Shown here in pieces: positions 1 to 64,000 of a stretch of 64,000 nt of DNA (the stretch's first letter is position 1; every line of letters begins with the position of its first letter). The notes beneath the pieces were generated by a model, which saw only the letters and a program-made list of their open reading frames with translations, ran no database searches and was not told the origin of the DNA. The DNA comes from a virus, in the IMG/VR virus record IMGVR_UViG_3300040771_000124, positions 1-64,000 of that record. The stretch is one strand, 5' to 3'. The translations under genes were made by a program, and so were the position numbers.

Positions 1-90
1 ACCGAAGCCGGGAATGTAATGACTTTCTCTGAAAAAGAAGTTCATAACGGCTTCTGGATTGGGGATTACATACTCAAGGAGTTGCCATGA
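1..90 (+). CDS. Partial CDS, C-terminal 29 residues of an unknown phage protein
   Basis: The first base of the window is already inside an open frame. It reads 29 sense codons, ending in the residues YILKELP, to a TGA at 88-90. That TGA overlaps the ATG of the next gene in an ATGA arrangement, the usual sign of translational coupling in this block. The N-terminal part lies outside the window, so no function can be given. The fragment is hydrophilic and lacks a recognisable motif. Position and overlap are the only support. Confidence 0.6.
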   Translation, partial: TEAGNVMTFSEKEVHNGFWIGDYILKELP

Positions 91-716
91 ATAAGGCATA
101 TTCCGAGATAGTGGATTACATTCTCTCCTACTGCCTCTCCTACGTAATAGAAGATCCAGAAGAAAACTATCCACGTTGTCGTGCTGGTATCACTGGCTTC
201 GTAAACTGTGGCATTGGTAGCCCACTTCCTGAAGTGGGTGACCTTGTTCGATTGGATTCCATGAGTGACTCTAGATACCGCCTTGGCTGGTTACTGGCAG
301 TACGTGGAGAGCCTGCGAACTACATGGAATACCTCGTTAAGTCTGCTAAAACAGGTACTCCATGTTGGTGGGGCAATGTTGGTATCTCCTACCTACATCG
401 CAAAACCCGTAAAGCACATCCAGAGTGGCGTTGGACTGATGAGCAATTTGCTTTCAGAGATCTTTGGCGTAAAGCCTGCCGTCCAGATGATCCCTACATC
501 TACCTACCGGGTGACCCAGAGTTTTTTGGTGACTCAGCAAAAGTGTTTGTACGGGTTCGCTTCAGCATTTCCCAGGATATACAGGAAGTAATTGTTGAAG
601 ACTGGGCTATGTACCTGAAGAAACAAACCGGCTATAGCCAAAAACGACTACTGCAGTACTACCGAGACATGGTGGCTATTGCCTCTACCCCAAAGGAAAA
701 GATCGATGGCGAATAA
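87..716 (+). CDS. Conserved-type hypothetical phage protein, 209 aa
   Basis: I do not recognise this protein. It is a 209-residue soluble protein rich in Trp, Tyr and Arg, with no signal peptide or membrane segment. The middle has aromatic clusters (TPCWWGNVG, HPEWRWTDEQF), and the C-terminal third looks helical and basic. It starts at an ATG overlapping the stop of the upstream gene and ends 11 bases inside the next gene, so it is part of a tightly packed middle-region operon. An alternative reading frame inside it (265-591) lacks such context and is treated as a shadow. Its place just before the MoxR/VWA pair suggests an accessory middle gene; the function is unknown. Confidence 0.75.
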   Translation: MNKAYSEIVDYILSYCLSYVIEDPEENYPRCRAGITGFVNCGIGSPLPEVGDLVRLDSMSDSRYRLGWLLAVRGEPANYMEYLVKSAKTGTPCWWGNVGISYLHRKTRKAHPEWRWTDEQFAFRDLWRKACRPDDPYIYLPGDPEFFGDSAKVFVRVRFSISQDIQEVIVEDWAMYLKKQTGYSQKRLLQYYRDMVAIASTPKEKIDGE

Positions 717-942
717 TGAGTTCCGCAGCACTGGCCGTACTGTACGACGTGCTGCTCAATTCTTGCAGCAGGCTTTGGCCAAGCAAGGTGACTGGGTAAC
801 CGTTCAAGATCACAACGATTTGGAAGACAGTCATCGCAGCTTGGCTCAACAAGTCAGCGGTTTGTTGGAAATGTTAAACGTGAATCACGACGTTGATAAG
901 TCTCGTGTCCGTGTGAAATTGCTCCGTAAAAAGGGGGACTAG
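706..942 (+). CDS. Small basic hypothetical protein, 78 aa
   Basis: I chose the ATG at 706 over an in-frame TTG at 679 because AGGAAAAG precedes it at good spacing. The product begins MANNEFRSTG and is 78 residues, basic at the C-terminus (KLLRKKGD). A likely helical stretch (TVRRAAQFLQQALAKQ) is followed by an acidic turn (DHNDLEDSH). The pattern could suit a small DNA-binding or regulatory protein, but no family is recognised. It overlaps the previous gene by 11 bases and is followed two bases later by the next start codon. Confidence 0.65.
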   Translation: MANNEFRSTGRTVRRAAQFLQQALAKQGDWVTVQDHNDLEDSHRSLAQQVSGLLEMLNVNHDVDKSRVRVKLLRKKGD

Positions 943-944
943 CT

Positions 945-1043
945 ATGGGCTATGGACCGCTTGTAAAAGGTAAACCAACTCCCATCACACCCTATAAAGG
1001 GTCATGGGCTGAACAGGTAAATAAACCAAAACCCAAGGAATAA
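945..1043 (+). CDS. Very small ORF, 32 aa, Lys/Pro-rich
   Basis: An ATG at 945 preceded by AAGGGGG at good spacing opens a 33-codon frame ending at TAA 1041-1043. The product starts MGYGPLVKGKP and ends NKPKPKE. It fills the gap between two well-supported genes exactly, leaving two bases before it and two after it, which is the main reason to call it. It is Lys/Pro/Gly-rich and probably unstructured. No homologue is recognised, and it could be only a leader for the downstream ATPase gene. Confidence 0.5.
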   Translation: MGYGPLVKGKPTPITPYKGSWAEQVNKPKPKE

Positions 1044-1045
1044 AC

Positions 1046-2089
1046 ATGTCTGAGGCAATAGATCTCTATCGATCCACGCCACGGAAAGTCCGTGAATTTA
1101 CGTTGGATGTTCTCTACGCTAACCTTGTCCCATTCATCACGGCATCGCCTGGTGTGGGCAAATCCTCGTTAATGCGTAGTATTGCTAAGCAACTGAACCT
1201 GTTTATTATCGACCATCGCTTGTCTACAAGCGTGCCGGAAGATATGTCAGGTTTGCCCCGCTTTGATCAAAAGGGCTACGCTTACTTCGCCCCGTTCCGT
1301 GAGCTATTCCCGTTAGCTGATGCTGTTATACCAGCAGGCTACGACGGCTGGCTCATATTCCTTGATGAGTTCAACAGTGCCAAGAAAGAGGTTCAGGCAG
1401 CTGCCTACAAGCTCATTCTTGACCGCATGGTTGGTCAGCATCACTTGCACGACAATTGCTTAATTGCCTGTGCTGGTAACCTGATGACTGACCGGGCTAT
1501 CGTTAATCCGATAGGCACTGCAATGCAAAGCCGAGTTATCCATCTAGAGATGGAAGTCAGCTTTGATGAGTGGCTGCAAGACGTAGCTATTCCAGAGCAC
1601 TACGACACCCGCATCATTGCTTACCTCAGCCAGTACCCGTCTAAGCTGATGGACTTCAAACCAGACCACAAAGACAAGACTTTCGCTTGTCCACGTACTT
1701 GGGAGTTCATGAACAAGCTGGTACACGGCATGAACATCACCCAGGACAAGCTACCCATGTACGCCGGTACTATCACGTCGTCTATGGCTGCTGACTTTGT
1801 TCAATACGTCAAAGTATTCGACAGGATGGTCAGCGTAGAACAGATCCTAAAAGACCCTGAAGAGTGCCCATTGCCAATGGACACCTCAACATGCTGGGCA
1901 GTAATCAGCTCCATCATGGAAAAAATCAACGAAGAGAACTTCGGCAAATTGGCCAAATACGCCAATCGTTTTGATATGCCGTTTCGTATTCTCTTTTTCC
2001 GATCAGTGATGATTCGTCAGCCTGGGTTGCGTCAACACCCTGCTTTCTCCCAAGCACTGATCAAACTGCAACAGTACCTAACTGGTTGA
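1046..2089 (+). CDS. MoxR-like AAA+ ATPase (N4 gp24-like)
   Basis: This is a 347-residue AAA+ ATPase of the MoxR type. The Walker A motif SPGVGKSS is at residues 34-41, and the Walker B motif (WLIFLDEF) has its acidic pair at about D107/E108. A sensor-like stretch (ACAGNLMTD) and an arginine-containing segment (MQSRVIHLEM) follow. MoxR ATPases typically act with a VWA-domain partner to remodel or load protein complexes, and the next gene encodes exactly such a partner. N4 has an equivalent adjacent pair (gp24/gp25), whose biological role is not established. The two genes overlap by up to four bases depending on the start used, so they are probably co-translated. Function as a chaperone-type ATPase is inferred from the family. 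Confidence 0.88.
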   Translation: MSEAIDLYRSTPRKVREFTLDVLYANLVPFITASPGVGKSSLMRSIAKQLNLFIIDHRLSTSVPEDMSGLPRFDQKGYAYFAPFRELFPLADAVIPAGYDGWLIFLDEFNSAKKEVQAAAYKLILDRMVGQHHLHDNCLIACAGNLMTDRAIVNPIGTAMQSRVIHLEMEVSFDEWLQDVAIPEHYDTRIIAYLSQYPSKLMDFKPDHKDKTFACPRTWEFMNKLVHGMNITQDKLPMYAGTITSSMAADFVQYVKVFDRMVSVEQILKDPEECPLPMDTSTCWAVISSIMEKINEENFGKLAKYANRFDMPFRILFFRSVMIRQPGLRQHPAFSQALIKLQQYLTG

Positions 2090-2094
2090 TCTCT

Positions 2095-3225
2095 ATGGAC
2101 TTTGATATTCAAAATCTCAATCGAGAGTTGGACCGTACAAAGTCCAGCGTCTTCCTGAAAGGTAACTCAGCTTTCCTTGGTTCACTCATGTGTTCTATGG
2201 ATTTCCGCTGGATGCCTGAAATCGAGACAGCCCAAACAGACGGTACGTATATAGGCTGGAATCCTCATTTCTTTATGAGCCTGTCTCCCAAGACCAGAAC
2301 TACAGTTTTGGTGCATGAGCTTTGGCACCCTGCCCGTCTGCATAACTTCCGTATGGGTTCCCGTGACCCAGAGATATGGAACTGGGCCTGTGACATCCGT
2401 ATCAACAACGACCTAATTAAAGAGGGTTACTCCTTTGTAGGTATCGAATGGGGATGGATGGAACCAGAAATAGATCAGACCGCTGCAGGCATACTGTCTG
2501 AGGAAGACATTTACGACATCTTGATACAACGTGGTGAAAAGCCTCCTCCGCAGCCTGACAATGGTGACCTGAAGCCTGCTAACAAGGACACCATAAACGA
2601 CACCATTGGTAATGTTTTGCGGGCCATACACGAGGCCACGCTGGCCGGTGAAGCAGGCAGTATCCCTGGTTCGGTTACCAGCACCATTAAGAAATTCTTG
2701 GAGCCAGTAATCCCATGGGAGGTAACTCTCATGCGGTTTATGACCGAGCTACTGGACTCAAGCTATACATGGCGTCGGCCTAATCGTCGGAGCCAAGAGG
2801 TATACCTACCATCGACCTATGTCGATGATGGGCGACTTGAGCACTTGGCCTACTACCTGGACGTGTCAGGCTCCTGCAGCGATGCTGACGTACTGCGTTT
2901 CAATTCTGAAGTGAAGTACATCAAGGAAGTCATGCAACCAGAGAAACTAACGCTGGTGCAATTCGACACGACTATCCAGCAGGTACGGGAGTTTGGTGAG
3001 TACGACCCCTTTGATGAAATTGTCATAGTTGGTCGGGGCGGCACTTCTTTGGAATGTGTCCGTCAGCACATGGAGAGCATCAAGCCAACAGCTGCTATTG
3101 TCTTTTCAGACCTGCAGTGTCCTCCAATGGGTCCACTCACCTTCGATATTCCAACCATCTGGGTAGCCATCCGGGCAGCAGGAAAGACTGTGCCATTTGG
3201 TGAACTCATCCACATCAGGAAGTAA
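2095..3225 (+). CDS. VWA-domain protein with HExxH metallopeptidase-like N-terminus (N4 gp25-like)
   Basis: A 376-residue protein with two recognisable parts. The N-terminal half carries HELWH at residues 74-78, a zinc-metallopeptidase-type HExxH motif, as in the DUF2201 putative metallopeptidase family. The C-terminal half is a von Willebrand A-like domain with the metal-site signature DVSGS at 256-260 (DxSxS) and a later GGTS segment. A Pro/Asp/Lys-rich linker separates them. It is paired with the MoxR ATPase directly upstream, the classical MoxR-VWA arrangement. I prefer ATG 2095; a TTG at 2086 overlapping the upstream stop is the alternative. Whether it is a protease or only a scaffold cannot be told. 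Confidence 0.85.
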   Translation: MDFDIQNLNRELDRTKSSVFLKGNSAFLGSLMCSMDFRWMPEIETAQTDGTYIGWNPHFFMSLSPKTRTTVLVHELWHPARLHNFRMGSRDPEIWNWACDIRINNDLIKEGYSFVGIEWGWMEPEIDQTAAGILSEEDIYDILIQRGEKPPPQPDNGDLKPANKDTINDTIGNVLRAIHEATLAGEAGSIPGSVTSTIKKFLEPVIPWEVTLMRFMTELLDSSYTWRRPNRRSQEVYLPSTYVDDGRLEHLAYYLDVSGSCSDADVLRFNSEVKYIKEVMQPEKLTLVQFDTTIQQVREFGEYDPFDEIVIVGRGGTSLECVRQHMESIKPTAAIVFSDLQCPPMGPLTFDIPTIWVAIRAAGKTVPFGELIHIRK

Positions 3226-3228
3226 ACC

Positions 3229-3747
3229 ATGATTGTTAATGGCAAAGAGTTGCTACTACGTACCCCTATAGTGGATATGGTTAGTAATAAGATGACTGCC
3301 CACGGTACTAGCTATGGTCTTGGGGAGGCTGGGTACGACATCCGTATCAAACAAGAAGTGGCTTTTCGTGGGCGAGACTACGGTAAACGTGTCATTACCG
3401 TGTCAGACGGTCTTGGGGGAATCAAACAAAAACATGGCCGTTTTGCTTTAGCATCAGCTATGGAACGCTTCACTATGCCCAATAATCTGACAGGCATTGT
3501 CCACGACAAGTCCACCTGGGCACGTCGTGGCCTGTCGGTATTCAACACGGTTATCGAACCGGGTTGGGAAGGCTTCTTGACCTTGGAGCTTGTATACCAC
3601 GGTGAAGGAGACCTTGTAATTCCAGCTGGTTCTGGGATTGCTCAAGTAATCTTCCATTTCACGATAGAAGAGGCTCGTTACACTGGGAAATATCAGCATC
3701 AAGCTGATAAACCGGTAGCTGCCATAGCAACACCGTCACAAGAATAA
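3229..3747 (+). CDS. dcd: dCTP deaminase-like protein
   Basis: The 172-residue protein matches the trimeric dCTP deaminase/dUTPase fold. It has an N-terminal SYGLGEAGYDIRI segment, a central KSTWARRGL motif (about residues 94-102; the S-x-x-x-R nucleotide-contact region) and IEPGWEGFLTLEL with the catalytic-type glutamate. The C-terminal GSGIAQVIF strand is also typical. dCTP deaminase makes dUTP from dCTP, feeding dUMP for the ThyX encoded 2.2 kb downstream. A bifunctional deaminase/dUTPase cannot be excluded. The start ATG lies three bases after the upstream stop. The family assignment is firm; substrate specificity is inferred. Confidence 0.88.
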   Translation: MIVNGKELLLRTPIVDMVSNKMTAHGTSYGLGEAGYDIRIKQEVAFRGRDYGKRVITVSDGLGGIKQKHGRFALASAMERFTMPNNLTGIVHDKSTWARRGLSVFNTVIEPGWEGFLTLELVYHGEGDLVIPAGSGIAQVIFHFTIEEARYTGKYQHQADKPVAAIATPSQE

Positions 3748-3794
3748 AACCCTTCTTTGGGCTGAATTGCCCTTAATCAACTGGAGTCATCTGC

Positions 3795-4016
3795 ATGTCC
3801 TTCATTCGCGTAACCCTGAAAGCCGACGGTTCTAAAGTAGAGCTGAACATCAACCACGTCACCCACTTTTCCGGTGCAAGTAGTGGTGAAGGCAGTACTA
3901 TTATTCTGGCCAACCGTGACTACCTGGAAGTGACCGATACCATTCGCTCGCTGCGTGGCTACGTTAAGAAAGCCCAGGGTGTTCTGCCTGAAAAGGCTGC
4001 TGAAACTGCTGAGTAA
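3795..4016 (+). CDS. Small hypothetical beta-rich protein, 73 aa
   Basis: A 73-residue protein starting at ATG 3795, 14 bases after a GGAG in the sequence ACTGGAGTC. The N-terminal 50 residues alternate polar and hydrophobic residues (FIRVTLKADGSKVELNINHV, then TIILANRDYLEVTD), suggesting a small beta-sheet. The pattern superficially recalls FlbD-type small proteins, but I do not assert homology. The tail is Lys/Ala/Glu-rich. It sits between dcd and a strongly structured intergenic region. The function is unknown. Confidence 0.65.
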   Translation: MSFIRVTLKADGSKVELNINHVTHFSGASSGEGSTIILANRDYLEVTDTIRSLRGYVKKAQGVLPEKAAETAE

Positions 4017-4043
4017 TTAGCACCTCAGCCCAGAGGCCAAAGC

Positions 4044-4093
4044 CCAATACGCCCCACAAGGACGTATTGGAAACTAACTGTTTCCAATACGTC
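4044..4093 (+). promoter_or_regulatory. Mutually exclusive hairpins, attenuator-like element
   Basis: A perfect 14-bp stem is formed by 4061-4074 and 4080-4093 with a five-base TAACT loop. The left arm of that stem contains CGTATTGG (4063-4070), which can instead pair with CCAATACG at 4044-4051, a copy of the sequence also present in the right arm (4084-4091). One segment thus has two alternative partners, the layout of an attenuator or antiterminator. No long T-run follows the second hairpin, so classical Rho-independent termination is doubtful. The next start codon is 24 bases downstream. Confidence 0.5.
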
Positions 4094-4116
4094 TTCCCCC
4101 AAATTAAGAGAATTTT

Positions 4117-4314
4117 ATGGAATCTCGCGTCCTAGTTATCGGTGGTTGTTTTGCTGCACTTGAGTTGCTGGCACTCGATCGAATGGTAGTTTCTGGGAGA
4201 AACCCAGATGTTGCCTTTTTTGACGATTTAGCTACGCCAAAACAGTTTATGACTGAGGCCGATCCTAAAAAAGGACCCAAAGGTCCAAGAAACCGTTGGG
4301 GACAGATGAAGTGA
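4117..4314 (+). CDS. Hypothetical protein, 65 aa
   Basis: A 65-residue product from ATG 4117, preceded by AAGAGAA at acceptable spacing. The N-terminus is hydrophobic (RVLVIGGCFAALELLAL), and the C-terminus is basic and Pro/Gly-rich (DPKKGPKGPRNRWGQMK). The hydrophobic stretch is short and could be a buried beta-alpha unit rather than a membrane anchor. It lies directly downstream of the alternative-hairpin element and overlaps the next gene by four bases (GTGA). No family is recognised. Confidence 0.55.
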   Translation: MESRVLVIGGCFAALELLALDRMVVSGRNPDVAFFDDLATPKQFMTEADPKKGPKGPRNRWGQMK

Positions 4315-4685
4315 CTCAGGATGAATTGATGCTCCAATTGGCTCTCATTGCTGAGATCCATACGGACAAAAAGACGATCTCGCTGGCAGTGATGAAAATC
4401 ATTAAAAGTGTATCTAGGGCCAATCGTGGCCCGCTCTACTTGATAGCCGGGAGTAGTAATCCTCGTGCTGTCATTCTCGATGCCCTTGCTCGTTATGAGC
4501 AGGAAAAACCTATTGAGGAATTACCGGATGACCGACCTACCGAAATACCGGAAACCACTGGGCACAGTTACAGAGATGCCGGGGATCACGACCGAGATAT
4601 GGACTATGGCCGTGTTCGACGCAAAAGAGGTTCCCATCGGGACCGAGCTGTTCGCTCAGCCAAGCGAGAATCGTTTGAATCTTGA
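4311..4685 (+). CDS. Hypothetical protein, 124 aa, with a long out-of-frame overlap
   Basis: It probably starts at GTG 4311, overlapping the upstream TGA; a TTG at 4296 is possible. The first 75 or so residues look like a normal helical protein (DELMLQLALIAEIHTDKK and following). The last 50 residues are Arg/Asp-rich low complexity (RDAGDHDRDMDYGRVRRKRG) and coincide with a 158-base overlap with the next gene in another frame. That tail looks like an out-of-frame reading of the neighbour, so the natural gene may once have ended earlier or carry a frameshift. The function is unknown. Confidence 0.5.
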   Translation: MTQDELMLQLALIAEIHTDKKTISLAVMKIIKSVSRANRGPLYLIAGSSNPRAVILDALARYEQEKPIEELPDDRPTEIPETTGHSYRDAGDHDRDMDYGRVRRKRGSHRDRAVRSAKRESFES

Positions 4686-4902
4686 GCTACAAGTAGCCAA
4701 GGATCACAATTTGCTGGCACAGAACAGTTTGCGTCAAGCAGAAAAAGAGGCCCGTATGGCTAAAACCATGCTGGCTGATGCTGTTAAGTATCTAGCCAAA
4801 ATAGAGGCTGAAGGCACTGTACAGATCCGCACTTTGATCGAAATCAGAGGGTTCCTTTACACCATTGGGGAGATCGAAGATGCAGACCGAACGGACACTT
4901 GA
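4528..4902 (+). CDS. Coiled-coil hypothetical protein, 124 aa
   Basis: ATG 4528 is preceded by GAGGAATTACCGG, a good ribosome-binding site, and is preferred to the upstream in-frame ATG 4465, which lies deep inside the previous gene. The product begins MTDLPKYRKPLG and contains a long predicted helix from about residue 45 (NLELQVAKDHNLLAQ, then AEKEARMAKTML), probably a coiled coil. It overlaps the previous frame by 158 bases and the next gene by 23. Its composition is more protein-like than the overlapping tail of the upstream gene. The function is unknown. Confidence 0.55.
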   Translation: MTDLPKYRKPLGTVTEMPGITTEIWTMAVFDAKEVPIGTELFAQPSENRLNLELQVAKDHNLLAQNSLRQAEKEARMAKTMLADAVKYLAKIEAEGTVQIRTLIEIRGFLYTIGEIEDADRTDT

Positions 4903-5098
4903 GCAACGAAACGAAGCTCAGCGTAAAACCATTGTTGAGCAAGGTGAGCTTCTTAAAGTAGCCGGTGCCCGTATTAAAGAACTGGAGATGTGGGAACGCT
5001 TCACTGCGTATCTCCTAAATAACTGCGAAGGTGAGGAGATTTACGAAGAAAAGTTGCAAGAGTGGTTAGCTGACATGTTGGCCGCAGAGAAGTTATAG
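4880..5098 (+). CDS. Small acidic coiled-coil protein, 72 aa
   Basis: It starts at ATG 4880 after GGGGAGATCGAAG; an upstream TTG at 4865 is less likely. The 72 residues are mostly charged and helical (EQRNEAQRKTIVEQGELLKV, then ARIKELEMWERF), with an acidic C-terminus. It overlaps the preceding gene by 23 bases, so translation is probably coupled. No family is recognised. Compactness and helix content suit a small regulatory or host-interaction protein, but that is a guess from phage gene habits only. Confidence 0.55.
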   Translation: MQTERTLEQRNEAQRKTIVEQGELLKVAGARIKELEMWERFTAYLLNNCEGEEIYEEKLQEWLADMLAAEKL

Positions 5099-5108
5099 TT
5101 ATGTTGTC

Positions 5109-5127
5109 TTGGGGGCAAGGCCCCTTT
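5109..5127 (+). terminator. Short GC-rich hairpin, possible terminator
   Basis: GGGGC and GCCCC form a five-base-pair stem around an AAG loop, followed by TTT. It lies in the 53-base gap between two small genes. The stem is short and the T-run weak, so it may only pause transcription or stabilise mRNA ends. The three-base loop resembles the geometry of N4 virion-polymerase hairpin promoters, but its place in the middle region argues against that. Confidence 0.35.
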
Positions 5128-5151
5128 AACTCTCACTAAGAAGGAAGTGTT

Positions 5152-5463
5152 ATGTGTATCGACTGTGATTTGCTTGAACTGGACATGCAAGGTAAGCGTG
5201 CCGACACCATCGAGAAGCTGACCAACTCAGCAGATCGTTTGGATGACATGGGCGAAATTGAGCTGCGTGATCAAGTCCTGCTGCTGATTGCCGAAGCACT
5301 GCCTAAAGCTGAAACCGAAGGCCCGAGCCAAGGTGAAGCAGATACTGCTGATACCGCACCAAAAGTCTCGGATGAAAACGAGAAACTGATGCGTCAAGCA
5401 ACAGAAATTATCGCCAAAGTTCTTGGCGTTGACCCGAGCAGCCTTGTGTTGGTAAGCCGTTAA
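5152..5463 (+). CDS. Hypothetical acidic protein, 103 aa, N-terminal CxxC
   Basis: It starts at ATG 5152 after AAGGAAG. The product is 103 residues and acidic, beginning MCIDCDLLELD (a CxxC pair at residues 2-5) and followed by a helical stretch, an Ala/Glu/Thr/Asp-rich linker (about 50-72) and a second helix (DENEKLMRQATEIIAKVL). The CxxC alone is insufficient to claim metal binding or redox activity. It is flanked upstream by a small hairpin and downstream by the gene for a secreted protein. The function is unknown. Confidence 0.6.
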   Translation: MCIDCDLLELDMQGKRADTIEKLTNSADRLDDMGEIELRDQVLLLIAEALPKAETEGPSQGEADTADTAPKVSDENEKLMRQATEIIAKVLGVDPSSLVLVSR

Positions 5464-5516
5464 GGCATACTGCACATTCTGTAAAACCCACCAACTGAAC
5501 CAAAGGAAATACGACT

Positions 5517-5828
5517 ATGCAGTCCACTCGCCGTCTGCTCCATATGGCCATTGCCGTGGCAGCTTTCTGCTTCGGCTCGTTTGCCTACGCCGCCACTGAT
5601 CCGGTTGAGTATGGTCAAGTACTCAGCTTCGTTCTGGCTGATGTCGGTGCCATCGGTACTGATACCGCCAAGTTCCACGCCGAACAGGCTTACATGATCG
5701 CTAGTGAGCGAATGTGTAATGGTAACTCTGGTGCCTTGATTACTGCCTCCCATGGTTTCATGCAAGTATCCGCAGACGAGGTGGCCAAGGGCACGACTGG
5801 TAGTACGGTGTCCTTCTACCTCAGTTAA
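5517..5828 (+). CDS. Secreted (periplasmic) small protein with signal peptide, 103 aa
   Basis: The N-terminus is a textbook Sec signal peptide: positive residues (MQSTRRLLH), a hydrophobic core (MAIAVAAFCFGSF) and a cleavage site AYA/A near residue 25. The mature part is about 78 residues, with no second membrane segment and a single cysteine after cleavage. ATG 5517 is preceded by AAAGGAAAT. It ends the transcription unit, as a strong terminator follows. Export of a middle-gene product suggests an action in the periplasm, for example on superinfection or envelope signalling, but nothing in the sequence specifies which. Confidence 0.7.
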   Translation: MQSTRRLLHMAIAVAAFCFGSFAYAATDPVEYGQVLSFVLADVGAIGTDTAKFHAEQAYMIASERMCNGNSGALITASHGFMQVSADEVAKGTTGSTVSFYLS

Positions 5829-5856
5829 AATCCCTGCGCCGGTCTAGCACCGTAAG

Positions 5857-5886
5857 AAAAACCCCCTCTATGTGAGGGGGTTTTTT
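5857..5886 (+). terminator. Strong Rho-independent terminator
   Basis: A 12-base-pair stem joins AAAAACCCCCTC (5857-5868) and GAGGGGGTTTTT (5874-5885) around a TATGT loop. The A-rich left arm and T-rich right arm make it potentially bidirectional. It closes the first middle-region operon before thyX. Confidence 0.9.
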
Positions 5887-5921
5887 GTTTGAAAGCTGTT
5901 TCACTAACAAAGGAATTTTTC

Positions 5922-6707
5922 ATGAAACTTGTAACACCTAAAGTGTTTGTAATCGGTGAGTCCACCCAAATCAAAGAAGGCATGGAGGCCATGCTGGATC
6001 ACTTGGGGGTTCCTGATTGGCATACAGATGCTGCTTCTGATGCTGAAATGCTCTCAGAAGTGGCTGGCAAGCTCTGCTACATGAGTTTTGACACCGATCT
6101 GAACGCAAACCTTACCCGCACTGGTATGCGTAACAACGAGCAGTACTTGCAAGAAGGCATCATTGCCACCAAGCATGGCTCTGTTCTGGAACACACAGTA
6201 GTCAACTTCGTGTTGCTTGACGTGTCCCGTGTACTCACTCATGAGCTGGTACGCCATGGTGACGGTACTGCCTTCTCTCAGGAGTCTGGTCGTTATGTAC
6301 GCCGTGAGCTGGGCATGTTCATCCCGAGCATCATCAGCGAGCAACCAGCCTTGCTGGAAGCCTTCATTGAAGCTGCAGAAAACATTGAAGAGCAGTACAC
6401 CAAACTGGTAGTCCTGTCAGGTATCAACGATTCCCCTGACTTCAACTGGAAAAAGAAGATGACTTCGGCACTTCGCCGGGTACTTCCTGAAGGCCGTGCC
6501 AACGCTATTTTCTTCTCGGCAAATCACCGGGCTATTCGTCACATCATCCAGATGCGTACCGATCGCCATGCTGAAGAAGAAGTGCGTTTGGCCTTCGTAC
6601 CTGTCTTTTACGCAATGCTGGAGCGTTACCCAGCACTGTACAAAGACGCAAAAGTCTCCGTAGTGGACGGTATCGCTGAAGTCCGCTTCGACACTGAAAA
6701 AGTGTAA
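5922..6707 (+). CDS. thyX: Flavin-dependent thymidylate synthase ThyX
   Basis: The 261-residue protein carries the ThyX signature as RHGDGTAFSQESGRY at residues 111-125, a variant of the RHRxxSxNxxSxRY motif that binds FAD and dUMP. Further segments match the family (HRAIRHIIQMRTDRHAEEEVR near the C-terminus). ThyX converts dUMP to dTMP using methylene-tetrahydrofolate, FAD and NADPH. I chose ATG 5922, with AAAGGAATTTTTC before it, over a TTG at 5889. Together with dCTP deaminase it forms a route from dCTP to dTTP for phage DNA synthesis. The third signature residue is Gly where Arg is most common, a modest divergence. Confidence 0.93.
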   Translation: MKLVTPKVFVIGESTQIKEGMEAMLDHLGVPDWHTDAASDAEMLSEVAGKLCYMSFDTDLNANLTRTGMRNNEQYLQEGIIATKHGSVLEHTVVNFVLLDVSRVLTHELVRHGDGTAFSQESGRYVRRELGMFIPSIISEQPALLEAFIEAAENIEEQYTKLVVLSGINDSPDFNWKKKMTSALRRVLPEGRANAIFFSANHRAIRHIIQMRTDRHAEEEVRLAFVPVFYAMLERYPALYKDAKVSVVDGIAEVRFDTEKV

Positions 6708-6725
6708 TCACTTTTCTTGGTTCGT

Positions 6726-6747
6726 AACCCACCAGCAATGGTGGGTT
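6726..6747 (+). terminator. Hairpin between thyX and rIIA, probable terminator
   Basis: AACCCACCA (6726-6734) and TGGTGGGTT (6739-6747) form a nine-base-pair stem capped by GCAA, a GNRA tetraloop. The downstream GCCTTATTTC is only moderately T-rich, so termination may be partial. Confidence 0.6.
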
Positions 6748-6775
6748 GCCTTATTTCTAATTAGGAGTATCCCTG

Positions 6776-9181
6776 ATGCAAGTAGCAGCTCTTTCCGATG
6801 CAATCACTCATGCGGTGATTGGTAAGCAAGAATCCGTAGAGATGGGTGTCAGCGACAGTGCTGCACTTATGCACATCTTTTCCACAACCCTGTACACATA
6901 CCCCCGTTTGGCCACAGTACGGGAGATTATTTGTAATGGTTGGGATGGTCACATCACTGCCAACAAAACAGACACGCCTTTGCAGATCATTCTGAAAGAC
7001 GGTCAGTTATCAATTCGTGACTTTGGCCCTGGTATCCCACATGCCAAAATCGGCCAGATTTATGGTGTGTTTGGTAACTCAACCAAACGCGAAGACTCTA
7101 CTGTAACCGGTGGCTTCGGCCTGGGCAGCAAAGCCCCCCTTGCTTACGTTGATAACTTTGAAGTTATCTCCCACAACAGTGGAGTAAAGACCGTTTACCG
7201 TGTGTCCAAGTCCTCTATGGAAAAAGGCGGTAAGCCTTCGATTGATACAATCGTAAGCATGCCCACCACAGAGACCGGTATCCAAGTCAAGCTGGGCATC
7301 CAGCACCAGCACGCTGATGAGTTTTTACGCCTCATCAACGAAGTGTTGATCCTTGGTGAGATCAAAGCCAGCGTCAATGGTAAAGACCCAGTTGAGGGAC
7401 TGCCCCTTGAGAACAGCCCAACTGGTTACCTGATTAACAGTTTCTCAGGCACTCTAACAAGCCGCATTAACGTCCGTTACGGCAATGTTGTGTACCCGTT
7501 ACCAAAGCACGAAGGTTACTTAATCGAGTGGCAGCGTGTACTGGAAGGCATGAGTAAACTGTGGAATGGAGCAAACATTATTTTTATGTGTGCTCCTGAC
7601 ACTGTTTCCATTGCCCCAAGCCGTGAGGCTTTAATTCTGACAGACGCAACAGTAGCAACTTTAAAAGGTCTTCTTTTGTCGTTTGATAGTTCATTGGCTG
7701 AAGTTGCTAAAGTATCTTCACAGCAAATCATTCAAGCCAGAACTAATAAACTGATCTCTGAAGAGACCATCGTTGAACCAAGTAATTTCGCCAACCATAT
7801 CCAGTTGCCTCGGATAACCAGCGAACAACATCCCACAGGGATAATTGCTTACACCACTCGTAGGGCCTTTCTTAACCACGAGTTGCAAAGAAGTACGTCA
7901 GTAAGCCCCAATGTACTTGTTGTAAAGCGGCTGGAGAAGTTGGTAAAAGAAGCACGTATACCTGTAAAGTTTGGGAATGCGTTGCTTAAAAAGGCAAAGT
8001 ACGCCAAGAACATTTCTACAAAAAGAAGCTACTTTACAAGTAGTTACGAAGCAATAATCCACAAGTACTTAACTCTTCCTCTCAATAACCTCATTGCCCA
8101 AGATGAAAAATTAACTAAAGACCGTCTTTATTACACCTTTAGTCGATATAGTTATCGTAGCTTTGAGCTTATCCGTCCAAGTAAGTTGAGTATTACTCAT
8201 GGCGATGTAGAGAAAGCAGTTAGCTTTGCATTTAAACGTGCAGTAGTTGGCCGTAGTAAAACTGCGATACAAGACTTTTTGTCAGACCAAGAGTACCCAA
8301 ATGGCTGGGTTGCATACCTCTGCCAAAACAATGAAAAGACCATCCAGGCAATCACAGATGGCTTGGTCGGCTTAGGGTATGACGTGCGTAACGTGATCCC
8401 TGAGAAGGTAGTGGAAGAGATTGACCCATTGGCTCCCAAGCCAGTGCGTAAGCCTGCAGCACCCAAGCGTAAGGGCTTCCTGTCTCTGCTAAGTAGCTTT
8501 AACCCAGTAACAGAAACCTTTCTGTTAAGTACAGCCCGAGCCAATGCTACTCCTGAGTCAGAAGTTCATGACCCAGTGGCTTACGTAGTACTGAATAACT
8601 CAACTGAATGTCCTACCGTGTTTTCTAAACTGAGCGGTAAGTCTGCTCAACTTGTAGCCACACATTTTGGGGATAAGATTGCTGTAGTTATCAGCACGCA
8701 AGTCCAAAAACTAATTGATAAAGGGATGCCTGAAGTGAGCGCATTTATTGGCAACTACGTAGATGCAGCTTTATCTACTCGTCCTGACTTTCCACGTTAT
8801 TTGGCATTTGGTAAGTTAGCGAAAGATAAACAGTATCGTGCTGATACCCATAAGTTTTTAGGGAGTATTATTAGGCACGAAAAAGTGATGAGTGACTTGG
8901 GTTTGCGTTTCTACATTACCCCAGAAACTGATATGTTAATCACTTTCTACGAAGAGTCTCAGCACAGGCAGTTCTACGCTCTTGATTTACCAAAGTGCCG
9001 AGCCTTAGTTGCAAAAGTAAAGCCCTACCCTGGTTACGATACCTTGGTTCACAAAATCGATAGTTCTCCTTGGAAGTATTTCCTTGATATGGACCATGTG
9101 GTACATAAATTGGATAAGGCCCAACCCTCCTCAGAGCACTACGCAATTGCGTGTGAAATTGCTCTTAAACTCCTTAAATAA
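6776..9181 (+). CDS. rIIA: rIIA-like GHKL ATPase
   Basis: An 801-residue protein with an N-terminal GHKL (gyrase/Hsp90/MutL) ATPase domain. The N-box is REIICNGWDGH (E50, N54), the DxGxG box is RDFGPGIP (about 80-88) and the glycine lid is GGFGLGSKAP (about 112-121). The remaining 600 residues are less conserved and Lys-rich. N4 encodes rIIA- and rIIB-like proteins in the same order. In T4 the rII proteins protect infection against lambda Rex-mediated exclusion, so a role in countering host exclusion is plausible but not shown here. ATG 6776 follows TTAGGAG. The rIIB homologue starts ten bases after its stop. Confidence 0.88.
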   Translation: MQVAALSDAITHAVIGKQESVEMGVSDSAALMHIFSTTLYTYPRLATVREIICNGWDGHITANKTDTPLQIILKDGQLSIRDFGPGIPHAKIGQIYGVFGNSTKREDSTVTGGFGLGSKAPLAYVDNFEVISHNSGVKTVYRVSKSSMEKGGKPSIDTIVSMPTTETGIQVKLGIQHQHADEFLRLINEVLILGEIKASVNGKDPVEGLPLENSPTGYLINSFSGTLTSRINVRYGNVVYPLPKHEGYLIEWQRVLEGMSKLWNGANIIFMCAPDTVSIAPSREALILTDATVATLKGLLLSFDSSLAEVAKVSSQQIIQARTNKLISEETIVEPSNFANHIQLPRITSEQHPTGIIAYTTRRAFLNHELQRSTSVSPNVLVVKRLEKLVKEARIPVKFGNALLKKAKYAKNISTKRSYFTSSYEAIIHKYLTLPLNNLIAQDEKLTKDRLYYTFSRYSYRSFELIRPSKLSITHGDVEKAVSFAFKRAVVGRSKTAIQDFLSDQEYPNGWVAYLCQNNEKTIQAITDGLVGLGYDVRNVIPEKVVEEIDPLAPKPVRKPAAPKRKGFLSLLSSFNPVTETFLLSTARANATPESEVHDPVAYVVLNNSTECPTVFSKLSGKSAQLVATHFGDKIAVVISTQVQKLIDKGMPEVSAFIGNYVDAALSTRPDFPRYLAFGKLAKDKQYRADTHKFLGSIIRHEKVMSDLGLRFYITPETDMLITFYEESQHRQFYALDLPKCRALVAKVKPYPGYDTLVHKIDSSPWKYFLDMDHVVHKLDKAQPSSEHYAIACEIALKLLK

Positions 9182-9190
9182 GGATTACGT

Positions 9191-10873
9191 ATGAAGACCC
9201 GCATTATTGCATTGGTTGTGGATGTCCATAACCTAACGCTCTATAAAGATGATGGCGAAACTATTACCATTGCCCAAGGAGACCCTCGTGTTCGTAAGTT
9301 GGTAGATACTATTGTTCCTGCTCTGGAGAACAGCGGTGAGTGTCTGCTGACCGAAGAAGACATGGCCGTTTACTCACCGTACAAGGAAGCTGAAGAGAGC
9401 CTTAATGGTCTCGTTACTTTCTTCCGTGTGATGAAAGCAAAAGCTGATGAAATCATGGCTCGTTTTGCCACTGAAGCAGTGACGCCTTTGGTTGTGGGGC
9501 AAGTACCCAACCAGCGGAATGTTGAGCAGCAGAAGCAGGTTGAAGAGAAGGCACCGATTACCAAAAGCATGGCTGCTGTTGCAGAAATCATGGAAGGGGC
9601 TATGTCTACCTCCCATCCGAACTTTGGTGCTACTGACCATCCCGGCAGTGAGCCAACTACCATTGTGGCTGTCATGCCTGATGGTACGGTAATCGGTGGC
9701 ATGGAGCAGCTGAGCATTCAGATGCAAGCAGTGGTCTCCAAAATGGGATCACCAGAAGGTTTACAAAACTTCTTCAAGCGACTGGCCAGCGTAAAGCGTA
9801 ACCATGCTGCCCAAGACCTCCTGAAGTTCATGGAGAAAGGCGAACTGCCAATTGCGGACGACGGTACTGTCCTGGTCTACAAACGCCTTAACCGTAGTAG
9901 CGAAAGCTACTACGTAGACTGCCATTCCAGTAGCGTTAAGCAACGTGTCGGCAGCTACGTTTTCATGGATGAAAAGATGGTTGATGCCCGTCGTAGCGTG
10001 GACTGCTCCAATGGTCTGCATGTGGCCCGTCGTGACTATCTGGACTCCTTCAGTGGTAACGTCTGCGTACTCGCTAAACTAGCCCCAGAAGACGTGATTG
10101 CAGTGCCTCACGGTGATGCTCGTAAGCTACGTGCTCGTGCTTACTTCATCATTGCAGAGCTGAGCCAAGTGGATCATGACAACGTGGTCCGCAATCGTCC
10201 TCTGCAGGACACGGCCTTGCTTGGCAATGCTGCTTCCGGTAACCACACTCCAGTTTTGGAAACTGTGGAAATCACTGAGGATCGTGGTGGTGGTCTGATT
10301 GTTACTCCGGTAACCGAAGCCAATCCATTCACTATGGAAGACAACGGTCGCCGCAGTGAGTCCTTGGACAACCTTGAGCCTATTCTGCAGGAGAAATCCT
10401 CAGTAGACGCCCGAGAGTTGGCCTTGAAAGATCAAGCCCCAGCAACTATTTTCATTACCCCTCAGCGTCAGCTTTACGACCTGATGAAATCCGGTGATCT
10501 CAAGGCTGCTGTTGAGCTACTGGCGTTCAAGAAGGCTAAAAAGAAAGGCTGGCCTGCTCTGGGCTTGCCGGTCACTGCTGGTGATGATTGCTACAAAGTC
10601 ATTGCTGATGCTGAAAAACCACAGCCTGCAGTAGAAGCCACCCCTCCCCCACCCGCTCCAGAAATGAAGGCAGAACCTGTGACCACTTCTAAGCCAACGG
10701 CTGAGATGTCTCAGTCTGAAAAAGCCCAGCATCTTTGGGATCTGTACCAAAAGAACCCGGACATTTCTAATGCCCGTGCCTTGGTTACCCACAAGCAAAA
10801 GTCGAAGAAATCGTGGACCGTCCTCGGTCTGACTGATGAAATCGGCAAGCGTATGGTCAACCGAATCAGCTAA
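9191..10873 (+). CDS. rIIB: rIIB-like protein
   Basis: A 560-residue protein with the typical rIIB core at about residues 155-340. This includes a FMEKGELPIADDGTVLVYKR segment, a Cys/Ser-rich stretch (VDCSNGLHVARRDYL) and a following LAKLAPEDVIAVP region. The C-terminal 150 residues are Pro/Ala/Glu-rich and include two similar helical repeats (LYDLMKSGDLKAA / LWDLYQKNPDISN, each followed by K-K-x-W-xx-LGL), so a small internal duplication is visible. It is co-transcribed with rIIA and is followed by a clear terminator. The family assignment rests on order and motif; the molecular activity of rIIB is unknown. Confidence 0.85.
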   Translation: MKTRIIALVVDVHNLTLYKDDGETITIAQGDPRVRKLVDTIVPALENSGECLLTEEDMAVYSPYKEAEESLNGLVTFFRVMKAKADEIMARFATEAVTPLVVGQVPNQRNVEQQKQVEEKAPITKSMAAVAEIMEGAMSTSHPNFGATDHPGSEPTTIVAVMPDGTVIGGMEQLSIQMQAVVSKMGSPEGLQNFFKRLASVKRNHAAQDLLKFMEKGELPIADDGTVLVYKRLNRSSESYYVDCHSSSVKQRVGSYVFMDEKMVDARRSVDCSNGLHVARRDYLDSFSGNVCVLAKLAPEDVIAVPHGDARKLRARAYFIIAELSQVDHDNVVRNRPLQDTALLGNAASGNHTPVLETVEITEDRGGGLIVTPVTEANPFTMEDNGRRSESLDNLEPILQEKSSVDARELALKDQAPATIFITPQRQLYDLMKSGDLKAAVELLAFKKAKKKGWPALGLPVTAGDDCYKVIADAEKPQPAVEATPPPPAPEMKAEPVTTSKPTAEMSQSEKAQHLWDLYQKNPDISNARALVTHKQKSKKSWTVLGLTDEIGKRMVNRIS

Positions 10874-10885
10874 GGCTCTTCCCCT

Positions 10886-10921
10886 AGATACCTCTAGTCT
10901 TATAGACTGGAGGTATCTTTT
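10886..10921 (+). terminator. Rho-independent terminator after rIIB
   Basis: AGATACCTCTAGTC (10886-10899) pairs with GACTGGAGGTATCT (10905-10918) over 14 base pairs with one G-U pair and a TTATA loop, then TTTT. It lies 12 bases after the rIIB stop. The next gene's ribosome-binding site follows almost immediately. Confidence 0.85.
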
Positions 10922-10937
10922 ATGGAGAAGTACGGCC

Positions 10938-11246
10938 ATGTCAACCGCATATCGTGTAAATCGTAAGGCTACTGATGGCGACATTGTTCGCCTCAATAGC
11001 GTAGGTCTCTCGCTGGCTACTATTGCCAAGCTCTTAGGGTGTCACCCGACAACGGTAACCCTTCGACTCAAATCCTTGGGAGTGGAGCCGTCAGATACCC
11101 GTCGAACCTTTATGGAAGACGTGTTCGTTCAGCTTAATACAGACCAGCAGGAATGGCTTGCCGACCTGTTGGAGACCCAAAACATCTCCATCAAAACATA
11201 CGTTCGTCGTTTGTTGGTGGAGGCTCATAAAAAGCGTATTCCGTAA
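10938..11246 (+). CDS. Small helix-turn-helix DNA-binding protein, 102 aa
   Basis: It starts at ATG 10938 after GGAGAAG; longer in-frame starts would run back through the terminator and are rejected. The N-terminal half contains a clear helix-turn-helix (LSLATIAKLLGCHPTTVTLRL, about residues 24-44), resembling resolvase or MarR-type recognition helices. The C-terminal half (VFVQLNTDQQEWLADLLETQ) looks like a ribbon-helix-helix or dimerisation unit. The protein is basic and probably binds DNA as a regulator of middle or late transcription. The target is unknown, but its own upstream terminator region would be a reasonable autoregulatory site. Confidence 0.7.
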   Translation: MSTAYRVNRKATDGDIVRLNSVGLSLATIAKLLGCHPTTVTLRLKSLGVEPSDTRRTFMEDVFVQLNTDQQEWLADLLETQNISIKTYVRRLLVEAHKKRIP

Positions 11247-11255
11247 GGATCCAAA

Positions 11256-11735
11256 ATGAACCGTACTTTTGAAAACTGTACTCTCCTTGACACCAAAACC
11301 TGGTTTGACAAGGCAGTGCCAAATCCTACTCGTAAAAACTTCAGCACTCAGCTGGGTGTGCATTACGAGGAAGTGGCTGAATCCTTGGAAGCCCTGCAAG
11401 GCAACGATGCAATGGTCACCATGCTTCTTAGTGCCGCAGCCATGGCTATGGCCGCTGTAGCTGACATTCTCAAGCAAAACGAGTATGCCATTGAAGTACC
11501 TAAAGGCGAAAATGCAGAGCTTTTCTTGGACGCTCTATGCGATCAAATCGTTACTGCTACTGGTACAGGTCACATGCTTGGCATGGATATGGTCGGTGCA
11601 ATGACCGAGGTCAATCGCTCCAACTTCAGTAAGTTCGATGAAAAAGGTAACCCCATTTTCAACGAAAACCGCAAGATCATGAAAGGACCGAACTACAGCA
11701 AGCCTGTGCTCCGTCCATACCTTCCCCAGCAGTAA
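11256..11735 (+). CDS. MazG/PRA-PH-like nucleotide pyrophosphohydrolase
   Basis: A 159-residue all-alpha NTP pyrophosphohydrolase of the phosphoribosyl-ATP pyrophosphohydrolase-like group. Diagnostic parts are the acidic helix HYEEVAESLEAL (ExxE metal site), a second acidic helix FLDALCDQIVTATGTGHMLG, and the C-terminal SNFSKFDEKGNP...KIMKGPNY segment common in phage members of this family. Such enzymes hydrolyse (d)NTPs to NMPs and pyrophosphate; in phages they adjust nucleotide pools. It belongs functionally with dcd and thyX. ATG 11256 follows AAGGATCC. The exact substrate cannot be read from the sequence. Confidence 0.82.
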   Translation: MNRTFENCTLLDTKTWFDKAVPNPTRKNFSTQLGVHYEEVAESLEALQGNDAMVTMLLSAAAMAMAAVADILKQNEYAIEVPKGENAELFLDALCDQIVTATGTGHMLGMDMVGAMTEVNRSNFSKFDEKGNPIFNENRKIMKGPNYSKPVLRPYLPQQ

Positions 11736-11755
11736 GCTGGAATCAGGCAGTAAAG

Positions 11756-11778
11756 ACCCCCGTATATCGGGGGTTTTT
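11756..11778 (+). terminator. Rho-independent terminator
   Basis: ACCCCCG (11756-11762) and CGGGGGT (11768-11774) form a seven-base-pair stem with a TATAT loop, followed by TTTT. It separates the pyrophosphohydrolase gene from the helicase gene; the helicase ribosome-binding site TTAGGAG follows directly. Confidence 0.85.
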
Positions 11779-11795
11779 CTTAGGAGAATCCCCCA

Positions 11796-13097
11796 ATGTT
11801 CGATCATGTACAAAGACTCCCTCTAAATGAGGGACAAGAAGCAGCCTCTGAAGGATTCTTTAATTTCCTCTTCAGTGATCAAAAGGAACTGTGCATTAGC
11901 GGTCCCGGTGGCGTAGGTAAAACCTTCCTGATGGGTAACCTCATCGACGTTGTACTGCCCCGGTATTTCGAGGCGTGCCAGTTGATGAACATTCCAGCTG
12001 AGTTTCAAGAAGTGGTTATGACAGCCACGACCAACAAGGCTGCAGAAGTGCTGGGTACGCAGACCATGCGACCTACCGAGACAATCCACAGCTTTATGAA
12101 CCTCGTAGTTAAAGAGGATTTCAGCACTGGTGTGGTAAAAATTTCCAAGTCCCGTAGTTGGCAAATTCACCAACGCAAAATCATCTTTATCGACGAAGCT
12201 TCAATGATCGATTCGGATCTTTACGATGCGATCAAAGAAGGCACAATGAAGTGCAAGATCATCTACGTAGGGGACAAAGATCAATTGGCCCCTGTAAAAG
12301 AAAAGATCAGCCCTGTTTACAACCAGAAGCTGCCTATCTTTGAACTGCTTGAACCAATGAGAACAAGTGTTCCTGCGCTGCAGGCTTTGAATGCCCAGTT
12401 CCGTACCACTGTTCAAACAGGCAAGTTCAATCCAATCCAATTGGTTCCAGGCATCATCGATCATCTTGATGATGAGCAGATGGAGCACGAGGTTACTGCC
12501 CGTTTCGCTGTACAGACAGACGATCGTATTCTGGCCTACACAAACCAACGTGTGATCGATTACAACTCGTTTATCCGTGAAATTCGTAGCTTGCCTGCTG
12601 ATTTCCAAGCCGGTGAGTATGTAGTGAATAACGCTGCCATCCGTATTGGTAAAGCACGACTGTCTGTAGAAGAAGAAATCTACCTACAGACAGTGTCGTC
12701 CATTGTCACCTCGGTGGACATTGCTCCTGATGTGCAGATGGACATTCGTTTAGCCACCATTCAGAACTCCCGTGGGGAAATTCTGTACGACGTACCAATC
12801 CCTGCTGACCGTGCCCATTACACGGCCTTGGTAAAGTATTACCAAAAAAACAAAGACTGGACCCGGTACTTTCATTTGAAAAATACCTACCCAGACTTCC
12901 GTCAACGCGATGCGGCCACCGTCTACAAAGCCCAAGGCTCTTCGTGCAACACGGTCTACGTAGACGTGACGAATCTCTCGTCATGCCACAACCAAAACCA
13001 AGCAGCACGGTTGTTTTACGTAGCTGTATCCCGTGCCCGTAACCGGGTTGCCTTCTATGGCACCTTGGCAGAGAAGTACGGTGAGTTCATTCAATAG
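11796..13097 (+). CDS. SF1 DNA helicase, RecD/Dda-like (N4 gp37-like)
   Basis: A 433-residue superfamily 1B helicase. Walker A GPGGVGKT is at 36-43, Walker B FIDEAS at about 131-136, motif III VGDKDQLAPV at about 158-167, and the C-terminal RecA-like motifs KAQGSS (about 375) and YVAVSRARNRV (about 408-418) are all present. It would unwind DNA 5' to 3' during phage replication or recombination, as in Dda/RecD relatives. It heads the replication block and corresponds in order to the N4 helicase. It is compact for the family, without an obvious N-terminal extension. ATG 11796 is preceded by TTAGGAGAATCCCCCA. Confidence 0.92.
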   Translation: MFDHVQRLPLNEGQEAASEGFFNFLFSDQKELCISGPGGVGKTFLMGNLIDVVLPRYFEACQLMNIPAEFQEVVMTATTNKAAEVLGTQTMRPTETIHSFMNLVVKEDFSTGVVKISKSRSWQIHQRKIIFIDEASMIDSDLYDAIKEGTMKCKIIYVGDKDQLAPVKEKISPVYNQKLPIFELLEPMRTSVPALQALNAQFRTTVQTGKFNPIQLVPGIIDHLDDEQMEHEVTARFAVQTDDRILAYTNQRVIDYNSFIREIRSLPADFQAGEYVVNNAAIRIGKARLSVEEEIYLQTVSSIVTSVDIAPDVQMDIRLATIQNSRGEILYDVPIPADRAHYTALVKYYQKNKDWTRYFHLKNTYPDFRQRDAATVYKAQGSSCNTVYVDVTNLSSCHNQNQAARLFYVAVSRARNRVAFYGTLAEKYGEFIQ

Positions 13098-13104
13098 GTG
13101 CCTT

Positions 13105-13611
13105 ATGGCCATTCAGCGTATGGATCAGTTGATAACAAAACTGACAGACGCTCTATTCGTGGCTGAGTACCGTAGGCTGGATAAGATGGTGGAGGATCTG
13201 GATCAACAGAACCGGGAAGCCAAAGGCCATAACTCCTACGGTTTCATTTATGAAGGAGTGCAGTACACGCCCAAAAATTCACCGTATTTGCCCGGAGGTC
13301 AACGCCACACATCGCTGTCTTTCTCTTTAAACAAGGTAGCAAAAGACTTCAAGCAAAGCATGGAGATGGTGGCACACGACCGGAAAATGATTGAGCAGGT
13401 TCTCTATAAACTGCTCGTTCAATGCAACGACGCTCGTGAGGTAAGGGACTGCTTACCCGAGGCTCTTGTTAGCCTTGTCCCCGACTTACAGGCCATGCCT
13501 CGACAGTTCACTGATGGGTATTTACTCAAAAGTGACGAAAGAGCGTATCGCCAGTACCAGCAAATCCTCCCTAAAATTCAACTGTATACGGCAACTAGGT
13601 TGCTCTACTAA
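13105..13611 (+). CDS. Hypothetical protein between helicase and polymerase, 168 aa
   Basis: ATG 13105 follows AATAGGTGCCTT seven bases after the helicase stop; a start inside the helicase gene is rejected. The product is 168 residues, helical and moderately basic, with a central loop (YEGVQYTPKNSPYLPGGQRH). No family is recognised. N4 also has an uncharacterised gene (gp38) between its helicase and DNA polymerase, so it is probably the positional equivalent and may serve replication. This is inference from gene order. Confidence 0.7.
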   Translation: MAIQRMDQLITKLTDALFVAEYRRLDKMVEDLDQQNREAKGHNSYGFIYEGVQYTPKNSPYLPGGQRHTSLSFSLNKVAKDFKQSMEMVAHDRKMIEQVLYKLLVQCNDAREVRDCLPEALVSLVPDLQAMPRQFTDGYLLKSDERAYRQYQQILPKIQLYTATRLLY

Positions 13612-13621
13612 GGAACCTGTT

Positions 13622-16243
13622 ATGCACTATTTGTATTTCTCAAAAGAAGAACAGGAAACCTACCCAGTTACCTTCCTAGTGCCGCAAATCCGTAAGGATG
13701 ACTTGAAAAAGCATTACATCACGCCATACGGAGTAAATGAAGAAGAGGTATTGATACTGGGGTTGCACTACGCCCCAGGCAAAAAGAAAACCCCAATGGC
13801 TGAGATGCGTCGTTATTTGGAAGAAATCATTTGCCCGGTATTAAAGGATGCTGGAACCAAGTATGTAATGGTTGCTGATGCTGACTATTTCAAAGCACTC
13901 ACCAAAACAGCCAAGGCTGACGTTCACTTAGGTTACCTACTGGACTCCACAATGGGGGACTTTAAGGTCATCTATGTGCCCAACTACAAAGCCAAGTTCT
14001 ATGACCCGATTAAGGTTACTGCCAAAATCGACATGAGCATGGAAGCTCTTGTAGCAGCCCAGGGTGGTAACTACCAAGCACCGGGCAGCGGGATCATCCA
14101 CTTTGCCCAATACCCGACAGAGGTAGCAGACATCGCACAGTGGCTTAAAAAGCTATTGGCAATGAACTGCCCACTGACGTTCGATATTGAGACATTCGAT
14201 CTAAAGCACCATAAGGCAGGCATTGGCACCATCTCTATCGCTTGGAACGAACACGAAGGCATTGCCTTTCCTGTGGACTACACAGACGATCCTTGGATTG
14301 AAGTGGTAGGTGATAACGAGATACAGCACTACGGGCGTCAGGTGTACAACACTGAGGTACGTGCATTGCTGAAAGAGTTCTTCCAGAGCTACCGGCAAAA
14401 AGCGATTTATCACAACATTGCCTTTGACGCATACGTGCTCGCATACCAGCTATTCATGGATGGCATACTCGATACCGAAGGCTTGCTTAACGGTATCGAC
14501 TGCATGCTCAGAAACTGGGACTGCACCAAGCTAATTTCCTACCTCGCTACAAACTCCTGTTCTGGAAACAAGCTCAGTCTCAAAGACCAGGCACATGAGT
14601 TCGCTGGTAACTACGCAATGGATAGCGAGGACATAAAGGACATCACCCGGATTCCAAGAGCCAAGCTACTGGAATACAACCTGGTGGATGGTCTTGCTAC
14701 TTGGTTCGTGCATAAAAAGCGTAAGCCTCAAATGCTGGCAGACCAGCAGGAAGAGATCTACGAAACCATCTTTAAACCAGCTACCAAAGACATCTTACAG
14801 ATGCAGTTGACGGGCATGCCTATCAACATGAAGCGGGTTAAAGAGGTAAAGCAGATCCTGCTAACCGAAGAAAAACGGGCCATGTCCCTAATTCAAGGTT
14901 CTCCATTGATTCAACGCTTTACTTACCAAGCAAACGAAGCTTTGGTGATCAAAAAGAACAAAGAGTACAAAAAGAAAGTCATCACAATTGCTGACGTAAA
15001 TGAGGTGTTTAACCCCAATTCACCAGATCAGTTGGTTGATTTACTGTTTAACATGCTGGGCTTGCCCATCATTTCCCGCACCAAAACAAAGCAACCATCT
15101 GCTGACGGCGATGCGCTAAAAGCATTGCTGAATCACACTGCTGACCCAGAGATCAAAACTCTGCTGCAGGCCCTGCAGGATTTCAAAGACGTAAACAAGA
15201 TTCTCACTACCTTCATTGTTGCAATGGAGGGGGCTGCTCTAGGCCCAGACGGTTGGTATTACCTCTTTGGTAACTACAACCTTGGTGGGACGGTTTCTGG
15301 ACGGTTGTCTTCAAGCAAACCGAACATGCAAAACCTACCGGCCAGCTCACGCTACGCCAAGCTCATCAAATCTTGTTTTGAAGCCCCACCCGGTTGGTTG
15401 TTTATGGGCCTCGATTTTGCATCCCTTGAGGATCGAATCAGTGCCCTGACCACCAAAGACCCAAACAAGCTAAAGGTTTACACCGACGGTTATGATGGTC
15501 ACTGCTTACGGACGTTTGCGTATTTTCGGGACCAACTCCCCGATATTGTGGACACTGTTGAATCAATTAACAGTATTCAGAAAAAGTACCCAGATCTACG
15601 GGGAGACTCAAAAGCGCCTACTTTTGCCCTGACATATCAAGGTACTTACATTACTTTGATGGCCAACTGTGGGTTCTCCGAAGCTATGTCCAAATCAGTA
15701 GAGAAGCAGTACCACGCTCTATACGTCGTTTCAGACCAGTGGATTGCTGATAAGCTGGATCAGGCTAGCAAAGACGGTTACATCACAACAGCCTTTGGAT
15801 TGCGTGTACGCACCCCACTACTGCATCAAGTGATTCGTGGAAACTCACGTACTCCCTTTGAAGCAGAAGCTGAAGGACGTACTGCAGGCAATGCTTTGGG
15901 GCAAGGCTGGTGCTTACTGAACTCCCGTGCAGCATCGGAGTTTATGGGGAAGGTCAGAGATAGCGAGTACCGGCTAGATATTCGTCCGTGTGCCCAAATC
16001 CATGACGCAAGCTATTACCTCATCCGTGACAACATCGATGCCGTTATGTACACCAACGAGCATCTGGTGAAAGCAGTCAAGTGGCAGGATCATCCTGATA
16101 TATACCACCCTGACGTTGGCTTAGGCGGGGATTTATCCCTGTTCTGGCCTCATTGGGGTAAGGAAGCTGAGATACCAAACGGGGCTTCCGAGGAAGAGAT
16201 ACGCCACGTCATCGAGCAACACGTTACCAGCCTGTACCCATAA
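13622..16243 (+). CDS. Family A DNA polymerase with 3'-5' exonuclease (N4 gp39-like)
   Basis: An 873-residue T7/N4-type replicative polymerase. The exonuclease domain has FDIETFDL (D188/E190), HNIAFDAYVLAYQ and EYNLVDGLATWF. The polymerase domain has motif A LDFASLEDR (D598, E603), motif B K664-x3-F668-x3-Y672-Q-G and motif C QIHDAS (H794/D795). All catalytic carboxylates are present, so it should be proofreading-competent. Motif B has Tyr followed by QG rather than the usual YG, a variation seen only by eye here. Start ATG 13622 follows CTAAGGAACC; an open frame extends 156 bases upstream but lies inside the preceding gene. It acts with the SSB, primase-like protein and helicase of this block. 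Confidence 0.95.
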   Translation: MHYLYFSKEEQETYPVTFLVPQIRKDDLKKHYITPYGVNEEEVLILGLHYAPGKKKTPMAEMRRYLEEIICPVLKDAGTKYVMVADADYFKALTKTAKADVHLGYLLDSTMGDFKVIYVPNYKAKFYDPIKVTAKIDMSMEALVAAQGGNYQAPGSGIIHFAQYPTEVADIAQWLKKLLAMNCPLTFDIETFDLKHHKAGIGTISIAWNEHEGIAFPVDYTDDPWIEVVGDNEIQHYGRQVYNTEVRALLKEFFQSYRQKAIYHNIAFDAYVLAYQLFMDGILDTEGLLNGIDCMLRNWDCTKLISYLATNSCSGNKLSLKDQAHEFAGNYAMDSEDIKDITRIPRAKLLEYNLVDGLATWFVHKKRKPQMLADQQEEIYETIFKPATKDILQMQLTGMPINMKRVKEVKQILLTEEKRAMSLIQGSPLIQRFTYQANEALVIKKNKEYKKKVITIADVNEVFNPNSPDQLVDLLFNMLGLPIISRTKTKQPSADGDALKALLNHTADPEIKTLLQALQDFKDVNKILTTFIVAMEGAALGPDGWYYLFGNYNLGGTVSGRLSSSKPNMQNLPASSRYAKLIKSCFEAPPGWLFMGLDFASLEDRISALTTKDPNKLKVYTDGYDGHCLRTFAYFRDQLPDIVDTVESINSIQKKYPDLRGDSKAPTFALTYQGTYITLMANCGFSEAMSKSVEKQYHALYVVSDQWIADKLDQASKDGYITTAFGLRVRTPLLHQVIRGNSRTPFEAEAEGRTAGNALGQGWCLLNSRAASEFMGKVRDSEYRLDIRPCAQIHDASYYLIRDNIDAVMYTNEHLVKAVKWQDHPDIYHPDVGLGGDLSLFWPHWGKEAEIPNGASEEEIRHVIEQHVTSLYP

Positions 16244-16296
16244 GGGACAGGTACACCCGGTCATCAATTGGTGACCTACAAAACTGGAGAGAACTT

Positions 16297-16596
16297 GTGA
16301 GTAAACAAGAAGTTACCAAGAACTACTTTATGGCCACCGGTCACGTCTTCTTCCATGAAAAAGACTCGGAGGAGGTCCAATCCACCTTTGAAAACGCTGT
16401 CATTGCCAGCGAAAATGTTTATCTGAACACCACCGATCTCGGTCGTGCCCAGCAGGCAATGCAAGTTCAACTGCACAACAAAGTGCAGGGTATTGAAATC
16501 ATCGTGGTAGACGTGAAATTCGCTACGATCTTTTCGCTGGGTGCCATGACACAAGTCCAGTTCCTCAACGTTCCTGAAATCCCAACGGTGCAATAG
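16297..16596 (+). CDS. Hypothetical protein, 99 aa
   Basis: It starts at GTG 16297 after CTGGAGAGAA. The 99-residue product alternates strands and helices (NYFMATGHVFFHEKDS; VQGIEIIVVDVKFATIFSLG) and looks like a compact alpha/beta protein. It is followed by a gene overlapping its stop by one base. No family is recognised with confidence. Its place between the polymerase and the nuclease-like protein matches short uncharacterised N4 genes in that interval, so a replication-accessory role is possible. Confidence 0.7.
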   Translation: MSKQEVTKNYFMATGHVFFHEKDSEEVQSTFENAVIASENVYLNTTDLGRAQQAMQVQLHNKVQGIEIIVVDVKFATIFSLGAMTQVQFLNVPEIPTVQ

Positions 16597-16892
16597 TGAG
16601 TAAGCTCACTGGGGGGAAAGTTAATTACTACTTGGCTCAGGTTCTGTATCCCCAACGGAAAGACCAAATGCCCTACCAGGCTGAGTGTGAGGACATCGCT
16701 CAAGCCCTTAAAATGACTCCAGACGAGTTCTGTGAGTTTAAGGCTATCTGGCGTACTGCTGCAGCACGTTTGGGCAATGGCAAGCCAGATCACAAGGCTG
16801 TGTACGACGCTGAAAAACGGGTCCATTATGCCCAACGCTCCTTGAAAAGTGAGCTGATAGCCGCAGGTATCTACCCAAATCAAGCAAGCTGA
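16596..16892 (+). CDS. Hypothetical protein, 98 aa
   Basis: GTG 16596 shares its first base with the previous TAG stop. The 98-residue product is basic and mainly helical (ECEDIAQALKMTPDEFCEF; EKRVHYAQRSLKSELIAAG). One-base overlap implies coupled translation with the upstream gene. No domain is recognised. A GC-rich hairpin follows directly, marking the end of a sub-operon before the nuclease-like gene. Confidence 0.7.
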   Translation: MSKLTGGKVNYYLAQVLYPQRKDQMPYQAECEDIAQALKMTPDEFCEFKAIWRTAAARLGNGKPDHKAVYDAEKRVHYAQRSLKSELIAAGIYPNQAS

Positions 16893-16897
16893 ACCAA

Positions 16898-16914
16898 GGG
16901 GCTAAATAAGCCCC
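16898..16914 (+). terminator. Short hairpin, weak terminator or processing site
   Basis: GGGGCT (16898-16903) and AGCCCC (16909-16914) form a six-base-pair stem with an AAATA loop. No real T-run follows (AGTTCT), so it is a weak terminator at best. It lies 19 bases before the next GTG start. Confidence 0.45.
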
Positions 16915-16932
16915 AGTTCTGAGGGTCCCACC

Positions 16933-17931
16933 GTGAAAAACACCATTACAAACAACACCGGCATCTCGCTGGCCCTGGCCGTATGGCTGGTGCATGACGA
17001 ATACGATTACAGCAAAGAGGAAAACTACATCTCGGCTACTGCCTTGATGAAGCCTTTGCGGCAAATCGTTCTGGGCCGTCGTGTACCGCCCGGTAGCCGA
17101 ACTGCTGACGTGGAAGATTACATTGCACGGGCACTTGGCCATTCCATCCACGATTCTGTGGAGAAAGCATGGGTCAAAGGCTACAAGGTCAACCTAGCTA
17201 AGCTGGGTTATCCACAGGACGTAATTGATCGTATCTTGGTCAATGCCACTCCTGAAGAGCTGGCTGCAATCCCTAACTCCATTGCTGTGTACGTTGAGCA
17301 GCGTGCCTTGAAGAAAGTAAAGGCAGGCGGTTTGACGTGGACTGTGGGGGGTAAGTTCGACATGGTGACCGAGGGTATCGTTCAAGATACCAAGACCACT
17401 TCTGCCTACACCTGGGTGTACGGTGGGCGTGATGAGGAACACCAGTTACAAGGCAGCATCTACCGCTGGCTGAACCCGGATAAAATCTATGAAGATTTCA
17501 TCAGGATTAACTACATCTTTACGGACTGGCAGAAATCCCAGACTAAGCAAAACCCCAAGTACCCAAAACAACGGGTTGAGCACAAAGACATTCCTCTACT
17601 GGAAGTGGCTGCTACCGAGAACTGGGTAGTAGATAAGCTCACGCAAGTCCTGAAGTTCATGGAGGTTCCTGAAAAGGATGTGCCTCTCTGCTCTGAAGAA
17701 GACTTGTGGATGTCGGATCCAAAGTTTAAGTACTACGCCAACCCAGCCAACACGGCAGGGCGTTCAACCAAAAACTTCGATACTGAAAAAGAAGCTCGTG
17801 CGTATCAGGCTGAAAAAGCCGGTAAGGGCATAGTCATTATCGAAAAAGGGGAACCAAAGCGTTGCGATTACTGTGACGCCTTCGATCTGTGCAAGCAGAA
17901 GGATCAGTTTCCCAAATACCAACCAACTTGA
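16933..17931 (+). CDS. PD-(D/E)XK nuclease-like protein (N4 gp42-like)
   Basis: A 332-residue protein. Its central region fits the PD-(D/E)XK nuclease core: GGKFDMVTEG (GxxD), VQDTKTTS (D-x-K) and a following HQLQGSIYRW (QxxxYxW) as in Cas4/RecB-type exonucleases, at about residues 137-180. Near the C-terminus is a Cys cluster, CDYCDAFDLCKQ (about 313-324), which could bind zinc or an iron-sulfur cluster as in Cas4-like enzymes. The start is GTG 16933 after GAGGGTCCC. N4 gp42 is required in the N4 replication system, and order suggests equivalence. Nuclease activity is predicted from motifs only. Confidence 0.78.
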   Translation: MKNTITNNTGISLALAVWLVHDEYDYSKEENYISATALMKPLRQIVLGRRVPPGSRTADVEDYIARALGHSIHDSVEKAWVKGYKVNLAKLGYPQDVIDRILVNATPEELAAIPNSIAVYVEQRALKKVKAGGLTWTVGGKFDMVTEGIVQDTKTTSAYTWVYGGRDEEHQLQGSIYRWLNPDKIYEDFIRINYIFTDWQKSQTKQNPKYPKQRVEHKDIPLLEVAATENWVVDKLTQVLKFMEVPEKDVPLCSEEDLWMSDPKFKYYANPANTAGRSTKNFDTEKEARAYQAEKAGKGIVIIEKGEPKRCDYCDAFDLCKQKDQFPKYQPT

Positions 17932-17949
17932 TAAACAATGGGGTAGCAC

Positions 17950-20103
17950 ATGATTGATCTGACCGGGGTGGAACACCACCCTGCCATCGAAGAAATTGTT
18001 GAGGTTCTGTGTAACAAAACGCAGAACACCGACAGAGGCTTCTTCCGAGTGGAAATGGCCTACTTTTTGGCCAAAGTTGCTAGCTGCATGCGTGCAACAA
18101 TTTCCACCAAAGATCGGGGCGACATCCCGGTCAATATGTATGCCCTTAATTTAGCAACCTCTGGTTTCGGTAAAGGGCATTCTGTTGCAATCGTTGAAGG
18201 CGATTTTCTAGCTGGCTTTAAAAAGCGATTCATGGAGGATACCTTTCCAGTAGTCGCAGAAAAGCATCTGTGGGACATAGCCAACGAGCGTGCTCTCCGC
18301 AATGCAACAGACCAGCAAGAAGAATTTGAGAAAGCAGAAACCGAGTTTCGTCGGGCTGGTGCTATCCCATTCACCTTCGACAGTGCTACAACGCCCGCTG
18401 TTAAACAGCTACGACACAAGCTGGTAATGGCTAACTGTGGTTCCCTCAATCTGCAGATCGATGAGATTGGCTCCAACCTCATTGCTCAAACTGAAGTTCT
18501 TACGCTGTACCTGGAGCTGTATGACCAGGGTCTTGTTAAGCAAAAGCTGACCAAGAATACAGCCGAGAACCAAAGGGCTGAGGAGCTGGATGGTAAGACC
18601 CCCACCAACATGCTGCTATTCGGTACTCCCGGTAAGCTGCTAGACGGTGGACCAACCGAGGACATGTTTTACTCGTTCTTGGAAACAGGTTACGCCCGTC
18701 GTTGCTTGTTTGGTTGGGGCTTCACTGCCAACAAGGCCCATAACACTCTCTCTCCGACTGAGATTTACAAAAATCTCATCAACCCTACCAACCATGCAAT
18801 TGTGGATAAGTGGGCTAACCACTTCCATTCACTGGCCGACCCGGCTGTGTTTGGTTGGAAAATGGTTGTGGAAGATGAGGTAGGCATCGAGCTGCTGACC
18901 TACAAGATTCACTGCGAGAAACTGGCTTCTACCTATGCTGAGCACGAAGAAATTCGTAAAGCAGAAATGGAGCACCGCTACTTCAAGGCACTCAAGTTAG
19001 CAGGGGCGTATGCCTTTATCGATGGGAGCATCGAAATTGAGATGATCCACTTGAAGCAAGCTGTGCTGCTGGTCGAAGAGTCTGGTAAGGCATTCCAAGC
19101 AATTCTCAACCGAGAAAAGACCTACGTTAAGTTGGCCAAATACATTGCTGCTGTGAAGTCTGACCTGACTCATGCTGACTTGCACGAGGCTCTTCCGTTC
19201 TACAAGGCCAGTAACGCAGCTCGTAATGAGCTAATGACAATGGCTGTAGCTCACGGCTACAAAAACAACATCATCATCAAGAAGTCCTTCGTGGACGGTA
19301 TTGAGTTCTTCCGTGGGGAAACCCTGGAGGAAACCAATCTGGATGAGATGGTCGTGTCCTACTCTGAGCACTGGGCATACAACTATCTTAATGAGGTAGT
19401 GCCTTTTGACCAGATGCACATGCTTACCCAAGCAAATGGTATGCACTGGTGCAATCACCATTTCAAAGATGGGCACCGTGCTGAGGAAAATGTCCGTACT
19501 GGCTTCAACATGATAACCATCGACTGTGATGGTGACGTGTCTCTGGCCACCGTGCATGACCTGCTGTCTGAATACAAGTTCATGACGTACACCACCAAAC
19601 GACACCAGACAGAGGGGCACGATCGATTCCGCATCATGATCCCGATGAACTACCGCTTGGAGCTGGACACCTTGGAATACAAGGAGTTCATGGACTTAGT
19701 GATGGCTTGGTTACCCTGGAACTCAGACGAGTCTGCGAACCAACGGGCTAAGAAGTGGGAGGCTTACGATGGTGACTACTATCTGAACATGGAAGGTCAG
19801 TTGCTTGACGTACTTCCATTCATCCCCAAGACCCGTAAGAACGAAGAGTTCAAAACGGGGTTCCAGAAAGTCGAGTCATTGGACAACCTGGAACGCTGGT
19901 TTGCTGGTCGGATTGCTTCGGGTAACCGCAACAATCAGATGATCAAGTATGCCTTGGCCCTTGTGGACAATGGTATGTCTTTGATCGAGGTGAGCAAGCA
20001 GGTTCACGCATTCAACAACAAACTGAATACGCCATTGGGTGAAGACGAGATCGACAACACCATTATGGTATCGGTAGCCAAGCGATACACCCGATCAGCG
20101 TAA
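17950..20103 (+). CDS. Primase-like replication protein: P-loop region plus AEP-type C-terminal domain (N4 gp43-like)
   Basis: A 717-residue protein. An N-terminal segment with NLATSGFGKGHSV (about 63-75) resembles the P-loop of DUF3987-type helicase/ATPase proteins but lacks a canonical GKT/S. The C-terminal third (about 515-640) contains TIDCDGD, then YTTKRHQTEGHDRFRIMIPM. The DxD followed by a T-x-x-H...RFRI pattern is that of archaeo-eukaryotic primase (AEP) domains in phage prim-pol proteins. N4 gp43 is needed for N4 DNA replication. A primer-making role is therefore inferred, and no separate DnaG-type primase is visible in the window. ATG 17950 follows GGGGTAGCAC. Confidence 0.72.
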   Translation: MIDLTGVEHHPAIEEIVEVLCNKTQNTDRGFFRVEMAYFLAKVASCMRATISTKDRGDIPVNMYALNLATSGFGKGHSVAIVEGDFLAGFKKRFMEDTFPVVAEKHLWDIANERALRNATDQQEEFEKAETEFRRAGAIPFTFDSATTPAVKQLRHKLVMANCGSLNLQIDEIGSNLIAQTEVLTLYLELYDQGLVKQKLTKNTAENQRAEELDGKTPTNMLLFGTPGKLLDGGPTEDMFYSFLETGYARRCLFGWGFTANKAHNTLSPTEIYKNLINPTNHAIVDKWANHFHSLADPAVFGWKMVVEDEVGIELLTYKIHCEKLASTYAEHEEIRKAEMEHRYFKALKLAGAYAFIDGSIEIEMIHLKQAVLLVEESGKAFQAILNREKTYVKLAKYIAAVKSDLTHADLHEALPFYKASNAARNELMTMAVAHGYKNNIIIKKSFVDGIEFFRGETLEETNLDEMVVSYSEHWAYNYLNEVVPFDQMHMLTQANGMHWCNHHFKDGHRAEENVRTGFNMITIDCDGDVSLATVHDLLSEYKFMTYTTKRHQTEGHDRFRIMIPMNYRLELDTLEYKEFMDLVMAWLPWNSDESANQRAKKWEAYDGDYYLNMEGQLLDVLPFIPKTRKNEEFKTGFQKVESLDNLERWFAGRIASGNRNNQMIKYALALVDNGMSLIEVSKQVHAFNNKLNTPLGEDEIDNTIMVSVAKRYTRSA

Positions 20104-20111
20104 TAGCGGAA

Positions 20112-20148
20112 GCCCGGCAGTCCTTTCTTGGTTCAAAGACTGCTGGGC
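20112..20148 (+). terminator. Intergenic hairpin, possible attenuating structure
   Basis: GCCCGGCAGTC (20112-20122) pairs with GACTGCTGGGC (20138-20148) over 11 base pairs with one G-U and a 15-base loop. No T-run follows, so mRNA stabilisation or partial termination is more likely than full termination. Confidence 0.5.
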
Positions 20149-20169
20149 ACTATGCAAAGGAGATTGAGC

Positions 20170-20895
20170 ATGGCTCAAAACAAAAACATCGTTCTCGTCA
20201 TGGGAAAGCCGAATACAGGCAAAACCACCTCGCTTCGTAACTTGAAGCAGGAAAGCATGGTTTACCTGAACACGGATCTGAAAGAGATTCCCTTTCGTGA
20301 TCGATTCATGGCAAACGTAGAGATTGCAAATGCTACGGATGTTCTTGATTACATTCAGGAGATCGAAGGAAATCCTGAAGTCACTGGTGCTGTGTTGGAT
20401 ACCCTGACCTTCTTGATGGGTATGTACGAGCGTCAGTATGTCGTACCGCTGGCTGGCACCAAACAGGGCCAATCTGCATGGGGAGACTACGGGAACTTTT
20501 ACCGTGAGTTTATCCATGAGATCAAATCCGGCAGTAAAGACTACGTTATCAATGCTCACGAAGACGTTTCGTTGAATGAGCAAGCGATGACGATGGAAAG
20601 CCGAGTACCCATCAAGGGTGCTGTGGGTAAAGTGGGGGTTGAAGCAGACTTCACCACCATTCTTTCTACGATGCAGATTCCCATTAAAAAGCTGGAAGGC
20701 TTTGAAAATGATCTGCTCCACATCACTGATAACGAGCAGGAGGATGGCGTTAAATACGTCTTCTGTACTCGGATCACCAAAGAGACTGCAGGCAGTAAGA
20801 TGCGGTCGGCTATGGGCTTGTGGGACCGGAAAGAGCTGTACATCGACAACGATATGGCCCAGGTCTTTGCTCGATTGCATGAGTACTACAACTGA
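20170..20895 (+). CDS. P-loop ATPase (AAA_24-type, N4 gp44-like)
   Basis: A 241-residue RecA/AAA_24-type ATPase with Walker A GKPNTGKT at residues 12-19 and a Walker B-like hydrophobic-acidic strand TGAVLDTLTFLMG at about 75-87. Similar phage proteins lie next to SSB genes and support recombination or replication. Here it is followed directly by SSB, as in N4 (gp44-gp45). I use ATG 20170 (AAAGGAGATTGAGC before it) rather than an upstream in-frame start within the hairpin. The exact function is unproven. Confidence 0.82.
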   Translation: MAQNKNIVLVMGKPNTGKTTSLRNLKQESMVYLNTDLKEIPFRDRFMANVEIANATDVLDYIQEIEGNPEVTGAVLDTLTFLMGMYERQYVVPLAGTKQGQSAWGDYGNFYREFIHEIKSGSKDYVINAHEDVSLNEQAMTMESRVPIKGAVGKVGVEADFTTILSTMQIPIKKLEGFENDLLHITDNEQEDGVKYVFCTRITKETAGSKMRSAMGLWDRKELYIDNDMAQVFARLHEYYN

Positions 20896-20909
20896 GCCAG
20901 CGTGAAACT

Positions 20910-20933
20910 CTCTAGGGGAATTTTCCCCTAGAG
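20910..20933 (+). terminator. Hairpin before the SSB gene
   Basis: CTCTAGGGG (20910-20918) and CCCCTAGAG (20925-20933) form a nine-base-pair perfect stem with AATTTT between, extendable by two A-T pairs. There is no T-run on the + strand. It separates the ATPase and SSB genes and could set their expression ratio. Confidence 0.5.
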
Positions 20934-20963
20934 CATGCCCCAATTATTAAAGAGAATTTGAAC

Positions 20964-21722
20964 ATGAGCAATCCATTTGGCAACCTGACTAACGACGGCC
21001 TCACAGAAACTGAGGATCGCCTTGGTGGCGGTTACCAGCCGCTTGAGACCGATCTGTACACTGGCGTGATCAAAGCCTTCTATGCAGGCAAATCCAAGTC
21101 CAGCGATGCCCGCAACGTGTCCGTCCTGTTTCAAGTCGGTGACAAGGAATACCGTGAAACCATTTACGTCACCAACAAAAAGGGTGAAAACTGGTTCCTG
21201 AACAAAGAAGACAACACCAAAAAGGTGCCGTTGCCTGGGTTCACCACGATTGACGACATCTGTCTTGCTGCCACGGGTCAAGCCCTGGCTGACCAAGCGT
21301 GGGAAGAAAAGACCATCAAGCTGTATGACTACGACCTGAAAAAGGAAGTACCAACAGTTGTGATGATGGCCGTCGATGTGATCGGTAAAACCGTATCGCT
21401 GGGCATCCAGAAAATTCTGGAAAACAAGGGCGAGAAGCAGGCCGATGGCAGCTACGAGCCGGGTCCCGAAACCCGTGAGATCAACAGCATCGTCAAGGCT
21501 TTCCACACGGAAACCAAGATGACGATGGCTGAAGCTCGTGCAGGCAAAGAAGCTGGCGAGTTCTGGGACCAGTGGGTCGAAAAGAACAAGGGTGTCGTTC
21601 GTGACAACCGTAAGATCAAAGACGGCCAAGCAGGTTCCGTTGCTGGCAAAGCTGCACCTAAATCGGGTGCTGCTGCCGGTGCTGCTGCAGCTCCACGTAA
21701 GTCTTTGTTTAACAAAGGCTAA
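20964..21722 (+). CDS. ssb: Single-stranded DNA-binding protein (N4 gp45-like)
   Basis: A 252-residue protein at the N4 SSB position with an OB-fold-like N-terminal two thirds (VIKAFYAGKS...NVSVLFQVGDKEYRETIYV) and an Ala/Gly/Lys-rich C-terminal tail ending PRKSLFNKG. N4 SSB binds ssDNA in replication and recombination and also activates host sigma-70 RNA polymerase at N4 late promoters through its C-terminal region, so this protein may control the leftward late genes here. Unlike cellular SSBs the tail is basic, not acidic. ATG 20964 after AAAGAGAATTTG is preferred to TTG 20958. Confidence 0.85.
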   Translation: MSNPFGNLTNDGLTETEDRLGGGYQPLETDLYTGVIKAFYAGKSKSSDARNVSVLFQVGDKEYRETIYVTNKKGENWFLNKEDNTKKVPLPGFTTIDDICLAATGQALADQAWEEKTIKLYDYDLKKEVPTVVMMAVDVIGKTVSLGIQKILENKGEKQADGSYEPGPETREINSIVKAFHTETKMTMAEARAGKEAGEFWDQWVEKNKGVVRDNRKIKDGQAGSVAGKAAPKSGAAAGAAAAPRKSLFNKG

Positions 21723-21725
21723 TTC

Positions 21726-22280
21726 GTGAAAATCCCTGTAGCTGGGTTTGACCCAAGCCTTACCCACTGGGGTGTGGCTGAGGGAACACTCTGCCTAGAT
21801 ACAGGGATGCTCGACAACGTACAACTGCAGACCGCTGAGACCAGCAAAAGCAAAGCCAAAAACGTCAGGGTCAACTCTGACGATATGGAGCGTGCTACCG
21901 AACTAGCTAAATTGGCAGTTCAAGTGGCTAAACGAGCTAAGGTTGTATTTGTCGAAGTCCCTGTAGGTTCGCAGAGCGCCAATGGCATGAAGTCTTATGG
22001 GGTTGTCCTTGGGATCTTGGGGGCTATTCAGGCTCTCGGAGTACCAATGATTATCGTAGGGGCTATCGACTCCAAAAAGGTATTCACCGGCAACAAGAAT
22101 GCCCCTAAGCGATTGATGATCGACACTGCCTTTAGTCTCTACCCAGAGGCAAATTGGAGGCTCCGTAACGGGGTCCCCCAAGAAAACGAAGAGCATGTGG
22201 CCGATGCCATTGCCGCTATACATGCCGGGGTACAGACCTCGGTATTTCAACAGTTAATGCGATTATTCGCAGAGGTATAG
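21726..22280 (+). CDS. RuvC-like Holliday junction resolvase
   Basis: A 184-residue RNase H-fold protein with the four-acid pattern of RuvC-like resolvases: GFDPSLTHWG (D8) at the N-terminus, VVFVEVPVGSQ (E about 76), and HVADAIAAIHAG (D about 160) near the C-terminus. It would cut branched DNA during late replication or before packaging. It begins at GTG 21726, three bases after the SSB stop, so it is in the same operon. Family assignment is from motifs; no resolvase-specific partner is visible. Confidence 0.82.
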   Translation: MKIPVAGFDPSLTHWGVAEGTLCLDTGMLDNVQLQTAETSKSKAKNVRVNSDDMERATELAKLAVQVAKRAKVVFVEVPVGSQSANGMKSYGVVLGILGAIQALGVPMIIVGAIDSKKVFTGNKNAPKRLMIDTAFSLYPEANWRLRNGVPQENEEHVADAIAAIHAGVQTSVFQQLMRLFAEV

Positions 22281-22287
22281 ACCTATC

Positions 22288-22734
22288 ATGCAAATCACGT
22301 TGAACCAAGTGGAAATCGAAGAGGCCATCACCAACTACGTCAACGATCTTGTATCGGTGAACGAAGGTATGACCATCACAATCACCATCAAAGCCACTCG
22401 TGGCGAAGAAGGCACCACTGCTTTAATCGACATCGTTCCTGAAGTAGCCGAGCTGGAAGTGGTTGAGCCTGTTAAGGCCGCAGTCAAGCCAGCACGCAAG
22501 ACTGCTACAAAAGCCGCTGCTGTTCCTGCAAAGGAAGAGCCGGTTGCCGAAGCCCAGCCAGAGCCTGTTGTTAAGGAAGCTGAGCCAGAGCCGGAAGCAG
22601 AGCCGGTTAAGGAAGAGGAAGCCCCCCAGGCCCCGGCTGAAGAGCCTGTAGTGGACGATGAGAAACCTGAAGTCCTTGCAGCAGCTGCACCAAAGTCGCT
22701 GTTTGCAAACCTGCGTAAGCCGAACAACGGTTAA
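22288..22734 (+). CDS. Ala/Pro/Glu-rich protein with SSB-like C-terminal tip, 148 aa
   Basis: The first 55 residues form a likely folded alpha/beta unit (MQITLNQVEIEEAITNYVND, then TITITIKATRGEEG). Residues 60-130 are a long Pro/Ala/Glu/Lys-rich disordered region. The last residues, PKSLFANLRKPNNG, resemble the SSB tail PRKSLFNKG encoded 1 kb upstream. The shared KSLF tip suggests that both proteins dock on a common partner. N4 has a small uncharacterised gene after its SSB in this area. The function is unknown. Confidence 0.68.
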   Translation: MQITLNQVEIEEAITNYVNDLVSVNEGMTITITIKATRGEEGTTALIDIVPEVAELEVVEPVKAAVKPARKTATKAAAVPAKEEPVAEAQPEPVVKEAEPEPEAEPVKEEEAPQAPAEEPVVDDEKPEVLAAAAPKSLFANLRKPNNG

Positions 22735-22913
22735 TGTTCATCAACAAAATACTGCTTTGGGCGTTTATGGTAGTGATGGCTGTGGTAGTAATTACTGCTG
22801 CCATCATTGCAGCAGCCCCCATTATTGCAGTGGGCTTAGTTGTGGGAGTAGTCGTCGGTATCCTGTATTGGATAGACTACCCAGGTGATCAAAAGGATAA
22901 GCCCCCGAGTTAG
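22734..22913 (+). CDS. Small membrane protein, 59 aa
   Basis: A TAATG overlap starts this 59-residue frame at 22734. Residues 6-45 are almost continuously hydrophobic (ILLWAFMVVMAVVVITAAII, then APIIAVGLVVGVVVGILYWI), enough for one long or two short membrane helices split at a proline. The tail is charged (DYPGDQKDKPPS). Its stop codon lies inside the terminator hairpin that ends the rightward operon. It could be a holin-like or envelope-interacting protein; the position with replication genes rather than the lysis cassette argues against a main holin. Confidence 0.65.
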   Translation: MFINKILLWAFMVVMAVVVITAAIIAAAPIIAVGLVVGVVVGILYWIDYPGDQKDKPPS

Positions 22914-22923
22914 GGGGCTTTAC
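22899..22923 (+). terminator. Terminator at the end of the rightward gene block
   Basis: AAGCCCCC (22899-22906) and GGGGGCTT (22913-22920) form an eight-base-pair stem with a GAGTTA loop, followed by TTA. The T-run is short. The stop codon of the membrane-protein gene is part of the loop and stem. Confidence 0.65.
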
Positions 22924-23192
22924 TTCAAGAGATCGTATCGGAGTGTGGTCTACGGAGTTCGATTCTCCGGGGTCGGGAAACGGTGAATAGTCCGTCCTGG
23001 CCCGCAAGGTGACGACCGCACCCCGATGCGCATTTTCGCGTATCAAAACCAGTAAACGCTTTGCCGCAATTCACTGGGAAAGTAATGCCGGGAGGCATCA
23101 AGCATTCGGATCAGGGTATGCAGGAGCAGAACCGCCAGGGCTACTACACCCAAAGATCTGCCGGAACAGGCGCAAGCCGGTGTTCAAAGAAG
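22924..23192. other. Structured non-coding junction between convergent gene blocks
   Basis: About 270 bases without a plausible gene. Seen by eye: CGGAG-TTCGATT-CTCCG at 22953-22969, which has exactly the stem and loop of a tRNA T-arm; ATGCC-GGGA-GGCAT near 23084 and GAACAGGC-GCAA-GCC-GG-TGTTC near 23164-23185, both capped by GNRA-type tetraloops; GATGCGC/GCGTATC at about 23025-23044; and CGGGGT (22968-22973) able to pair with ACCCCG (23020-23025). No complete tRNA cloverleaf fits. The density of stems and GNRA loops suggests a transcribed structured RNA, on the + strand if it is the extension of the middle transcript. The function is unknown. Confidence 0.45.
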
Positions 23193-23219
23193 AAGCCCCT
23201 CATTTGAGGGGCTTTTTTT
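23193..23219. terminator. Bidirectional terminator at the convergent junction
   Basis: AAGCCCCTC (23193-23201) and GAGGGGCTT (23206-23214) form a nine-base-pair stem with ATTT between, followed on the + strand by TTTTT. On the - strand the stem is followed by a T-rich stretch, so it can serve the giant polymerase transcript too. It lies two bases beyond the polymerase stop codon. Confidence 0.92.
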
Positions 23220-23220
23220 A

Positions 23221-26200
23221 TTACTGTGTGAGGTTGACCCAAGGGTTCAAGGAAAGACTATCTAGAGCCTGTCCTGGGCCTACAGAGTTATCTAGTGTCC
23301 CTTCAAGCAGCTTCGTAAAGAAGTTATCACTTGTTGGCATACCCACACTACCAAAGGTAGTTGGAGCAGGAGCCACGGTAGCCAACAGAGCGTGTACCGG
23401 GTTATTCCTGATAGTGGATAGAGCGATCTTCACAATACGTAGCTTAAAGTTGTAGAACCACAGTATACCGTTGTTCTCCAAAGCACCCCGGAAGCGCCCA
23501 CTCAAACGACTGTAGTTCACAAATTCCTCTGTGATACGGGCAAGGGCAGCAGCCTCAGACAATCCCTTACGTTGGGTCAAGTCATCGTACAGAATGGCTT
23601 TAGCCAAGAAATCACCGTACTCAACTGCTTTCTGCAAGCCTTGGAAAAGAGCCGTGTCTTTGGTTACCAAAGCATAGCGACCAACCGTGGCAGCACTACC
23701 CGGTAGCTTGGCAGCAGCTTGTTCTATGTAAGCCTGCAGACGGCCCGAGGTCAAATCCACATCAGCACGAAGCAAGCCAGCATCTGAGATACCGCTGAAC
23801 TCGCCTGCCTTAATCAATGGCCAAATGCTCATACGTGTGTACGAATCTTTGATTGATTGCAGCTCTGTCTTCAAACGACGTTCAAGAATAGCGTTACCAC
23901 TGGCTGCACGTAACTCAGCTTCAGCTTCAATTTCACGCAGACGTGCATGAGTGTAAGCCTCAATCTCAGCAACCTTCTTACCCATTCCCTTGGTGATAGA
24001 GGCCAAAGGCACGCCCCGGCTTATTAGCTGATACACGTTAGAGAGCAGGTTAGCCATTGGCACGATCACCGATTTAATAACAATCAACACACGCGCATCA
24101 GAGACAACATTTTGAAGCACTGATTCGGCTGTCACTAATTTGCGATAAGCAGCGTTACCAAAAACAGAGACAGCAATGTTTCTAACAGCTTTCTGGGTCT
24201 CTGGAGACCAACGACCGTTACCTGTCCAAAAGTCTCCTACAGTGGCTGCATGGTAGCCAAGGACATCATTCAACATGTCCTTACGAACCATGAACTTACC
24301 GTGGAATACTTGCTCAGCGTACTTCTTAGTAGCAGGGCTAAACAGAGAAACGGCCTTCATCAAAACGGGATCTTTGGTTTTGTTGAGATCAACATACTCG
24401 TTAATGTTATTTGCTGACTCAGCCAAATCTTTATCAAGCATGGCACCCAAGTGGTTGATCAGAGTCTCGTTGTAATTACGAGCAAAGGACTCTTCCACTT
24501 GGCGACCACGCCATACACCCAGCATCTTAGAAAGATCACTTTCAGTACCCAGGCGCTCCATCATGGCTGGGTTTAGGCTTCTTTCAAAAGCCACCACGTC
24601 ACCATCAGCGTCAAATACCGGCATCAACGATTCCACATTGGTATCCGATTTGATACGGGACAGGATACGACGTACAGCTATCGGATTAGCAATGACACCC
24701 GCAGTTTGTGCAACAGTTTGCCCGGTAGTTGCGTCAACACCACCAATGGTTTCACGGACGTTTTGAATAATCCCTTGCTCAAAGGTGGAGCGAGAAGCCA
24801 CCGGCAGGTAGTAGTAACCACGGTTACGGTTACTCTCCACCGAAGAGCCTACATAATCACCAATTCGCTCAAAAGACTTAGCAACCAATTCCGAGTACTT
24901 GGAGTCATCAAACACTTGGATTGAAGACTCAGAGTTACTCTGGGAAGGGATGTAACCCTTGTAGACGTTCAAGCGTGCTGCTGCAGTAGCTTCCTTACTA
25001 GCCTCGCCTTTACGCTGACCATCAAGGTAAGAGAGAACAAAGGTCAGACCAGCATTTTCATCTTGAGCCAAAGTGCGAAGAGAGGCCATGTCATCCTTCG
25101 ATTGGTTCTGGAGAGCGTACAGGCTTACCAAACTGTCAATTTGCTTAACAGAAGCTGGAGAAGTGAACCCGCTCTTTACCCCTGTCATCAGCAAACGAGA
25201 GATGGCTGTAGCGTTACGAAGCAAGGCTTTCTGAGGAACTCCGTCCACCATGAACTGAGCAAGCTGACGCATTTTCTCATCTAAGAGAGCGTAGTTTGCA
25301 CTGTCAGTATTCTTCAATTGGTTCTGAAGATCGTCGATTGCCTTGTTTACAGCACTCGGGGAGACCATCAGCTTCAACAGCTCCGCATTGGTGTAGTTGT
25401 CTCTGAGAGCAGTTATGTCCCCTTTAGCCAAGACACGATGCAGACCGCCCCACTCTTCGCTGCTGAGTTCCCGTGAGAACTTCTCACGGATCAAGACAGG
25501 TAAGTGCTCACGGTATTGCTGACGTGTCTGCTGAACAGTGGTCAATACAGCTTTAATCATGTCGTAGACATTGGCATTACTGTCGGTACGGCCAATAAAC
25601 TCACCAAGCATTTCCCGTACCGGGGTCCACATATTGGTTTTGTTTATAGCGCCCTGCAGGTTATCTGCCACAGCCCCAGCAATTTCCTCATCAAGAACAG
25701 CGGCCAAACCGGTAGAGGCTTGGGCTGCAAACTTCAGAACCTTGTTTGTACCCGGCTTCTCTGATTTCTTAGCAAGCGTAATCAGCTTCCTAGACAGTAG
25801 TGACATACCGTTGGTAACGATTTCGTTAGAACGATCTATTAAACCGCCGCTCTTACTAGCCACTTGGTCAAAAAAGGTTTCCCGAGTTTCGATGATATTG
25901 CCGATGTGGGTGTTCAGATCATCAATAGCTTCTTGGGTATTGGTTGAGTTCTTACTGATGCCCGACATACGATTTGACAGCTTACCAGTCAGGCGATTAC
26001 CTGTGTTCTCAAGCAAAGCATCCAGTGTGCCCGCATTGTTATGGGTATTTTTTGGAACAGGGACTTTAGCCAATACCGCACGGAACTCGTTATTAACAGT
26101 AGCTAGAGCCAAGAAAGCAGGGAGGAGGGTTGAGCGGCCAAGACCGTCTTTAGCTACCAGATACTTACCTGACAGCACGTCAAACTTCTCACGGGCCAAC

Positions 26201-29200
26201 GCTTCGACGTTAGGATCAGTGCTCTCTGGGTCAGCCATGAAGTCCACATAAGAAAGATTCTTCATGGCATGTACATACAGCTTCTGGGCAGTAGCCATAG
26301 CATTAGCGTCTATCTTGGCTTCAGTAGCCAAGGTAGCCACAATGGTATTGAAGGTGGAAGCCTCCTGCATATTCATATCAAAGCCGTGAGCCATAAACGA
26401 TTGGCTTACACGGTATGACTGCATGATCCCTGTCTGCAGAGCCACAGTGGCATCTACCTTGTTAGGGTGAACCTTCTCTTTGAGATACTGCCCGATCGTT
26501 TTATTGAGGCTCTCGTTAATACTCACAAGGCGATCGTTGTCACCATAGATGCTGTTCTGCATCAGTACGGTACGGGTAAACCGCTCTTTCACAGTCGGTT
26601 GGCTACGGATCAAAATGGTGCTGTTAAACAACAGATTGCTGAGCATGTCCTTGCCCACTTCCTGCTTAATGTTGAACAACTGCTTCAAGAAGGACAGCAC
26701 GGCCTCTCTGATACGGGCAAACTTAGTAGCCGTAGTGTTCTTAGCTATGTTAGCCAAAGACTCGTTAGCCAATGTCCACGCCATAAACTCGTTCAGAGCT
26801 GCTGCTTTGCTGCCAGGGGTATCGTCTAAGAGGTAGTCCTCAATAGCGGCTTTAGCATCTGCGTAAGAGTCACGAACATCACTGTTCACTTGGATCAAAG
26901 AGCTTTCCAGATCCAAGAATTGATTCATCAATTCCTCAATTCGTAACACTGCCATAGATGCTCGACGAGTCCCAGTACCTAAGTAATGAGCAAGCACTGC
27001 TTGGAAAGTAGCTGCGTGAATCAACTCGTGAGTGAAGGTCTCAGTAGTGTTGTTGTGCAGGTAGATTACTTTGCTGTCGATATTGGTGTAACCCTGTAAA
27101 CCTTCGCTGGAATTACCACCGTTACCATAAAGACCCTCAGCATCATTGAACTTAGCAATCTGCTCTGGACCGCCAAACACAATCCGGTAGCCTTCTGCTG
27201 CCAAGGTATCAATGATCTCTTTCATCACTGCTGCCTGTGTTTTAGGCATTTGAGTAGTCAGCTCACCCAGCCTAGAGGCAGGAAGAACTTCCACACCAGA
27301 AGCGTGAGACTCAGTGAGAAGAAGTAATTCAGCATTCAAAGTACGATCTACTCGTTCTGCTTTATTAATATCAGCAAGCTCCTCTTCGTAAATAACATTT
27401 ATTTGCGCTTCCATAGCCTCGTAGCTGGAGTTGTCAAGAACAACAGTTCCCTTGTTCACATGTGGCTCACCGACAGCAGCCATCTGATCAACAGATAGGT
27501 TTACTTTCTTAACGGTACGGTGACGTGCCTCAATGGATTGCTGTGCCCAATTAAGCATATTAGGCAAGGCATTAAATTCAGACATGATTCTTTTGTAACT
27601 AACAGGTTCCTTAGTAAAACCTATCAGAGCCAAAGTCAACTCAGGGCGCATCTCCTCAAAAAGAGTCTCAGTGTCGGCTACTTTTGTAAACGCAAGGTAG
27701 CTCTCGTAAACAGCCTTCAAAGGGTTACGTGACCAGCTTTCAAACACTGCAGCGTTAGCTTGACGACTACCTTCTTCGATTTTGTCCAACGGCATGTTCA
27801 TACCGTCAAAGATTTTCAAGGTGCCTTCAATGGCATCACTGTAGGTTGAAATCAGCTGCATCATCAAACCATCACCAGCACCAATGGTCATGTAAGGAAT
27901 GCCCGATACACCGGCATTCTTAGGAGCGTGTAGATACGGATCACTGCGGAAGCTACCATCAAGAGCACTACCAAAAGTAGTGGCACCCACGGGGCTTACT
28001 AAGCCAGTGGCGATAGAGAAAACCTGATCCTCTGTAACAATGTTGGGGGCAAGGTGAGCAATGCTTGCCTTGATCTTATTGACCTCTTCAACGGTTAAGA
28101 AGTCATTACGATTCCATAATGGATCTTTGCCTTTTTCCAACAACACTTTAGCCAGCTCAGCTTTAAAAGCATGAGCCAAGAAGATCGACTGTACCTGGGT
28201 TGCTTTACGCAGGAGCTTAGTTGTTTCCAACAGACTATCGCCTACTGTGTCTTTAATAGCGTAAGTCAGTGGGGTAACAAACAGTAGGTGCATGTTGTTC
28301 CGAAGAGCCGAAAGCTCTTGCTGGGAGAGAGTAAACTCAATTAGGGAACTCTCTTTCTCACTGCGCTTAGTTTCTGGAACACTCTCCAAAGCGTAACCAA
28401 CGTCTTCATTCAGCACAGCTACCTTAGTAGTAAGTGCCTCAAATGCTTTTTCAAACTTAGCATACTTTTCCTGCGCTTCTTCTAACGAGGAAGACTGTTT
28501 GCCAAACATCGCTTCGGCAGGGGACATACCCTGATTAGAAGTTGCTTCAATTGTCTGACTCATACGCTCATACAGGGCATCAGTTAGAGATTGAACCAAG
28601 TTACCTGCAATACCTTTGGCTCCCGAGCCGTACAGGGTAATGGTCAGCGGGTTCTTTGTAAGGCCCCGATCAATAGTCAGCACACCCTCTTTGAAGGACA
28701 TATCAGAACCCATGAACAGGTCCATCAAAACAAGTAACTGATCCATCTGCCCTGCTACATCAGGTGCCACTTTAAGAAGTTTTTTACGTAAGGTAGCCAT
28801 CTTTTTCAAATGAATGTTGGCTGTAGTTTTATACAGGTCCACTGCATCTGTAGTAGTGAAGTGCTCGTTCATGGTCATACGATCATGACCAATAAACATA
28901 CCGCCTTTGGCAATTGTTTTGAGCCATTGGGCAGTAAACCCACCTACAGTAAACAACATCATTGCGTTGATTGGGCCGTTAGAGATTCCGTCAGCTTCAA
29001 CGTAGATGGCGGTGTTAAAGGCATTCAAACTCATGCCTTTGTTATACCGAGCCTTCTCAACAAGTGCGTGTAGAGCAACAGGAGTCAGGGCAATACCTGC
29101 TTCTTTGAAGTTACTAATCATCGTCGGCGTTAAAGAAGTGGGCAATCCACCCATTTTCTCAACCCAGCTTTCCAAGATCTGAACAGTAGGTGCAAGAGCA

Positions 29201-32200
29201 TCCAGACGCTTAGCCAAGTCTTTCTTTATAGCACTTGGCATCTTGTGATGAACTTTGATTCCCAAAGCCTGTGCTAGACCCAGTTGGAAACGGAACAGGT
29301 CTTTAGCGTTGGTCAGATCCAAAACCGATCGAGTAGGCATGATTGCCTCACGAATCAGTTTATTGGACTGGGGGGTGTATTTACCCAGCATCTGCAGACG
29401 GGAAACCCGACTCATGTTGAAAGCGTAGCGGATAGGTACTTGATCCAAAGGACCGCCTTCAGCATAGCCGTCAACACGATTAGCAGTATCCGTGAGGCTT
29501 TGGAAAGCTGAGGCAAGAGCCTGTGTCTGCCCCTCTACGGACATACGATGGTTCTTGTTCATCAAGGTGTTCTTGGTATCCACCTGAACAAAAGCTTCTT
29601 TAAGCTCGTCAATCCCCATTGCCGTAAACAGATTGACCATAGGTAGATTGAGGAAGTACGGAGTGTTCTGCTCGTTAGCAATCGTCTTCAACTGCTGCGG
29701 AGTGTTCTTCACATCCGGGTTACGCATCTGGGTAGGAGAGACAGCAAGCTCCCCCTCATCACCAATGATGGTCTTCTCTTCTGGCTCAATCAGAACAGCC
29801 ATATCTAGAGCATTTGGGTAAGCCCTTACTGCACTGTCTTTAGACAAAGGCTCCGTTCTGATTTGGATAAGCGTCTTAACCATCTCAAGAGGTGCTTTAC
29901 CGTCTGCGTCATATTTAACAAACTGTCCCCCCTTAGTCACACCGTAGTAGTCAGCATTCAACCAACCAAATTCTTTGAAGGTACGCATGATCTCGCCAGC
30001 AATGGCTTCTGGTACGCCTGACTGGTAACCAATAGGACCGCTGTTTTCTTTACTCAGGCCCCAGTAATTAAGAATTTTGGAAGACAGTGCTGCCTTTGCA
30101 TCAAGCAGGCTGGTGCCTGTATTCATTGCATCCACCATGCTGGAGCTTACAAAAGCACGGTCGATACCAGTCATTGACGCCACGTCTGCCTCATCCAGGT
30201 TATCGCTGCGAGTATCCGAATCAATGAACCATTGGATACCAGCCAGCACAGCACCTTCCAACAACTCAGGGTTGTATTCCAAGGTGTTGTTTAGCTGCTC
30301 TGTGATACCCATAGACTTAGTATCTGCAGCACGGAAAGGATCGTACACAACGCCCTTAGCGGTTTTAATCTGCTTCAGGCCAAGAGCAAGCTCACGAATA
30401 GTGGTCCCTTTGGCTCCTTTCTTGTAATCAGTAGCCAGCTTATTAGCCAGATTTTGCTTCAGCTTTTCAACGATCTCTTCAGCACGATCCAGCAGATTGC
30501 CGTATTCAGCAGCTGTCTTAGCATCGTACTTCCCCTTCGGGGATGAACCAATGAGGTTAGTGAAGTTGGCTGAGTTGCTCAAAGCCGAACGTAGGAACGA
30601 GATTGGAGTCTCTGTACCGATAGTACGAGTTTTCTGGACCTTGGGTAGCTTGTAAGAAGTACTAAACACCCCTTTAATTACGCCCATGATCCGTGGGAAC
30701 AAAGCAGCAACGCCTTCACCAGAGTCATCGATCGGTGCTTCCATGATTGGGACATCAAGCTCCTCTTTAGTAAGAGGAACTTCATCCATTTCCACATCCA
30801 GCTTCTGAGTCATATCCACCGAAGTGGGTACTACTGGTGCAGCAGGTGCTTCGGTAGTGGTGTCTTCCAGCATGAACATCGGGGCATCATCACGCACCGT
30901 GGCTTCCTGCATAGCAGCATCAAAGTCGATTAGGGAATCTGAGTCCTCTAAGCTTTCCTCTACTATTATCACCTCAACAGGTTTTGCTTTCCCCTCTGCA
31001 GCAGCGGCAGACTCTAGCTTTTGAATATGTGCCTCAAAACGTGCCAATCCATCAGGAGTAGCTAAGTTAAATACAGGGATACCTTTACGGGAAGCCATAT
31101 CAATAGCTTGCCCAGTACCACCGGATTTAATAGAACGATCGGCTGACTTTTCTAGACCATCTGGAGTCCACGCAAGTACAAAATCAACAGGTAATTTAAG
31201 ATACTTACCAAACAACTGATTCGTATTCCGGGCCATTAGGTCCAGGGCATAGTCCCCAAGACTATTAGGAGAAGGGTGGATTTCTTTCGCAATAGCGCGA
31301 GTAGTGTCTGTAGCATCTTTAACCAGAAATATCTCTTTGCTGTTTTTACCAACGCCCGCCTCGAAAGCTTGGTCAGCACCTTTGGCGTTTCCTGACATTA
31401 AAGTAAAGCCCAGCTCAGAAAGCCGCTCAGCCAGCGTAGTCATCAGATCTTGGATGGCTTGCGGAGTCTGCCGACTTCCTATGCCAGCGTAGGTAAACGA
31501 GGGATTATTTTCGTCATACGAAGGAAGCTTATCGAACTCAGGAGTTTTGCTACCTGTCTCAGTCGGTTCCGCCTTGCTCACAGTCGTCGGTTGCGGCTGC
31601 GCCTCCACCGCAACTTTCGCAAGCGTCACCGCTTGCATGGTGGGGTTAAGCTTCTTTATTTCTTCTGCAAGAAGCGCTTGTACATCAGCTTCAATTACCC
31701 CTGTTTCACGCCACGCTACGGGTATATCAATGCCTTCAAGTGCCTTCTCTACTGCCTGATAGTTTTTCAGCCCGTTGTAAGGACTGCCCCCATCTTTGAC
31801 TAGAGTACCTGCGCCAAAACGGTATTCTTTAAGGATTCGTTTTTGAGCTTCCAGTAGCTTAAAGATAGGTGCATCTGGGGCAAGATCACTGTTCTGTAGG
31901 TAAGCTTCCAGTACTTCAATCAGTTCTTCGGCTACTTGCATAGTCAAGTACTGACGAGGAGTTCCCGCTTTAAGAGCAACACGCTCTGCATACTTAGCTT
32001 TGTTAGCTTCTACCTGCTCGGCAGGAAGAGCCTCACCCTTAGCGTCTGTCTTCTTATACGTTGCTCGTTCCATTCGCTTTGCGTCTGCTTCTTGGGACGT
32101 ATCGACCCATGAAAGCAAAGAGGCTAAAGCTTGTTTAGTTACAGCGCCTTCGGACAGGGCTTTTAGTAACCCAGCCAAGCTATCAGTAATTTGTTGCAGC

Positions 32201-35200
32201 GTAGGTACAGCACCCGGTTCCACGCCAGTGTTCCTAACACCCAAAAACTGAGCTAAACCACCTACTTGTTCTAGCTCTGATGCAAGACTGGTTACTTCCT
32301 CCTCTACAGGCGTCACCGCTGGTTTGTCGGCGGGCTTTGCTTCCTTTTCTACAGCAGGGGACTTTTCAACAACCTTCGGGGTCTCCTCTATAGCTGCCTT
32401 CTCTTTGGCTTTGGCTATTTTTTCGGCAACCTGTTGCTCAGCCAAGGTAGCTGCGTCTTCACGACGATCCATCTCAGCTTGGTAAATTTCATAGCGAGGA
32501 TCGTTGGTGTTGGTATTGCCCAGACGAGTGGCTAAAACAGCATTACTAAGGCTACTGACACCGGCAGGGATACGTGTATCATTTGCCCCACTCGGTACAG
32601 CTTTTGTATCAGTTTTTGCATCTTCAGCCGGGGTAGTTGTTTTACCATGGTTGGCTACAAATTCTTCGGCAGGAATGCCTAAACGTGGGTCTAACGGGAT
32701 AAAATCAAGATGGTCACCTTTAAGATCAGGAAACGCTGTAACCAGGTTGTTGTACACATCGGCCAACATTTTTGCTTCACGACCGACCTTTTGCGCCATC
32801 TTTATAGAACCCACATTGTTGGGATAGACTCGCCACACATTGGGGCTGTCTTTAAGGTTCCCTCCGACGTAGATTTTGTAGCCGACTCCTACTGCCTTCG
32901 GGTCTCCCGCAGCAAAGTGAGTGTTAATAGCTCCGAGTTTATTACTCATACCCTTAGCGAAATTATGAAACTCGACCAGACGGGCAGCTGCAGTATTTCT
33001 GTCACCCGCCTTCCACGCAGACATGATGCCCTTAGCGTGCTGTGTCAGGGATGGCCCCTTTTCCCCCTCTACCGAGCTAATGTTGAGCGATACTGGATCA
33101 GTCTCGCCCAACGCTTGAGCTTCTTTATCGGCAGCAGCCACAGCACGAAGCATCGCCACTGACGTATCAAGTGCAGCTTTTTGCTCAGGAGAGATCTGGA
33201 GCTTACCCCGCGAGACCTGATTCAAGACTCGCTCAGTAGTTTCCAGATTGCCTTTCTCTGGTGCCAAAATAGCCACATTGATAACATCATTTACGGCTTT
33301 CTGACCTTCCGGCGTTTCCAGCATTTCATCAGTGATTTCCACCGCCTTCGCTGCACGCTTCTCAAGAGCACTCTGAATTTTTCCAATGGCATCCATTACC
33401 TTTGGGGTTTTTCCGAGTGAGTCCATCAAGCCAACGTATTGGCCAACGATTGTGCGAGCTGGGTGATCCTGTGGAACTTTCTGTAACGCTTCAGGGTCGC
33501 TGTTGATTAGCTTCTGGTAACCGTTTACCAAATCGTACAGATACACCCCTGCCTCCATTTGAGCAGGACTGCCTTCTTCAACTGTGTTTACGTACTGGGC
33601 AACACGTTGAATAGCTTCTACACGATTTTTCACATCTCCCATGATGGGCTTCAACAGTTCAGGAGTGGCGTCAGCTTCCACATCGTAGGTATTAGCGGCC
33701 ACTAAGCTATCAATGTAAGAATTGGCTTCTGCTTTCTGCTCTGGTGTAGCGTCGGTTTCCTCAACAGCTTGTCGCATAACAGGGGCTTCTACTCCGGCAG
33801 TTGCTTGAGCTTCTGTCGCAGCAGCCAAGACAGTTTTATCAGCGAGAGGAGATGCCTCCTTATTCGCTTGAAGCTGCTTGTCTACGCGATCTGCCATCAT
33901 GCCCAAGGCAGCCTTACCTGCAGCAAGAGTTCCCTTTCCAGCTAGACCAACTGCCTGTACAACACCACTTGGTGCCCCCATAACAGCAGTCATACCTAGA
34001 CCGTACAAGGCACCCTCACCAGCTTGGCGACCAACACCCTCAGCTAGATCCTGATTTTCATCTACGCTGCCTTGTATTGCTAAGTTCTGAGCCAGTTGAC
34101 CACTGGCACCTTGGATCCCTTCTTCCACTGGTTCTTTCAACACATATCCAGGGGCTTTCCGAATCATTGTGCTCAGAGGAGCACCTTCAAATTTAGACAC
34201 CAACTTACCGGCTGCAATAGCAGCAGGAGCCGTTAAAGCAGCAGCCTTCAAGGCAGTGCTGTTTGCCAGTTCCAGCTTGGCATCGTCAGGAGACATGGTT
34301 TTAACCAGCTCACGGTAATCCTCACTTTCAGCCAGAAGCTGATCATGGCTACGTCCCATTACGTCGTTTACAGTCTGGGTGTAGCTACCACCGGATTCCA
34401 TTGCACCAATGGCCACAGGGGTGGCTATCTTGCTACCAATGTCCCCAAGCTTGGCAAGGCCAGCAAGACCACTAACTCCTTTACTAACAGGGCCTGCAGC
34501 CAACAGAGAGCCGACAGCGTTGCTTACGCCTGAACCAAGGACAGCAGGGTCACTTCCTGCAATGCTCACGGCATTCACTGTTTCACGGCCAATACTCTTC
34601 AAGCCCGCAATAAGCTCGGAGTCACCATTACTGATGTCAGTGGCACGTTGCTCGACGTTATCACGGCCAGCCAGTGCATTCTTGTCTTCGGCCAACTGCT
34701 TACGTACACGCAGCTCATCACTTTGGTAGGCAGCATTCAAGCGAGTTGCTTCTTCCAACTCACGGCTGATTGCGGCACCACCACGAGAACTAACAGTGCC
34801 CACACCCAAGGCAGCAATGCCACCTAACGCATTACCAAAACCACTGGCAATGTCTGTAGCACCGTCATACGCCACTTGACCAGCATTACGGTCAGGCGTG
34901 TTCATGGTATCCATGACAGCGTTAGTGCCTTGGGCAACCTGCTTAATAAGAGTCCCTGCTTGGTCACCGTATTTTTGATACAGCTGGCCTGGGGTCATCT
35001 CACGGAGGTCGTTTTCTTTATCGCTACGTCCCAATGTCCCTAACGAACTCAACTTAGACAAAGCAATGTTATAAGCAGAATCAACGCCTGGACCCATAGC
35101 TTCTTGCTTACGGGCACTCGCTTGGGCGACTTGATTTTTCTTAATCTGCCCAGCCCTATCTAAGACATCCGTCTTAGTGTCTGTAGGGGTAGCAGGCTGC

Positions 35201-35250
35201 ACACCAGTTGCTTGATCAAGTAAGGTCTGAAAGGAATCAAAGGTGGGCAT
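23221..35250 (-). CDS. Giant virion RNA polymerase (N4 gp50-like), 4009 aa, with SLOG and HExxH segments
   Basis: The single-subunit RNA polymerase core spans about residues 1530-2630. Motif A is EADGISNGPINAMM (D2087). Motif B has R2195, K2199 and Y2207 in DRGLTKNPLTITLYGSG, with the R+4K+8Y spacing of T7 and N4. Motif C is KIFDGMN (D2482), and a TxxGR-like stretch FNMSRVSRLQMLGKY lies near 1943-1957. In N4 this polymerase is packaged, ejected with the DNA, and transcribes early genes from hairpin promoters on single-stranded DNA. N-terminal to the core lies a SLOG (YpsA/DprA-like) domain (about 1250-1420, FTYAGIGSRQTP and MSGNAKGADQ). C-terminal to it lies HELIH (2741-2745), a metallopeptidase-like motif. 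The remaining regions are largely unassigned. At 4009 residues it exceeds N4's 3500. ATG 35250 follows TTAGGTG; a GTG nine bases upstream is possible. Confidence 0.95.
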   Translation of the reverse strand: MPTFDSFQTLLDQATGVQPATPTDTKTDVLDRAGQIKKNQVAQASARKQEAMGPGVDSAYNIALSKLSSLGTLGRSDKENDLREMTPGQLYQKYGDQAGTLIKQVAQGTNAVMDTMNTPDRNAGQVAYDGATDIASGFGNALGGIAALGVGTVSSRGGAAISRELEEATRLNAAYQSDELRVRKQLAEDKNALAGRDNVEQRATDISNGDSELIAGLKSIGRETVNAVSIAGSDPAVLGSGVSNAVGSLLAAGPVSKGVSGLAGLAKLGDIGSKIATPVAIGAMESGGSYTQTVNDVMGRSHDQLLAESEDYRELVKTMSPDDAKLELANSTALKAAALTAPAAIAAGKLVSKFEGAPLSTMIRKAPGYVLKEPVEEGIQGASGQLAQNLAIQGSVDENQDLAEGVGRQAGEGALYGLGMTAVMGAPSGVVQAVGLAGKGTLAAGKAALGMMADRVDKQLQANKEASPLADKTVLAAATEAQATAGVEAPVMRQAVEETDATPEQKAEANSYIDSLVAANTYDVEADATPELLKPIMGDVKNRVEAIQRVAQYVNTVEEGSPAQMEAGVYLYDLVNGYQKLINSDPEALQKVPQDHPARTIVGQYVGLMDSLGKTPKVMDAIGKIQSALEKRAAKAVEITDEMLETPEGQKAVNDVINVAILAPEKGNLETTERVLNQVSRGKLQISPEQKAALDTSVAMLRAVAAADKEAQALGETDPVSLNISSVEGEKGPSLTQHAKGIMSAWKAGDRNTAAARLVEFHNFAKGMSNKLGAINTHFAAGDPKAVGVGYKIYVGGNLKDSPNVWRVYPNNVGSIKMAQKVGREAKMLADVYNNLVTAFPDLKGDHLDFIPLDPRLGIPAEEFVANHGKTTTPAEDAKTDTKAVPSGANDTRIPAGVSSLSNAVLATRLGNTNTNDPRYEIYQAEMDRREDAATLAEQQVAEKIAKAKEKAAIEETPKVVEKSPAVEKEAKPADKPAVTPVEEEVTSLASELEQVGGLAQFLGVRNTGVEPGAVPTLQQITDSLAGLLKALSEGAVTKQALASLLSWVDTSQEADAKRMERATYKKTDAKGEALPAEQVEANKAKYAERVALKAGTPRQYLTMQVAEELIEVLEAYLQNSDLAPDAPIFKLLEAQKRILKEYRFGAGTLVKDGGSPYNGLKNYQAVEKALEGIDIPVAWRETGVIEADVQALLAEEIKKLNPTMQAVTLAKVAVEAQPQPTTVSKAEPTETGSKTPEFDKLPSYDENNPSFTYAGIGSRQTPQAIQDLMTTLAERLSELGFTLMSGNAKGADQAFEAGVGKNSKEIFLVKDATDTTRAIAKEIHPSPNSLGDYALDLMARNTNQLFGKYLKLPVDFVLAWTPDGLEKSADRSIKSGGTGQAIDMASRKGIPVFNLATPDGLARFEAHIQKLESAAAAEGKAKPVEVIIVEESLEDSDSLIDFDAAMQEATVRDDAPMFMLEDTTTEAPAAPVVPTSVDMTQKLDVEMDEVPLTKEELDVPIMEAPIDDSGEGVAALFPRIMGVIKGVFSTSYKLPKVQKTRTIGTETPISFLRSALSNSANFTNLIGSSPKGKYDAKTAAEYGNLLDRAEEIVEKLKQNLANKLATDYKKGAKGTTIRELALGLKQIKTAKGVVYDPFRAADTKSMGITEQLNNTLEYNPELLEGAVLAGIQWFIDSDTRSDNLDEADVASMTGIDRAFVSSSMVDAMNTGTSLLDAKAALSSKILNYWGLSKENSGPIGYQSGVPEAIAGEIMRTFKEFGWLNADYYGVTKGGQFVKYDADGKAPLEMVKTLIQIRTEPLSKDSAVRAYPNALDMAVLIEPEEKTIIGDEGELAVSPTQMRNPDVKNTPQQLKTIANEQNTPYFLNLPMVNLFTAMGIDELKEAFVQVDTKNTLMNKNHRMSVEGQTQALASAFQSLTDTANRVDGYAEGGPLDQVPIRYAFNMSRVSRLQMLGKYTPQSNKLIREAIMPTRSVLDLTNAKDLFRFQLGLAQALGIKVHHKMPSAIKKDLAKRLDALAPTVQILESWVEKMGGLPTSLTPTMISNFKEAGIALTPVALHALVEKARYNKGMSLNAFNTAIYVEADGISNGPINAMMLFTVGGFTAQWLKTIAKGGMFIGHDRMTMNEHFTTTDAVDLYKTTANIHLKKMATLRKKLLKVAPDVAGQMDQLLVLMDLFMGSDMSFKEGVLTIDRGLTKNPLTITLYGSGAKGIAGNLVQSLTDALYERMSQTIEATSNQGMSPAEAMFGKQSSSLEEAQEKYAKFEKAFEALTTKVAVLNEDVGYALESVPETKRSEKESSLIEFTLSQQELSALRNNMHLLFVTPLTYAIKDTVGDSLLETTKLLRKATQVQSIFLAHAFKAELAKVLLEKGKDPLWNRNDFLTVEEVNKIKASIAHLAPNIVTEDQVFSIATGLVSPVGATTFGSALDGSFRSDPYLHAPKNAGVSGIPYMTIGAGDGLMMQLISTYSDAIEGTLKIFDGMNMPLDKIEEGSRQANAAVFESWSRNPLKAVYESYLAFTKVADTETLFEEMRPELTLALIGFTKEPVSYKRIMSEFNALPNMLNWAQQSIEARHRTVKKVNLSVDQMAAVGEPHVNKGTVVLDNSSYEAMEAQINVIYEEELADINKAERVDRTLNAELLLLTESHASGVEVLPASRLGELTTQMPKTQAAVMKEIIDTLAAEGYRIVFGGPEQIAKFNDAEGLYGNGGNSSEGLQGYTNIDSKVIYLHNNTTETFTHELIHAATFQAVLAHYLGTGTRRASMAVLRIEELMNQFLDLESSLIQVNSDVRDSYADAKAAIEDYLLDDTPGSKAAALNEFMAWTLANESLANIAKNTTATKFARIREAVLSFLKQLFNIKQEVGKDMLSNLLFNSTILIRSQPTVKERFTRTVLMQNSIYGDNDRLVSINESLNKTIGQYLKEKVHPNKVDATVALQTGIMQSYRVSQSFMAHGFDMNMQEASTFNTIVATLATEAKIDANAMATAQKLYVHAMKNLSYVDFMADPESTDPNVEALAREKFDVLSGKYLVAKDGLGRSTLLPAFLALATVNNEFRAVLAKVPVPKNTHNNAGTLDALLENTGNRLTGKLSNRMSGISKNSTNTQEAIDDLNTHIGNIIETRETFFDQVASKSGGLIDRSNEIVTNGMSLLSRKLITLAKKSEKPGTNKVLKFAAQASTGLAAVLDEEIAGAVADNLQGAINKTNMWTPVREMLGEFIGRTDSNANVYDMIKAVLTTVQQTRQQYREHLPVLIREKFSRELSSEEWGGLHRVLAKGDITALRDNYTNAELLKLMVSPSAVNKAIDDLQNQLKNTDSANYALLDEKMRQLAQFMVDGVPQKALLRNATAISRLLMTGVKSGFTSPASVKQIDSLVSLYALQNQSKDDMASLRTLAQDENAGLTFVLSYLDGQRKGEASKEATAAARLNVYKGYIPSQSNSESSIQVFDDSKYSELVAKSFERIGDYVGSSVESNRNRGYYYLPVASRSTFEQGIIQNVRETIGGVDATTGQTVAQTAGVIANPIAVRRILSRIKSDTNVESLMPVFDADGDVVAFERSLNPAMMERLGTESDLSKMLGVWRGRQVEESFARNYNETLINHLGAMLDKDLAESANNINEYVDLNKTKDPVLMKAVSLFSPATKKYAEQVFHGKFMVRKDMLNDVLGYHAATVGDFWTGNGRWSPETQKAVRNIAVSVFGNAAYRKLVTAESVLQNVVSDARVLIVIKSVIVPMANLLSNVYQLISRGVPLASITKGMGKKVAEIEAYTHARLREIEAEAELRAASGNAILERRLKTELQSIKDSYTRMSIWPLIKAGEFSGISDAGLLRADVDLTSGRLQAYIEQAAAKLPGSAATVGRYALVTKDTALFQGLQKAVEYGDFLAKAILYDDLTQRKGLSEAAALARITEEFVNYSRLSGRFRGALENNGILWFYNFKLRIVKIALSTIRNNPVHALLATVAPAPTTFGSVGMPTSDNFFTKLLEGTLDNSVGPGQALDSLSLNPWVNLTQ

Positions 35251-35305
35251 ACATAGCACCTAAATAGAGGTAAGTTGTAGGTAGGATACCTGAACCAATA
35301 GAAAC

Positions 35306-35332
35306 AAAAAAGCCCTACCGTGGGGTAGGGCT
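35306..35332 (-). terminator. Terminator upstream of the giant polymerase gene
   Basis: On the - strand AGCCCTACC and GGTAGGGCT (35332-35311) form a nine-base-pair stem around a CCAC loop, followed by TTTTTT. It ends transcription of the internal-protein genes, so the giant polymerase gene probably has its own promoter in the 55 bases between this terminator and its start. I found no convincing -35/-10 pair there. Confidence 0.9.
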
Positions 35333-35354
35333 AAGTGTATACCTAATCGTTACG

Positions 35355-37586
35355 TCACTGCTTCCCTGTAATGCTATTCAACAGAGCCTGTGCCTGTCGC
35401 TGTCTTTGGGCAGCTCTATCAACCTCTCTTTGATCTGTCCCTCCGTTAGCAGCCAAGTTACGAACTTGAGAAAGACTTTTGGTAGCAGCAATCAATTGGT
35501 CACTGGCTGTTCTTAACGTAGTAGTAGCCGTTTCTTGAGTACCCTGATCGTATGCTTGACCCAACGAAGCACGGGTTCTCATGGCCTCAATTAGGGTAGC
35601 CATACGGGTGTCATCAATGCGGTTACCACCACCAAGGTTATTACTGTTGGTGGTAGGGTTATTGTGTATGACATTAAATTTTGACCAGAACCCGGAGCCT
35701 TCCTGAGTACGTTTCATCATTGCAGCAGCAATAGCTGGGTTTACTCCAGTCTCTGCTACGAGATGATTGATCTGGTTAATCATGGCAGGACGATCAGCCC
35801 CAGGAAATTCCTTTCCTATAAGGGCATCAACTACTTCCGGTACGCTAGCCTTACTCTCAATGTTTTCAATGTAATCCTGAGCAGCTCCAGAGGTTACCCG
35901 ATCCCGCATCAAAGAGTCTTGCTGATCCAAAGCTGTAGCAGCAACTGCTTGAGCAGAGTCGTTTACACGGACAGGTGCTCCCGGTTGAGTACCCGTGGGT
36001 GCTACCCCTGCTTCTGTATTTTGGGCAGTTGCTGCTTGGTACAATTCTGGGTTGTTTTGCTGAACTCCAAGTAACTTACGGGCAAGTGCCCCAGTGCCAT
36101 CAAAAGCAGAAGCTACCTGATCAAGCCCCGTGTTAAGGGTATTGGTTGCATTACCTCTAAAGCCCTGACCGCTTCCTGGCATTGTTTCTGTATTGCCATC
36201 TGCTGCCACCGTTCCGGCTTGGTAAAGATAATCTAACGGAGTAGAGAGAGCAGCTTTACCAGTCCCGTATAGAACATTAGTTACCCCGTTACCCAGCGAA
36301 GCTAATCGGTCCAAAGGACCTGCACTCGCAGCGGTACTTGGGGTTTGTACCTCTTGCTGACTGCCTTGTATTGTTGGCTGTACAGCAGCTATCAATTCAG
36401 CAACTGGGTCAACAGGAGCTGGTGCATTCTGTACTGGGGCGGTAGCAGTAGGGGTAGCACCTACTTCCTTACTGAGAATGTCCTTACGGGCTTCAGACCA
36501 AGGAACATCCTTGTAATGCCCAGCAGGACGATCTAACTTTTCCAGGCCCTGCCAAGTTTTAGAAAGATCGCCACCCTTCTTTTGGTTATAAATATGCTCG
36601 GCCAATTGCTCCTGAACTGCGGGAGTCAATACAACGCTGCCAGCCTCTTTTTTACCAAATACCTCCTCTGCAGCAGCACGCAAAGTAGGGTAAATCATTT
36701 GGTAAGCACCACTAGCCGAAGAGCCTTCACCCGGCTTCAGGCGTAAGTCTTTACGGCCTTCTGTAGCCTTACGGACCTCTTCTGCAGAAGCCGCCCACTC
36801 GTCAACAGTACTGGCAGACATTGGCTTACCCGAGTGGGGAGTATCAGCCACAGTACGGTTGTAAAAGGTCTCTGGGATGTCAGTAACATAATCAGACCCG
36901 TTTTCTGGAAAGAGGGTATTGCCATCATTATCCGTAAGAACCTGTTCCATAACCCGATCAGGACCATCAAAGGCAACTTTATAACGCCCTTCAAGTTTTG
37001 CTTGAAGCAGTCTTTGACCTTGGGGAGTAAGGTTGGCTTTAGCTTCCCTAAACCGCTCACTCGCACTATCACCAGTCAGAGCCTTCTCAGAAATTTGACT
37101 AAAGATCGCATCAGATGCTTCGGTATCTGCGCGAAGAGTATCTGTACGCTCATCGTCACCAACCCGACGAGCTTGACCGTAGTCAGTATTAGCAAAAGCT
37201 TGCTGACGGCCATTACTGATGTCAGCGTTTGCTTGGGTGTTTTGAGCAAACAATTCAGGAGCTTGATCCAAAGTAAGCTTATTACTCGCTTGGGCAATCA
37301 AGTCACCCACACGGGCACCCAGAGCAGCAGTGCCCTTGCTGGACATGTTCTGCTGCTGAATAGCACCACTACGCAAAGCTTCTTGGTAAGCAGCAGGATC
37401 AGTGAACTTCAGGGACTCAGCCAAAGCAGCTTGGTCAGCCCCCTCGGCACGTTGATCCTTGAATTGAGTCAGGCCATCACTGGCTGATTTGAACGCTTGA
37501 TTCATTAAATCAGAGGCATTGCGGCTTGCGTCTGTTACTGACCGAAAGTCAGGAGCATCCACATTTCGCCAAGTGAGAACGGCCAT
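35355..37586 (-). CDS. Internal virion protein with lysozyme-like domain (N4 gp51 position), 743 aa
   Basis: A 743-residue, largely helical, Gln/Ala-rich protein. Around residues 290-375 lies a peptidoglycan-hydrolase-like segment: KPGEGSSASGAYQMIYPTLR followed by AVQEQLAEHIYNQKKGGD, typical of muramidase/transglycosylase domains in phage ejection proteins. It probably cuts the cell wall locally while DNA and the virion polymerase enter. The C-terminal half is Asn/Gln/Thr-rich with long helices. ATG 37586 is preceded by AAGGATTGAAA; an upstream TTG is rejected. It is the last gene before a terminator and adjoins the polymerase gene, as in N4. Confidence 0.8.
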   Translation of the reverse strand: MAVLTWRNVDAPDFRSVTDASRNASDLMNQAFKSASDGLTQFKDQRAEGADQAALAESLKFTDPAAYQEALRSGAIQQQNMSSKGTAALGARVGDLIAQASNKLTLDQAPELFAQNTQANADISNGRQQAFANTDYGQARRVGDDERTDTLRADTEASDAIFSQISEKALTGDSASERFREAKANLTPQGQRLLQAKLEGRYKVAFDGPDRVMEQVLTDNDGNTLFPENGSDYVTDIPETFYNRTVADTPHSGKPMSASTVDEWAASAEEVRKATEGRKDLRLKPGEGSSASGAYQMIYPTLRAAAEEVFGKKEAGSVVLTPAVQEQLAEHIYNQKKGGDLSKTWQGLEKLDRPAGHYKDVPWSEARKDILSKEVGATPTATAPVQNAPAPVDPVAELIAAVQPTIQGSQQEVQTPSTAASAGPLDRLASLGNGVTNVLYGTGKAALSTPLDYLYQAGTVAADGNTETMPGSGQGFRGNATNTLNTGLDQVASAFDGTGALARKLLGVQQNNPELYQAATAQNTEAGVAPTGTQPGAPVRVNDSAQAVAATALDQQDSLMRDRVTSGAAQDYIENIESKASVPEVVDALIGKEFPGADRPAMINQINHLVAETGVNPAIAAAMMKRTQEGSGFWSKFNVIHNNPTTNSNNLGGGNRIDDTRMATLIEAMRTRASLGQAYDQGTQETATTTLRTASDQLIAATKSLSQVRNLAANGGTDQREVDRAAQRQRQAQALLNSITGKQ

Positions 37587-37595
37587 TTTCAATCC

Positions 37596-38030
37596 TTACC
37601 GAGCAAGTCGGTTTTTATCAATTGCTGTCTGAACTTCGGCAGAAGACTGGCCTAGGGCAACACCACGAGAAGTAAGCCTGTCGCTCAAAGCTGTGTTGTA
37701 AGTCTGAGTCTGGTTTGCCAAATTCTTGTTAGCAAAGTCTTTGCTAAATTTGAACTGCTCTTTGGCAAGCTTGCTGGACTGCAGGGAGCCATACAGATTA
37801 CCCAAGGTAGCCAAACCTTTAATAGCCATCTGGCCTGTACCGATGTTCATACCGATACCGGTACTTGCTCCAAGATCACCGCCTGGAAGATTGCCATTGG
37901 CTCCACTAAAAGTGAGACCTTGGGCGGTATCTGGGCCTGCCCCAAAGGTCTGGGCACCGTCGTTACCCATGAGGTTCTTCAACCAATCCATCAACCCACC
38001 AGGATCTTGTCCCATATTTGCAGTAGTCAT
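37596..38030 (-). CDS. Small virion-associated protein (N4 gp52 position), 144 aa
   Basis: It starts at ATG 38030 after an excellent GGAGGGTGT; a GTG 15 bases upstream is less likely. The first 60 residues are Gly/Asn/Met-rich with little structure. The middle has GIGMNIGTGQMAIKGLATLG, a Gly-rich hydrophobic stretch, and the rest is a helix (SSKLAKEQFKFSKDFANKNL). This resembles small proteins found between large ejection proteins in podoviruses, which often help them insert in membranes. The specific role is inferred from position. Confidence 0.72.
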   Translation of the reverse strand: MTTANMGQDPGGLMDWLKNLMGNDGAQTFGAGPDTAQGLTFSGANGNLPGGDLGASTGIGMNIGTGQMAIKGLATLGNLYGSLQSSKLAKEQFKFSKDFANKNLANQTQTYNTALSDRLTSRGVALGQSSAEVQTAIDKNRLAR

Positions 38031-38050
38031 ACACCCTCCGGTCACAAAGC

Positions 38051-40711
38051 CTAAAGTTCTGTGCTTATCGTGATTTTAGTGAAATTAGCAAGAAGCTCAT
38101 GGGTCATTAAAGCAATGTCCGATCCTACGAGCAATGTTCTGTTTAAGAAAACTTCTGAGCTTTCCGGAATGTACGCCCACTTAGAAGAATCTGTCAGCAG
38201 GATAGGATCCAAGGATACGCTACTTGCACCCAGGTTTTCCTCATAAGCATCCGAAATCATCTTTGATTGGGTTTCGTAATCTGCTAAGGCTTGCTGAGTT
38301 TCCTTAATCGTATTTGTAGTCTTGGCTCCCAGATACTCAGACATACCATTGCCTGCAGCTACAGACAGTTTCATAAGGTTTTCTGCACTAGCCAGGTTTG
38401 AAAAACCTGCTGCTAACCCCTGCCCACCCATGTATGAGGTGCCTACAGAGATCACCGCCACCGAAGCAATAGCACCAACAATTGCACCTACTTCTGGACC
38501 AAACAAGGCAGTAGCAAGCCTAGTTAGTAAATGGGTAATAAGCATGGCAGCAAGAGCGTTTACCAATGTACCCACGACTATAGCAATTGCCCCAGTAAGG
38601 CCCAAAGCAGCACCCACACTTGCAGCCGTACCTAAAATACCTGCCCCAGCCGGTGCTCCTGCACCAAAAGTAAAAATGGTAATGATGATTATAATAATCA
38701 CCAAAATTATTTTGAACCAGGTGGTCTGATACCACTTCTGCTTAACCACTTGGTAAGTGTTAAAAACAAGGTAGCTATTATCAGTTGCCATTTGGGTCGA
38801 ATGCGCTAAAGACAGCTTTCGTAAAATCCCTTCCTGCATAGGGATAATAAACGAAGCAATGTCCAGATCAGCAAGAGCGGCAGTACCACTGGTATTAACG
38901 GACTTACCATCCCAAATCATGTTGTTATGCTGTAAGCCTTGCAGGTGGATTAGCTTATAAGAATCTGGCGTATCCTGCCAAATTAGTTTTTGGCCGTCAA
39001 AACTAATAGGTATAGGTACTACTTCGCCTCTATTAAATAGCAACTGAACTAAGCCTAAGTAATCGGTGGTAGACCACCAAATATCTCCTTGCTTAGCACC
39101 AGGTTTACCAAGCCCTGAGTAACTCTCACTCTTCAATGAAGACCATGAAATCTTGATATTGTAATTTAGGTCTCGTCCTATCAAGCTAATAGAGCGCGTA
39201 GGTGCTGCAGGATAAGGAAGCCTTACAGGTTCAGTAGTACCGTACAACGGGGAACTCGGTTCAGATTGGGCTTCGATCCAAGAACCCCAGGTATGATTAC
39301 TTATGTCAGCAATGTTCCAGCTTGCTTGCCAAGCGTCAAAACCAGTGTTGCCACCGCCTTGCCGAAGAATCTCCTCAAAAAAGGTAAAGATGTATTTCAA
39401 AGCAGACTTGTCTTTTGTATTTAAAGCTACACCAAAGACTACGTAAACAAAGTCAATATCGTCAATGGAGTCATTATCCATAACACTCTCAACAAGATCT
39501 GGATACTTGGCTCCTGTAGCCCTTGTGTATGCCTTTAGGTTCTTTGAATAAAGGCTTCCTTTGTAAGAGGGACTCAGTGTTCTGTTGTTTACCCGCACAG
39601 GAATAAATGGCAGAAAATCTGCAAAACCTTGATTAGTGGCAAACATAGCATCAAGAGTAGGGTTGCCCGTATTGTATTCGTAAATGAACACTTGGTTATT
39701 TGACCAAATGGTATCTACGATCAATTGGGTATCCAGCTGATATGAGAACAAATTTTCTAAAGCATGGGTAACTGTCGTAACGACCGTAGTCTTTACAACA
39801 CCACCTTCGATGGTTTCCGTTGTGGTTACTGTCGTAGTGGTTGGCACAATTGAGTAGCCTTTCCTGTTAGCCAAGAAAGATTTAACAAACTCTGTCGAGT
39901 TGCTCGACGGATTCCGGCCAATGTAGGCTGTCTTTTCATAGCTCACCTCGGTACTGGTGTGAGCCAAAGTTAGAGAGGTGCTCGCTGTTGATGCAGTAGT
40001 CGGCCTTGCATCTGAGTAGCTTAATTCTGTGGTTTCTGTGTCTGTCACAGAAACAGAATTACTTACAGAAGACGACGTTATCAAATTCCAATCTGAAATA
40101 TTTAAGTACTGTGCTGGAGAGGACACGACAGTAACCGGGCCTGGCTCTACAGGCTGAAGATCACCATCACGGGACAATGTGTAGTTGGCGTATAAATAAC
40201 GAGAAGCTGGGTTAAATCCAACAGGAGAAAACGAATACAGCAACAAGCCATCTCTTCTAAAATAAATGGTGTTAAGTAGTTCTGAGAAATCTATCTCAAA
40301 ATCATCTGTAAGCTCTTCTGGATGATTTTCCAATAACCAACGATCTGCCCAAGCTGCGTAGTCAGCACCATCAATAAAAGAATCTTGAATACTTACAAGC
40401 TCTTCAGGATCATGGGGGAGAATATTGGCTAACAGAACATTATCAATACTGTCCCCAAGATGGAGAGTGGCCCCCGTTAAGCCCACGGCATCTGAGTAAC
40501 CTTGGGTTCTGGCCCAGCGTGCAAAACTACGCATACGGATGCCAGGGCCTTTAAGTAAAGACCCGGTGACCGTTGCGCTAATACTGTCCCGAGAGCCAGT
40601 AATAATGTTTGAGAAAACTGCTGTAGGTAAGAACCTTACCTTCTCGTCCCCGGCCAAATTGTAAGTGGTCGAGGAAACATAAGTTTTCTTCTTAGCACTG
40701 AACCAGCCCAT
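38051..40711 (-). CDS. Large internal/ejection-type protein with hydrophobic region, 886 aa
   Basis: An 886-residue protein in the ejected-protein cluster. The N-terminal 600 residues are Ser/Thr/Asp/Tyr-rich and beta-like. At about 655-765 lies a very hydrophobic region that begins FKIILVIIIIIITIFTF and continues through Ala/Gly-rich segments (VGAALGLTGAIAIVVGTLVN, then AIVGAIASVAVISVG), capable of spanning a membrane several times. Such a block in a virion protein suggests pore formation in the host inner membrane during DNA entry. The start ATG 40711 has a weak ribosome-binding site two bases after the upstream stop, so coupling is likely. Equivalence to an N4 gp52/gp53-type protein is positional. 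Confidence 0.75.
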   Translation of the reverse strand: MGWFSAKKKTYVSSTTYNLAGDEKVRFLPTAVFSNIITGSRDSISATVTGSLLKGPGIRMRSFARWARTQGYSDAVGLTGATLHLGDSIDNVLLANILPHDPEELVSIQDSFIDGADYAAWADRWLLENHPEELTDDFEIDFSELLNTIYFRRDGLLLYSFSPVGFNPASRYLYANYTLSRDGDLQPVEPGPVTVVSSPAQYLNISDWNLITSSSVSNSVSVTDTETTELSYSDARPTTASTASTSLTLAHTSTEVSYEKTAYIGRNPSSNSTEFVKSFLANRKGYSIVPTTTTVTTTETIEGGVVKTTVVTTVTHALENLFSYQLDTQLIVDTIWSNNQVFIYEYNTGNPTLDAMFATNQGFADFLPFIPVRVNNRTLSPSYKGSLYSKNLKAYTRATGAKYPDLVESVMDNDSIDDIDFVYVVFGVALNTKDKSALKYIFTFFEEILRQGGGNTGFDAWQASWNIADISNHTWGSWIEAQSEPSSPLYGTTEPVRLPYPAAPTRSISLIGRDLNYNIKISWSSLKSESYSGLGKPGAKQGDIWWSTTDYLGLVQLLFNRGEVVPIPISFDGQKLIWQDTPDSYKLIHLQGLQHNNMIWDGKSVNTSGTAALADLDIASFIIPMQEGILRKLSLAHSTQMATDNSYLVFNTYQVVKQKWYQTTWFKIILVIIIIIITIFTFGAGAPAGAGILGTAASVGAALGLTGAIAIVVGTLVNALAAMLITHLLTRLATALFGPEVGAIVGAIASVAVISVGTSYMGGQGLAAGFSNLASAENLMKLSVAAGNGMSEYLGAKTTNTIKETQQALADYETQSKMISDAYEENLGASSVSLDPILLTDSSKWAYIPESSEVFLNRTLLVGSDIALMTHELLANFTKITISTEL

Positions 40712-40713
40712 AT

Positions 40714-41571
40714 TTAGGTCAGCCCATTGTTGATTTTCAGTTTGGTAAGGACAGTATCCAAACTGGCGTTGGTAAAGCCGTTAGGTGGTGGCAAGCCTTC
40801 ATCAAGAGTCTTCTGTGTAATCCAGGCATCTGTAAACATCTTCGCAGCCTTGACTTCAGCATCTCGCTGATAGGAGGTGATTTGCTGTGCGTAGAGAAGC
40901 TTTTGCTTACCCATCACGCCAGCAACAACAGCTCCATCAGAACGTAGGTCTGACGTTTGGCCACGTTGTGCTTCCATCTGCTCGCTAATTAAGCCGTGCT
41001 GACCAATCAAGTTTGTCAGTTGCTGTGGCAGGATGTTTTCAAGGTTGAACAATGCAGTGCAGTATCCAGCAGACTCGTTTGCCAGTTTTACCTTGGTCAA
41101 TGCGTAGTTTGCTTTCTGATTACTGGCTTCTACTCGTTGAGCAACCAGCTGTACTTTAGCCAGCTCCAGCTGCACACGGGCAGTAAATGCCTGTAGCTGT
41201 GCTGCTTGTGCTTGCCAGAAAGCCTGATCCTTACCCAGTAAGAATCCTACCGATTGGTTCATGGCACTTTCTGTCAGTGCGGTATACGCCTTCGTATACT
41301 CAGCACCAGTAATTCGGCCCTTCTCGTACTCAGACTTTAAATGATTGCTGAAGCTTTCCATCAAAGCATCAAAAACACCAGCACCACCTACTGTACGGGT
41401 AGTAAGGTCACTGATTTCGATCTTATTAACTGCCTGATACAGAGCACCATCAGCCCCGCCTGGAAAATTAAATCTGGCATCAGTTAAGTCAATGTCAGGT
41501 AGTTCAAAAGACTCCTCACCCAGCAAAGACTGCATCAGCGCATTGGCTTCTGTATCTGCTCCACAGCTCAT
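40714..41571 (-). CDS. Structural/internal protein (N4 gp54 position), 285 aa
   Basis: A 285-residue, mostly helical protein. Long amphipathic stretches (LQAFTARVQLELAKVQLVAQ, then RVEASNQKANYALTKVKLAN) suggest coiled-coil bundling, and the N-terminal 60 residues are acidic. The gene order (capsid side to ejection proteins) matches N4 gp54, a virion protein. ATG 41571 follows TTGAGGTACACC, directly after the terminator of the capsid operon, so this is the first gene of the internal-protein transcript. A promoter should lie nearby; I could not identify it. Confidence 0.75.
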   Translation of the reverse strand: MSCGADTEANALMQSLLGEESFELPDIDLTDARFNFPGGADGALYQAVNKIEISDLTTRTVGGAGVFDALMESFSNHLKSEYEKGRITGAEYTKAYTALTESAMNQSVGFLLGKDQAFWQAQAAQLQAFTARVQLELAKVQLVAQRVEASNQKANYALTKVKLANESAGYCTALFNLENILPQQLTNLIGQHGLISEQMEAQRGQTSDLRSDGAVVAGVMGKQKLLYAQQITSYQRDAEVKAAKMFTDAWITQKTLDEGLPPPNGFTNASLDTVLTKLKINNGLT

Positions 41572-41595
41572 TTGGTGTACCTCAAGTGTTCAATG

Positions 41596-41631
41596 AAAAA
41601 CGGCCCGTCTATTAAAACAGAACGGGCCGTT
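41596..41631 (-). terminator. Terminator after the capsid operon
   Basis: On the - strand AACGGCCCGT and ACGGGCCGTT (41631-41599) form a ten-base-pair stem with a 13-base loop, followed by TTTTT. It separates the head genes from the internal-protein genes. Confidence 0.88.
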
Positions 41632-41649
41632 ATATGTGACATCAGACGC

Positions 41650-42294
41650 TTAAAGTAAACTGCCCGACGCTGCTTGCGTAGTGGCCAGTTGCTTCAATTC
41701 AGCTGGTGTTAATGGATCCAACACATCCAAAGAAAACTCACGTACCCACTGGGTCCGAGTTTCGATCTGCTTAGTGATTGGATGAGTCTTGGTTTTGATC
41801 TGCAAAAACTGACGGCTTTTCAGCATTTCATAAATGCAGTAAGGAACGTGGTAACCACTGTCAGTGGACTCACCAAAAGGAACGTACTTCTTAATCGTAC
41901 CAATGTACTCGTTCGCTACAGTGAGAATTTCACCGGGCAAATCAGCTTTCTTTGGGTCCATGTTGGTAATACGCAGACGTACCAGCTTAGTGGCTTCGCC
42001 CAGCAGGTAGTTACGCAGAGACATGGGCTTGGCGTCAGGCTGTTCAGCCTTGCTCACCAATGGGTTCGTTGCTGCCTTGACTGCAGGTGTTTCCACAGCA
42101 GGGGCAGCATCAGGAGCGTCAAGCTCCAATTGTTTGGTAGCAACACGGTCACGGAGAGTTTCCAGACTGATGTTGTTGGAGAACGCTACACCCATCAAAC
42201 GGGCACGGTCCTTGAGTACGTCAAGCTCACTCGGCATTACGAGGTCGTCTTGTTCATCTACATTCGATGTAACTACTGGATCGGAAGTGCTCAT
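41650..42294 (-). CDS. Hypothetical structural-region protein with HeH/LEM-like domain (N4 gp55 position), 214 aa
   Basis: The 214-residue protein has an acidic N-terminus, then a helix-extension-helix/LEM-like unit (PSELDVLKDRARLMGVAFSN and SLETLRDRVATKQ, about residues 21-55), as often seen in capsid-region accessory proteins. A Pro/Ala linker and a folded C-terminal domain (GYHVPYCIYEMLKSRQFLQI) follow. It lies just downstream of the major capsid gene, where N4 has gp55. A head-decoration or capsid-stabilising role is possible; this is inference from position. Confidence 0.7.
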   Translation of the reverse strand: MSTSDPVVTSNVDEQDDLVMPSELDVLKDRARLMGVAFSNNISLETLRDRVATKQLELDAPDAAPAVETPAVKAATNPLVSKAEQPDAKPMSLRNYLLGEATKLVRLRITNMDPKKADLPGEILTVANEYIGTIKKYVPFGESTDSGYHVPYCIYEMLKSRQFLQIKTKTHPITKQIETRTQWVREFSLDVLDPLTPAELKQLATTQAASGSLL

Positions 42295-42329
42295 TTTTGA
42301 GTTCCTAGATACTGTTTTGTTAGAACCAA

Positions 42330-42349
42330 GGGGTAGGAAGTCCTACCCC
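42330..42349 (-). terminator. Hairpin between capsid gene and gp55-like gene
   Basis: GGGGTAGG (42330-42337) and CCTACCCC (42342-42349) form a perfect eight-base-pair stem with a four-base loop. On the - strand no T-run follows (TTGGTTC), so it probably acts as a 3'-end stabiliser or partial terminator lowering expression downstream of the capsid gene. Confidence 0.55.
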
Positions 42350-42363
42350 CAGGAGTCAGTCCC

Positions 42364-43593
42364 TTAGATAGGGGCTACGCATTTGACTAGGCCAATACGC
42401 TCAGGACGCTTGATCAGGATACCGTAGTACCACTTGATCGAGCTGAAACCGGTCTCACCGTATGGATCATTACGGTCAGCAGTTTCGTTACCTGGCATTT
42501 TGGTCAGTACCGAGAACTTCACAGTCTTACCGTCGGTTTGGAAACCGATGTTCTGGAAGCTGTCATCACCGACAACCAGCATTGGGAACACGTCGTAACG
42601 CTCGTCACCACCGACCATAGTCGAATGGTAACCAGGGTTATCAACAGCAATGGCACCAGCACCAGCCCAATGCAGCATTTCAGGAACCTGCACGAAACGG
42701 AAAGCATCGATCGAACCGATCTCGCCGTTCATGATGGTGCCTGCGTCACCGTAATGCTGGATCTCGATGAATGCCTTGTTGCCAAACAGGTCGGTCAGAC
42801 CTTTCAACAGAGGCACCAGCTCGGAACCGACGTACATCACACGGCCACCGGAGATCACCTTGGTATCAATGTTACGCGAACCAGTGATGATCTTGGTGGT
42901 CTTGGGAGTACGGTTGTCGGTCAGGATCTGATCAAGACGCATCAGGTTCTTGTAGCTGACAACCGAAGCTGGCAACTCAGGAACTGCACCAGCAGCCGGG
43001 GTGATCTCACCAGTAATGGTGGCATCGGAAACAGAAGCACCGGCAAACAGAACAGTACCAGCAGCGGCCAACAGATCTTTCTGCAATACGGCTTCAGTCA
43101 GCTGAACAGCACCAGTCAGCAGCTCACGGCTCAGGTGTTCTTTCAACATGTCATCCGAATCGAAGTCCATCGATTCTTGGGTGAACTCGGTGAAGAAACC
43201 AAACTTGTGCAGCGAACCTTCACGCTCCAGACGGGTGAAACCAACACGGTTCACACGGCCACCGTTCTCGGTCAGGGTTGGCAGTTTGCCAACAATAGTA
43301 CCGATGTCTCGGCTGGAGCCGTACAAGTTACCATCAACAGAGGTAACACCGTTGGCGTCAATACCTTGGTCGTTGACGTTACGGTCATCGAGCAAAGGAA
43401 TGTACTGGTATACCTTGACCGCTTTACCGAAATGCTTCGGCAAATTGAGGGTCGAGGACATTGGCATGAAGAACTGTTCCTTACGACTTTCGATCAAAGC
43501 TTTCTTGATCCAGAAGAAGGTGTTCATTTGGTCAGACGAAGCACTATCAATAGTGGACTTCTGACCGTCTTTTGGAGAGTTGTAATTGAGCAT
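42364..43593 (-). CDS. Major capsid protein, N4 gp56 family
   Basis: A 409-residue protein of the N4-gp56 major capsid family. Recognisable parts are the N-terminal [20 protein letters not shown], the [17 protein letters not shown] segment, [20 protein letters not shown] and the C-terminal [23 protein letters not shown]. It should adopt the HK97 fold and form the T=9-type shell known for N4. Gene order portal - small protein - scaffold-like - capsid supports it. Only 12 bases separate it from the upstream scaffold-like gene. No cleavage site or delta domain is evident. Confidence 0.95.
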
Positions 43594-43605
43594 GACTGAG
43601 TACCC

Positions 43606-44778
43606 TTAGAGGCGATTTTGCATTTGTTTAAGAAACTCGTCGTCGGACACACTAAGTGGGTTGACGATGACCTTAGCTACTTGCGGGGTTACCCGAGTAG
43701 GGGCCGCAGCATTTGCCTTGTCATTGTGGGCAACAGTCGGTTTTGCAGTAGCTACGCGAGTAGCGACCGGTGTTGGTGCTTGAGCAACAGTTTGCGTAGT
43801 TAGAGCAGGCTTTTCAACCAAATCTGCAAACCCGTTCACTGCAACCAATTGATCACCAACTTGCTTATACGACTGCAACCAGCTCTGACCAGCAGGGATT
43901 GCACCCAGAGTACGTTGACGTTCCATCTCCGTAACGATTCGATCGTAAAAACCGGCCTTACGTTGTTGAACCATTACATCCATGATCTCTGGGCTTTTGT
44001 ACAACTGCTCCTTACTGGCCTGATCCCACGTAGAGTTGATGGCTTGGAGGGTAGCAACGCCTTCTTCGTTGGAACTAAGTTCATCCAACGTAGAACGGAA
44101 AGCCGACTCTTCATCAGTCACACGGTGATTGCCTGCGGTGTAGGCAGGAGGGGTAGTGGTATCAATATCCAGGGGGTCGATACCACTGTCAGCAATCAAT
44201 TTCTTGATTGCGTCAGGGTTTTTCTTATCCAAGTCGATCAGATACGAGAGTTTACCCTCATCCAACAAACCGTTGTTTTCCAACATCAGCAACACTTTAC
44301 GATGTGGTGCGATGTCTTGCATTTTGCGAGTGTAGTTCGCGCCCATCTTGACGAGCTGCATCAGCTCTTCTGGGCTTTTCAATTGAATCTCTTTTCCATT
44401 AGCACGGAAAGGAGCCATTGCTTTTTTGTAAAAACCTTCGTAATCAATCGCAACTTCTGGGGGCTTCTCCCCATTAGTTTCAGCAGTAACTGGTGTGTCA
44501 GGAGTAACCGGCTTGGAAGGATCAACTAAGGGTTGAGCCTTTTCTTCCTTAGCAGCAACAGGGGGAACTGCAACAAGCAACTCTTCGTCGCTCAGATCTT
44601 CACCAACTGCAGCAACAACCGCAGGCTCTTCTACCAACGCAACAACGTCTGGTTCGGTTGTTAGCTCAGTATCCAGCACCACTGGCTCAAGAAACTCAGT
44701 CTCCTCTTCCTTCACGTATTCCGGAGGAGTGTCCATGTTAAGAACCTCCTCGTCTGACATACCCAAGATACCGGACAT
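43606..44778 (-). CDS. Probable scaffolding-type head protein (N4 gp57 position), 390 aa
   Basis: A 390-residue acidic protein. The first 120 residues are Glu/Val/Pro-rich and disordered (EEETEFLEPVVLDTELTTEP), the middle is helical (GFYKKAMAPFRANGKEIQLK; LMQLVKMGANYTRKM) and the C-terminus is Thr/Ala/Pro-rich, ending in a short helix (SDDEFLKQMQNRL). Disordered acidic body plus a short C-terminal helix, directly before the capsid gene, is the classic layout of a scaffolding protein. N4's gene at this place has carried other labels in annotations, so the role is inferred. It overlaps the upstream gene by one base. Confidence 0.72.
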   Translation of the reverse strand: MSGILGMSDEEVLNMDTPPEYVKEEETEFLEPVVLDTELTTEPDVVALVEEPAVVAAVGEDLSDEELLVAVPPVAAKEEKAQPLVDPSKPVTPDTPVTAETNGEKPPEVAIDYEGFYKKAMAPFRANGKEIQLKSPEELMQLVKMGANYTRKMQDIAPHRKVLLMLENNGLLDEGKLSYLIDLDKKNPDAIKKLIADSGIDPLDIDTTTPPAYTAGNHRVTDEESAFRSTLDELSSNEEGVATLQAINSTWDQASKEQLYKSPEIMDVMVQQRKAGFYDRIVTEMERQRTLGAIPAGQSWLQSYKQVGDQLVAVNGFADLVEKPALTTQTVAQAPTPVATRVATAKPTVAHNDKANAAAPTRVTPQVAKVIVNPLSVSDDEFLKQMQNRL

Positions 44779-45116
44779 TATTCGTCACTCCCCTCAGCAC
44801 GCATCTCGTCGATGGCATCCTGCACTTCACGTACCGTATTAGCAGCAGTGTTGCCCATCAGGATGGTAAACGACAGGAAGCGTTTCAAATGGCCGGAAGC
44901 TTGGGCCATAGCCAAAGCATCTGCACGATTTGAAGCAGGAAGCAGCGGATCACCAGATTCTTGTACGTAGCGTGCTGCCTCAGTGAGACAGAAGCCGTTA
45001 AGAATCAGTTCACGAAAATCCTTGTTTTCTGCAAGACGTATAGCTGCGTCCCGCATCTTAACTAAGGTTTTTTCACGAACAAGTTGGTCTTCAAGTTGGT
45101 TAATGACTTCAGACAT
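44778..45116 (-). CDS. Small head-region protein (N4 gp58 position), 112 aa
   Basis: A 112-residue helical protein (LEDQLVREKTLVKMRDAAIR; FRELILNGFCLTEAARYVQE; HLKRFLSFTILMGNTAANTV) with an acidic C-terminus. Similar small conserved genes lie between portal and scaffold in N4-like phages. ATG 45116 follows AAAGGACCAATCAGC, and the TAATG overlap couples it to the scaffold-like gene. Function is unknown, presumably head assembly. Confidence 0.75.
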   Translation of the reverse strand: MSEVINQLEDQLVREKTLVKMRDAAIRLAENKDFRELILNGFCLTEAARYVQESGDPLLPASNRADALAMAQASGHLKRFLSFTILMGNTAANTVREVQDAIDEMRAEGSDE

Positions 45117-45158
45117 GCTGATTGGTCCTTTAGATGTTAGTAATCAGGGTTAAGTACT

Positions 45159-45178
45159 GTCCCACCGTTAAGTGGGAC
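45159..45178 (-). terminator. Hairpin after the portal gene
   Basis: GTCCCAC and GTGGGAC form a seven-base-pair stem around a six-base loop in the gap between the portal gene and the next small gene. The T-run is on the + strand side (TTTTA), so for the - strand transcript it is probably only a partial terminator. Confidence 0.5.
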
Positions 45179-45183
45179 TTTTA

Positions 45184-47391
45184 TTAGAGAGGGGCAGGAA
45201 CTACCCCCAACTCATCTCGCTGTATCGTACTCGATGGTGGTTCCTCATTCAACTTATCACTTACAGAGTTGAACCCGATAGCAGCTTCGATATTTGGACG
45301 TTTATCCCCCTCTTTTACAGGGGAGGTGAGGGCTTTAGTAACTTGAAGATTCTGGTTACCTTGAGACTGGGCTTTGGATTTCTCCAGGTCACGGGCGTGT
45401 GACGTACCAGTTTCTTGCTCAACATAATCCAAATCAGTTTTGTCTTTAGTTGCTCGTTCACGTTCTGCTTTAGCAGTGTTGAGATCAATCTCAGAACGAA
45501 TCTTTTCGTTCTCAAGTTCAGCTTTTTCAATCTCAAGTTCTTGCAACCGTATCTGTTCAGGAGAAGGCTGTGGCTTGAATGTACGAATCTTCTGGGCCAA
45601 TTCAGGCATACGCTTTAGTTCTGCAATCTCTGCCAGAACCAACATGACCATGCTGGAATCGCCGTTCGGACCAATAGTCTGCAACATAAAGGCAAGATCT
45701 TGAGCTTTGGCGTCATCTATCTCAGCAGTCGAAATATCGACCTCAAGGTCAAAGTTGCCTTTCAAATCTTCACGACGGATAGGGATAAATTCTTTATTGC
45801 TTACCCGAACCACTTCTTCTTCTGACATGAACACTGCGTTCATGGCAATAATTTTAGTGAAGACCTCAGTCATGCCTTTAGCTAAGCGACGTAAGATTGC
45901 CATCTCACGCTTAGATGCAGCATCCAAAACACCACGAATACCTGCAGCAACATCACCGTAAGCTTCGCCTGATACACCACCAGAGAATGACTTAACCCCG
46001 GTAAGAGCCTCAGCTTCGTTGTTCTGCAAGGACACCATAGTCAAAGCAGACTGTGGCAACTCCGGGTACTTATGCTCAATTAACTGCTGAGCAGGGTTAG
46101 CACTTGGGTTGAATTCATAGTCTTGCCCTGAGTCGTAACGACGCCGATTAAGTGGATCAAGCATCCCTTTAGCAAAGCCTTGTTGAGAGTTCGCACTCTT
46201 ACCCAGCAGATCAATCATGCCACGAGTAACAGCACCAAGGATGTCTTGGTTGTCTTGTAGTAGCTCTGCATCTGGCTCACCATACAGGGCACGCTTAACA
46301 GGCAGGTAGTTGACTACAACAAAGGGAAGCTTCTCGTCTGGGAAAGGGTTCTCTTCCAAACGGATCATTACATCACCGATCCAAGTGGCAACAATAGGAG
46401 TCAGGGTGCCGTCTTCCTTGGTATCAAGAAAGCCCCAATACTCATACGCTACTACCTTTTTACGCAGTGGGTCCTTCATATTGAAGGAGTCTGGGGTATC
46501 GGTACTATGGTCTTCAGTACTCAGAGGACTGTTTCCCTCCCAGTTGACTTGTTCAAGATTCTTATAGCGAGTGGGTTCTTTTAAAAGCTCAGCTTTGTTT
46601 GTCTCAAAAGAGACAATCACAAATGATGCTTTGGTAATGTCACCCTCACACGAGGGATCAATTACTACATTCTGTGGGTTCAGAATGTCTACTACAGGCT
46701 TGTTCTCAAGAACTTTCTCTGTAGGCACCATCTGTACGCCAGTCTGTATGGCAATAGTTGGTTCACCAGACTCTTCGTAGTAATCAACAGCTGCCCGCAT
46801 AGCAGGGTCTATGCTCTCCTCATAGCCACGAGGATTCTCTGCTTTAAGCTCTAGAGCTGTTTGTAGAGCCGTTACCTGCTCTTCGCTAGTTACTGAGTAA
46901 TGCTCGTAGACCGGTGTCTCGACCTGAATAGTAATTACCGATCGCTTCCAGCCAGTACGGATAACACACGTACCGTCATCGACAGTAGAACGAACAAAGT
47001 CATCAATAAGCTTTACGCGATTGAGCTTGGTACGAAACTGCCAATTAAGCACCAGCTCATTTTGATTGGCTGCTTCGGTGTCTTCAAACGTAGTAGGGGA
47101 AACTTTTACAATCTTGTTGGAACCAAGGAAAGGCTCACTCAGTGCCGAGTATCGCCATTCTGCTTGGCGACGAATTAGCTTAGGCTGAACAGAAGAGCGC
47201 CCAGGCTTGGCTTTGATCTTGGAAGAACCCGTGACTTTCATCAGGTTGTTCCAATGGGCAATCTTTGCCATCTGCATCTGATGAGAAGGACGGGCGTTTT
47301 CGAGATCGTATTTAAGATCCCGAATATCCGGTTCTTTAGCCCAGTCCGTCAGCTTAGTGACTTCAGAAGTAGGAGCTTGTTCATTTTCCAT
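45184..47391 (-). CDS. Portal protein (N4 gp59-like), 735 aa
   Basis: A 735-residue portal protein. Typical features are the [20 protein letters not shown] segment, the [20 protein letters not shown] helix, the [20 protein letters not shown] stretch with the following [20 protein letters not shown] stem region, and a long charged C-terminal coiled coil ([20 protein letters not shown]). The portal forms the dodecameric DNA channel at one capsid vertex and docks the terminase. N4's portal is similarly large (94 kDa). ATG 47391 is chosen; GTG 47400 is possible. The gene overlaps the i-spanin gene by 11 bases. Confidence 0.9.
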
Positions 47392-47908
47392 TTGGTTCAC
47401 TCGATTCTGTTAGGAGAGTTCTGTCCCTAAGTATTTGGTTGCCCAAGATACGAATAGTCACTTCATGCTGTCTAACAATTTGCCCGAGTTCTCGTACCAG
47501 AGATCTGCCCTGTTCAAGGGATCGGTCGAGTTCGGTTGCATGCTCTGCAAGACGGTCTCGCTCAGAGGTTGTACCTTGGGCCTTACGTTTATATAGACCG
47601 GCTCTTTCTTCACTAACCAACAGCCGGTCAGAGAGATCAGCACGCAGCTTAACAAGAGATGCTTCGTAATCTGTTTTTGCTTTGATAAGTGCTTCACTGT
47701 TTTTCTCGCTTTCGAGTAAGTGAGTAGCTTCTTTTTTAGCTACGTCTAGGGCAATGTCTTGAATGATTGCATGGCGTCTTTCATCGGCTTCTGTCCATTC
47801 AGCACTTACTTCTGAGATGCCGCTAGCCTTACCCAACAGAAAAACAGCAGCAAGGAGACTGGCTGCTAAGAGACCCATAATGCCATATCTCATAAGGTAC
47901 GTAGTCAT
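47381..47908 (-). CDS. Rz-like i-spanin
   Basis: A 175-residue protein with a single N-terminal membrane helix ([19 protein letters not shown]) and a long periplasmic coiled coil (about 35-165), the type II layout of an inner-membrane spanin. It would join the o-spanin to fuse inner and outer membranes in the last lysis step. ATG 47908 overlaps the stop of the muramidase gene (ATGA) and has AAGGAAGAAG before it. A complete o-spanin gene is nested within its sequence in another frame, as in lambda Rz/Rz1. Confidence 0.88.
47458..47697 (-). CDS. Rz1-like o-spanin lipoprotein nested in the i-spanin gene
   Basis: This 79-residue frame lies entirely inside the i-spanin gene in a different frame. 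It has a basic N-terminus, a hydrophobic core ([11 protein letters not shown]) and the lipobox LTGC with the lipidated Cys at position 26, followed by a short periplasmic segment including several prolines. This is exactly the o-spanin design, an outer-membrane lipoprotein that binds the Rz coiled coil. The start codon is GTG 47697 with a modest Shine-Dalgarno (GAGAAA). Frame and lipobox make it convincing despite the overlap. Confidence 0.85.
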   Translation of the reverse strand: MKHLSKQKQITKHLLLSCVLISLTGCWLVKKEPVYINVRPKVQPLSETVLQSMQPNSTDPLNRADLWYENSGKLLDSMK

Positions 47909-48507
47909 GCTTCTTCCTTACAGCGAGATACGGGCACATTCCCAATTCTGTGGGATACCCAACCAGGGGTAAACATACTGAGGTGCTCTAAGCTCATATA
48001 GTGGTTTGCCTGTTGGGCATCCATCAGTTTAATAACCATCTCACAAGCTAAGACTCTGCCCCGAGCTTTCTGCAATCCGGCGTAGGCGTTGATTGTACCT
48101 GAGCCAACTTTACCATCAACATAAATAGGAGGGTAATCTTTCCCCCCTCTGTTGAGAGAATTAAGGGCTTCTTGTAGCCACTTAGAGGATCGGCTTGTAC
48201 CTGCGTTTACACCAGCATCCACTACTTTGTGCCCCACAACGTGGGAGGTGGCTATCAATTCCCGGTAACCAGGCTTATTGATATAGTTGGTGACGTAGAT
48301 ATTAGTGGCTGTGTCCTTGCCCAAAGCACGCATAGAGCCGGTGTAACCGTAATCCACAGCTACAGCTTTAGTAACCCCATGATTAGTCTCTCCCCCAGGG
48401 TCTGAGGGATTGAAGACGTAACCCCCCTCCATAGCAAAAATAGCCGCAATGATTGAGGCTATGATTATAGAGGAACCACCGGCAACTTTAGTCTTGGTCG
48501 ATGACAT
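47905..48507 (-). CDS. SAR endolysin, GH108-type N-acetylmuramidase (N4 gp61-like)
   Basis: A 200-residue endolysin. The N-terminus is a weakly hydrophobic signal-anchor-release helix (GGSSIIIASIIAAIFA), followed at once by the GH108 catalytic motif MEGGYVFNPSDPGGETNHG with Glu27. N4 gp61 is the known SAR N-acetylmuramidase, and the match in motif and order is close. Such enzymes are tethered inactive in the membrane and released when holins collapse the membrane potential. A cysteine sits near the C-terminus (SRCKEEA) and none in the SAR helix, so thiol switching is unlikely. It overlaps the i-spanin gene by four bases and the holin gene by 20. Confidence 0.9.
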   Translation of the reverse strand: MSSTKTKVAGGSSIIIASIIAAIFAMEGGYVFNPSDPGGETNHGVTKAVAVDYGYTGSMRALGKDTATNIYVTNYINKPGYRELIATSHVVGHKVVDAGVNAGTSRSSKWLQEALNSLNRGGKDYPPIYVDGKVGSGTINAYAGLQKARGRVLACEMVIKLMDAQQANHYMSLEHLSMFTPGWVSHRIGNVPVSRCKEEA

Positions 48508-48736
48508 CAGGTTTTTTCTCTAAGACAAACAGACGCCCTACTATGGCTAAGGCAAAAAGAATCAGCCCCAGCTCAGTAGCGTGTGGGATTTTCTGTTGTA
48601 AATGTGGGGGTAGGTATTCCCAAGACTGCCGGAGAATTTCCAAAGCAGCCATCAGAAATAACCCAATAGTGTTCAACTGGATAGAAGCAAATTTCCAAGC
48701 ATTTTTCCAGTTGTCAATTAAGGTCACTTTTCTCAT
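48488..48736 (-). CDS. Holin-like protein with two membrane segments, 82 aa
   Basis: An 82-residue protein with two hydrophobic stretches (IQLNTIGLFLMAALEIL, about 19-35; LGLILFALAIVGRLFVL, about 56-72) separated by a Pro/Gln-rich loop (YLPPHLQQKIPH), as in class II holins of the DUF7940 type. Both termini are charged. It directly precedes and overlaps the SAR endolysin gene, and overlaps the upstream coiled-coil/membrane protein gene by four bases. It likely triggers release of the endolysin by depolarising the membrane (pinholin-like), inferred from the SAR context. Confidence 0.82.
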   Translation of the reverse strand: MRKVTLIDNWKNAWKFASIQLNTIGLFLMAALEILRQSWEYLPPHLQQKIPHATELGLILFALAIVGRLFVLEKKPDVIDQD

Positions 48737-49065
48737 TTTGCTAACCAGTTAGCTACCGTTTCCCGACTAGCAAATAGAAAAGAAAGTAAGCCACCACCAA
48801 TAGCCCAGGCCCACTTACCCGCTATACCGGCACCGACGACCTTATGTTTAATGATAAGAAACTCATCGATAGTGGGGCCTGCTTTAGCCAGAGAACTCTC
48901 CACATTTTCAACACGAGAACCAATGGAAAGAAGTTGGTGGTTCATGTCTTCCAGCTTTTCGTATTGCAGTTTTCTGCCCTCACTGGATAAAGACATTTCT
49001 CGCAGAATTTGGGAGATTCTCTCATCCATGCGTGCAATCTGTACTTCTGTGGATTCCCCGCTCAT
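48733..49065 (-). CDS. Coiled-coil protein with C-terminal membrane helix, second holin-like candidate, 110 aa
   Basis: A 110-residue protein. The first 70 residues form a charged coiled coil (EVQIARMDERISQILREMSL; MNHQLLSIGSRVENVESSL). A single hydrophobic helix (GAGIAGKWAWAIGGGLLSFLFA) lies near the C-terminus. This resembles hemolysin XhlA/DUF1515-type phage proteins that lie next to holins. It may modulate or form the membrane lesion with the two-helix holin encoded immediately downstream. It is the first gene of the lysis cassette after the tail genes. Confidence 0.78.
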   Translation of the reverse strand: MSGESTEVQIARMDERISQILREMSLSSEGRKLQYEKLEDMNHQLLSIGSRVENVESSLAKAGPTIDEFLIIKHKVVGAGIAGKWAWAIGGGLLSFLFASRETVANWLAK

Positions 49066-49091
49066 GATAACTCGTCCTATGCTAAATGAAT

Positions 49092-49122
49092 GCTGACAGG
49101 ATTATCTCGTACTCCTGCCAGC
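49092..49122 (-). terminator. Hairpin between tail and lysis genes
   Basis: On the - strand GCTGGCAGGA and TCCTGTCAGC form a ten-base-pair stem (one G-U) around an 11-base loop. No T-run follows, so it may be a regulatory or stabilising structure in the leader of the lysis cassette. A TTGACG hexamer lies upstream at the end of the tail gene, without a matching -10 at proper distance. Confidence 0.45.
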
Positions 49123-49149
49123 AACACTAATCTGTTTTTTATTAAACGG

Positions 49150-50586
49150 TTAGTCGTCAACTTGGGGAAGTAGCTCAGGATGTTGTAAGCACAATGCCAA
49201 TGCCTCCAGGATCTCCCCTTGTTCAAATCCGTAAACCTCAAAGCCAACCGGGTTAGTAGTAAAGGCACCCCGCATTTCATCAAGGTTATCCGGGTCTGTG
49301 TACTGCAAAGGAATCAATGCAAGCAGCAACCGGCGAATCATGTAGCGAGCTTTAGTGTCATCGTAACCACCAAGAGCACTGAAGATAACCCCTTTCAAAG
49401 CTAGGGAGATGTCGTGCTGACTTGGGTGCGTGTACTTAGGATCAAGGTGGCTTGATGGGCTGAGAGGGATACCTTGCGTCCAACCTGCAGGTCTCCAATC
49501 GTTAGGAACACCGCCTGCCGTTGGGTTAGCCACCAACCAGTTGTATAACCAGTCTCCAAAACGACTAACCGTAAGCAGCAGTTTTTCCTTATTCTCAGCA
49601 GAAACCAATGAGGTTTCTGCAGCCTCAGCAAGAGTACGTCCCATTGAGTCATAGGCACGATACTGCCAGCCATCCCACGCAGGGTTGCCATCAGGACCAT
49701 CCCAAACCCAAGTATCAATCTCACCGTTTTGCTCACAATCCCACAATGCTTGTAGGTAAATGTGCATCCACGGACCAACCAGTCCTTGTGGACTACGTTG
49801 AGTAAACTGGTTTTGAGACTCCAGCATAAAGTCCAACATGCCTGCTAATTGCGTGTTGTCTCCTGAAGCGACCCAAGGAGTGCCAGATTGGTAGCCAGCA
49901 ATTAACGGACCACGGTAAGGTAGTACAGCCAAGTTTGAACGAGGGCCATTTAGCTGCAGACCGAAAGGCAATGCTCCAAGGTATTTGATTTCTTTACGCT
50001 CACCGTTCAACAACTCAACATCACCCACCTTTAACGAGTGTGCGTTAGGGCTGTTATCCAGAATGGAGACCATACGGATGTCCCCAACGGTTGTACCTAC
50101 AGGAGAGCGGCCAGCAATGTAAGCAATGCTGATTGTCTGTGCTACTACCGGGTCATCCCCGTGTACTCCTTCTGCCCCACTAAACTGGAATGCCTGAATC
50201 CTCCCAGGAGTAGGATCAGTTGGTGGGGTGCCCGTCATGTCCTGCACAGAATGCAACACAAACTGGGACCATGCCCAACCACGCTCAGTGACCTTTGTTT
50301 GCATTGGGCAAGGAGCAGCCCAAAGCCAATTATCAGCGTCTTTGAGAATAAACAGCATCTCAGAGGTACTGGCATAAGAGACTTTAGGGGGTTTGGTAAT
50401 TTCAAATGCAGGGCTAACCATATCAAAAGTAATACCAAACCCAGCTTGAGCATTCGGAATACTGAATGACTCGCACAGAACAGTTGCTGTACCTACGTCC
50501 CCAGGTATCCGAACCAAGCTTCGGGTTACCCCGTCGTTAAAGTCATAGATGGACTGACCTGGGAACCAAGTGTTAAGGGAACTCAT
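49150..50586 (-). CDS. Tail/appendage-region protein, 478 aa
   Basis: I do not recognise a named family. The N-terminal 270 residues are beta-rich (SLVRIPGDVGTATVLCESFS; GRIQAFQFSGAEGVHGDDPV). The C-terminal 200 are Trp-rich and helical (GPWMHIYLQALWDCEQNGEI; DTWVWDGPDGNPAWDGWQYR; VSRFGDWLYNWLVAN), a composition reminiscent of helical-toroid glycosidase or carbohydrate-binding modules. Acidic pairs next to Trp (WDGPDG, WDGWQ) would suit sugar binding. The gene overlaps the SGNH tail protein gene by four bases, so the two products are probably used together in a host-recognition structure. The assignment is contextual. Confidence 0.65.
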   Translation of the reverse strand: MSSLNTWFPGQSIYDFNDGVTRSLVRIPGDVGTATVLCESFSIPNAQAGFGITFDMVSPAFEITKPPKVSYASTSEMLFILKDADNWLWAAPCPMQTKVTERGWAWSQFVLHSVQDMTGTPPTDPTPGRIQAFQFSGAEGVHGDDPVVAQTISIAYIAGRSPVGTTVGDIRMVSILDNSPNAHSLKVGDVELLNGERKEIKYLGALPFGLQLNGPRSNLAVLPYRGPLIAGYQSGTPWVASGDNTQLAGMLDFMLESQNQFTQRSPQGLVGPWMHIYLQALWDCEQNGEIDTWVWDGPDGNPAWDGWQYRAYDSMGRTLAEAAETSLVSAENKEKLLLTVSRFGDWLYNWLVANPTAGGVPNDWRPAGWTQGIPLSPSSHLDPKYTHPSQHDISLALKGVIFSALGGYDDTKARYMIRRLLLALIPLQYTDPDNLDEMRGAFTTNPVGFEVYGFEQGEILEALALCLQHPELLPQVDD

Positions 50587-53500
50587 GTCAAAGAACCTCC
50601 TATGATTTTACGAACGCTCGGGTTCTTTATGATGATTGTTGCTTGGGGACCAATCTGCGAGGCATCAAACGAAAACTCGTAATGAAGCTCCCAGTAGTGT
50701 GCGTTCTCTGATGGTAACGGAGTAGGCACCACAAGTGCAGGCGAGTGCATCTTTATAACCCGATCTTCAGTAGGAAGACGGCAGTAATCCATATCCGAAG
50801 GTGGCCAGAAGAACGGCTGATTCCCGTAAGAAGTTACCTTAGTACCGTAGCTGACCCCAATCTGGTTCTGGTAACAGGCCAGAGTTTGGTGCATAGCAAA
50901 ACATGTGTTGTTCATCCCAGACACAATGACATCGCATTCAGCACTCAAACGATCTCCTGGGGAGATGATTGTGTTGGGTACTGCCAGTGGATTAGGCAAG
51001 TTCGCATCAGGACCGTTGTACCCATAGTTATCCCACACACCATGCTGACGCTTAGGCATCTGAGCCACAAGAATAAAGCCCTGGTTCTTGTGTCCTGTTA
51101 CGGGCATGTTGACCACAATACGCAGCGAAGGAGTTCCTTCGTGAACAATTGGGGTAACTGTTACACCACCCGGTGCCCAATTACTGTCTTGCATGTACGC
51201 AGCCATGTTTGGAAATTCACCAACCAAGTCTGAGAAAATGTAGGACATAAAGTTGGAGTACGTGCCACCAACACCCATACCAATTGGGATGTCTTCAGCA
51301 TTAGAACAACGCCAGAATTTCCAGTTGTCAGGCACCTTACCGAACTGGTAACCGTTATGCAGAGTACCCACTTTCACTTGTGGACCGAGACCGGTTGCCC
51401 AACCAATGTCTGACATTGCCCACGAAGCACTGTTCGTAGCCGTATCAAATTGGGTGAAAGCAAACGTCGGGTTGGTTACCAAGTTTGGACCCAAAGTAAG
51501 AGGACCTAGTTTTCCTTCCTCACGAGCAGGTACGCCAGCAGCAATCATGGCAGCAGCAAGGACTTTACCCATTGCATAAGCGCCAGCTGCGGTAGGGTGC
51601 AGGCCATCGTTGGTGTACAACAAACCTGGGGCATCTGGACGGAAGTTACCCACAGTATCAGCACCTAGTGGGTCCACTAAGTTAGATATGTGGCCAGCAG
51701 GGTCGATACCATTAGGACCTACAAAGCTATCCCAGAAATCTACCAAGAAGATGTTAGGGGGCTGGTCAATGTTGATCCAGTCACGAATCCCTTGGTTAAT
51801 TTCCTGCAAGCGAGTAAGGATAGTCGCCTGTTGTTCCAACGGATACCCAGCCAAATAGAAGCGAGTACGGGGCAAAATCGTACCTAAGAAGACCCACTTA
51901 CCGTTTTTAGCAATATCAGTAGCAGCCCGTTTGATGTTGCTCAAAATGAGCGGTGCCGGATCGTTTGCTGACAGATCGTTAGTACCACCAAGCATGTAGC
52001 AAATATCAAAACTAGACAGGTTATTCAAAGCACCGTACATCGGCCCCATTGTCTCAAAGGTGTTGCTACCCAGAAACTGAGCCTCTTCCCACCATGTAGC
52101 CACTTTAGAACTGGCAACAGCAAACGAAGTACCTGAGTTGGCACCTGTCAAGTTAGGCTGAATACCGTGCTCAAGCACAGTACGGTGACCTAAGATCTGC
52201 TCAGCAATTACCCACCAACCTGCATAGCCGTTACCGTATACCTCATAACGGTTTGGTCCTGGCTGCTTAGGAATGTAAGCCGTATTTAGGTGAGTAATTG
52301 AGTCACCAACGTCAGCACCACGACGCCCAGGGAAAGGTACAGCAGCGTACGCAGGTACAACCCACTCAGCAGGCCCGTCAATCCAAACACCAGATTTCTC
52401 CCCAAGAGAGTCCCCAGGAATTTGTTGAAATTGCTTAAATTGGCTAATGCTAATTTCCTGTACATCAGAAGCAGGCCCAATATGTAAATTGGTACTGTAA
52501 GAAAGACCTGCCTCACTTTGAATAGTTACGCTTACTACCTGTTCTACAGAAGACTTAACGTCGAAAGAAACAGAAGACCCAGTATCGTAAGTGAGGTACA
52601 GAGGTTTGTTTTCAAAAACAAGACCATAGCGCACAGCCTCACCAGTACTGATGACTGCGTTCTCCGAAGGGAGATCAAAAGTTACATAACCGTCGGGTGT
52701 ACGGCTAGCGTAGTACTTAGTGCTAGGGGATACGGCATCCCAATTGGTCGAAGGGTCATCTATGTTTTCACGACCGTAAGCATAAGAGTAGGTCAGTGGA
52801 AAGTTGTTATGAGGCCCCAACGGACTGGCTTGGAATATGCGAGTAGTGTTCGATTCCTGCCCACAGGTAGTGACAAAAACCTTCATCATTTCATCGTAAG
52901 CAACGGCCCACATTGGATTCGTTGGTTCCAGATCTACACCCAACTTGAAAGCGTCAATGAACCAATGGATACCATCAGCAGCCGTGGATACTTCTTGGTC
53001 TGCCAACTTACGCCACATAGGCCATGCTTCATACAGCTCACCATAGCCGATAGCAACGTCAGGAATACTCACACAATAGCTGACACCGATTACGCCATTT
53101 ATGGCGGTCTTTAGCTGAATCTTCCCTGGTTCGCCATCGTCATGTTTTCCTGCAGGAATGGCCGGTTGACCAAAGCTACCACCGCGTTGAGCACCAAATA
53201 CCTTGTTGCCCCCAGCGTCAATGTAGTAGTCAATCTCAACACGACTACCTTCGGTCAAATCCGCGAATACGTTCTTCCAAACAAACTTGGCATCTTCAGA
53301 GACTGCTTGATAAACAATAGCTGCAGGTGGAGTTAGTTGACCAACACCGTTAGTGAAAGTCACTGCAGCTTCTGGATCACGTCCGTAGATGTAACCACTT
53401 AACGCGAGGTCACCGCTTGCTTGAAGGGGACCCCGTGCGTTAAATACAGCACCACCGTTACAAATCCAAGAGTGGTGCCAACCATTGTCGTCAGCATCTT

Positions 53501-53732
53501 CAGGACGCACCCCTTTGAAGAAACCATTGATGGCTCCTTCATAAAGAAACTTACCGTAAGCCAGCATTGCAGGATCTTGTGTTGCTGCAGCTGCCCGCAT
53601 AATCCCACGCATTAAAATAGAGACACCCTCACTAGAAGCAGTGCCGGGTGGCGTGTAGCCACCCAACGCTCCAGAGTCCGGCATCTGATTATTGAGGACT
53701 AAGCCCTCAGTTGTAATTAGAGGTGGGATCAT
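50583..53732 (-). CDS. Tail protein with SGNH/GDSL esterase domain, 1049 aa
   Basis: A 1049-residue protein. The N-terminal 450 residues include a helical, Trp-rich part (GYGELYEAWPMWRKLADQEV) and beta-sandwich-like segments. Residues about 470-725 form an SGNH hydrolase: block I GADVGDSITH (Ser478), block III LGGTND, and block V TNDGLHP (Asp709, His712). This is the catalytic set of GDSL esterases that remove acyl groups from polysaccharides. A GKLGPLTLGPNLVTNPTF junction leads to a C-terminal beta-rich module similar in layout to that of the 1145-aa tail protein. Probable role: deacetylation of a surface polysaccharide during adsorption. The substrate is not readable from sequence. Confidence 0.82.
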   Translation of the reverse strand: MIPPLITTEGLVLNNQMPDSGALGGYTPPGTASSEGVSILMRGIMRAAAATQDPAMLAYGKFLYEGAINGFFKGVRPEDADDNGWHHSWICNGGAVFNARGPLQASGDLALSGYIYGRDPEAAVTFTNGVGQLTPPAAIVYQAVSEDAKFVWKNVFADLTEGSRVEIDYYIDAGGNKVFGAQRGGSFGQPAIPAGKHDDGEPGKIQLKTAINGVIGVSYCVSIPDVAIGYGELYEAWPMWRKLADQEVSTAADGIHWFIDAFKLGVDLEPTNPMWAVAYDEMMKVFVTTCGQESNTTRIFQASPLGPHNNFPLTYSYAYGRENIDDPSTNWDAVSPSTKYYASRTPDGYVTFDLPSENAVISTGEAVRYGLVFENKPLYLTYDTGSSVSFDVKSSVEQVVSVTIQSEAGLSYSTNLHIGPASDVQEISISQFKQFQQIPGDSLGEKSGVWIDGPAEWVVPAYAAVPFPGRRGADVGDSITHLNTAYIPKQPGPNRYEVYGNGYAGWWVIAEQILGHRTVLEHGIQPNLTGANSGTSFAVASSKVATWWEEAQFLGSNTFETMGPMYGALNNLSSFDICYMLGGTNDLSANDPAPLILSNIKRAATDIAKNGKWVFLGTILPRTRFYLAGYPLEQQATILTRLQEINQGIRDWINIDQPPNIFLVDFWDSFVGPNGIDPAGHISNLVDPLGADTVGNFRPDAPGLLYTNDGLHPTAAGAYAMGKVLAAAMIAAGVPAREEGKLGPLTLGPNLVTNPTFAFTQFDTATNSASWAMSDIGWATGLGPQVKVGTLHNGYQFGKVPDNWKFWRCSNAEDIPIGMGVGGTYSNFMSYIFSDLVGEFPNMAAYMQDSNWAPGGVTVTPIVHEGTPSLRIVVNMPVTGHKNQGFILVAQMPKRQHGVWDNYGYNGPDANLPNPLAVPNTIISPGDRLSAECDVIVSGMNNTCFAMHQTLACYQNQIGVSYGTKVTSYGNQPFFWPPSDMDYCRLPTEDRVIKMHSPALVVPTPLPSENAHYWELHYEFSFDASQIGPQATIIIKNPSVRKIIGGSLT

Positions 53733-53748
53733 CTTCTTTACCTATGCC

Positions 53749-55203
53749 TTAGACTAGAGTACCGGGAATGGACAAGAATACTGTAATTCCTACTGCCCAA
53801 CCCATACGGTTTTCTAAGTAGACCTTACCTGCAGCGACGGAAATTGTAATTTTTCCAGCTGCTCCTGTAGTTCCCGAAAGAATCCCGGTCAACACACCAC
53901 CTCCCCCCGCCAAAGTAGGGTAAATTGTGGGAGTGCCTGCTGTGTTAAAAGCAAACTGAGTAACTGGTAGGGAACCAAGTGCGGCTAGGTAAACCATTCC
54001 CCAGCCTGCAGAGTTAGCTGCAATGTTCCAAGAAATCACACCATCATTTGGTACTGTAAAGTTACCGCTGATGTTACTGGCCCCACCGCCGCCGCCACCG
54101 GCTGCAGGAGTCTGCCAAGTAGCATCCCCATCAGCAGCACTGGCTTTAGCTAGTACTTGACCAGTTGCTCCGCCAACAGGGATTGCAGAACCAGTCGCAC
54201 CTTTGAGACTGGCAACAATTGCACCCCAAGCACCTGCTACTTTAGGACCGTAATAGTCACCGTTAGAACGTAAGTAGAAATCCCCGTCTACCCCAGTTCC
54301 ACCAGCAGGAACAGTAGTACCGGTCAGCCATTTGGCACCAGTAGCACCAGCTATACCTGCTATGCCCGCTATACCCTGTATCCCTCGGGTCGATATACCT
54401 GCAGGCCATATTCCACCTGCTTTAGGACCGTAAATCAGCTGAGCTGCTACATCTAATGCGTAGTCACCGTTTACGCCAGTAGCACCTGAAGGAGCACCTG
54501 TAGTAGTCAATACAGTATTGCCGTTCGTGCCATTAGTACCGTTTGTACCATTGGTGCCTGCAGTGCCGTTAGTGCCTGCAGATCCTGTAATAGCACTCAG
54601 CAAAACCAAGTCTGCCCAGCTGCCGCCTACTTGACGCCATTGAACAGCAGTCGCTGTTTTCTGCAACTCAACAGATAACCCATTAGCACCTGCTGGTGCT
54701 GCCAACTCAATCCAATTAGCCGTGTTGTTTCTTGGTAGTACCGACGACACGTAAGGCACCGTAGCATTCAGTACCCACATAGAAGTTGGGTTGACTGAGC
54801 CAGTAGAGAAAACGTAGTCGCCTGGGTTAAACGTAGCTGCAGCCCAGTTCCCTTTGTTAGTAAGGCCGGTGCCGGTATCCCCTTTATCACCTTTGATGTC
54901 CGTCAAGAGAAGGAGGTTATTCCAACCAACATCCCCAACGTATCGCCATTGGACATGAGTTGCTGTTTTTTGTAGCTCAACTTGTCGCCCATCAGCACCA
55001 GCAACACCGTTTGTACCAGCAGTACCGTTTGTGCCATTTGTGCCGGGAGCACCGGCTGGCACTGTGGCTATAATGAAAGCAGCCAAAGCAGCTTTACTTA
55101 TACGAACCGTTTCAAAAGCACCCCCCACACCATCAATAATGGCCATTAACTCAAACAAGTCAGTGTGGGTTGTCTTCAATTGGTACGTGTTTAACTTGCT
55201 CAT
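53749..55203 (-). CDS. Collagen-like tail fibre protein, 484 aa
   Basis: The N-terminal 50 residues (LNTYQLKTTHTDLFELMAII) probably anchor the fibre. Three Gly-x-y collagen-like runs follow (GTNGTNGTAGTNGVAG at about 55-72; GTNGTAGTNGTNGTNG at about 209-228; and GIQGIAGIAGIAGATG at about 275-290). Repeated QKTATAVQWR/QKTATHVQWR units lie between them, and a Gly-rich hinge (about 370) leads to a beta-rich C-terminal domain. This is the design of a trimeric phage fibre with repeated blocks. The run of short repeats at about 54,500-54,600 is a site where length could vary by slippage. It overlaps the GH5 tail protein gene by four bases (ATGA). Receptor specificity is unknown. Confidence 0.82.
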   Translation of the reverse strand: MSKLNTYQLKTTHTDLFELMAIIDGVGGAFETVRISKAALAAFIIATVPAGAPGTNGTNGTAGTNGVAGADGRQVELQKTATHVQWRYVGDVGWNNLLLLTDIKGDKGDTGTGLTNKGNWAAATFNPGDYVFSTGSVNPTSMWVLNATVPYVSSVLPRNNTANWIELAAPAGANGLSVELQKTATAVQWRQVGGSWADLVLLSAITGSAGTNGTAGTNGTNGTNGTNGNTVLTTTGAPSGATGVNGDYALDVAAQLIYGPKAGGIWPAGISTRGIQGIAGIAGIAGATGAKWLTGTTVPAGGTGVDGDFYLRSNGDYYGPKVAGAWGAIVASLKGATGSAIPVGGATGQVLAKASAADGDATWQTPAAGGGGGGASNISGNFTVPNDGVISWNIAANSAGWGMVYLAALGSLPVTQFAFNTAGTPTIYPTLAGGGGVLTGILSGTTGAAGKITISVAAGKVYLENRMGWAVGITVFLSIPGTLV

Positions 55204-58200
55204 GCGGATGCCTCAATAGGGGAGTTAAGCGAATCTGTCATTACTGATCCTGCAGTATCAGTCAACATAGCTGGTGTGACGACAGGGCCTGTAGTTACTC
55301 CAGGGGACGGGTCGATATTATTGTAAGGGAACGACCCGGTAATCACAGTAAGTTGTGAGTAATCGATCGAGACTGGTAGCGCGTTATCTGGCACGTCTGG
55401 GTTAATCGACATTAAGTTAAGAGCCAAACGGTTAGCACCGGCTGGGGCAGTAAACTCAACAAAGATGGTGCCTTCCTCTATTTCGGCACCTTGCGGACCA
55501 AAAGCAACATACAAATTATTTGGGTAACTTGACCAAGATTGGTCAGTAACCATCAACAGCAAGCCTACATGCCATGCAGCAAACTCCATGTTGGTGCCGC
55601 CCTTGACCTTAGCATCCCAGCGAATTTTGACAGCCAGGGTATGCTTCTGCCCGGCAACAATTGGGATTACTGCAAGGGTTGCGGTCTTGGTGACGTTTGC
55701 CCCAACCACAGTTTGATTAGCCTCTCGGGTAATCCGCTGCCAGTTCCCAGCCACTTCGCTTGGAATCTGCTCCCCAGTATATCCCGCAGGTAGTGTGAGG
55801 TTTGTGGAAACACCATTAGAACCACCAGTAAACAGCGGGTTAGGGCAAAGGTTGCTGCCACCAACAGTCGTAGCCAAACCAAGCTTCCCGTCAATAGGGA
55901 TGCCAGCTAAGCACTTACTGTCAATCAGGTACTTACCAAGAACCGTATACCCGTAGTTACTGAAATGCAGGCCGTCAGCATTCATTACCCCGGCTTTACC
56001 ACGGTAAGACCCAGGTACACGTAACGCTTCAAACGCATCAAACAATGGGATACCAGTCTCCAAATGGTAGTCCTTAACTGCTTGGTTCCACACGGCCATA
56101 TTGGCATCTTGTCCAGTTGTGTCGTTACGTGGAGGAATCGTCCACAGCACTGGGTAGATGTTACGAGCAACAAGAGCAGTACATATTTGCTGGATATACG
56201 TAAAGGCAGAGATGCCCCCGTAAATACTGTTAGTACCAGAAGCAACCACACAGACTTTTGGTGGAGGAACCATGTCCATGACCTTGGACAGCTGCAGCTC
56301 AAGAGACTGCTGCGGCGTACTACCAGACACAGCCACGTTGCCTCGATGACGGAACACTTGGTTACCATAGAAGCAGGCTTTCTGCATCCAGCCATTGCTG
56401 AGATACAGACCACCCTCGGTAAGCGAGTCACCTACCGCAGTAATGCCGTAAGCATTACTTGGCAGAGTAATACTAACCAACGGACCTGTTGGATCTGGAT
56501 CTACGGGTGTGCCTATGTTGGAAGCAAAACCACTCACCAAGACAGTAAGAATACTTCCTGTGCTTGGGGTAATGCTCAATGTCCCAGTAAACGAACCCTC
56601 AGTGCTTGGAGTGAAGGTAACTGTAATAGTCGAGCTACTACCGGGAAGCACGGTCACATTCTGTGGGGAGACTGTATATCCAGCCCCACTTACTGTGTTC
56701 AATACCGAGATCGCAAAAGCTGAGTTGTTGTACACAGTCAATGTTTTCTGGGAAACGGTGCCCGCAGAAGTTTCAGCAAAACTCAATTGAGTTCCTGAAA
56801 GAGTCAGCGGTGCGACAACAACCGGAGTAATAAAGGTATCCAGATAAGGCAGCTTAAATTGTTGAGCAGCTCCCCAAGTACCCGCAGGTTGTTGTCCTAC
56901 CAGACCGTCTGGGTCACCACCAGGAGGCCACGCCCAGTAAGCAAAACCAACAGCATGCTGCTCACAGTACGCACCCAAGGTATCCAACCACTGCTCATCT
57001 AACGCAAGGTCTTGGGCACTGTAAGCAGAGCCACCACCAGTGATAGGGTCACCACCAATTCGGAGGTAAGAACCGAACTCACCAATCCAAACAGGGGCGA
57101 TATTCTCTTCAACCAAGTAACCCCACTGTCGGCTCCAAACATCTGGCATGTTGGCTGGGAAAGCCAAGCCAGCGTAAGTATTCCCGACTCGTGTTGCAGG
57201 AGTGAACCAAGGTTGCAAGGCAACGCCCTGTAGGTACGCACCGTACTCATGGGGGGAGTAGACAACCTTGTTAGGTACGTTTAGTACCACTGGTTCCATA
57301 CGAGCTTCATCCAGCTTACCCGACCACCAAGTGCTCCATGTGTATTTGCCTTCAAGGCTTGCTGCATCAGTCTCATGACCAACAGGGGTGTGGTCAATGT
57401 TGCCTGTGTTTCCCTCACAGATAACAAGTACATCGGGGTTTACAGCGTGAATGGCATTACCAGCCCGCTCGTAGAAACCGAGAATACCGTCTACCGGGTT
57501 ACGGTCCCATACGCAGTTATGCGGCTCGTTGATGATGTCGAAACCACACACAACAGGGCGGTTCTTATAGCGATTGGCCAAGAAGACATGAGCAGCAATT
57601 GCCTGAGCTTCGTTGCGAGCTTCTCGACGAATGCCACCAGTTTGGCCAGGATCATTAGGATTAGTAGTGGTGTACCACTTACCGTGGGTAGCCAACACGT
57701 TGTCGTTGTCAGGAGCTAGAGTGTGCATATCAAAGACAATGCGTAGCTTTAGGGCCTCACACCAATCAACAAACAGATCCAAGATCTGAATAGTTGTCTT
57801 CACGTTCTGAGGGTTTTCTCCCACAGTAGAGACAAGAAACTCAGGGTTAGCATCTACGTTAATGTAGGTAGAGTTCCAATCCCCACCAATGGTGTTTGGC
57901 TTAGTACCCGCCCACGTAACGTCCTGAGAAAAGAGAAGGCGAATAGAGTCGAAGCCAAGGCGTTTGATCTCTTCCAGCATACCTTCCTTGAGGACGCCGT
58001 TAATGCTTTTGGTACGGAATGGACGGGTCCACGCACCACTCGGTACACCAATCTGCTCAAAGCCGTACCAGTTCACAGAACGCAGCTGAACAACAGAGCC
58101 TGCACCCTTGTTGTCTTTCAACTTGCTGCCATCAGCCGAGAGGTAAGTAAGAGCAGACAGGCTTGCAGCCGTAGCCACACCACTCATAGGTATCTCATGG

Positions 58201-58637
58201 GCAGTGTTCTTGGCGTTTGAGTACACCAACAGACTGCCTGTCTTAGTACCTACGCTGGTAGGAGAGAAACGTAAGACAAGGGGTGCATTACCACCTGCAG
58301 CAATCTCTGTCGGGTAAGCCCCAACAATACTGAAACCAATAGGCACGGCCACACTACTAATCAGTAGGGGTAGCTCACCCGGATTACGTAGGGTAACCGT
58401 AAGGTTCGGAGAAATGTTCCCAACTACCGTAGATGGGAAAATGATGTTGGTAGGGGTAATACCAAATTCCGGAGCAGGCACATTCTCAAAACTCTCCCCA
58501 CGTAAAGAAAGAGTGTGCGGACTGCTTGGGGTATTGCTCGTAAAGCTAAGCGACCCAGTACGTACCCCAGTAGCTATGGGATTAAACCGTACCTTTACGT
58601 CAACTGAACCAAACGGCGGAATAGTAATTTCAGTCAT
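55200..58637 (-). CDS. Tail protein with GH5 cellulase-like and SGNH esterase domains, 1145 aa
   Basis: Domain order: the second half of an Ig-like (ASPM/SPD-2/Hydin, choice-of-anchor-D) domain (1-50), a full Ig-like domain (51-150), and a GH5 glycosidase (about 155-610) with acid/base Glu371 in FDIINEPHN, nucleophile Glu520 in VWIGEFGSY and a PHEYG stretch. A third Ig-like domain follows (about 620-710). Next is an SGNH hydrolase (725-900) with Ser738 in VGDSLTEGG, SGTNS, and Asp888/His891 in NADGLHFS, and finally a C-terminal beta-sandwich. GH5 enzymes mainly cut beta-1,4-glucans and mannans, and SGNH enzymes remove acetyl groups, so the protein looks like a two-step depolymerase. It starts at an ATGA overlap with the upstream gene, in the middle of an Ig-like fold. 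Confidence 0.88.
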   Translation of the reverse strand: MTEITIPPFGSVDVKVRFNPIATGVRTGSLSFTSNTPSSPHTLSLRGESFENVPAPEFGITPTNIIFPSTVVGNISPNLTVTLRNPGELPLLISSVAVPIGFSIVGAYPTEIAAGGNAPLVLRFSPTSVGTKTGSLLVYSNAKNTAHEIPMSGVATAASLSALTYLSADGSKLKDNKGAGSVVQLRSVNWYGFEQIGVPSGAWTRPFRTKSINGVLKEGMLEEIKRLGFDSIRLLFSQDVTWAGTKPNTIGGDWNSTYINVDANPEFLVSTVGENPQNVKTTIQILDLFVDWCEALKLRIVFDMHTLAPDNDNVLATHGKWYTTTNPNDPGQTGGIRREARNEAQAIAAHVFLANRYKNRPVVCGFDIINEPHNCVWDRNPVDGILGFYERAGNAIHAVNPDVLVICEGNTGNIDHTPVGHETDAASLEGKYTWSTWWSGKLDEARMEPVVLNVPNKVVYSPHEYGAYLQGVALQPWFTPATRVGNTYAGLAFPANMPDVWSRQWGYLVEENIAPVWIGEFGSYLRIGGDPITGGGSAYSAQDLALDEQWLDTLGAYCEQHAVGFAYWAWPPGGDPDGLVGQQPAGTWGAAQQFKLPYLDTFITPVVVAPLTLSGTQLSFAETSAGTVSQKTLTVYNNSAFAISVLNTVSGAGYTVSPQNVTVLPGSSSTITVTFTPSTEGSFTGTLSITPSTGSILTVLVSGFASNIGTPVDPDPTGPLVSITLPSNAYGITAVGDSLTEGGLYLSNGWMQKACFYGNQVFRHRGNVAVSGSTPQQSLELQLSKVMDMVPPPKVCVVASGTNSIYGGISAFTYIQQICTALVARNIYPVLWTIPPRNDTTGQDANMAVWNQAVKDYHLETGIPLFDAFEALRVPGSYRGKAGVMNADGLHFSNYGYTVLGKYLIDSKCLAGIPIDGKLGLATTVGGSNLCPNPLFTGGSNGVSTNLTLPAGYTGEQIPSEVAGNWQRITREANQTVVGANVTKTATLAVIPIVAGQKHTLAVKIRWDAKVKGGTNMEFAAWHVGLLLMVTDQSWSSYPNNLYVAFGPQGAEIEEGTIFVEFTAPAGANRLALNLMSINPDVPDNALPVSIDYSQLTVITGSFPYNNIDPSPGVTTGPVVTPAMLTDTAGSVMTDSLNSPIEASA

Positions 58638-59284
58638 GGGATTATCTCGAAATCACCGGTCACAGTGAGGTTGTCTATTATCAGGGGTTGGTTACCCACG
58701 TTCGATAAACGGATTGTGGTAACCCCAGAGGTGCTACCTAATTCAACGGGATCTACGTATGACACTTCAGTGAGAGACATAGATAGGGCAGGACCGGTTG
58801 ATGTAATCGCCGGTAGTGTCGCCCGTTGAAGAAATTCCCACAGACCCGTAAGCATCTTGTTAGTGAGACCCAGGTAATCCAACGAAGAGGCAGCTATTAA
58901 GCTAACCCGCTCTTTCGGGAGGTTCTCAAACTCAATGTCGAAGTAGCCAGTAAAATTTCCCTCAATTTGGGGGGCAAATACGATCTCAATTTTGAAATCA
59001 CGATCTGCCTTAATTTCGGTGGGAAGCACTGTGGGGAAAGTAAACGCAACCCCATTCAAGCTAATGGACTTAACAACCAGGGTTTGAAAACCCGTATTGG
59101 TGATTGTAAATTCCAAAGGAGTGACCGAGCCGAGTACCCTAGTACCGTAGTCCAAAACTCGTGGACTAATGTCAACAAGGAAAGGTGGTTTACCACCCAC
59201 CCATAAGGGGATCACTCGGCTTGAGTGATTCCTTATAGGGTTCTCTTTAGAGAACTCGGTTAGCGACATATTGTCTTCAGACAT
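58634..59284 (-). CDS. Tail-associated Ig-like protein, 216 aa, possibly the N-terminal part of the GH5 tail protein
   Basis: The 216-residue protein contains one full Ig-like ASPM/SPD-2/Hydin-type domain (about 30-130; VLDYGTRVLGSVTPLEFTIT, then IVFAPQIEGNFTGYFDIEF). It then carries only the first half of a second one, ending LTVTGDFEIIP at the stop. The missing strands (TITIPPFGSVDVKVRFNPI-like) are the first residues of the next protein, shifted by one base. The two genes may therefore be one protein joined by a -1 shift, or a natural split, or a sequencing error. The N-terminal 25 residues probably attach to the virion neck or tail. Position suggests the N4 gp66 (appendage) region. Confidence 0.72.
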   Translation of the reverse strand: MSEDNMSLTEFSKENPIRNHSSRVIPLWVGGKPPFLVDISPRVLDYGTRVLGSVTPLEFTITNTGFQTLVVKSISLNGVAFTFPTVLPTEIKADRDFKIEIVFAPQIEGNFTGYFDIEFENLPKERVSLIAASSLDYLGLTNKMLTGLWEFLQRATLPAITSTGPALSMSLTEVSYVDPVELGSTSGVTTIRLSNVGNQPLIIDNLTVTGDFEIIP

Positions 59285-59286
59285 GA

Positions 59287-59706
59287 TTACACCCCGTAGG
59301 TCACATACCAGCGAATGCCTGAACCAATAAGGCTAGTGGGGGCGCTCATCTTTAGGCTGATCTTCAGAGCATTCTCTAAAATGTAGGAGGAGAAATACTC
59401 TTCCCCATAAAGGGCACCGTCAGACGCAACAAGGATTATTGAGCTGGCAACAACCATATTCTGGGCTACGCCTTCAGGCAGCGGGATAGTGACCAATGCC
59501 CCCAGTTGCCCGGACACACCCTCAACAACTTGTGAGTTACGCAGCTGAGTGGATACCAGTAACAGGTCTTCCATGTGGTCAGCAACGTATTGAAGAAGCT
59601 CAAGATTTTTAGAAACCAGGGCTACCTTGTCGTAGGCAGTGCCGATCATTTTATCCACTAGAGGGGCAGAGCCGCCCATTGGGTCAGTGCTTGGACGAAA
59701 AGACAT
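59287..59706 (-). CDS. Hypothetical neck/appendage-region protein, 139 aa
   Basis: A 139-residue protein with a helical first half (YDKVALVSKNLELLQYVADH; LLLVSTQLRN) and a beta-rich second half (LGALVTIPLPEGVAQNMVVA; GIRWYVTYGV). It lies between the putative adaptor and the tail Ig-like genes, with a one-base overlap upstream and two bases to the next start. The order suggests it sits at the fibre attachment or neck; similar small proteins precede fibres in other podoviruses. No named family is recognised. Confidence 0.65.
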   Translation of the reverse strand: MSFRPSTDPMGGSAPLVDKMIGTAYDKVALVSKNLELLQYVADHMEDLLLVSTQLRNSQVVEGVSGQLGALVTIPLPEGVAQNMVVASSIILVASDGALYGEEYFSSYILENALKISLKMSAPTSLIGSGIRWYVTYGV

Positions 59707-60407
59707 TATTTCCAGCCTCCATTATAAAAGCGAGTATTGCTAGTGGAAACTGTGGCACTAACCAAATCATGCTCGATAACTTCGCCGCATACACTTTCGT
59801 AAAAGGCGTAGTGTTCTTGAGCTTTGCTGGATGCCTCAGCAGTATTGATGTGACTATACACCTTGTACGCAATGTAAGCAGTTAGGGCAGTCACTAATGT
59901 ATCAGGCAGGGAGATCGGCTGGTTCAACTTGGTGTGATCCAAAGTCTCGTGCATTGTTTGGTACACGATACTAAGAGCAGCCCCTTCTTGAGGACGTGGT
60001 ACTTGCAGCACCTTTGCCTGGGGAGTGAATACAGACTCAGGGTGATTGTCGTTGTTTAGCGGTAGACGCTCACCATACGTATTGTATACAGCTGTGACCT
60101 TGATTACCTCATCAACAAAAGGTTCAAGAGGAAGGTCCAAGATGTAGCATGTCTTTTCCAGCTTTGGTTCATGCTGTCTGGAGAAGCGAGGCAGCAAGTG
60201 GTAGTTCGTAATGTGGCTGTGCATCTCAACCAGGACATCATTCTCTTTGAGAGGGAACCGTGAATGTAGACGAGTCAGCCCCTCGTTTGTATAGAGAACA
60301 ATCTTGGGGTGGTATGCCTCAAGGATCTCACCTGAACCTTCTCCAGACATGGCGAGGTTGGAGAGTTCCCCGTAAGACAGCTTTTGAAAAAGTTCTGCGA
60401 TGTCCAT
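59706..60407 (-). CDS. Head-tail connector-type protein (N4 gp67 position), 233 aa
   Basis: A 233-residue alpha/beta protein. The N-terminal DIAELFQKLSYGELSNLAMS is followed by strands (PKIVLYTNEGLTRLHSRFPL; NDVLVEMHSHITNYHLLP). A helical C-terminal half (LPDTLVTALTAYIAYKVYSH; AEASSKAQEHYAFYESVCGE) resembles podoviral gp4/gp11-type connectors (tail-completion proteins). Its place directly after the terminase matches N4 gp67, a virion protein. ATG 60407 follows GTGAGGTTTT. The role as connector is inferred from layout. Confidence 0.7.
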   Translation of the reverse strand: MDIAELFQKLSYGELSNLAMSGEGSGEILEAYHPKIVLYTNEGLTRLHSRFPLKENDVLVEMHSHITNYHLLPRFSRQHEPKLEKTCYILDLPLEPFVDEVIKVTAVYNTYGERLPLNNDNHPESVFTPQAKVLQVPRPQEGAALSIVYQTMHETLDHTKLNQPISLPDTLVTALTAYIAYKVYSHINTAEASSKAQEHYAFYESVCGEVIEHDLVSATVSTSNTRFYNGGWK

Positions 60408-60413
60408 AAAACC

Positions 60414-62036
60414 TCACACGATATAGGAAGACAGGCCGGAAATAGTGGGCTGCTTATCATCATCATCCCACATATTTAATTCAGCTTCAGTGGTGGGAGA
60501 TGCCTGAGATGGTTTCCATGGATTGAGATAACCCAGCATAGAAATTGTATCTAAGCAGTCGTCTTTACCTTTGAGACCGCTCTTGGTAGCTAGGCGAATT
60601 TGTTCCATGAATTGTCCCACAATTACGGAGTTTTTCATCTCTTGTGGGAACCAAATTTTACGCATCTTGAACCAAGGGACTACAGTATTGAATCGCGTCA
60701 ACTTGTCAGTTGATGGCCGTATGCCCGGAGCACCACTCTTTTCACTCGATGCAAAGTTGAACCAAATGTTCCGACTCATCATCTCTCGCTGCAGCCACTG
60801 AATAAAAGCACCCTGCTGACCGGTGATCTCAACACCAACTTGCTGGGGGTTGTACTTCAGTACATGAGCAAACAAGGCATCGATTGTCTTATCCATCGTC
60901 TGCTTCTCACAGATACCGTCTACCCAGAACCAGTCCCCGTTGGCGTTGTATGCCCAGTCACTGATTACGTTGAAGTCGGCTGTCTGCTTGGCAGAGGTAG
61001 CAAAGTCAGTCGTCATATAGAAGTTGTAGATCTCTTTGTTCTTCAACAAGTCAGCACGGCTGTACCAACCAATCTCCTCATCCTGAACAAGACGTTCTTC
61101 TTCAGAGCTGATACGTAGCATTAGTTCTTGATAGAAGGCAGAGAGCTTGCCTGTTTTTACAGCCATGTCGTACTGAGCTGCCACGTAGTCGTAGCTAAAG
61201 CGATCGTCCCATGCCCCAACAAACTCTGCTTTCTCGCAGGGGAATTTCTCGCACACGGGCCACACGTTCACGTCCCATGCACCGGATTCCACAGCTTCGA
61301 TCAGAATGTCTTCTGTATTAAAGGGTGTACCGTTGAACACGACTTTACGTCGGGTAGGATCGAGTGCGTGGTTTACACCTTTATATACGGTGTCCTTGAT
61401 GGCAGACATTGCTGCCTTCGACTTGGCGTCATCATCACTCACGAGGTCATCGAGAATGGCAATGACAGGACGCTTACCAAAGATCTTCGTACCACGAAGA
61501 CCGGTCTTGGCACCAAACATTTTGCAGCCAAGACGGTGGCCTTCACGGTTTCTGAACTCAAGGTAGTTATCCGTGAAGGTGGCATCGGGGATCCAGTACT
61601 GCAGGAACTCGCTGTTGTTGTACCGGAACTCAATGTTCTTACGTGCAGATTTCACACCGTTGTCCATCGAGTCAGACACGTAGATCATGCCTTCCACTTT
61701 TCCGAAGTTGGGGATGTACCCAAAGTGGGCGCAAAACAACACGAAGTACTCCATAAAGAGAGTCGTCTTTGCAGCCCCTCGAAAGCACAGGTTGGCTACG
61801 TAGTCGTTGACTGCTCGGGTGATTGGATTGACCTCAACAATCTTATCCAACATCTTTAGGTGAACTGGTGGGGTCTTGTGACTTTCCCCTTCCTGACCGT
61901 TGACCATCTTGATCCAGTTCATAAAGGTCAGGGCAAAAGTAGTGGGTATGTAGGTGCTGGAATTGAGTGAGGCGTAATCCACCTGGTTCAGCCAGTCATC
62001 TAGCTTCTGTTTGATCAAACCAGTTTCGATGGCCAT
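60414..62036 (-). CDS. terL: Terminase large subunit (N4 gp68-like), 540 aa
   Basis: The 540-residue packaging motor has a Walker A-type motif CFRGAAKTTL (K90), a Walker B region VIAILDDLVSDDD (about 190-200), and a nuclease domain starting at YMTTDFATS (about 339-347) with later acidic residues (GLKGKDDCLDTISML). It translocates DNA into the prohead and cuts concatemers. The sequence is typical of N4-like large terminases, with RGAAKTT in place of the usual GxGKT/S. ATG 62036 follows GAGGGGGAG. It overlaps a small gene upstream by 22 bases. Confidence 0.92.
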   Translation of the reverse strand: MAIETGLIKQKLDDWLNQVDYASLNSSTYIPTTFALTFMNWIKMVNGQEGESHKTPPVHLKMLDKIVEVNPITRAVNDYVANLCFRGAAKTTLFMEYFVLFCAHFGYIPNFGKVEGMIYVSDSMDNGVKSARKNIEFRYNNSEFLQYWIPDATFTDNYLEFRNREGHRLGCKMFGAKTGLRGTKIFGKRPVIAILDDLVSDDDAKSKAAMSAIKDTVYKGVNHALDPTRRKVVFNGTPFNTEDILIEAVESGAWDVNVWPVCEKFPCEKAEFVGAWDDRFSYDYVAAQYDMAVKTGKLSAFYQELMLRISSEEERLVQDEEIGWYSRADLLKNKEIYNFYMTTDFATSAKQTADFNVISDWAYNANGDWFWVDGICEKQTMDKTIDALFAHVLKYNPQQVGVEITGQQGAFIQWLQREMMSRNIWFNFASSEKSGAPGIRPSTDKLTRFNTVVPWFKMRKIWFPQEMKNSVIVGQFMEQIRLATKSGLKGKDDCLDTISMLGYLNPWKPSQASPTTEAELNMWDDDDKQPTISGLSSYIV

Positions 62037-62236
62037 AGTGACTCCCCCTCTAAGAAAACTGCTCCGGTATTACGATGCACCAACGACATGGCTCTGGTTA
62101 CTGTCTGCGGATTTACAGCATCCAACCCACTCAAGTAAATGACGCTTGGTTGAAACCTGCCACGTCTTACCGTGGGCACAGAGTCAAAACTTGCGATTAC
62201 TTCCTTAAAGTTATCTGCATAAAATAAGGTGATCAT
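62015..62236 (-). CDS. Small hypothetical protein between terminase subunits, 73 aa
   Basis: A 73-residue basic protein (MITLFYADNFKEVIASFDSV; RRGRFQPSVIYLSGLDAVNP) with predicted alternating strands and helices. It begins with an ATGA overlap on the stop of the preceding gene and ends 22 bases inside the large-terminase gene, so translation is probably coupled. No family is recognised. The position suggests a packaging accessory factor. Confidence 0.65.
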   Translation of the reverse strand: MITLFYADNFKEVIASFDSVPTVRRGRFQPSVIYLSGLDAVNPQTVTRAMSLVHRNTGAVFLEGESLWPSKLV

Positions 62237-62901
62237 GGCTTCATCTCAAAGATACGCTCACCAGCTACCTGTTTGGTGGTGTGGCCATTGGCAATGAGCT
62301 GCTGCTGGGTAGTGGCCATACGCTCAAGCATTTCCTTCATTTCGTTCATGCCAGAGGTTTCACGCAGGTCGAAGTTGATCAGTGGCCCTACTTCTTTAGG
62401 CTTAGCCAAGTGAGTAAGCAGTGCTGCAGCTGCATCGCACTGGACCTTCTCGCTCATAGCCCCAGTCATCAGGGTGGCAAGATGGTTGATCGCCTTCTGC
62501 TGTACGTCACGGTTCAAAACCCAAGTAGGGATAAAGCTTTGCTCCAAGATGGCATTGACCAGCTTGTTCCCGGCGTACATGGATACGTAGGAGCTGACAT
62601 CCTTCTTGCTTTTGCCTGCTGCTACCAAAGAGGCATAGCGTTGTGGGAACGTCTTGGCGTAAGCGTCGTGGTTGCTATCCCCCATCAACTTATAACTAAC
62701 GTACACCACAGCATTCAGATAATCCTGGGTCTTGTACTTCCCGTCTTTCAACACGCTGGTGTAAGAAATGAAATTCTCACGCACCTGCTCAGCAACCACC
62801 GGATCGTTTACGACATTGTTCACCGTATCCACGAATTGCTGGGTGATGGTGTTTTTCAGCGTAGCCGGTACTGCTTGTTCCACTTCTAGCTTAGTCAGCA
62901 T
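62233..62901 (-). CDS. Probable terminase small subunit (N4 gp69 position), 222 aa
   Basis: A 222-residue helical protein with an N-terminal segment (TKLEVEQAVPATLKNTITQQ), a central helix-rich body (YKTQDYLNAVVYVSYKLMG) and a C-terminal helix (SGMNEMKEMLERMATTQQQL) suited to ring oligomerisation. It lies next to the large terminase, as small terminases do. N4 gp69 is in the same place. I see no clear DNA-binding motif by eye, so the call is from position and predicted helicity. Start ATG 62901 after GAGGAAAAAGTC. Confidence 0.68.
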   Translation of the reverse strand: MLTKLEVEQAVPATLKNTITQQFVDTVNNVVNDPVVAEQVRENFISYTSVLKDGKYKTQDYLNAVVYVSYKLMGDSNHDAYAKTFPQRYASLVAAGKSKKDVSSYVSMYAGNKLVNAILEQSFIPTWVLNRDVQQKAINHLATLMTGAMSEKVQCDAAAALLTHLAKPKEVGPLINFDLRETSGMNEMKEMLERMATTQQQLIANGHTTKQVAGERIFEMKP

Positions 62902-62913
62902 GACTTTTTCCTC

Positions 62914-62948
62914 TAACTAATATCTAAAGGGGCCGTAGCCCCTTAGAT
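62914..62948. terminator. Hairpin with T-run on the + strand
   Basis: ATCTAA-A-GGGGC and GCCCC-TTAGAT form an 11-base-pair stem with one bulged A and a CGTA loop, followed on the + strand by TTTTTT. On the - strand no T-run follows. It may therefore block + strand (antisense) transcription entering the late block, and act as a processing or weak termination site for the Gp49-like transcript. Confidence 0.6.
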
Positions 62949-62951
62949 TTT

Positions 62952-63761
62952 TTATTTGGAATCGCGTTCGATTCGTCGATTAAGGACTATCAGGTAGTCG
63001 TGCATAGCACGCAACTGATCTAGCAAATCCATCCTGGCCTCATTAGTCAGGTTCATAAAGGAAGGAGATTTACTGAAAGCTGCCCCCCTTGTGTACTTAT
63101 CATGTAGATCGTTACGTTCCACAACCATACGATCGGTGTGTGTAAGGGTACGTAGACGGAGACCTACGTCATAGCTTTTCTCAAACACATCTCGTGGGGA
63201 CCAGCTTACATAGCCTGCGTGGCCTGGGACATTTGCTTCGGCACCCACAGTCTCAGTCAGGTAACCATTATCATCACTGCATTCGTTTGCAGGCTGGGAC
63301 CAACCACGGTAATCGTTGTACCCACCACGGGTCATGGCTACGGCACGGATAGTTTTTGTGCCTATATAAGTAGTCGGATCTCCTAATTTCAGGATCTCAC
63401 CCATGGCAGGGCCTGCCTTCTCAATCATGCTGAGTTTGGTACGCAGCTCGAAACCAAGGAGTGCCCATAGCTTGTTGAAAGCATCTTCGCGGGCAAGGTT
63501 ACGGCCTGTCTCTACTTTATAGTTACCAGGGCTGGCACAGGAAGACTGTCCTTGTACCGTGAAGTTGTTTTGCAATGTCAGCACACAGAAGGTCATTCGG
63601 TTCAGGTTATCCGGGTAGAAGACGTTTACCCCATCGGTTGCCCCTTGCACACCGTCACCGGCAGTGAAATAGTGTTCGTAACGAATGGCTGCTTCGACAT
63701 CTTCCAGTGTCACTCGTGGTGCTACGGCAGCGGCTTTCAACTCAGCTTCAGTGATACGCAT
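62952..63761 (-). CDS. N4 Gp49/Sf6 gp66-family protein with C-terminal extension, 269 aa
   Basis: Residues about 16-115 match the N4 Gp49/Sf6 gene 66 family: RVTLEDVEAAIRYEHYFTAG, then NRMTFCVLTLQNNFTVQGQS, then SCASPGNYKVETGRNLARED. The role of this family is not established. The remaining 150 residues (including YVSWSPRDVFEKSYDVGLRL) form an additional part absent from the short family members; it may bind a nucleic acid or a virion partner. It is the first gene of the leftward late block here. ATG 63761 has GGGGAAAATT before it. Confidence 0.78.
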   Translation of the reverse strand: MRITEAELKAAAVAPRVTLEDVEAAIRYEHYFTAGDGVQGATDGVNVFYPDNLNRMTFCVLTLQNNFTVQGQSSCASPGNYKVETGRNLAREDAFNKLWALLGFELRTKLSMIEKAGPAMGEILKLGDPTTYIGTKTIRAVAMTRGGYNDYRGWSQPANECSDDNGYLTETVGAEANVPGHAGYVSWSPRDVFEKSYDVGLRLRTLTHTDRMVVERNDLHDKYTRGAAFSKSPSFMNLTNEARMDLLDQLRAMHDYLIVLNRRIERDSK

Positions 63762-63910
63762 AATTTTCCCCAGTAGTTAATGTGAATCGTTCTTTGAATT
63801 AAGATAGACTTTAGGCTACCTTTAGATAAAACTCAATCTCTTTCCTGACAAGGACGGGGGTAAGGGGGGCTATTGCCCATCGCTTCGCAATGGAACCAAG
63901 GGGATAAGGG
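63762..63910. promoter_or_regulatory. Divergent intergenic region with hairpin and G-run repeats
   Basis: A 149-base region separates a leftward and a rightward gene. At 63877-63893, CCATCGC-TTC-GCAATGG forms on the - strand a seven-base-pair hairpin with one G-T pair and a three-base GAA loop, the geometry of N4 virion-polymerase promoters. It is flanked by G-rich direct repeats GGGGGTAAGGGGGG (63856-63869) and GGGGATAAGGGG (63900-63911). The start of the rightward gene follows. The predicted initiation position does not match N4's GG/CC start precisely, so the promoter call is tentative. No -35/-10 pair is convincing. Confidence 0.4.
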
Positions 63911-64000
63911 GTGAATCTACAGTTCTGGTTAAAGAAGTTTGGCAGCAGTCCTGAAGAGATTCCTTTGGAATGGGTGTATAGGGATAGAAAAGGTAGGTCA
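63911..64000 (+). CDS. Partial CDS at the window end, first 30 residues
   Basis: GTG 63911 follows AAGGGGATAAGG and opens a frame that runs to the last base of the window without a stop: VNLQFWLKKFGSSPEEIPLE and ten further residues. It is divergent from the leftward late block, so it is likely the first gene of the rightward early region or of the terminal repeat region. The product is unknown. Because it is a short reading frame at an edge, the call depends on the good ribosome-binding site. Confidence 0.5.
   Translation, partial: MNLQFWLKKFGSSPEEIPLEWVYRDRKGRS

What the first reader, a model, noticed from the sequence alone, without database searches (positions are those of the whole stretch)
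55200..58637. Tail protein combining GH5 cellulase-like and SGNH esterase domains: a possible acetylated-cellulose depolymerase
Seen: GH5-type catalytic residues (Glu371 in NEP, Glu520 in GEFGS) and a complete SGNH set (Ser738, Asp888, His891) in one 1145-residue tail protein with Ig-like spacers. Known: GH5 contains endoglucanases, SGNH enzymes include polysaccharide acetylesterases, and some Pseudomonas biofilms (Wss system of P. fluorescens SBW25) contain partially acetylated cellulose. Inference: the phage deacetylates and cuts a beta-glucan biofilm matrix to reach the cell. I know of no described phage depolymerase of this combination. A mannan, a plant-derived glucan or another exopolysaccharide is also possible.
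Basis: partly seen in the sequence, partly recalled or inferred. Interest (0 to 1): 0.87.

Follow-up and report, generated by a model that had tools for sequence, protein, structure and literature searches.

The report
Phage tail cellulase with deacetylase domain
A virus of (probably) Pseudomonas carries on its tail a single protein that joins a cellulose-cutting enzyme to a putative acetyl-removing enzyme, next to a second acetyl-remover and a split cellulase-like barrel, which suggests that it chews through the acetylated cellulose that coats its host; this is a new version of a trick already known from a fire-blight phage.

Summary
The 1145-residue ORF (55200-58637, minus) has a GH5 domain (Pfam E 5e-28) and an SGNH domain (4e-14). 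All 12 checked active-site residues of endocellulase E1 are kept. Its best structural matches are endo-beta-1,4-glucanases. The virus is a schitovirus closest to Pseudomonas phages, and the gene sits in the variable tail locus where Erwinia phage S6 keeps its CMC-active GH5 gp095 and a GH48; S6 needs host cellulose as receptor. So "cellulase tail enzyme" is well supported but has precedent. The acetylated-cellulose idea gains indirect support: SGNH domains occur in all 8 records of this GH5's clade, including the phage of P. fluorescens SBW25, an acetylated-cellulose producer, but in only 2 of 31 other GH5 records. The fusion recurs in at least three other viral contigs. I read the cassette as a virion-borne deacetylase-plus-cellulase kit for acetylated bacterial cellulose. 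Cellulose as target is likely; acetyl groups on that same cellulose as the SGNH substrate are plausible but unproven. New variant of a known kind.

The parts
55200..58637 (-). GH5-SGNH tail protein, 1145 aa
   Evidence: GH5 and SGNH active-site residues intact
56925..58019 (-). GH5 cellulase domain (aa 207-571), catalytic E371/E520
   Evidence: Pfam PF00150; E1 alignment; AF2 model with Foldseek top hit 1ece, TMt 0.83
56565..56822 (-). ASH / choice-of-anchor-D Ig-like domain between GH5 and SGNH (aa 606-691)
   Evidence: Pfam PF15780 E 9.7e-19; NCBIfam NF012200
55944..56438 (-). SGNH hydrolase domain 1 (aa 734-898), GDSL736-739, G772, N803, D888, H891
   Evidence: Pfam PF13472; conserved in L012 and phage JWF
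55338..55886 (-). C-terminal beta-rich domain after SGNH 1 (about aa 918-1100), also in phage JWF; carbohydrate-binding role only guessed
   Evidence: Conserved across L012, L050, JWF; low-confidence strands in the model
58634..59284 (-). 216-aa ASH / anchor-D protein; its last Ig-like domain is cut by an ATGA stop/start overlap with the GH5-SGNH gene
   Evidence: same overlap in L012, L013, L014
53749..55203 (-). Collagen-like fibre protein, 484 aa
   Evidence: Collagen repeat and phage tail matches; homologues in the same place in L012, L050, L052, Skulduggery
50583..53732 (-). 1049-aa tail protein: N-half of phrog_2871 toroid (aa 6-441, E35 and D253) + SGNH domain 2 (aa about 475-723) + C-terminal beta-rich part
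   Evidence: 43% to SKUL_20 over whole length; hhalign to phrog_2871 99.6%; PF13472
51564..52310 (-). SGNH hydrolase domain 2 (GDSIT, GGTND, DGLH)
49150..50586 (-). 478-aa tail protein: C-half of the phrog_2871 (alpha/alpha)6 toroid
   Evidence: 52% to SKUL_21; hhalign to phrog_2871 columns 475-920, 99.7%
59287..59706 (-). 139-aa appendage/tail N-terminal-like protein, homologous to the start of Kuerle tail-spike and S6 gp096
59706..60407 (-). 30-kDa virion protein, border of the variable tail locus
   Evidence: phrog_2125; synteny with S6 gp097 and Zuri
60414..62036 (-). Terminase large subunit (lineage marker)
   Evidence: phrog_38; tree

Best explanation
This is a tail-borne cellulose-degrading cassette of a Pseudomonas-type schitovirus, adapted to acetylated cellulose. 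ASH / anchor-D Ig-like domains hold the 1145-aa protein on the virion (inferred). Its SGNH domain removes O-acetyl groups from the beta-1,4-glucan (inferred), and its GH5 domain, with a complete retaining-endoglucanase active site, cuts the exposed chain (activity inferred from close homology). The two downstream genes add a second SGNH domain and the two halves of an (alpha/alpha)6 toroid that takes the place of the GH48 partner found in S6-type phages. Together they bind and clear host cellulose as a first receptor and barrier, as S6 does on Erwinia. Stepwise confidence: active-looking GH5 endoglucanase 0.9; target is host bacterial cellulose 0.75; at least one SGNH is an active carbohydrate O-acetylesterase 0.75; its substrate is acetyl on that same cellulose 0.5; toroid is a catalytic glucanase 0.5.
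For: GH5: 12 of 12 checked E1 active-site residues kept, eight catalytic residues invariant in ten phage homologues, best PDB matches by sequence and by fold are endo-beta-1,4-glucanases. Precedent: S6 gp095 is its homologue (31%) at the same locus; it degrades carboxymethylcellulose and S6 needs host cellulose (PMC9544554). SGNH: catalytic blocks intact in both domains; SGNH present in 8/8 records of GH5 clade A (support 100/99) and 2/31 other GH5 records. Clade A includes Skulduggery, phage of P. fluorescens SBW25, and wssFGHI acetylates cellulose in P. fluorescens, about 14% (PMC10302187). Host: terminase and capsid nearest to phages of P. alcaligenes, P. syringae, P. putida. Toroid: phrog_2871 model (pLDDT 82) matches GH48 cellulases at Z about 26 over about 400 residues, also GH8/GH105/GH126. 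It lies beside GH5 as the only partner in 12 loci besides the window, where 11 others have GH48 and one has both. Vibrio phage BX-1, which has this protein, cannot infect a bcs deletion strain (PMC11792527).
Against: No activity was or could be measured. The host is inferred; the terminase clade also holds an Erwinia phage. The SGNH association is one clade, so effectively one event. L052 has the SGNH-toroid genes without any GH5. L015 pairs the cassette with GH18 and an alginate lyase, so the SGNH might serve another acetylated polymer. Pseudomonas phage Arace01 has an SGNH without GH5. The SGNH part of the AF2 model is low confidence. phrog_2871 shows no profile-level sequence match to GH48.
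Confidence: 0.5

Rival explanations
1. The GH5 cuts host cellulose, but the SGNH domains deacetylate a different host surface polymer (O-antigen, alginate or capsule), so the cassette attacks two polymers in sequence.
For: SGNH deacetylases in phage tails often act on O-antigen or capsule (general knowledge; PMC8471582 describes a structural deacetylase, abstract seen). L015 combines GH5 with GH18 and alginate lyase. L052 keeps the SGNH-toroid genes without GH5. Arace01 has SGNH and no GH5.
Against: One SGNH is fused to GH5 in at least four contigs, and SGNH accompanies every clade A GH5. Fusion of GH5 and an SGNH-type esterase in CtCel5C-CE2 serves one class of beta-1,4-linked targets (PMC2661963).
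Confidence: 0.3
2. Plain cellulose clearing: the GH5 works on cellulose and the SGNH domain is mainly a binding module, or acts on sparse acetyl groups without importance for infection.
For: CtCE2, an SGNH-type esterase on a GH5, also binds cellulose and potentiates its cellulase (PMC2661963). S6-type phages manage without SGNH.
Against: Catalytic residues are conserved in both SGNH families, and in JWF at 30% identity, which suggests selection for catalysis.
Confidence: 0.1
3. The target is another beta-1,4-glucan or mannan-type polysaccharide, such as a plant polymer or a decorated exopolysaccharide, rather than host cellulose.
For: GH5 is a broad family; the toroid model also resembles GH105, GH126 and a xanthanase toroid.
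Against: Closest enzymes are endocellulases and their active-site residues are all kept; S6 and probably BX-1 link this cassette type to host cellulose. A virion enzyme for plant polymers has no obvious benefit to the phage.
Confidence: 0.1

Closest known systems
Erwinia phage S6 gp095 (GH5) + gp094 (GH48); Schitoviridae, Waedenswilvirus
   Same: Same virus family, same variable locus between terminase/30-kDa gene and lysis genes, anchor-D + GH5 architecture, 31% identity over 497 aa; a second large (alpha/alpha) toroid-type gene follows
   Different: S6 has no SGNH domain anywhere and a true GH48; the window has SGNH fused to GH5, and a split phrog_2871 toroid with a second SGNH
Pseudomonas phage Skulduggery SKUL_18-SKUL_21 (P. 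fluorescens SBW25)
   Same: GH5 40% identical, then fibre, SGNH-toroid gene (43%) and toroid C-half (52%) in the same order
   Different: Other phage lineage (Skulduggeryvirus); its GH5 protein lacks the C-terminal SGNH domain
Clostridium thermocellum CtCel5C-CE2 (cellulosomal GH5 endoglucanase + SGNH-type acetylesterase)
   Same: GH5 and acetylesterase in one polypeptide
   Different: Bacterial plant-cell-wall enzyme acting on acetylated glucomannan and binding cellulose; no phage anchor; sequence kinship of the esterases not tested
Acidothermus cellulolyticus endocellulase E1 (PDB 1ece)
   Same: GH5 fold and all active-site residues checked; 30% identity in the structural alignment
   Different: E1 has no insert of clade A (aa about 307-345), no SGNH; E1 Y245 is A473 here
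Achromobacter phage JWF gene PJWF_00038 (stand-alone SGNH + C-terminal domain, beside a phrog_2871 gene)
   Same: Same SGNH subfamily and C-terminal domain, 30% over 381 aa; toroid gene adjacent
   Different: No GH5 found; separate polypeptide

Membership tests
Glycoside hydrolase family 5 (clan GH-A) | Sequence match to the family profile | tested here: met
   PF00150 98.8 bits against cut-off 23.5
Glycoside hydrolase family 5 (clan GH-A) | Catalytic Glu pair and conserved R, H, N, H, Y, W | tested here: met
   R233 H305 N370 E371 H463 Y465 E520 W568, present in all 10 phage homologues apart from R233 and similar near-invariant checks listed
Glycoside hydrolase family 5 (clan GH-A) | (beta/alpha)8 barrel | tested here: met
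   AF2 GH5 part mostly pLDDT 75-95; Foldseek 1ece E 3e-27, TMt 0.83
Glycoside hydrolase family 5 (clan GH-A) | Endo-beta-1,4-glucanase activity (subfamily 1-like) | not testable with these tools
   Only homology: top matches are endoglucanases. GH5_1 label rests on my knowledge of CAZy; in the tree clade A lies outside the E1 + clade B set
SGNH/GDSL hydrolases | Blocks I, II, III and V with Ser, Gly, Asn, Asp-x-x-His | tested here: met
   GDSL 736-739, G772, N803, D888, H891; second domain GDSIT, GGTND, DGLH
SGNH/GDSL hydrolases | SGNH fold | tested here: inconclusive
   SGNH part of AF2 model low confidence; profile matches GDSL acylhydrolase structures, E 3e-8
SGNH/GDSL hydrolases | O-acetylesterase activity on carbohydrate | not testable with these tools
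   No assay possible
Schitoviridae (N4-like phages) | Giant virion RNA polymerase and N4-type terminase, portal, capsid | tested here: met
   4012-aa vRNAP (phrog_2206), portal, capsid; terminase and capsid 73-84% to schitoviruses
S6-type cellulose-dependent phages | GH5 homologue in the variable tail locus | tested here: met
   Synteny and homology
S6-type cellulose-dependent phages | Host cellulose required for infection | not testable with these tools
   Virus known only as a contig
Glycoside hydrolase family 48 (for the split toroid) | Sequence match to GH48 profile | tested here: not met
   hhalign of phrog_2871 with phage GH48 not significant; no Pfam GH48 hit
Glycoside hydrolase family 48 (for the split toroid) | (alpha/alpha)6 toroid fold | tested here: met
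   Model of relative L065: Z about 26 to GH48 over about 400 aa, but also high to GH8, GH105, GH126
CE2 esterases (CtCel5C-CE2) | Sequence membership in CE2 | not tested
   No CE2 profile compared; architecture compared through PMC2661963 only

The most novel reading that the evidence does not exclude
A virion-borne esterase-cellulase machine specific for acetylated bacterial cellulose: the SGNH domains strip the host's wss-type acetylation, which would otherwise protect cellulose from S6-type phage cellulases, while GH5 and a new split toroid family (phrog_2871) of cellulases cut it. Cellulose acetylation would then be an anti-phage modification and the SGNH the counter-measure.
Probability: 0.35. 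Interest if true: 0.8.

Novelty: new variant of a known kind. Interest (0 to 1): 0.6.

Why it matters
Phage depolymerases against capsules are common, but those against biofilm cellulose rest mainly on one case, phage S6. This cassette suggests a wider class with two partner types (GH48 or a split/unsplit phrog_2871 toroid) and an esterase-bearing branch that includes a cultured phage of P. fluorescens SBW25, the model for acetylated cellulose. That makes a clear question testable with material that exists: does cellulose acetylation protect bacteria from phages, and do some phages undo it? It also gives a function hypothesis for phrog_2871, a tail family present in hundreds of phage records, and enzymes of possible use against cellulose biofilms.

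Tried and rejected
Single-sequence scan of viral contigs found nothing; the alignment-based scan found 38 loci. Scan of 84,980 bacterial/archaeal species genomes with the GH5-SGNH alignment gave no relative; only two seven-to-eight-residue patterns were used, so absence is weak evidence. PDB sequence searches with the neighbour proteins and with phrog_2871 profiles found no convincing hit. I first thought the downstream pair might be the S6 GH48 itself; rejected by blastp and hhalign, the resemblance being one of fold only. Foldseek of the toroid model gave scattered low-TM hits; the toroid match came from VIA-align. The ASH/GH5-SGNH gene boundary inside an Ig domain was considered as a sequencing error and rejected, because the same ATGA overlap occurs in L012, L013 and L014. 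No paper in the library joins phage, depolymerase and acetylated cellulose; most subscription papers are not held, and the primary S6 paper (Knecht et al. 2022) was read only through PMC9544554.
Full report
OBSERVATION. Pfam finds GH5 at aa 207-571 (E 5.1e-28), SGNH at 734-898 (E 3.9e-14) and Ig-like ASH domains. NCBIfam calls the latter choice-of-anchor D, the same domain reported for S6 gp095. E371, E520, S738, D888 and H891 are as stated.

THE GH5 DOMAIN. By sequence the nearest solved structures are endocellulase E1 (E 7e-36), a metagenomic endoglucanase (8fc0), and the P. horikoshii and X. campestris endoglucanases. An AlphaFold model (GH5 part mostly pLDDT 75-95) ranks the same enzymes first in Foldseek (1ece, E 3e-27, TMt 0.83), ahead of other GH5 enzymes. 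Of the E1 active-site positions I checked (list from my own knowledge of the E1 structure), 12 are identical: W203 R233 H305 N370 E371 W438 H463 Y465 Q475 W477 E520 W568; Y245 of E1 is A473. The eight catalytic residues are invariant in ten phage homologues. So an active endo-beta-1,4-glucanase is the natural reading; activity itself is not shown.

THE VIRUS AND THE LOCUS. The window is part of a 73,259-base virus record. It has a 4012-aa N4-type virion RNA polymerase and schitovirus portal and capsid. Terminase and capsid are nearest to phages of P. alcaligenes, P. syringae and P. putida (82-84% at best); in the terminase tree the window sits with CRC2 (P. alcaligenes), Meara (P. putida) and one Erwinia phage. 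Pseudomonas is therefore the likely, not certain, host. The order terminase, 30-kDa protein, short appendage protein, then large tail genes, then lysis genes and portal matches S6. Zuri and Arace01 have other large genes in the same place. This is the 'polymorphic region' of PMC9544554, where S6 keeps GH5 and GH48 and N4 a tail-spike deacetylase.

THE FUSION IS REAL AND RECURRENT. L012 encodes the whole protein at 61% identity, L013 and L014 the same protein cut at contig ends, and L050 its C-terminal part. None of the 50,697 phage records covers 80% of it.

SGNH TRACKS ONE GH5 CLADE. In a tree of 45 GH5 domains the window, L012, L014, L015, L016, two domains of L017 and Skulduggery form a clade with 100/99 support. 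SGNH domains are found in all 8 records of that clade (counting L013, near-identical to L014) and in 2 of the other 31 GH5 records. Fisher p on de-duplicated counts is 8e-6, but the clade is one lineage, so this is an association, not replicated evolution. The cultured member, Skulduggery, was isolated on P. fluorescens SBW25. That organism acetylates its cellulose through wssFGHI, to about 14%; some Achromobacter have the same genes (PMC10302187). The nearest other relative of SGNH 1 is in an Achromobacter phage, JWF (30%). The S6, Klebsiella and Serratia GH5 phages examined have no SGNH.

The 1049-aa gene (50583-53732) holds a second SGNH with intact motifs. It and the 478-aa gene (49150-50586) match SKUL_20 and SKUL_21 of Skulduggery at 43% and 52%. 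Profile comparison shows that together they cover the tail family phrog_2871: aa 6-441 of the first match columns 39-466 (99.6%), aa 12-472 of the second match columns 475-920 (99.7%). So a single-chain protein of other phages is here split in two, with SGNH and a beta-rich part appended to the first half. A model of an unsplit relative (PVP-SE1 gp50, L065; pLDDT 82) is an (alpha/alpha)6 toroid. VIA-align puts GH126, GH48, GH105 and GH8 enzymes at Z 25-28, with GH48 cellulases covering the most residues (about 400). A Glu at the start of helix 2 and an Asp at the start of helix 4 are invariant in 22 relatives (E68, D294) and in the window family (E35, D253), and the phage GH48 proteins have E155 and D334 in similar motifs. 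This correspondence is by motif and topology only; sequence profiles of phrog_2871 and GH48 do not match. A shared fold does not prove function.

FUNCTIONAL CLUES FOR THE TOROID. Among de-duplicated GH5 loci, 12 have phrog_2871-type genes nearby, 11 have GH48, one has both and 12 have neither or are cut; with the window that makes 13 toroid-only. In the distant loci the match covers only the C-terminal part of the toroid profile. In the phage collection as a whole only 278 of 50,697 records match the 478-aa protein. Vibrio phage BX-1, whose record OK428602 holds a full phrog_2871 protein, cannot infect a bcsGEABZC deletion strain and adsorbs poorly to a bcsE mutant; the authors state that direct proof of cellulose as receptor is lacking (PMC11792527). 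Against this, many phrog_2871 phages infect Escherichia and Salmonella, and their receptors were not examined.

MECHANISM. Shown: domains, residues, synteny, recurrence, association. Inferred: (1) anchor-D domains attach the enzyme to the virion; (2) SGNH removes O-acetyl groups; (3) GH5 cuts the glucan; (4) the toroid acts as second glucanase or binder; (5) the phage uses host cellulose as first receptor and barrier, as S6 does. The weakest link is step 2's substrate. L052 has the SGNH-toroid genes without GH5, and L015 joins GH5 with GH18 and an alginate lyase in one protein, so another acetylated polymer is a serious rival.

COMPARISON AND NOVELTY. GH5 phage cellulases are known (S6 gp095; the Skulduggery homologue was already listed in PMC9544554). 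A bacterial GH5 plus SGNH-type acetylesterase fusion is known (CtCel5C-CE2, PMC2661963). The phage fusion, the doubled SGNH, the clade association and the split GH48-like toroid seem undescribed in what I could search. I file it as a new variant of a known kind.

Noticed in passing
window 23221-35259 (minus): The 4012-aa virion RNA polymerase ORF contains a stretch (aa 1255-1417) matching phrog_768, DprA-like DNA recombination-mediator (E 3.7e-43), an unexpected domain inside a vRNAP.
   Followed up: no
window 58634-58637: An ATGA stop/start overlap splits an Ig-like ASH domain between two genes; the identical split in L012, L013 and L014 shows it is not a sequencing error. Whether the halves reassemble or a frameshift fuses them is unknown.
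   Followed up: partly
L015 8468-13090: One 1540-aa phage tail protein combines GH5, GH18 and alginate lyase (Alginate_lyase2) domains; the next genes are a second GH5 of the other clade and an SGNH protein: a multi-polymer biofilm kit.
   Followed up: partly
L056 4887-7667; L065 4001-6787; 278 phage records: phrog_2871, a tail family of unassigned function, models as an (alpha/alpha)6 toroid like GH48/GH8/GH105/GH126 enzymes with invariant Glu and Asp. It is a candidate hidden glycanase family.
   Followed up: yes
L004 5833-8986 (Achromobacter phage JWF): A stand-alone SGNH protein related to the window's lies tail-to-tail with a phrog_2871-type gene; its host genus can carry wss-type cellulose acetylation genes (PMC10302187).
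   Followed up: partly
L017 10004-13159: Phage protein with two tandem GH5 domains in one 1051-aa chain, next to an SGNH-toroid gene.
   Followed up: no
L058 7760-9337 (phage Arace01): A gene annotated as adenylosuccinate synthetase (purA) covers an SGNH domain match at record positions 66458-67006, so the annotation is probably wrong.
   Followed up: no
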